Assembly (NCBI GenBank): GCA_028877005.1
Contig: JAGWPI010000161.1
Location: 1 to 14,206, forward strand
Source: Bacteroidota bacterium
GTDB lineage: Bacteria; Bacteroidota; Bacteroidia; Chitinophagales; Chitinophagaceae
Reading direction: 5' to 3'
DNA length: 14,206 bases
Program-made: the position numbers and the translations under genes
The notes under the pieces: model-generated
Databases searched by the model: none
The model's input: the letters and a program-made list of their open reading frames with translations, nothing else
Told to the model about the DNA's origin: nothing
In this document: one piece after another, positions 1 to 14,206 of the stretch
Layout of the letters: every line of letters starts with the position of its first letter
How positions within the stretch are numbered: the stretch's first letter is position 1

Positions 1-433
1 CTTTTCCTTTAAAAAATAAAAAAGCCGTTGCTGCATTAATTACAATACCAATACCGGCTATAATGGCCATATTTTCACCATTAGTAGGTTCAGGTGTTTT
101 TAAACGCATGATACTTTCCCCAATAATGGCAAACACGGCAATTAATAAAATAACGGCATTAATCAGCGATACCAATACTGTTGTTTTACGATAGCCATAA
201 GTATAGGTTTCTGTAGCTTTTGATTGTGCCAGTTTAAAAGCCAGCATGGCCAGTAATAAACTGGCTACATCACTCAGGTTATGACCTGCATCGGAAAGCA
301 GGGCCATAGAATGATATAGCCAACCATATATTGCCTCAATAACCACAAACAAGGTATTTAATACAATACCAATAATAAAGGCCCTGTTTAAGTTATTGAG
401 GGTAGGGGTATGTTCATGTTGGTGGTCGTGCAT
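1..433 (-). CDS. CDF-family cation efflux transporter (CzcD/ZitB-like), N-terminal part
   Basis: The gene starts at an ATG at 433 and runs off the left edge, so only about 144 N-terminal residues are visible. Reading the minus strand gives a His-rich cytosolic start (His at residues 2, 4, 6 and 8), then hydrophobic segments near residues 18-37, 42-66, 85-105 and 122-141. The family signature SDAGHNLSD lies at residues 47-55; in CDF exporters the His/Asp pair of this second membrane helix (here His51 and Asp55) forms half of the transport metal site. The other half and the cytoplasmic C-terminal domain lie outside the window. Members exchange Zn2+, Cd2+ or Co2+ for protons across the inner membrane; the metal cannot be told from this fragment. 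The start is well supported: in-frame upstream codons reach a stop without another ATG. It follows the SQR-like gene after 73 bp on the same strand. Confidence 0.93.
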   Translation of the reverse strand, partial: MHDHQHEHTPTLNNLNRAFIIGIVLNTLFVVIEAIYGWLYHSMALLSDAGHNLSDVASLLLAMLAFKLAQSKATETYTYGYRKTTVLVSLINAVILLIAVFAIIGESIMRLKTPEPTNGENMAIIAGIGIVINAATAFLFFKGK

Positions 434-506
434 GGGTATGTGTTTAGCAAAACAAGTAATGAATGGTTATGTAAATTTCCACATTTCTGTTTAAATAACC
501 TTTCAT

Positions 507-1772
507 TTATAAAATGGTATGATCGCCCATTACTTCACTTAGTGCCAATCCCCAATGCGGTATTTTACCACCTAATGTATAGTACATTTGTTTAAAGCCC
601 ATTTTTAAAGCATAAGGCGTTACGCCCATTTCTAAATGGGTTTCTTTACCACCCCACCATTCATTGGTGCGCATATAAAAACCTTTAATGCCACCCATAT
701 CGCCCATACACAATAGCTCAAATTCCATTGGTTTAATAGGCCCTTTTATTAATTTTAATTCTTGGGCAAGTGTGTTGGCCAGTACTTCTGCTTCCATATG
801 TCCGAGAGAGCCAATTTTAGGAACTGTAATAGAAGCGGCATCACCCACAGCAAAAATGTTGGGATAATCTGGATTGCGCATATATAAATCTGTAATCACA
901 AAGCCCATATCGTCTGTAAAGGGTAACTCTTTTAAAAACTGGTGGGCTTGCCAGTCGGGGAACAAGATGGTTACTTCTGCTTCTTGTGAACTGCCATCTA
1001 TAAATTCAACGCCATCTTTATGCACTTTTTTAATGCCTTGTGTATTGGCTTGGTAGTGATAACCCATTTTATCCATCATGGGTAATAGTTGGTGCAGAAT
1101 GGTTTCACCTGCATCTTCTGCAATTACTTTAGCAGGGGTAGACAAATAAACGGTACCGGCATTGCCTTTTTTATTTTTCTCAAGCCAATGCGCCATAGAG
1201 AAAGCCAATTCAACAGGAGGGCCTTCACAAGCGGTTTGTGCTACGGGTAAATTGGGTGGAAGTTTTTCGCTTTTACCCTGGTGAAATATGGCCGAAGTAA
1301 TAGCAATAGGTCCGCCTTTGTATTCCTGATGTAAATAATTTCTTAATCTATTACCCAGGAAAGTATCTGTAACGCTATGGCCATAAGCTTCAAACCCTTC
1401 TATATGGTCATAAGCTAGGCGATTACCTAATGCAACCACCAAATAGTCGTACTGTATTTTCCTTATTGGATGCCCCGCCCTTTCGTTGGGTTGGTAATAA
1501 ACAGTATTGGTATCCGGATCAATAGTGGTTACCTCTGCTTGTATAAATGCACTACCGTCATGCTCTAAAAAAGAGATGAATCTGTATTGTAAATCAATAG
1601 CCGGATTAATATTGGCCAATACCTGAATAGGAATATTGGGTACAAATGTGAGCAATGATTTGCGATCGATGATAGTTATTTTTGCGGAGTCTTTTACTGC
1701 AGCATGAATATATCTTGCTGTAGTAAGGCCTGCAAAGTTGCAGCCTAGTATAATGATGTGCGGTTTCGACAT
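507..1772 (-). CDS. Sulfide:quinone oxidoreductase-like FAD flavoprotein
   Basis: A 421-residue two-dinucleotide-fold flavoprotein. The N-terminal FAD motif is LGCNFAGLTTA (residues 9-19), a variant with Asn at the central Gly. The second FAD motif NIFAVGDAAS is at 305-314. Two cysteines sit where sulfide:quinone oxidoreductases keep their redox pair: Cys182 in ACEGPPVE and Cys355 in LLCMGDMGG. The third cysteine of type I enzymes, which binds FAD covalently, has no counterpart; the only other Cys is Cys11 in the Rossmann loop. The C-terminal 30 residues are hydrophobic and amphipathic, as expected for peripheral membrane attachment at the quinone pool. Family members oxidise sulfide to polysulfide or persulfide and reduce quinone. 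The DsrE-like gene nearby suits sulfur or persulfide handling. A related NDH-2-like or flavocytochrome-type oxidoreductase remains possible. A 104-bp gap separates it from the upstream coiled-coil gene, and no convincing promoter was found there. Confidence 0.8.
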   Translation of the reverse strand: MSKPHIIILGCNFAGLTTARYIHAAVKDSAKITIIDRKSLLTFVPNIPIQVLANINPAIDLQYRFISFLEHDGSAFIQAEVTTIDPDTNTVYYQPNERAGHPIRKIQYDYLVVALGNRLAYDHIEGFEAYGHSVTDTFLGNRLRNYLHQEYKGGPIAITSAIFHQGKSEKLPPNLPVAQTACEGPPVELAFSMAHWLEKNKKGNAGTVYLSTPAKVIAEDAGETILHQLLPMMDKMGYHYQANTQGIKKVHKDGVEFIDGSSQEAEVTILFPDWQAHQFLKELPFTDDMGFVITDLYMRNPDYPNIFAVGDAASITVPKIGSLGHMEAEVLANTLAQELKLIKGPIKPMEFELLCMGDMGGIKGFYMRTNEWWGGKETHLEMGVTPYALKMGFKQMYYTLGGKIPHWGLALSEVMGDHTIL

Positions 1773-1876
1773 ATTTTTTTATTTAAAAGTGTTTATGTAA
1801 GTTATTGAAAAAAGAATGCTTTGTGTGCGGGAACTGGTTATTTTTAAAACTTGTTTATTTCAGCAGGTTTGAAACA

Positions 1877-2260
1877 TTACATCCACTTTGCAGCAAAGTT
1901 TCTAAATTCTGCACGCAACTCATTAAAGGTTTTTTCAAAAGTATCTATCTTATCTTTCACTTCTTTATGAGTGGGCATATTTCTATGGTCTGCTGTAACC
2001 GGGTTTTTTTCTATTTCTTTTTCAATCTCATTTTCATGTAATTTTATACTATGCAAAATTTCATCTATATTATTTTTTTGAACAATTAACTGATTTTGAA
2101 AATGTTCAACCAGACTTAGAACTTCTTGATGGCTATTTTTAGAAGCTATTTCTTCCAAACGATTCTGTAATATGGTAATTTCGTCAGTATAGAATTTCAT
2201 TTTTGTTAACCATTCTGTATGGTCAGCATGTTGTGCATACATGTTTTCTCCTGTTTTCAT
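1877..2260 (-). CDS. Small coiled-coil protein of unknown function
   Basis: I do not recognise a named family. The protein is about 127 residues, acidic and basic by turns, almost wholly helical in character, with long heptad-like runs (for example KFYTDEITILQNRLEEIAS and VEHFQNQLIVQKNNIDEILHSI), no cysteine, no signal peptide and no membrane segment. The open frame extends upstream to an ATG at 2299, but that start would lie inside the preceding ferritin-like gene. I chose the ATG at 2260 (MKTGENMYAQ). A further ATG at 2242 is preceded by AGGAGA about four bases upstream and could be the real start. The gene is the third of a unit with peroxiredoxin and the ferritin-like protein, so a stress-related or scaffold role is possible, but this is context only. 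Confidence 0.75.
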   Translation of the reverse strand: MKTGENMYAQHADHTEWLTKMKFYTDEITILQNRLEEIASKNSHQEVLSLVEHFQNQLIVQKNNIDEILHSIKLHENEIEKEIEKNPVTADHRNMPTHKEVKDKIDTFEKTFNELRAEFRNFAAKWM

Positions 2261-2279
2261 GATGTTTAATTTATAATTT

Positions 2280-2690
2280 TTAATTGTTTTTATTGGCACA
2301 CCGTTGAAAAGCCGGTAAGTGTCTTTCTTGCGAAGCTGTTCTCAATGCGTGGTAAACATTAAGTATATCTTGTTTAGTAGTGCTTTTAAGTAATGTATTG
2401 TAAAGAGCTACATTCTCCAATTCTCCTACAACTGCTGCTGCACAAGCATTCTTTACTGAGGTAAATTTTGGTGTAAGCCCAATCCATTTATTGGCTGTTG
2501 GGGTTACATTGTATTGTTGAAACAAGTTTAGTAAGGCTTCAATATGACGGGTCTCTGCCTCGCGAATGTTGATGAAAGGCCTTACTTCTCCAAAATTCTT
2601 TATTACCCAATCATAGGTTGTCCATGATTTATATTCATCATCTAGTGCTTGTTGTAAGCCAATCAGTTCTGCTTCATCCAAGTGTATCAT
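2280..2690 (-). CDS. DUF2202-type ferritin-like protein
   Basis: A 136-residue all-helical protein with the pattern of the DUF2202 ferritin-like family: LDDEYKSWTTYDWVIKNFG, then FINIREAETRHIEALL, then GELENVALYNTLL, then ASQERHLPAFQRC. Candidate di-metal ligands are Glu19 in helix 1, Glu46 and His49 (ExxH) in helix 2, Glu90 or Glu92 in helix 3, and Glu122 with His124 in helix 4. Ferritin-like four-helix bundles usually hold a di-iron or di-manganese centre. The precise reaction of DUF2202 proteins is not established to my knowledge. It lies 6 bp after the peroxiredoxin gene, so the two are almost certainly co-transcribed, which suggests iron or peroxide handling in the cytoplasm. The length is close to that of the single domain, with no signal peptide. 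Confidence 0.85.
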   Translation of the reverse strand: MIHLDEAELIGLQQALDDEYKSWTTYDWVIKNFGEVRPFINIREAETRHIEALLNLFQQYNVTPTANKWIGLTPKFTSVKNACAAAVVGELENVALYNTLLKSTTKQDILNVYHALRTASQERHLPAFQRCANKNN

Positions 2691-2696
2691 ACTTAT

Positions 2697-3395
2697 TTAT
2701 TTAGTAATTACTTTTTCAATTGGTAAAGGTTTGGTACAGAAAAACCAATCATAACAGGTGAATTCTTCTTTATTTTCCATCCTTTCTTTTGCTACACCGC
2801 ACGAACCTGCTGTAGGTACAATTACATCATCACCGGGTTGCCAATCTGCAGGCGTAGCAATGTTGTAAGTATCAGCAGTTTGCAAGGCAATTAATGCTCT
2901 TTTTAATTCATCAAAATTGCGACCCATAGAAAGCGGATAATAAATAATGGCGCGAATCATGCCATTAGGATCAATAAAAAAAACGGCTCTTACTGCTTTG
3001 GTAGAACTTTCGCCGGGCTGAATCATACCATATTTTTTAGCAACTTCCATGGTAATGTCTTCAATTAAGGGAAATTTTACTTCTATGTTTTTCATCCCCT
3101 TAAACTCAATTTTTTCGTTAATGGTTCTAAGCCAAGCAATGTGGCTATATAATCCATCAACCGATAAGCCCACTAATTGACAATTTAATGCGTTAAACTC
3201 TGACTCTCGGGCAGCAAATGTTATAAACTCTGAGGTGCATACGGGTGTAAAATCAGCCGGATGGCTGAAAAAGATTACCCATTTTCCTTTATAATCAGCA
3301 GGAAAATTTATATTGCCTTGGGTGGTAACTGCTGTAAATGCAGGGGCTTTATCGCCAATTCTTGGCATTGTTACAATTGTTTCAGTTGTTTCCAT
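2697..3395 (-). CDS. Peroxiredoxin, Prx6 (1-Cys) type
   Basis: A 232-residue thiol peroxidase. The active-site motif PADFTPVCTSE at residues 46-56 supplies the peroxidatic Cys53 with the conserved Pro46 and Thr50. The long C-terminal extension after residue 165 (DTYNIATPADWQPGDDVIVP at 175-194) marks the Prx6/AhpC-TSA subfamily. The extension carries three more cysteines, Cys199, Cys214 and Cys220, in the region where archaeal Prx6 homologues keep resolving cysteines, so it may work as an atypical 2-Cys enzyme. It reduces hydrogen peroxide and organic hydroperoxides, and family members may also act on persulfides. It is first in a unit with the ferritin-like and coiled-coil genes. A CRP-type dyad with a -7-like box lies directly upstream. 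An internal ATG at codon 10 would also give a full domain, but the longer start fits the leader. Confidence 0.95.
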   Translation of the reverse strand: METTETIVTMPRIGDKAPAFTAVTTQGNINFPADYKGKWVIFFSHPADFTPVCTSEFITFAARESEFNALNCQLVGLSVDGLYSHIAWLRTINEKIEFKGMKNIEVKFPLIEDITMEVAKKYGMIQPGESSTKAVRAVFFIDPNGMIRAIIYYPLSMGRNFDELKRALIALQTADTYNIATPADWQPGDDVIVPTAGSCGVAKERMENKEEFTCYDWFFCTKPLPIEKVITK

Positions 3396-3438
3396 ACATC
3401 TTTATTTAGTTTGTTTTTTAGTTCTATCTATTAGGCAT

Positions 3439-3446
3439 GAAAGGTA
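3439..3446 (-). promoter_or_regulatory. Putative -7 promoter element of the peroxiredoxin unit
   Basis: On the minus strand this reads TACCTTTC, five of the six defined positions of the Bacteroidota element TAnnTTTG. It begins 29.5 bp downstream of the centre of the dyad at 3467-3484 and leaves a leader of roughly 40 bases before the ATG at 3395. There is no clear TTTG -33 box, as expected if an activator substitutes for it. A single short match in AT-rich DNA is weak; its spacing, repeated at two other units, is the main support. Confidence 0.4.
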
Positions 3447-3466
3447 GAAAATTAAATACTTTTTTT

Positions 3467-3484
3467 ATGTAACATAAGTTACAT
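3467..3484. promoter_or_regulatory. CRP/FNR-type operator upstream of peroxiredoxin
   Basis: A perfect inverted repeat with 7-bp arms, ATGTAAC and GTTACAT, around ATAA. In CRP format it reads TGTAA-N6-TTACA. It overlaps the stop codon of the FmdE-like gene and lies 71 bp before the peroxiredoxin ATG. It is unlikely to be a terminator for the FmdE-like gene, because on the minus strand an A run, not a T run, follows it. An activator site for the peroxiredoxin unit is the best reading. Confidence 0.55.
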
Positions 3485-4084
3485 TTGTTGGCAATGAGGT
3501 AATGCTTTGTTGATAATATCTGTTTTAATGTATTGGTTATTTAAAATTGGATGCCATTCTAAAGGCGCTATTTCATCAATAATAAATAAATCTGGTGCAT
3601 GGGTGGAGAGTAAAAAATCGGTAAAATCATCTTCCATTTTTTTTAGGGCGTCTAAATCGCATGGATGAAGCTGTTTAGCAACGGCTTTATTTCCCATTTC
3701 ATCAATAATAGCAGGCTTTATACCGGGTTTTAATTTTATGCCATAGGTTACACCATTATCTATATGTTGAACTAAATAACTGTACGAAATATTGTCATCT
3801 ACATAAAAAGTATTGAATTGATATCTGCCTCCCGTTAAATAAATAGCTACATCTGTTAAGCAGGGCGAAGATTTACTAACAATACGGGTATTGGTTCTGT
3901 CAATAGGTTGGTTAGGATATAATTGTAACAAGGCTAAACGTAAGCCCAAAAAGCCTACCACTAAACCATCGCACAAGTGGCCATGAAATTTAGCAGTATC
4001 TTCTAAAGAGATAGTTTGCACATGGTTTAATCTTCCTTTTGAAAAATCAGTATCAATGGTTTGAATGGTAGGTATTTGTTTCAT
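3479..4084 (-). CDS. FmdE-like protein (formylmethanofuran dehydrogenase subunit E domain)
   Basis: A 201-residue protein whose N-terminal half carries the FmdE signature FHGHLCDGLVVGFLG (residues 33-47, His34, His36, Cys38; the usual motif has Pro where Asp39 stands) and a second conserved segment SKSSPCLTDVAIYLTGGR (70-87, Cys75). Two more cysteines are at 142 and 198. The C-terminal zinc-ribbon of archaeal FmdE is absent. There is no other sign of methanofuran chemistry, so this is a stand-alone FmdE-domain protein of the kind seen in many non-methanogens, probably a metal- or thiol-dependent cytosolic protein of unknown reaction. It starts 11 bp after the DsrE-like gene, so the two are very likely one unit, which hints at sulfur-linked chemistry. 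The last codons overlap the palindrome that regulates the next unit. Confidence 0.8.
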   Translation of the reverse strand: MKQIPTIQTIDTDFSKGRLNHVQTISLEDTAKFHGHLCDGLVVGFLGLRLALLQLYPNQPIDRTNTRIVSKSSPCLTDVAIYLTGGRYQFNTFYVDDNISYSYLVQHIDNGVTYGIKLKPGIKPAIIDEMGNKAVAKQLHPCDLDALKKMEDDFTDFLLSTHAPDLFIIDEIAPLEWHPILNNQYIKTDIINKALPHCQQM

Positions 4085-4095
4085 TGTTTTGTATT

Positions 4096-4452
4096 TTAAA
4101 AAGTAATTACTGCAGCGTTTTCAGCACCAAAGCGTAAAAATGCATCACGGGCATATTCTAAGTGAACCCCTTTGGCTGTTAAAGCAGCGGTTGTGCCTTT
4201 AGCTTCAGCGGTATTTTTACAAGCACTTACTTTTATACCTGCGTTAATTAATTCATCAATTGCTTTAATGTAATCTGCTTTTACTCCGGTTTCAGCATTG
4301 CTTGAATAGGCTGCTTGGCCAGGTCCAAATAAATAGACTTCCAATTCTACTCCTGCTTCTTTGTTTACTTGTGACATTCTAACTGATACATGTGAGCCTG
4401 CATTTAATGCGGCATCATTGTCGTTGAAAATTATTACGGCTGTTTTTTTCAT
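4096..4452 (-). CDS. DsrE/DsrF-like sulfur-relay family protein
   Basis: A 118-residue single-domain protein with the DsrE-like alpha/beta layout: strand KKTAVIIFN at the start, then VELEVYLFGPGQAAY (35-49), then AGIKVSACKNTAEAKG (71-86) and a C-terminal strand NAAVITF. Cys78 in VSACKNTAE is the usual position of the reactive cysteine that carries persulfide in DsrE/TusD-type proteins; it is the only cysteine in the protein. No signal peptide, so it is cytosolic. Such single-Cys proteins in non-sulfur oxidisers are mostly uncharacterised; transfer or sensing of persulfide sulfur is inferred. It leads a two-gene unit with the FmdE-like gene and follows the RND pump after a 61-bp gap in which I found no clear promoter. 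Confidence 0.82.
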   Translation of the reverse strand: MKKTAVIIFNDNDAALNAGSHVSVRMSQVNKEAGVELEVYLFGPGQAAYSSNAETGVKADYIKAIDELINAGIKVSACKNTAEAKGTTAALTAKGVHLEYARDAFLRFGAENAAVITF

Positions 4453-4513
4453 GATTGTTTTGTTTTAAATGATGAATATGTTTTGATGTATTTGTGTTGG
4501 TTAATAAAATGTT

Positions 4514-7500
4514 TTATGATGGGTTATGTAAAGCAGAAGGGGCTGTTTTTGTATCATTCTTATCCACCATATAAGCATACATGGGTACAAATATGAGTGT
4601 TAACAAAGTGCCTATTAATAAGCCACCAATAGCAACATCGGCTAATGGACTTAAGCGTTCCAATCCCACAGCTTGTTCTAATGCAATGGGAATCATACCT
4701 GCTATTGTACCAAAAGCGGTCATCATAACAGGGCGAAATCTTACTCGAACGCTTTCAATTGCGCTATCAAAAGGGCTTTCACCACTAGCTCTATGCTTTT
4801 GATAAAAATCGATTAATAAAATAGAATTTTTAATAATGATACCGAAAAGTAATAGTATGCCCAATAAGCTAGGCATACAACTAGGTTTATGAAATAATAG
4901 CATACCCCAAGCAGCACCAATCATAGAAAGGGGTAATACCATAATCATAATCAGCGCCATTTTAATGGAACGATAAATAGCAATTAATACTACTGTTAAA
5001 AGAAATACACCTAAGCCAATGGCTTTCAACATTCTGTTAAAGCTATCATTGATTTGTGCAATATCTCCTTGCTCTGTAATAACCACATCACTCTTGTCTT
5101 TTATATTTTTCAATGCTGCTTCTGCATCATCGGTAATATGGGTAACAGGCCTTTTGGTTCTATAACCATTAACATCAATACTGTACATCATATTATCACG
5201 TTCAATTTTAGCATACGTGAAATCTTTAGTAAATGAAGCTAATTGGGCCAGGGGTACATCACCAAAATTGGTATGAATGGGTAAAAGACTTAAGCTTTGT
5301 TCGTTTTCGTTGAATTTTCCTTTAAAGTAAAGTGTAATAGGTTGTGTGTTGAGAGATTGAAGGTTGGCATTTAAACTAATTACTTGTCCTTTAATTAAAA
5401 TTTGTTGAATAATTTCAGCTGGTGTTATATTATAGCTAAGGGCTTTGTTGTCATCAATTTTCAAAACAATTTCACTAAAGTCTTTATTCCAACTGGTTGA
5501 AATAGATGTTAATCCTTTTACATTTTTTAATGCATCTTTTACTTGGTCTGACTTTTCTGCCAGTCCATCAACTATAGGCGATTGTAAACGCACATCTAAT
5601 GTAGCTTTTATGGTAGAGAGAGCTGTAGCACCAAAATCAAATACATCATCTCTTTTAATGCCGTCTAAAGTGCTTAGTTTTTTTCGGATGGTATCTTCAA
5701 TTTGCCAAATATCTAATTTTCGATGAAATCTATCTACACAATTAATGGTAATAGTAGCTTCAGAAGGCAAATTGCCGCTTCCTAAACTTAAAACACCTAC
5801 TTCGTTACCAAAAGCAACAGAACTTTTATCTATCCAAGGTTGTTGATGTAACCATTGCAAAAAAGGTTCTATTTTGGTTTCTGAACTATTCACTGTTTCG
5901 TTGGGGCTAAAACTAATTTGTGCTTTAATTATGCCTGTATCCATGGGTGGCATTGCATCTTTACCAATAAGTGGCAAAATGTTTTTTACACTAATTACTA
6001 ATAAAAGCAGTACTCCAACTGTAAGAAAAATTCTGCGTAGTACTTTTCTTTTACCATTTGAAAACTTAATAACATTTACATACGGTTCTACTAAACGACC
6101 AATAGAACGTTCATATATATGCTCGAACCATAATTCAAATTTTGTTTTTTTAGTGCCTTTTTTAAGGAATACCTCTAATAATTGCGGAATGAAAGTGATA
6201 GAAAGGAAAAACGACATTAGTAATGCAATAATGAGGGTAAAGATGAGTGGTTTAAATATTTTTTCAGGAAATCCGCCAATGAACATAAGTGGTAAAACAA
6301 TAACAATGGTAGAAATAGTACCAGACCAAATAGGTGCAATTACTTCTTTTGTACCTTTTTGTACAGCAGTTTTTAAATCTTCGTTTAGTTCGTTAATATG
6401 TCGTTCAATATTTTCTAGCACTACAATAGCATCATCGGCCAGCATACCCAATGCTAAAATAATAGCTGTATAAATTACAATATTTAAACTGCCGCCGGTA
6501 AGCCATATAACCGCCATAGTAGAAAAGAAAACCATGGGTATTGTAATGGCTGCTGCAGCAATTGCTTTTAAATTTCCCAAGAAAAATAAAATAACCAGCA
6601 GGGTATAAAAAATAGCATCGCGTAAAGCTATTAGCATGTTATCGTTGGCTAGTTCAATTAAATTTCTCTGAGTATCAGTAATTTCAAATTTTAAGTTAGG
6701 ATATTTAGCTTCCATTTTTTTCATCTCATCACGAGCTGCATTACTTACGCTTAAAACGCTGCCGCCAGGTGCTCTTTGAATGGCTAATGCAATAGCCGGC
6801 TTGGCATTACCGATATAACCACTGGTTCTTTTTTTATAACCCCATTCAACAGAAGCAATATCACTAAGTTTAATATTGTTGGTAATGTTGAGTTGTTTAA
6901 TTTTTTCTATTTCATCTTTTTCGGCATAAAAAGTTAAGGTATAAAAATTATTTTTCCCTTTAATAATGCCTACCGGCATGTCATGATCAACCGTTTGTAT
7001 TACTTTGGCAATTTTATCAAAATCAATATTATATTGTTTTGCTTTAAAGGGGTCTACTTCTACATTTACAGAACTTTCATAGCCACCAAATACTTCCACA
7101 TTTCCAATGCTGTGATTGCTCAGTAAAGCAGGTTTTATAAATCCATCTACCATCTTTCTAATATCACTTAGAGAAATATCGTTGTTTTTTGGGGATATGG
7201 CAATAACATCAACAGGTAATGTAAAATCGCCTGTAGTATATACTGCGGGATTTACATCGGTTGGCAAATTTCCTTTGGCAATAGAAATAGCATTGGCAAC
7301 ATCTACTGCTGCTGCATCTAACCCTTTTTTATAATCAAATTCAGCTTTTACTATAGAGAAGTTAGCTACATTAACGGAGCTTACATCTGTCAGTAAACTT
7401 AATCGAGCAATTTCTTGTTCAATAGGTTTAGAAACAGTGTTTGCAGCAATTTGCGCTGTAGCACCCGGTACTTTGGTAATGACTAAAACTTGTGGTGGGG

Positions 7501-7615
7501 TTGAATCGGGGAATAGATTTTTTGGTAATGTTATTAGCGCAATTATTCCTACAACAAAAAATCCAAATATAATTGCATAAAGCAGATAGGGCCTTTTATA
7601 AAAATAGTCGAACAT
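4514..7615 (-). CDS. RND-family efflux pump, inner-membrane subunit
   Basis: A full-length 1033-residue RND transporter. It begins with a membrane helix and the typical LPKNLFPDSTPPQV segment (30-43), then a large periplasmic domain, helices 2-6 at about 335-485, a second periplasmic domain at about 550-860 and the last helices at about 862-1018. The proton-relay residues of drug-type pumps are present: Asp394 and Asp395 in LADDAIVVLEN, and Lys929 in GIIIKNSILLIDF. Heavy-metal (CzcA-type) pumps usually have a Gly in place of the second Asp, so the sequence leans to the HAE/drug group, although the neighbouring genes suggest metals. The pump takes substrate from the periplasm or outer leaflet and passes it to the TolC-like channel using the proton gradient. 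It lies 6 bp after the adaptor gene. Confidence 0.95.
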   Translation of the reverse strand: MFDYFYKRPYLLYAIIFGFFVVGIIALITLPKNLFPDSTPPQVLVITKVPGATAQIAANTVSKPIEQEIARLSLLTDVSSVNVANFSIVKAEFDYKKGLDAAAVDVANAISIAKGNLPTDVNPAVYTTGDFTLPVDVIAISPKNNDISLSDIRKMVDGFIKPALLSNHSIGNVEVFGGYESSVNVEVDPFKAKQYNIDFDKIAKVIQTVDHDMPVGIIKGKNNFYTLTFYAEKDEIEKIKQLNITNNIKLSDIASVEWGYKKRTSGYIGNAKPAIALAIQRAPGGSVLSVSNAARDEMKKMEAKYPNLKFEITDTQRNLIELANDNMLIALRDAIFYTLLVILFFLGNLKAIAAAAITIPMVFFSTMAVIWLTGGSLNIVIYTAIILALGMLADDAIVVLENIERHINELNEDLKTAVQKGTKEVIAPIWSGTISTIVIVLPLMFIGGFPEKIFKPLIFTLIIALLMSFFLSITFIPQLLEVFLKKGTKKTKFELWFEHIYERSIGRLVEPYVNVIKFSNGKRKVLRRIFLTVGVLLLLVISVKNILPLIGKDAMPPMDTGIIKAQISFSPNETVNSSETKIEPFLQWLHQQPWIDKSSVAFGNEVGVLSLGSGNLPSEATITINCVDRFHRKLDIWQIEDTIRKKLSTLDGIKRDDVFDFGATALSTIKATLDVRLQSPIVDGLAEKSDQVKDALKNVKGLTSISTSWNKDFSEIVLKIDDNKALSYNITPAEIIQQILIKGQVISLNANLQSLNTQPITLYFKGKFNENEQSLSLLPIHTNFGDVPLAQLASFTKDFTYAKIERDNMMYSIDVNGYRTKRPVTHITDDAEAALKNIKDKSDVVITEQGDIAQINDSFNRMLKAIGLGVFLLTVVLIAIYRSIKMALIMIMVLPLSMIGAAWGMLLFHKPSCMPSLLGILLLFGIIIKNSILLIDFYQKHRASGESPFDSAIESVRVRFRPVMMTAFGTIAGMIPIALEQAVGLERLSPLADVAIGGLLIGTLLTLIFVPMYAYMVDKNDTKTAPSALHNPS

Positions 7616-7621
7616 GGCTGA

Positions 7622-8677
7622 TTATTTTTTTATTTGAATTGGGGTACCGGAAAGGAGACTTAATAAAACATCTTGTTTTTCTACAATTACATTTTTGCCT
7701 ATTAGCTCGGGATTGTTTATTATAATTCCATTTTCTCCTGTTTGTAAAATTTGAACTTCAATAGGTGTAGCTTTATCATTGTTGGCAACAAATACATAGC
7801 TTTTTCCATTTCTGTTTAATACAGCATCAAATGGGAGTAGAATAGATTTTCCGTTAAATACAACTACATCAATGGGTACACGTTCGCCACTTAGTAAATT
7901 TAAATGATCAATATTTATTCTATACTCAGCTAAACTATTGATGGTACTGTTAAGTGGTTTTACAGAATAAAAGAGATTATTTTTTATAACACCCTTCACC
8001 ACCAGTTGAGCGGGCAAACTAACTTTTAAGTAAGCGCCTTTGGTGGTGCTGATAAAAGCCAAAGGTTGTCCGGACATTGCTATATCACCTACATTGGCGG
8101 TAGTTTTAGAAATAACACCAGAAACAGGCGCAGTAATAGTGGTATAAGTTAAAGTATTATTTAAATCGTTTTTGTTTTGTTGAAGTGATGCTATTTTAGA
8201 CTCAGTTTCGGTAATTTTTGATATTTCATTTTCTGATTGTTCTTTTGATGCTCCTTTTACTGCCATCAATTCTATTGTTCTTTTATGCATGGCATTTAGG
8301 TTATCGAGCGATGTTTGTAATGCTTTTATTTGTGCATTGATGCTTTCAATATTTGATGTAATTGCTGTGTTATCTAATCGGGCAATTACTTCACCGGCAT
8401 TAACACTAGTACCTGTTGGTAGTATTTGTAAGATACGTGCCGGAATTTTGGTAGATATTATAACATCTTGGTCATTTTGTACCTGCGCTATATAAGGTAA
8501 TGTAAGTGTGTTTTGATTGTATTGTAGTGTGGTAGTTGAAACCGTAATTGGAAAACGCTGTGCAACAGGTGCATCTGCATCGCGTTGCTTGGCTTTTTTA
8601 ATTGCAATTATTCCACCTGCAATAATAATTACCACTATAATTGCGCTAATACTGTAGTTGATTATTTGTTTTTTCAT
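7622..8677 (-). CDS. RND efflux periplasmic adaptor (membrane fusion protein)
   Basis: A 351-residue HlyD/AcrA-type adaptor. A single hydrophobic helix at residues 7-27 without a lipobox anchors it in the inner membrane. Two lipoyl half-motifs, VIISTKIPARILQILPTG (72-89) and TYTTITAPVSGVISKTTANV (177-196), flank a coiled-coil hairpin at about 105-172. Beta-barrel and membrane-proximal domains follow. It bridges the inner-membrane pump and the outer-membrane channel. The start is fixed by an ATGA overlap with the stop of the upstream TolC-like gene, which indicates translational coupling; the pump gene follows after 6 bp. No His- or Cys-rich metal-binding segment is present in the tail, so the substrate remains open. 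Confidence 0.94.
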   Translation of the reverse strand: MKKQIINYSISAIIVVIIIAGGIIAIKKAKQRDADAPVAQRFPITVSTTTLQYNQNTLTLPYIAQVQNDQDVIISTKIPARILQILPTGTSVNAGEVIARLDNTAITSNIESINAQIKALQTSLDNLNAMHKRTIELMAVKGASKEQSENEISKITETESKIASLQQNKNDLNNTLTYTTITAPVSGVISKTTANVGDIAMSGQPLAFISTTKGAYLKVSLPAQLVVKGVIKNNLFYSVKPLNSTINSLAEYRINIDHLNLLSGERVPIDVVVFNGKSILLPFDAVLNRNGKSYVFVANNDKATPIEVQILQTGENGIIINNPELIGKNVIVEKQDVLLSLLSGTPIQIKK

Positions 8678-9978
8678 TTTACAATAGTTTGAATGTCATT
8701 GCCATAAATAACAGCTAGTTTCATTAGGGTTTGCCAAATTTGTGCCTGGGTTTTGTACAGTTTTGTTTTTTCAAATACAACATCATCTTCGTATTTTAAG
8801 TAATCTTCAATAGTCATTTGGTCTATTGAGAAACTAACTTTGGCAGTTTGTAATAGGGTTTCTTTTTCTTTTATTGAATTTTGGTATAATTGAACAGCGT
8901 GTTGTAATAGTTGTAAAGTGTTTAATAGTTGTTGGGCTTGTGTTTGAAGGCTTTGTGTAGCTATACTTAGTTCGTTGTTGGTGCTTTCAACATTTATTTT
9001 AGATTGATTAATTTTTGCCCATTGACTTTTGTTAAATAGTGGAAATTTCAATAATAATCCCATAGTGGTGTAACTAGTATTAATGCTTTTGTTATTGTTA
9101 TAAGCATTGGCAAAATTGTTGGTATAATTGCCTAGTAAATAAAGTGACGGTAATAATTTATCTTTTTCTGATTGTAATGATAATTGCGCTGCTGTTACTT
9201 TTTTTTGAAGGGGTAATAGCGATTTTATTTCACCTTCTTTAATATTATCAATCTGTTGCATGGGTATAGCTTCTGTAATTGAAACACCTGTTAAGTTGGC
9301 AATGGTTGCTGTTATTTCTTCCTTTTGAATATGTAAATCATTTTTTAAAATATCTAATTCATTAATGGCATTATTAATATTGGTTAGTACTGTTTCGGGG
9401 GCTCTACCATTGTTTACTTTTACTACAATTACGGATTTTGTAATGAGTAATGAATTGCGCTTACTACTCAATGCACTATCTAATTGTTGCAGGTAAATTA
9501 AATTGGCGTTACTGCTTACAATAATAGCTTCATTCTTAATTAAGTTAAGATACTGTTGGTCAACTGCTGCTTCAATACCTATTTTTGCTTGTGATGATAG
9601 GGTATAAATTGATTTTACAAATATGGGCATGGCAATGGCTGCACCTAATCGATAAATATTTTTACTAAAAGGCTGAGGTATAGATTGATTTTGTACCATA
9701 GGTAATAATTCATTAGGTGGTAATGGGTACATGCTGGTTGGAATGGATGCATAATCATATTTTCCTATGGCATCTATATCGGGATAGAATTGGCTGTTGA
9801 TGATTTTTTTTGCAGCTTTAGCTTGTTCAATTTTTAAAACATCGCTTTTGGAAATTGGCTGTTGTTTTAACTGTGTAAAAAGATATTGCAGGTTATTATT
9901 TGTTTGTGTTTTTGCAAAGAATGGAAGCAGCAGTATACACAAACACCAACCTAATATTAGTAGGGTATTTTTTTTCAT
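8674..9978 (-). CDS. TolC-family outer membrane efflux channel
   Basis: A 434-residue outer-membrane factor. It opens with a signal peptide (MKKN, hydrophobic core LLILGWCLCILLLPFF, likely cleavage near residues 22-25, before QTNN). The mature protein is long and helical with two similar halves; Leu/Gln/Asn-rich helical segments at about 150-255 and 340-430 alternate with beta stretches such as AIAMPIFVKSIYTLSSQ and GLLLKFPLFNKSQW, which is the TolC duplication pattern. It forms the trimeric tunnel through the outer membrane. It is the first gene of the efflux operon, overlapping the adaptor gene by four bases. The 164-bp region upstream contains a CRP/FNR-like dyad, a -7-like box and a perfect inverted repeat, all listed separately. 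Confidence 0.92.
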   Translation of the reverse strand: MKKNTLLILGWCLCILLLPFFAKTQTNNNLQYLFTQLKQQPISKSDVLKIEQAKAAKKIINSQFYPDIDAIGKYDYASIPTSMYPLPPNELLPMVQNQSIPQPFSKNIYRLGAAIAMPIFVKSIYTLSSQAKIGIEAAVDQQYLNLIKNEAIIVSSNANLIYLQQLDSALSSKRNSLLITKSVIVVKVNNGRAPETVLTNINNAINELDILKNDLHIQKEEITATIANLTGVSITEAIPMQQIDNIKEGEIKSLLPLQKKVTAAQLSLQSEKDKLLPSLYLLGNYTNNFANAYNNNKSINTSYTTMGLLLKFPLFNKSQWAKINQSKINVESTNNELSIATQSLQTQAQQLLNTLQLLQHAVQLYQNSIKEKETLLQTAKVSFSIDQMTIEDYLKYEDDVVFEKTKLYKTQAQIWQTLMKLAVIYGNDIQTIVK

Positions 9979-10055
9979 TTTTATTTTATTTATCCATAAA
10001 ACAATATTATAGGTATATATATGAAAGTGCTAAGTAAATGGTATCAGCAAGCATG

Positions 10056-10088
10056 TATTTATATTAATAATATTGTATAATATAAATA
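10056..10088. repeat. Perfect 11-bp inverted repeat in the efflux operon leader
   Basis: The arms TATTTATATTA (10056-10066) and TAATATAAATA (10078-10088) are exact reverse complements around an 11-base spacer. The whole structure is A/T in its stem. It lies just downstream of the predicted -7 box, so it would fall at the very 5' end of the transcript. It could be an operator for a dimeric repressor or an mRNA 5' stem. It is a poor intrinsic terminator, as the stem has no G/C pairs and no U tract follows. Confidence 0.5.
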
Positions 10089-10092
10089 TTAG

Positions 10093-10100
10093 CTAAGTTA
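10093..10100 (-). promoter_or_regulatory. Putative -7 promoter element of the efflux operon
   Basis: On the minus strand this reads TAACTTAG, five of six defined positions of TAnnTTTG. It starts 29.5 bp after the centre of the dyad at 10122-10137, the same distance as at the peroxiredoxin unit. It would give a leader of about 110 bases. The match alone is weak in such AT-rich DNA. Confidence 0.35.
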
Positions 10101-10121
10101 ATTATGGTATTTTAAAAAATC

Positions 10122-10137
10122 TATGATAAATATCATG
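10122..10137. promoter_or_regulatory. CRP/FNR-type dyad upstream of the efflux operon
   Basis: The core at 10123-10136 is ATGATA-AA-TATCAT, a perfect inverted repeat that fits the FNR-like form TGAT-N4-ATCA. On the minus strand its core TGATATTTATCA differs from the plus-strand core of the arsR site, TGATATTTGTCA, at one base. It lies 144 bp upstream of the TolC-like start and six bases after the DinB-like stop codon. A T run follows it on the minus strand after three bases, so a very weak terminator for the upstream operon is an alternative reading. Confidence 0.5.
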
Positions 10138-10142
10138 TGTTA

Positions 10143-10595
10143 CTAAGAAGCATACTTTAAAATTAAACCTAACTGTCCTGCATGATAAGCCGTGTGTGAT
10201 ATAATTCTGCCTAAAGCTGCTGCTTTTGTTTTAGTACCAAATTCTTTGGTAGTAATTAATTCCTGCCAAACATAATCCGGTTGTTGTTCAATGATGAATT
10301 TTAATTGGTCAAAAGCCAAATGTTGGTAATTTAAAATAGGCTCTAGTTGTGTCCATTCTCCGGTATCATGTTGGGCAATAATAGTTTTGGCATGTACTTG
10401 TATATTTTTAGCACCAAACACATTTTTTGCAAATAGTAGCTCCACATCTGCAATATGCCTAATTAAGAAGCCTGCACTATTTTGTGTACCGATTAATTTT
10501 TTGGTAAGGGCTTCCTCTTTTAAGTTGTTGAGTAAATTGGTAAACCTAGTGCGGGCTTCCAACCAGGTGGCAAGGTATGCTTCGGTAGTTGTCAT
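10143..10595 (-). CDS. DinB-family four-helix protein
   Basis: A 150-residue protein of the DinB/YfiT-like metalloenzyme fold. The three His ligands of the fold can be placed: His47 in FLIRHIADVE (helix 2), and His134 and His138 in IISHTAYHAGQLG (helix 4), the usual HxxxH. Members bind a divalent metal, and some transfer low-molecular-weight thiols such as bacillithiol or mycothiol to electrophiles; most are uncharacterised. It is the last gene of the ArsR-led unit, starting 10 bp after the permease stop, so it is probably co-transcribed with metalloid-resistance genes. That context makes thiol-linked detoxification an attractive but unproven role. There are no cysteines and no signal peptide, so it acts in the cytoplasm. 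Confidence 0.85.
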   Translation of the reverse strand: MTTTEAYLATWLEARTRFTNLLNNLKEEALTKKLIGTQNSAGFLIRHIADVELLFAKNVFGAKNIQVHAKTIIAQHDTGEWTQLEPILNYQHLAFDQLKFIIEQQPDYVWQELITTKEFGTKTKAAALGRIISHTAYHAGQLGLILKYAS

Positions 10596-10605
10596 TTGTA
10601 TAAGT

Positions 10606-11580
10606 TTATAAGATGATATTAAATAGATAGCCGGATAGTATCATGAAAAATGTAATAGTGCCAAAGTAAATGGCAATTAATTTCCAGTTCATTACTTTTT
10701 TAAGTAACATAGCTTCCGGGAGGGATAAGCCAATAACACCCATCATAAATGCTATAGCAGTTCCTAGTGGTACACCCTTTGCTACTAACACTTGAATAAC
10801 CGGTATTACCCCTGCGGCATTACTATACATAGGCACACCCATTATTACTGCTAGGGGTACAGCATACCATTGTCCCTTGTTAATGTAATGCTCAAAAAAT
10901 CCGGTTGGTAAAAATCCATGCATGGCACCTCCAATAGCAATACCCACAATTATATAAATAGAAACATTCTTAACAATATTAAAAGCCTCTTTTAAAATAT
11001 TCGGCATTCTTTTGCTTAATGAAAGATGTTCTGTTTCCAAGAATTCTTCTGTGTGTGCATTTACTATAATATTTTGAACCCAAGGTGTTAAATGTTTTTC
11101 TAATTTTAATTTACCCAAAGTAAAGCCGCCAATAATCCCCAATACAATACCGGTTAAAACGTATAATGCCGTTACTTTAAAACCAAAGGCTCCGGCAAAT
11201 ATGGCAATAGCAACTTCATTTACCAACGGGGCGGTAATTAGGTAGGTGAACGTAATACCCAATGGAATGCCACCTTTTACAAATCCAATAAAAAGCGGCA
11301 CCGATGAGCAGGAACAAAATGGGGTTATAACGCCAAAGGAAGAGGCAAAAATATATTCAAAGCCATACAATTTATTTCTGCTTAAATAATTACGTAACTT
11401 ATCAACCGGGAAATATGCATTTACAATACCCATAACCGTGGTAATAGCAAACAGTAGTATAAAAATTTTAAGGGTATCAAAAACAAAAAAATTGAGTGCT
11501 TCTCCTAAATGGCTTTGAGCTGAAACGCCCAAAGCCTGGTAAATTAGCCAATCTGCAAAGTATTGTAACCAATCAAACAT
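10606..11580 (-). CDS. ArsP/SO_0444-family permease (PF03773 type)
   Basis: A 324-residue membrane protein with about eight hydrophobic helices. The family hallmarks are present: ITPFCSCSSVPLFIGF (residues 85-100, with Cys89 and Cys91), ITAPLVNEVAIA (115-126), GVPMYSNAAGVIPVI (248-262) and GLSLPEAMLL (284-293). A cytosolic loop rich in charged residues lies at about 155-195. Characterised relatives export trivalent organoarsenicals (ArsP) or are linked to copper and zinc efflux (SO_0444 type); the conserved CSCS cysteines are thought to bind the soft metal or metalloid. Here the partners (ArsR, miniature thioredoxin, rhodanese with Cys pairs) favour a thiophilic substrate such as As(III), organoarsenical or Sb(III). 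It starts 19 bp after the rhodanese gene and ends 10 bp before the DinB-like gene. Confidence 0.9.
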   Translation of the reverse strand: MFDWLQYFADWLIYQALGVSAQSHLGEALNFFVFDTLKIFILLFAITTVMGIVNAYFPVDKLRNYLSRNKLYGFEYIFASSFGVITPFCSCSSVPLFIGFVKGGIPLGITFTYLITAPLVNEVAIAIFAGAFGFKVTALYVLTGIVLGIIGGFTLGKLKLEKHLTPWVQNIIVNAHTEEFLETEHLSLSKRMPNILKEAFNIVKNVSIYIIVGIAIGGAMHGFLPTGFFEHYINKGQWYAVPLAVIMGVPMYSNAAGVIPVIQVLVAKGVPLGTAIAFMMGVIGLSLPEAMLLKKVMNWKLIAIYFGTITFFMILSGYLFNIIL

Positions 11581-11599
11581 AAATTATTATTTTATTATT

Positions 11600-12052
11600 T
11601 TAACAACATGTACTACCTGAATTGTCGGTTGAATCGCAACATGAGCCGGTGTTTTGTGTGTTGGTGGAAGAAGAATCGCAACATCCGCTTGTTGTATTGC
11701 CAAGTACTGATGCCACATTTCCGCGTACCGGGAATCCCTTTTGTGCCCAGCGCACAATACCGTGTTGCATGTTCACCACCAAAGAAGGGTCATAACCATG
11801 GTTTAGTAAAAAGCCTGCTGCACGTAAACTACGTCCACCGCCGTTACATACCATCACTAATTTTTTTTGTTTAGGTAATTCTTGATAACGATTTTCGAAT
11901 TCACTTAAAGGAATATAGATGATATTAGGAACATCATAAGCCAAAGTATTTATTTCCTCTTTTTCTCTTACATCCACTAATATGGCACCATCTTTTACCC
12001 ATTGTTGTGTAGTAGTTGGGCAAATTTCTTTTACTGTTTCTTGTGTTTTCAT
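11600..12052 (-). CDS. Rhodanese-like sulfurtransferase with three-pair cysteine tail
   Basis: A 150-residue protein. Residues 1-112 are a single rhodanese domain: DGAILVDVREKEE (21-33), then the active-site loop VCNGGGRSLRAAGFL (68-82) with catalytic Cys69 and Arg74, then GIVRWAQKGFPV near the end of the domain. The remaining roughly 38 residues form a Ser/Thr/Asn/Gly-rich, probably disordered tail with three vicinal cysteine pairs, Cys124-125, Cys138-139 and Cys149-150, the last two residues of the protein. Such pairs are typical soft-metal or As(III) ligands. Rhodaneses carry persulfide sulfur on the active Cys. The gene sits between a miniature thioredoxin and the permease, with gaps of 11 and 19 bp. 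The domain has no signal peptide. A sulfur-donor role, a metalloid chaperone role, or both, are inferred. Confidence 0.9.
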   Translation of the reverse strand: MKTQETVKEICPTTTQQWVKDGAILVDVREKEEINTLAYDVPNIIYIPLSEFENRYQELPKQKKLVMVCNGGGRSLRAAGFLLNHGYDPSLVVNMQHGIVRWAQKGFPVRGNVASVLGNTTSGCCDSSSTNTQNTGSCCDSTDNSGSTCC

Positions 12053-12063
12053 ATTATATTATT

Positions 12064-12303
12064 TTATTGGGTTAACAATTGTTTAATTTCATTTATTTCT
12101 GCAATACGTCCTTTGATAACTGCTTTATCGTTAATCATTAAAACCGGTGTAGTTAATACATTGTACTGCATCATTTCTTCTATGTCTTCAATTTTTTTTA
12201 CATCAGCGTCAATGCCGGTTTGTTTTAGGGCTTCTATTACATTGTTATAGGTTGTTTTGCATTTGGGGCAACCGGGTCCTAGAACTTTAATACTTGTTTT
12301 CAT
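12064..12303 (-). CDS. Miniature thioredoxin (redox-active disulfide protein 2 family)
   Basis: A 79-residue protein with a minimal thioredoxin fold: strand IKVLGPG, active site CPKC (Cys12, Cys15), a helix, DADVKKIED, then TTPVLMIND with the cis-Pro at residue 53 and VIKGRI. It matches the thioredoxin_3 / TM0996-MTH895 family, which is often encoded beside ArsR regulators and PF03773 permeases. It is probably a cytosolic dithiol reductase, or a dithiol metal donor to the permease, in metalloid handling; the exact partner is unknown. The length is normal for the family. It lies 12 bp after the acetolactate-decarboxylase-like gene and 11 bp before the rhodanese. Confidence 0.92.
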   Translation of the reverse strand: MKTSIKVLGPGCPKCKTTYNNVIEALKQTGIDADVKKIEDIEEMMQYNVLTTPVLMINDKAVIKGRIAEINEIKQLLTQ

Positions 12304-12315
12304 GATTGATTTAAT

Positions 12316-13044
12316 TTATGGTTTATTAATGTGTGGAATTAATAATTGAATAGGTGCTGTTTCATCAAAAACAACTTCATCTAAATGACCTGCCTGATAT
12401 TTATTACCCAGGCGGTAATGAACATGTATATAGCTTTTTATGTGTGTAAATATGTTTTGATGATGTTGTGAATAAAAGCCCAATAGCTGGGCATATTGTT
12501 CATGAATTATTTGAGGATAGTTGGCATTTTTCATATCAGCCATGTTGGTGGTAGTAGGTTCGGCATACATAATATGCCCTTTTCCAGATTTCATTTTACC
12601 AAAAATTAAAAACGGGAATGCTTCTGAGGTATCTATTCCGTTTAATGCTGCCTGATATGCCACCGCCGCTTGTAATGCTTGCAACGATGAAATGGGATTA
12701 ATTATATTAACGGTATCCCACTTAGGTATATTAGCATAAACTAAAAAAATGGCTTTTAAAGGATGAACGTTTTTTTTGAGATATGGCTCTTTATTTTCAT
12801 TAACTGCTGCCACAAGCGGCATACCATCCCAAACAATAATTTCTCCTTGCATAAATTCGGCAGGGCCTAAAGCATACAAATTTTTTTGAATTAAGGTATC
12901 AACCATAATAGCAGCTGTAAGGCCGTTTGCTTTTTGCATTTCTTGCATACTACCTTTATACTGCACGGGGTTAGTTTGCGCATACATGGCAGGCATTAAT
13001 CCCAGCCCTAAGAGTAAACAGATTATTTTTTTCATTTTATTCAT
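12316..13044 (-). CDS. Exported acetolactate decarboxylase-like protein
   Basis: A 242-residue protein with a signal peptide (MNKMKKIICLLLGLGLMP, likely cleavage after AMYA at residue 22). The body follows the alpha-acetolactate decarboxylase fold: FMQGEIIVWDGMPLVA (64-79, Glu68), LLGFYSQHHQ (187-196), and the zinc-site pattern YIHVHYRLG plus AGHLDEVVF giving His207, His209 and His220. In a by-eye comparison with Bacillus-type enzymes, the catalytic Arg appears to be replaced (KSGKGHIM region, around His157) and the late Glu is missing near the end (APIQLLIP). So the metal site is kept but decarboxylase activity is doubtful. It is the second gene of the ArsR unit, 31 bp after arsR and 12 bp before the thioredoxin, an unexpected place for acetoin metabolism. 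A periplasmic metal-binding or altered enzymatic role is possible. Confidence 0.75.
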   Translation of the reverse strand: MNKMKKIICLLLGLGLMPAMYAQTNPVQYKGSMQEMQKANGLTAAIMVDTLIQKNLYALGPAEFMQGEIIVWDGMPLVAAVNENKEPYLKKNVHPLKAIFLVYANIPKWDTVNIINPISSLQALQAAVAYQAALNGIDTSEAFPFLIFGKMKSGKGHIMYAEPTTTNMADMKNANYPQIIHEQYAQLLGFYSQHHQNIFTHIKSYIHVHYRLGNKYQAGHLDEVVFDETAPIQLLIPHINKP

Positions 13045-13075
13045 CGTTTTTTTGCGATTGATAAGGGTAAAAAAA

Positions 13076-13381
13076 TTATTGAAAAAATTCGTTGAAATAC
13101 TTTTTTGCTTCAGCCCAAGCAGCTTGATTGATACAATATTTAATGCGTGGCGGCATTACATCTCCTTGTATGAGGCCTGCCTCTTTCAATTCTTTTAAAT
13201 GTTGCGAAATAGTTGATTGCGCCATTGGAATTTCTTCAGTAAAATCGCCGGTGAAGCAACAAGATTGACGGTCTAAGAATTGTAATATTCTAATACGAAT
13301 AGGGTGCGACAAAGCTTTTGCATAACGTGCAATTTTTTCTTCTTGTAATGAATAATCAATAATGGTAGTGGTTCGTTGCAT
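13076..13381 (-). CDS. ArsR/SmtB-family transcriptional repressor
   Basis: A 101-residue winged-helix repressor. The core KALSHPIRIRILQFL (22-36) and the recognition region MAQSTISQHLKELKEAGLI (53-71) are typical of ArsR proteins, followed by the wing (VMPPRIKYCINQ, 75-86). Candidate sensor cysteines are the vicinal pair Cys41-Cys42 in RQSCCFTGDF, near the position of the CVC motif of type I ArsR, and Cys83 in the wing. Three thiols would suit As(III) or Sb(III), but their geometry is inferred. ArsR proteins leave DNA when metal binds and so release their own operon. It is the first gene of a six-gene unit, and a near-perfect palindrome at 13397-13418 in its own promoter is the likely operator. 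Confidence 0.93.
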   Translation of the reverse strand: MQRTTTIIDYSLQEEKIARYAKALSHPIRIRILQFLDRQSCCFTGDFTEEIPMAQSTISQHLKELKEAGLIQGDVMPPRIKYCINQAAWAEAKKYFNEFFQ

Positions 13382-13396
13382 ATGCTGTTCTAATAG

Positions 13397-13418
13397 TTCA
13401 TCGCAAATTTACGATGAA
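13397..13418. promoter_or_regulatory. Candidate ArsR operator
   Basis: The arms TTCATCG (13397-13403) and CGATGAA (13412-13418) are exact inverted repeats. The eight bases between them are also nearly symmetrical, so 10 of 11 base pairs of the 22-bp site match. It ends 15 bp before the arsR ATG and contains the -7 promoter box, so bound repressor would block RNA polymerase. Dyads of this kind are usual for ArsR-family autoregulation. No binding data are available. Confidence 0.65.
13404..13411 (-). promoter_or_regulatory. -7 promoter element of the arsR operon
   Basis: On the minus strand this is TAAATTTG, a full match to the Bacteroidota -7 consensus TAnnTTTG, 22 bases before the arsR ATG. 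It lies in the centre of the candidate ArsR operator. No TTTG -33 box stands at the usual 19-21 bp upstream, which fits a promoter that depends on the activator site at 13434-13449. Confidence 0.6.
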
Positions 13419-13433
13419 GCAAGTAAAAGTTAA

Positions 13434-13449
13434 TGTGATATTTGTCACA
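13434..13449. promoter_or_regulatory. Consensus CRP-type operator upstream of arsR
   Basis: The site is TGTGA-TATTTG-TCACA, an exact match to the classical CRP consensus TGTGA-N6-TCACA. Its centre lies 30.5 bp upstream of the -7 box, which would put it at about -41 relative to transcription start, the class II activator position. It is in the 121-bp gap between the MMPL-type gene and arsR. Which CRP/FNR protein of this organism binds it is unknown. Confidence 0.6.
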
Positions 13450-13502
13450 CACACTTTAGGCTTAACAGTTAATGCCAGTAGAGGAGGGGGCGGACAATAG
13501 TT

Positions 13503-14206
13503 TTAAAGCTTCGCCTCTATTGACTTTTGGCTATTTTTTGCCACACTAATAAGTAGCACCGGCAATAAAATTAAATTGGTAAGTGTACCCATTACCAAAG
13601 TAAAAGAAGTGAGCCAACCCAATACTTGCGTGCCCCCAAAATTGCTAAAACAAAAAATAACAAATCCGGCAATTAACACCAACGAAGTATAAATAATACT
13701 TACACCCGTATATCGAATGGTTTGTACAATGGTTTGTTTAACTTGATAATTGTAATGCGGTAGCTCTTGTTTATAATTCACTAAAAAGCGAATGGTAACA
13801 TCAATTACTATACCCAATGCAACACTAAATACTAAAACAGAAGAAGGTTTAATGGGAATATTTAACCAGCCCATTAGCCCTGCGGTTATTAATAAAGGAA
13901 TTAAATTGGGAATTAATGAGCAAATTAAAATTCGTAGTGATTTAAATAAAAAAAGCATGGCCAGCGCAATAAGCAAAAATGCCCAAAAAATGCTGTCTTT
14001 TAGGCCATGAATTATGAAACTGGAGCCTTCTAAAAAAGTAACACTACTGCCGGTAAACGTAATTCTATAGTTGGCAGTGTCGAAAATTTGATTTGCTTTT
14101 TGTTGAAATTGATGGATTAATTTTTCCAGTGCAATACTGCCTACATCTTTCATGTTTACACTAATTCTGGCCTTTTCTTTTTCCGAATCCATAAAACTAT
14201 TCATGA
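13503..14206 (-). CDS. RND-superfamily (MMPL-type) membrane protein, C-terminal part
   Basis: At least 234 codons of the C-terminal end are present; the frame stays open to the window edge, so the start is probably beyond it. The visible ATG at 14204 is likely an internal codon. The fragment has the end of a periplasmic domain (YRITFTGSSVTFLEGSSFII), then about five membrane helices: 75-90, 92-113, 118-139 (LVFSVALGIVIDVTIRFL with Asp134 as the possible proton-relay residue), 167-186 and 195-222. This is the second half of an MMPL/HpnN-like RND exporter; such proteins move lipids or hydrophobic compounds across the inner membrane. It lies on the same strand upstream of arsR but is separated by 121 bp containing the arsR regulatory sites, so it is probably a separate unit. 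Confidence 0.85.
   Translation of the reverse strand, partial: MNSFMDSEKEKARISVNMKDVGSIALEKLIHQFQQKANQIFDTANYRITFTGSSVTFLEGSSFIIHGLKDSIFWAFLLIALAMLFLFKSLRILICSLIPNLIPLLITAGLMGWLNIPIKPSSVLVFSVALGIVIDVTIRFLVNYKQELPHYNYQVKQTIVQTIRYTGVSIIYTSLVLIAGFVIFCFSNFGGTQVLGWLTSFTLVMGTLTNLILLPVLLISVAKNSQKSIEAKL

Follow-up and report, generated by a model that had tools for sequence, protein, structure and literature searches.

The window, by which we mean the whole stretch of 14,206 nucleotides analysed, carries three units on its reverse strand, headed by a peroxiredoxin gene, an outer membrane efflux gene and an arsR-type gene, respectively. Each is preceded by an inverted repeat and a -7-like box, here called S1, S2 and S3 (Table 1). 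The S1 dyad overlaps the stop codon of an FmdE-like gene, and an ArsR-type operator palindrome spans the S3 box.

Table 1. Sites and genes of the three units (positions in the window).
Feature	Position	Strand	Sequence	Remarks
S1 dyad	3467..3484	-	ATGTAACATAAGTTACAT	TGTRAY-N4-RTYACA class, form ATGTAAC-N4-GTTACAT
S1 -7-like box	3439..3446	-	TACCTTTC	29.5 bp off dyad centre
Peroxiredoxin	2697..3395	-		heads S1 unit
DUF2202 protein	2280..2690	-		S1 unit
Protein without Pfam match	1877..2257	-		S1 unit
SQR-like flavoprotein	507..1772	-		S1 unit; score under NCBIfam SQR cut-off
S2 dyad	10123..10136	-	ATGATAAATATCAT	ATGAT-N4-ATCAT class, perfect match
S2 -7-like box	10093..10100	-	TAACTTAG	29.5 bp off dyad centre
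Outer membrane efflux protein (OEP)	8674..9978	-		heads S2 unit
Membrane fusion-like protein	7622..8677	-		S2 unit; name assigned by eye
RND transporter	4514..7615	-		S2 unit
S3 dyad	13434..13449	-	TGTGATATTTGTCACA	TGTGA-N6-TCACA
S3 -7-like box	13404..13411	-	TAAATTTG	30.5 bp off dyad centre
ArsR-type operator palindrome	13400..13415			spans S3 box
ArsR-family regulator	13076..13381	-		heads S3 unit
Protein without NCBIfam match	12316..13044	-		S3 unit
Thioredoxin-like protein (MTH895/ArsE family)	12064..12303	-		S3 unit
Rhodanese-like protein	11600..12052	-		S3 unit
ArsP_1 permease	10606..11580	-		S3 unit
DinB-like protein	10143..10595	-		last in S3 gene run

A recheck of the letters placed dyads and boxes where an earlier note on this DNA had put them, at the distances it gave (29.5, 29.5 and 30.5 bp). 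The boxes of S1 and S2 are imperfect, as it had said: each departs from TAnnTTTG at a single position, and that of S3 matches it fully. For the S2 dyad, given as 10122-10137, the palindrome itself covers 10123-10136. One point is misleading: the cores of S2 and S3 differ by a single base only if opposite strands are compared, the coding strand reading TGATATTTATCA and TGACAAATATCA.

Chance had been named as a concern. In 1500 windows simulated with an order-2 Markov model, tight pairs of dyad and box occurred at a mean of 0.0053 per window; 0.5% of the windows held at least one and none held two or more, compared with three observed. Even with the looser dyads of the earlier note, at least two pairs were met in one of the 1500 windows. 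The tight patterns were picked after viewing the sites, and thus scans of the genome and the family are the fairer test. In the own genome, the loose pattern TGTNA-N6-TNACA shows no excess (64 sites, 77 in the reversed control) and was given up as a genome-wide signal, whereas the tight TGTRAY-N4-RTYACA does (11 versus 3 in the control). ATGAT-N4-ATCAT is weakly in excess (13 versus 8), and 2 of the 13 dyads have a box at 29.5 bp.

We extended the spacing scan to the family. Across 147 genomes, TGTGAY-N4-RTYACA followed by TAnnTTTG at any of 31 permitted gaps (6-36) gave 23 matches in 18 of 100 genera (reversed control: 5 overall), 20 of them at gaps 20-23. At the level of the order, 19 out of 24 matches fell at gaps 20-23 (control: 2). 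The corresponding family scan for ATGAT-N4-ATCAT returned 114 matches in 57 of 100 genera, 42 of them at exactly 29.5 bp. Genes downstream of scan matches were mostly named by eye from the protein starts.

At class II promoters of E. coli CRP and FNR, the dyad is centred at -41.5. The Bacteroidota box lies at -12 to -5 in Flavobacterium (F. psychrophilum), according to PMC9723704. Combined with the dyad-box distance, this would place the centres of S1-S3 near -41.5 from the predicted start, that is, in a class II position. The spacing in the window and in the family agrees with the proposal of CRP/FNR-type dyads at class II distance from a -7 box, and hence with a shared promoter layout and a single superfamily of activators.

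A single regulator is a different matter. The own genome, a draft 82% complete, encodes four proteins with a cNMP-binding domain. One of them, a CRP/FNR protein called C251 after the contig that encodes it, has a TGTGAY-type site directly after its gene, and 27 of 30 C251-type loci have a dyad at or near the gene's 3' end. Boxes of the form nAnnTTTG lie 29.5 bp from the dyad in 19 of these loci and 30.5 bp in 3, with two extra at 42.5 bp and none elsewhere between 12.5 and 47.5 bp. The TGTRAY dyad (at most one mismatch) together with a box occurs in 21/30 C251 loci versus 1/30 loci of a second regulator type, C230; exact WTGAT-N4-ATCAW dyads are distributed the other way round (18/30 C230 versus 3/30 C251 loci). 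R-E-x-x-x-R is the recognition helix of the TGTGA type, and SREVISR of C251 aligns with SRETVGR of CRP; the protein scores 50.9 bits against the NCBIfam CRP model, below its cut-off of 266. The predicted start of the C230 protein, MIDIDLLLSFGATYKK, has no N-terminal cysteines and so lacks the cysteine cluster of [4Fe-4S] FNR; a different protein, C84, does have N-terminal cysteines.

A matrix built from the sites adjoining C251-type genes scores S1 at 17.4 and S3 at 20.8, compared with 13.7-20.2 for its members under leave-one-out and 6.5 for S2. Its background is a Markov model, which replaced own-genome DNA, a biased background because its loci had been chosen for motif matches. The peroxiredoxin loci, 1.29 Mb in all, contain 17 matches that score at least 17.4, far over the Markov rate; this surplus may reflect true sites or an oversimple model. 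Six tight matches of the own genome were set aside, three within long ORFs (C87, C190, C277) and three without clear promoter context (C88, C351, C389). They score 10.5-15.4, and C87 (14.4) and C277 (15.4), both within ORFs, reach the range of the members.

The neighbouring genes differ as well. In relatives, the genes that follow C251-adjacent sites encode rhodanese, thioredoxin, TauE and MBL-rhodanese proteins, and TGTGAY-type sites of the own genome precede rhodanese-, sqr-, cydA- and CoA-disulfide-reductase-like genes, with poor boxes at sqr and CoA-disulfide reductase. What the S1/S3 class has in common is sulfide and sulfane sulfur, not peroxide or metalloid. ATGAT sites precede hemN-, feoA- and nosZ-like genes (named by eye), and for many of the 20 ATGAT sites read the target shows no obvious link.

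That one CRP/FNR activator runs all three units as a single stress regulon, joining peroxide, efflux and metalloid genes as first proposed, has the equal spacing and the TGAT-like cores in its favour. Nevertheless, we regard it as quite unlikely: S2 belongs to the ATGAT class, scores poorly on the S1/S3 matrix, and the two dyad classes pair with different regulator genes and different targets. From the original claim of one activator family, superfamily and layout are retained and the common regulator is given up, as is a common motif for S1-S3, which the matrix scores contradict. Another CRP/FNR protein might use the TGTGAY sites instead, either one of the other three or one whose gene the draft does not cover. 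Further subfamilies (L138, L150, L146, L151) also adjoin such sites and the draft is incomplete, and therefore the regulator may be another; yet the frequency of sites at C251-type loci, including the one after the own C251 gene, makes this fairly unlikely.

Conservation in relatives, which the note had proposed as a check, is found for S3, whose dyad and box are retained in a genome of the same genus (G061), and in few loci for S1. Equivalents of S1 occur in 7 of 80 peroxiredoxin loci; a dyad was counted there if it lay no more than 210 bp from the start and had one mismatch at most, or two mismatches and a box at 29.5 bp. Left out were L091 and L038 (more than 280 bp, box at 31.5) as well as L081 (dyad at 205.5, box absent). 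Of five close family orthologs, one has an S1 equivalent; at L242 and L243 the dyads are good, but no box lies in register. S1 alone among the three sites fits the HcpR2 consensus GTAACnnnnGTTAC, as listed in PMC1274295, and S1, or every TGTAAC-type site, could accordingly answer to an HcpR-type regulator of nitrosative stress. However, the S1 equivalents and the sites at C251-type genes carry GTGAC or mixed half-sites, and we hold this to be unlikely.

In the arsR promoter, the palindrome at 13400-13415 is present in 27 of 30 arsR loci (at most three mismatches), whereas an S3-type dyad (at most one mismatch) is present in two. Although the S3 dyad sits within this promoter, it is thus very improbable that it is a plain ArsR operator. 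Since ArsR could cover the -7 box of S3, the unit would be under double control, and S3 would put CRP/FNR control onto an ArsR-type promoter. Of the 28 arsR loci from other genera, 14 by eye have a TTTG 22-25 bp upstream of the box, and neither of the two loci from this genus does; the idea that the S3 dyad replaces this -33 element was dropped, as the loci are too few.

S2 is the least secure of the three. The probability that its palindrome arose by chance, the DNA being AT-rich, is nearly even: the spacer has a G+C content of 18%, its box has a mismatch, and the own-genome counts for its class are low; against this stands a dyad that matches ATGAT-N4-ATCAT perfectly and has precisely the spacing seen in the family. 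The outer membrane gene of the unit was not found in the other three genomes of the genus (search at E <= 1e-30), RND genes near peroxiredoxin were found in 5 of 80 loci with 22-28% identity, and a TolC-like protein following an ATGAT site (L266) has no tblastn match to the OEP of the window. A further candidate, TGTTAATCCTTTTACA at 5507 inside the RND gene, scores -3.0 and was judged to be chance.

The sites, the spacing statistics, the linkage of motif and regulator, and the conservation of the cysteines described below and of the ArsR-type palindrome are directly supported. From these we infer binding, activation, start sites and signal, and consider it rather probable that two CRP/FNR activators have class II promoters on the contig, S1 and S3 belonging to C251 with its sulfur genes and S2 more likely to a C230-type protein. 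A C251 dimer would bind TGTGAC-N4-GTCACA-like dyads centred near -41.5, adjoin the polymerase that occupies the AnnTTTG box (about -12 to -5), and so activate genes for the handling of sulfide and sulfane sulfur via S1 and S3. S2 would fit a different, low-oxygen type of switch protein, the C230-type sites ATGAT-N4-ATCAT appearing often to precede anaerobic and denitrification genes.

C251-type proteins carry two conserved cysteines, aligned to the nucleotide cassette of CRP: Cys75 in 30/30 and Cys81 in 29/30, and both in 120/120 homologs among the matches listed. Persulfide or polysulfide acting on this pair would be the probable signal, so that C251 may sense sulfane sulfur. We tentatively suggest, at somewhat less than even confidence, a subfamily, widespread in this Bacteroidota family, whose cyclic-nucleotide cassette has turned into a two-cysteine sulfane-sulfur switch and which serves as a dedicated class II activator for detoxifying sulfide and for respiration that tolerates it, wired onto an ArsR promoter in one genus. 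If true, S3 would be a gate that opens only once repression is lifted and the activator is active. To our knowledge, activator-dependent promoters are little mapped in Bacteroidota, and a literature search, with subscription papers mostly outside its reach, found no sulfur-responsive CRP/FNR activator for this phylum. The spacing rule, seen in 18 and 57 of 100 genera of one family, would let sequence reveal regulons and singles out one protein that may be an activator responsive to sulfide. With the cysteine pair, the sensing idea becomes testable on few promoters.

As in class II CRP/FNR promoters of E. coli, a two-fold dyad has its centre 29.5 bp ahead of where the -10/-7 element begins; unlike there (TATAAT), the element is the Bacteroidota box TAnnTTTG, and the starts are predicted. 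Known persulfide sensors belong to the ArsR family (SqrR/BigR) or the CsoR family (CstR). C251 shares with them a conserved cysteine pair and, for its putative targets, genes of the sqr, rhodanese and dioxygenase type, but they are repressors and C251 is a putative activator. By sequence and Foldseek its fold is CRP/FNR, neither ArsR nor CsoR, and therefore it at most works like a dithiol persulfide sensor. Its best match in both searches, the uncharacterised Crp/Fnr protein of Eubacterium rectale (PDB 3dv8), likewise has a cysteine at each of the two positions, at 25% identity in the Foldseek match. In Acinetobacter baumannii, a cysteine of a Crp-like protein is persulfidated under sulfide (PMC7315123); as described there, this is a general Crp near that of E. 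coli, while C251 represents a subfamily that has a cysteine pair of its own and sulfur genes as neighbours. Going by PMC1274295, S3 resembles the HcpR sites wTGTGA-N6-TCACAw and S1 those of HcpR2, although the neighbouring genes here are sulfur-related, unlike in the HcpR/HcpR2 regulons. The ATGAT class shares the core TGAT-N4-ATCA with the FNR/DNR-type sites TTGAT-N4-ATCAA given in the same paper, its outer bases being A..T, not T..A.

We find the predicted CRP/FNR-type dyads upstream of the peroxiredoxin (S1), RND efflux (S2) and arsR (S3) units at the positions that the earlier note had claimed. Each is followed by a box like the Bacteroidota -7 box TAnnTTTG, with 29.5, 29.5 and 30.5 bp, respectively, between the dyad centre and the first base of the box; the genes named in the window (contig C79, 14,206 bases) are on the minus strand. 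The loose dyad type shows no enrichment in our draft genome (2.6 Mb, 396 contigs, 82% complete), with 64 sites versus 77 for the reversed control. TGTRAY-N4-RTYACA is enriched (11 versus 3), and S1 and S3 are two among these 11 sites. Chance, which the note had wished to see ruled out, gave two or more tight pairs of dyad and box in none of 1500 Markov windows.

We scanned 147 genomes of the same family for TGTGAY-N4-RTYACA with a TAnnTTTG box after it, allowing 31 different gaps, of which gap 21 equals 29.5 bp from centre to box. The scan returned 23 matches in 21 genomes, versus 5 for the reversed pattern: twelve at gap 21, four at 22, three at 20, and one each at 18, 23, 32 and 34. A stricter dyad gave 24 matches in 21 of 396 genomes of the order (control 2), 19 of them at gaps 20-23; some genomes belong to both sets, and four matches came up in both scans. 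ATGAT-N4-ATCAT with the box reached 114 among the matches listed, in 69 of the 147 family genomes, and 26 for the reversed pattern (hand tally); of the 114 listed, 42 are exactly at 29.5 bp and 63 deviate from that distance by at most one base. The layout of dyad and box at a set distance recurs among family genomes. E. coli CRP occupies -41.5 in the class II position. A centre 29.5 bp upstream of the first base of the box would correspond to -41.5, since the box is placed at -12 to -5 in Flavobacterium psychrophilum (PMC9723704).

Four proteins with a cNMP-binding domain are encoded in the draft genome. Homologs (E <= 1e-20) of the CRP/FNR proteins of contigs C251 and C230 occur in 110 and 53 of the 147 family genomes, respectively. 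For the best 30 C251-type loci, the best dyad was sought from -20 bp to +200 bp of the gene end, ignoring the box; it beat the shuffles in 27 (p <= 0.035 each; 200 shuffles). nAnnTTTG lies at 29.5 bp in 19 cases and at 30.5 in 3; there are two additional hits at 42.5 and none at other distances within 12.5-47.5 bp. A TGTRAY dyad (at most one mismatch) with box was found in 21 of the 30 loci, exact WTGAT dyads in 3, none of these with box. The C230 loci carry exact WTGAT-N4-ATCAW in 18 of 30 (6 with a box at 28.5-31.5 bp), a WTGAT dyad with box in 18 of 30 when one mismatch is allowed, and no exact TGTRAY dyad. Twenty-eight arsR loci hold no exact dyad of either type; with one mismatch and box, TGTRAY occurs in 1 and WTGAT in 2. 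On a matrix from the C251-adjacent sites, S1 scores 17.4 and S3 20.8 (leave-one-out members 13.7-20.2), S2 only 6.5. The proposal of one regulon is supported in the shared spacing but not in the motif: S1 and S3 share one class, and S2 belongs to another, ATGAT-N4-ATCAT.

CRP/FNR genes of other subfamilies likewise adjoin TGTGAY sites. Four such genes, less like any of our four regulators (L138, L150, L146, L151), adjoin dyads of the TGTGAC-GATC-GTCACA or TGTGAT-AATN-ATCACA type, with SnoaL-, DUF983- or other genes downstream; they are putatively further regulator-site pairs with the same layout. DUF983-like zinc-ribbon genes stand repeatedly beside CRP/FNR genes and their sites (L146, L151, L183-L185).

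Sites and neighbouring features in the window and in other contigs of the draft genome
Feature	Position	Box	Distance (bp)	Context
TGTRAY-type site AGTAACATTAGTCACA		CAACTTTG	29.5	after C251 gene, before rhodanese-like gene
TGTRAY-type site		TAACTTTG	28.5	before cydA
TGTRAY-type site		TTATTTTG or TATTTTGA, both poor	28.5 or 29.5	before SQR-like gene
TGTRAY-type site		GCACTTTG, poor	29.5	before CoA-disulfide-reductase-like gene
ATGAT dyad	L152, 7029			cydA/SQR spacer
TGTRAY dyad	L152, 6985			same cydA/SQR spacer
DsrE-like and FmdE-like genes	window 3479-4452			between RND gene and peroxiredoxin; FmdE-like stop codon overlapped by S1 dyad
Palindrome ATCGCAAATTTACGAT	window 13400-13415			spans arsR -7 box
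ATGATTTTCGTCAT	L026	TACATTTA	30.5	flanks C230 regulator gene
ATGATTATAATCAT	L026	TTACTTTG	29.5	flanks C230 regulator gene

Sulfur-related genes surround the TGTRAY class. Contig C185 (L152) groups cydAB-, two SQR-like, TauE-like and MBL-rhodanese genes. The S1 unit comprises peroxiredoxin, DUF2202, a protein of no assigned function and an SQR-like flavoprotein, and the S3 unit includes an ArsE-type thioredoxin-like protein, a rhodanese-like protein and an ArsP_1 permease. By eye, C251-type genes and sites are followed by rhodanese-, thioredoxin-, TauE/SafE-, MBL- and DUF983-like genes.

We compared 80 peroxiredoxin loci from named records with S1, which fits the HcpR2 consensus; seven of them (L030, L031, L033, L034, L042, L055, L076) carry an equivalent upstream of the gene. 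The box A is in register in all seven (L042 at 30.5), the full TTTG only in L034, L042 and L055. Five orthologs from the family reach 75% identity, and L238 alone among them carries an equivalent. Six others are more distant; two of these, L242 and L243, show good dyads with no box in register. This peroxiredoxin is found in records from many phyla, so the gene may move between genomes without the S1 promoter.

S3 and its box at 30.5 bp are kept in G061, the sole other genome of the genus in which this arsR was found; in the remaining 28 arsR loci, no upstream dyad comes within one mismatch. ATCGTAATATTGCGAT-like copies (at most three mismatches) of the palindrome lie over the -7 box in 27 of 30 arsR loci, and ATCGCAAATTTACGAT/ATCGTAATATTGCGAT is likely the ArsR operator of this family. 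Since the dyad is confined to the genus among these loci and the palindrome is widespread, S3 looks like an activator site gained by an ArsR-type promoter in this genus.

For S2, the box is imperfect and the surrounding DNA has 18% G+C; with S2 included, 2 of 13 ATGAT dyads of the draft genome have a box at 29.5 bp. We lean slightly towards a real site. The outer membrane efflux gene that begins the S2 unit had no match at E <= 1e-30 in the other three genomes of the genus. Genes downstream of 20 chosen gap-22 sites of the class were named by eye: HemN-like (L264, same genus), FeoA-like (L265), cytochrome c- and NosZ-like (L268, L274), a NosD-like cluster (L272), molybdoenzyme-like (L270), Dps-like (L263) and TolC-like (L266). 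Several others of the 20 are without obvious functional link, and one is without a gene found downstream. On contig C230 (L026), the regulator gene and the gene for a cytochrome c-like lipoprotein diverge from each other.

When 30 C251-type proteins are aligned, at least three cysteines share a column at just two positions, Cys75 (30/30) and Cys81 (29/30). All 120 homologs listed by protein search, mostly named Crp/Fnr family in general terms by their sources, carry both, and no further column has ten or more cysteines. The AlphaFold model (mean pLDDT 85.6, pTM 0.60) places Cys81 within helix 76-83 and Cys75 immediately ahead of it. A profile alignment sets the cysteine stretch against the GDFIGELGLFEEGQERSA segment of CRP, its phosphate-binding cassette, and pairs SREVISR with SRETVGR of CRP. 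Because of the genes adjoining these regulators, a persulfide-type thiol switch is a natural guess. In Acinetobacter, a Crp-like protein is persulfidated under sulfide (PMC7315123). The uncharacterised protein 3dv8 resembles the C251 protein in having cysteines at both positions of the pair.
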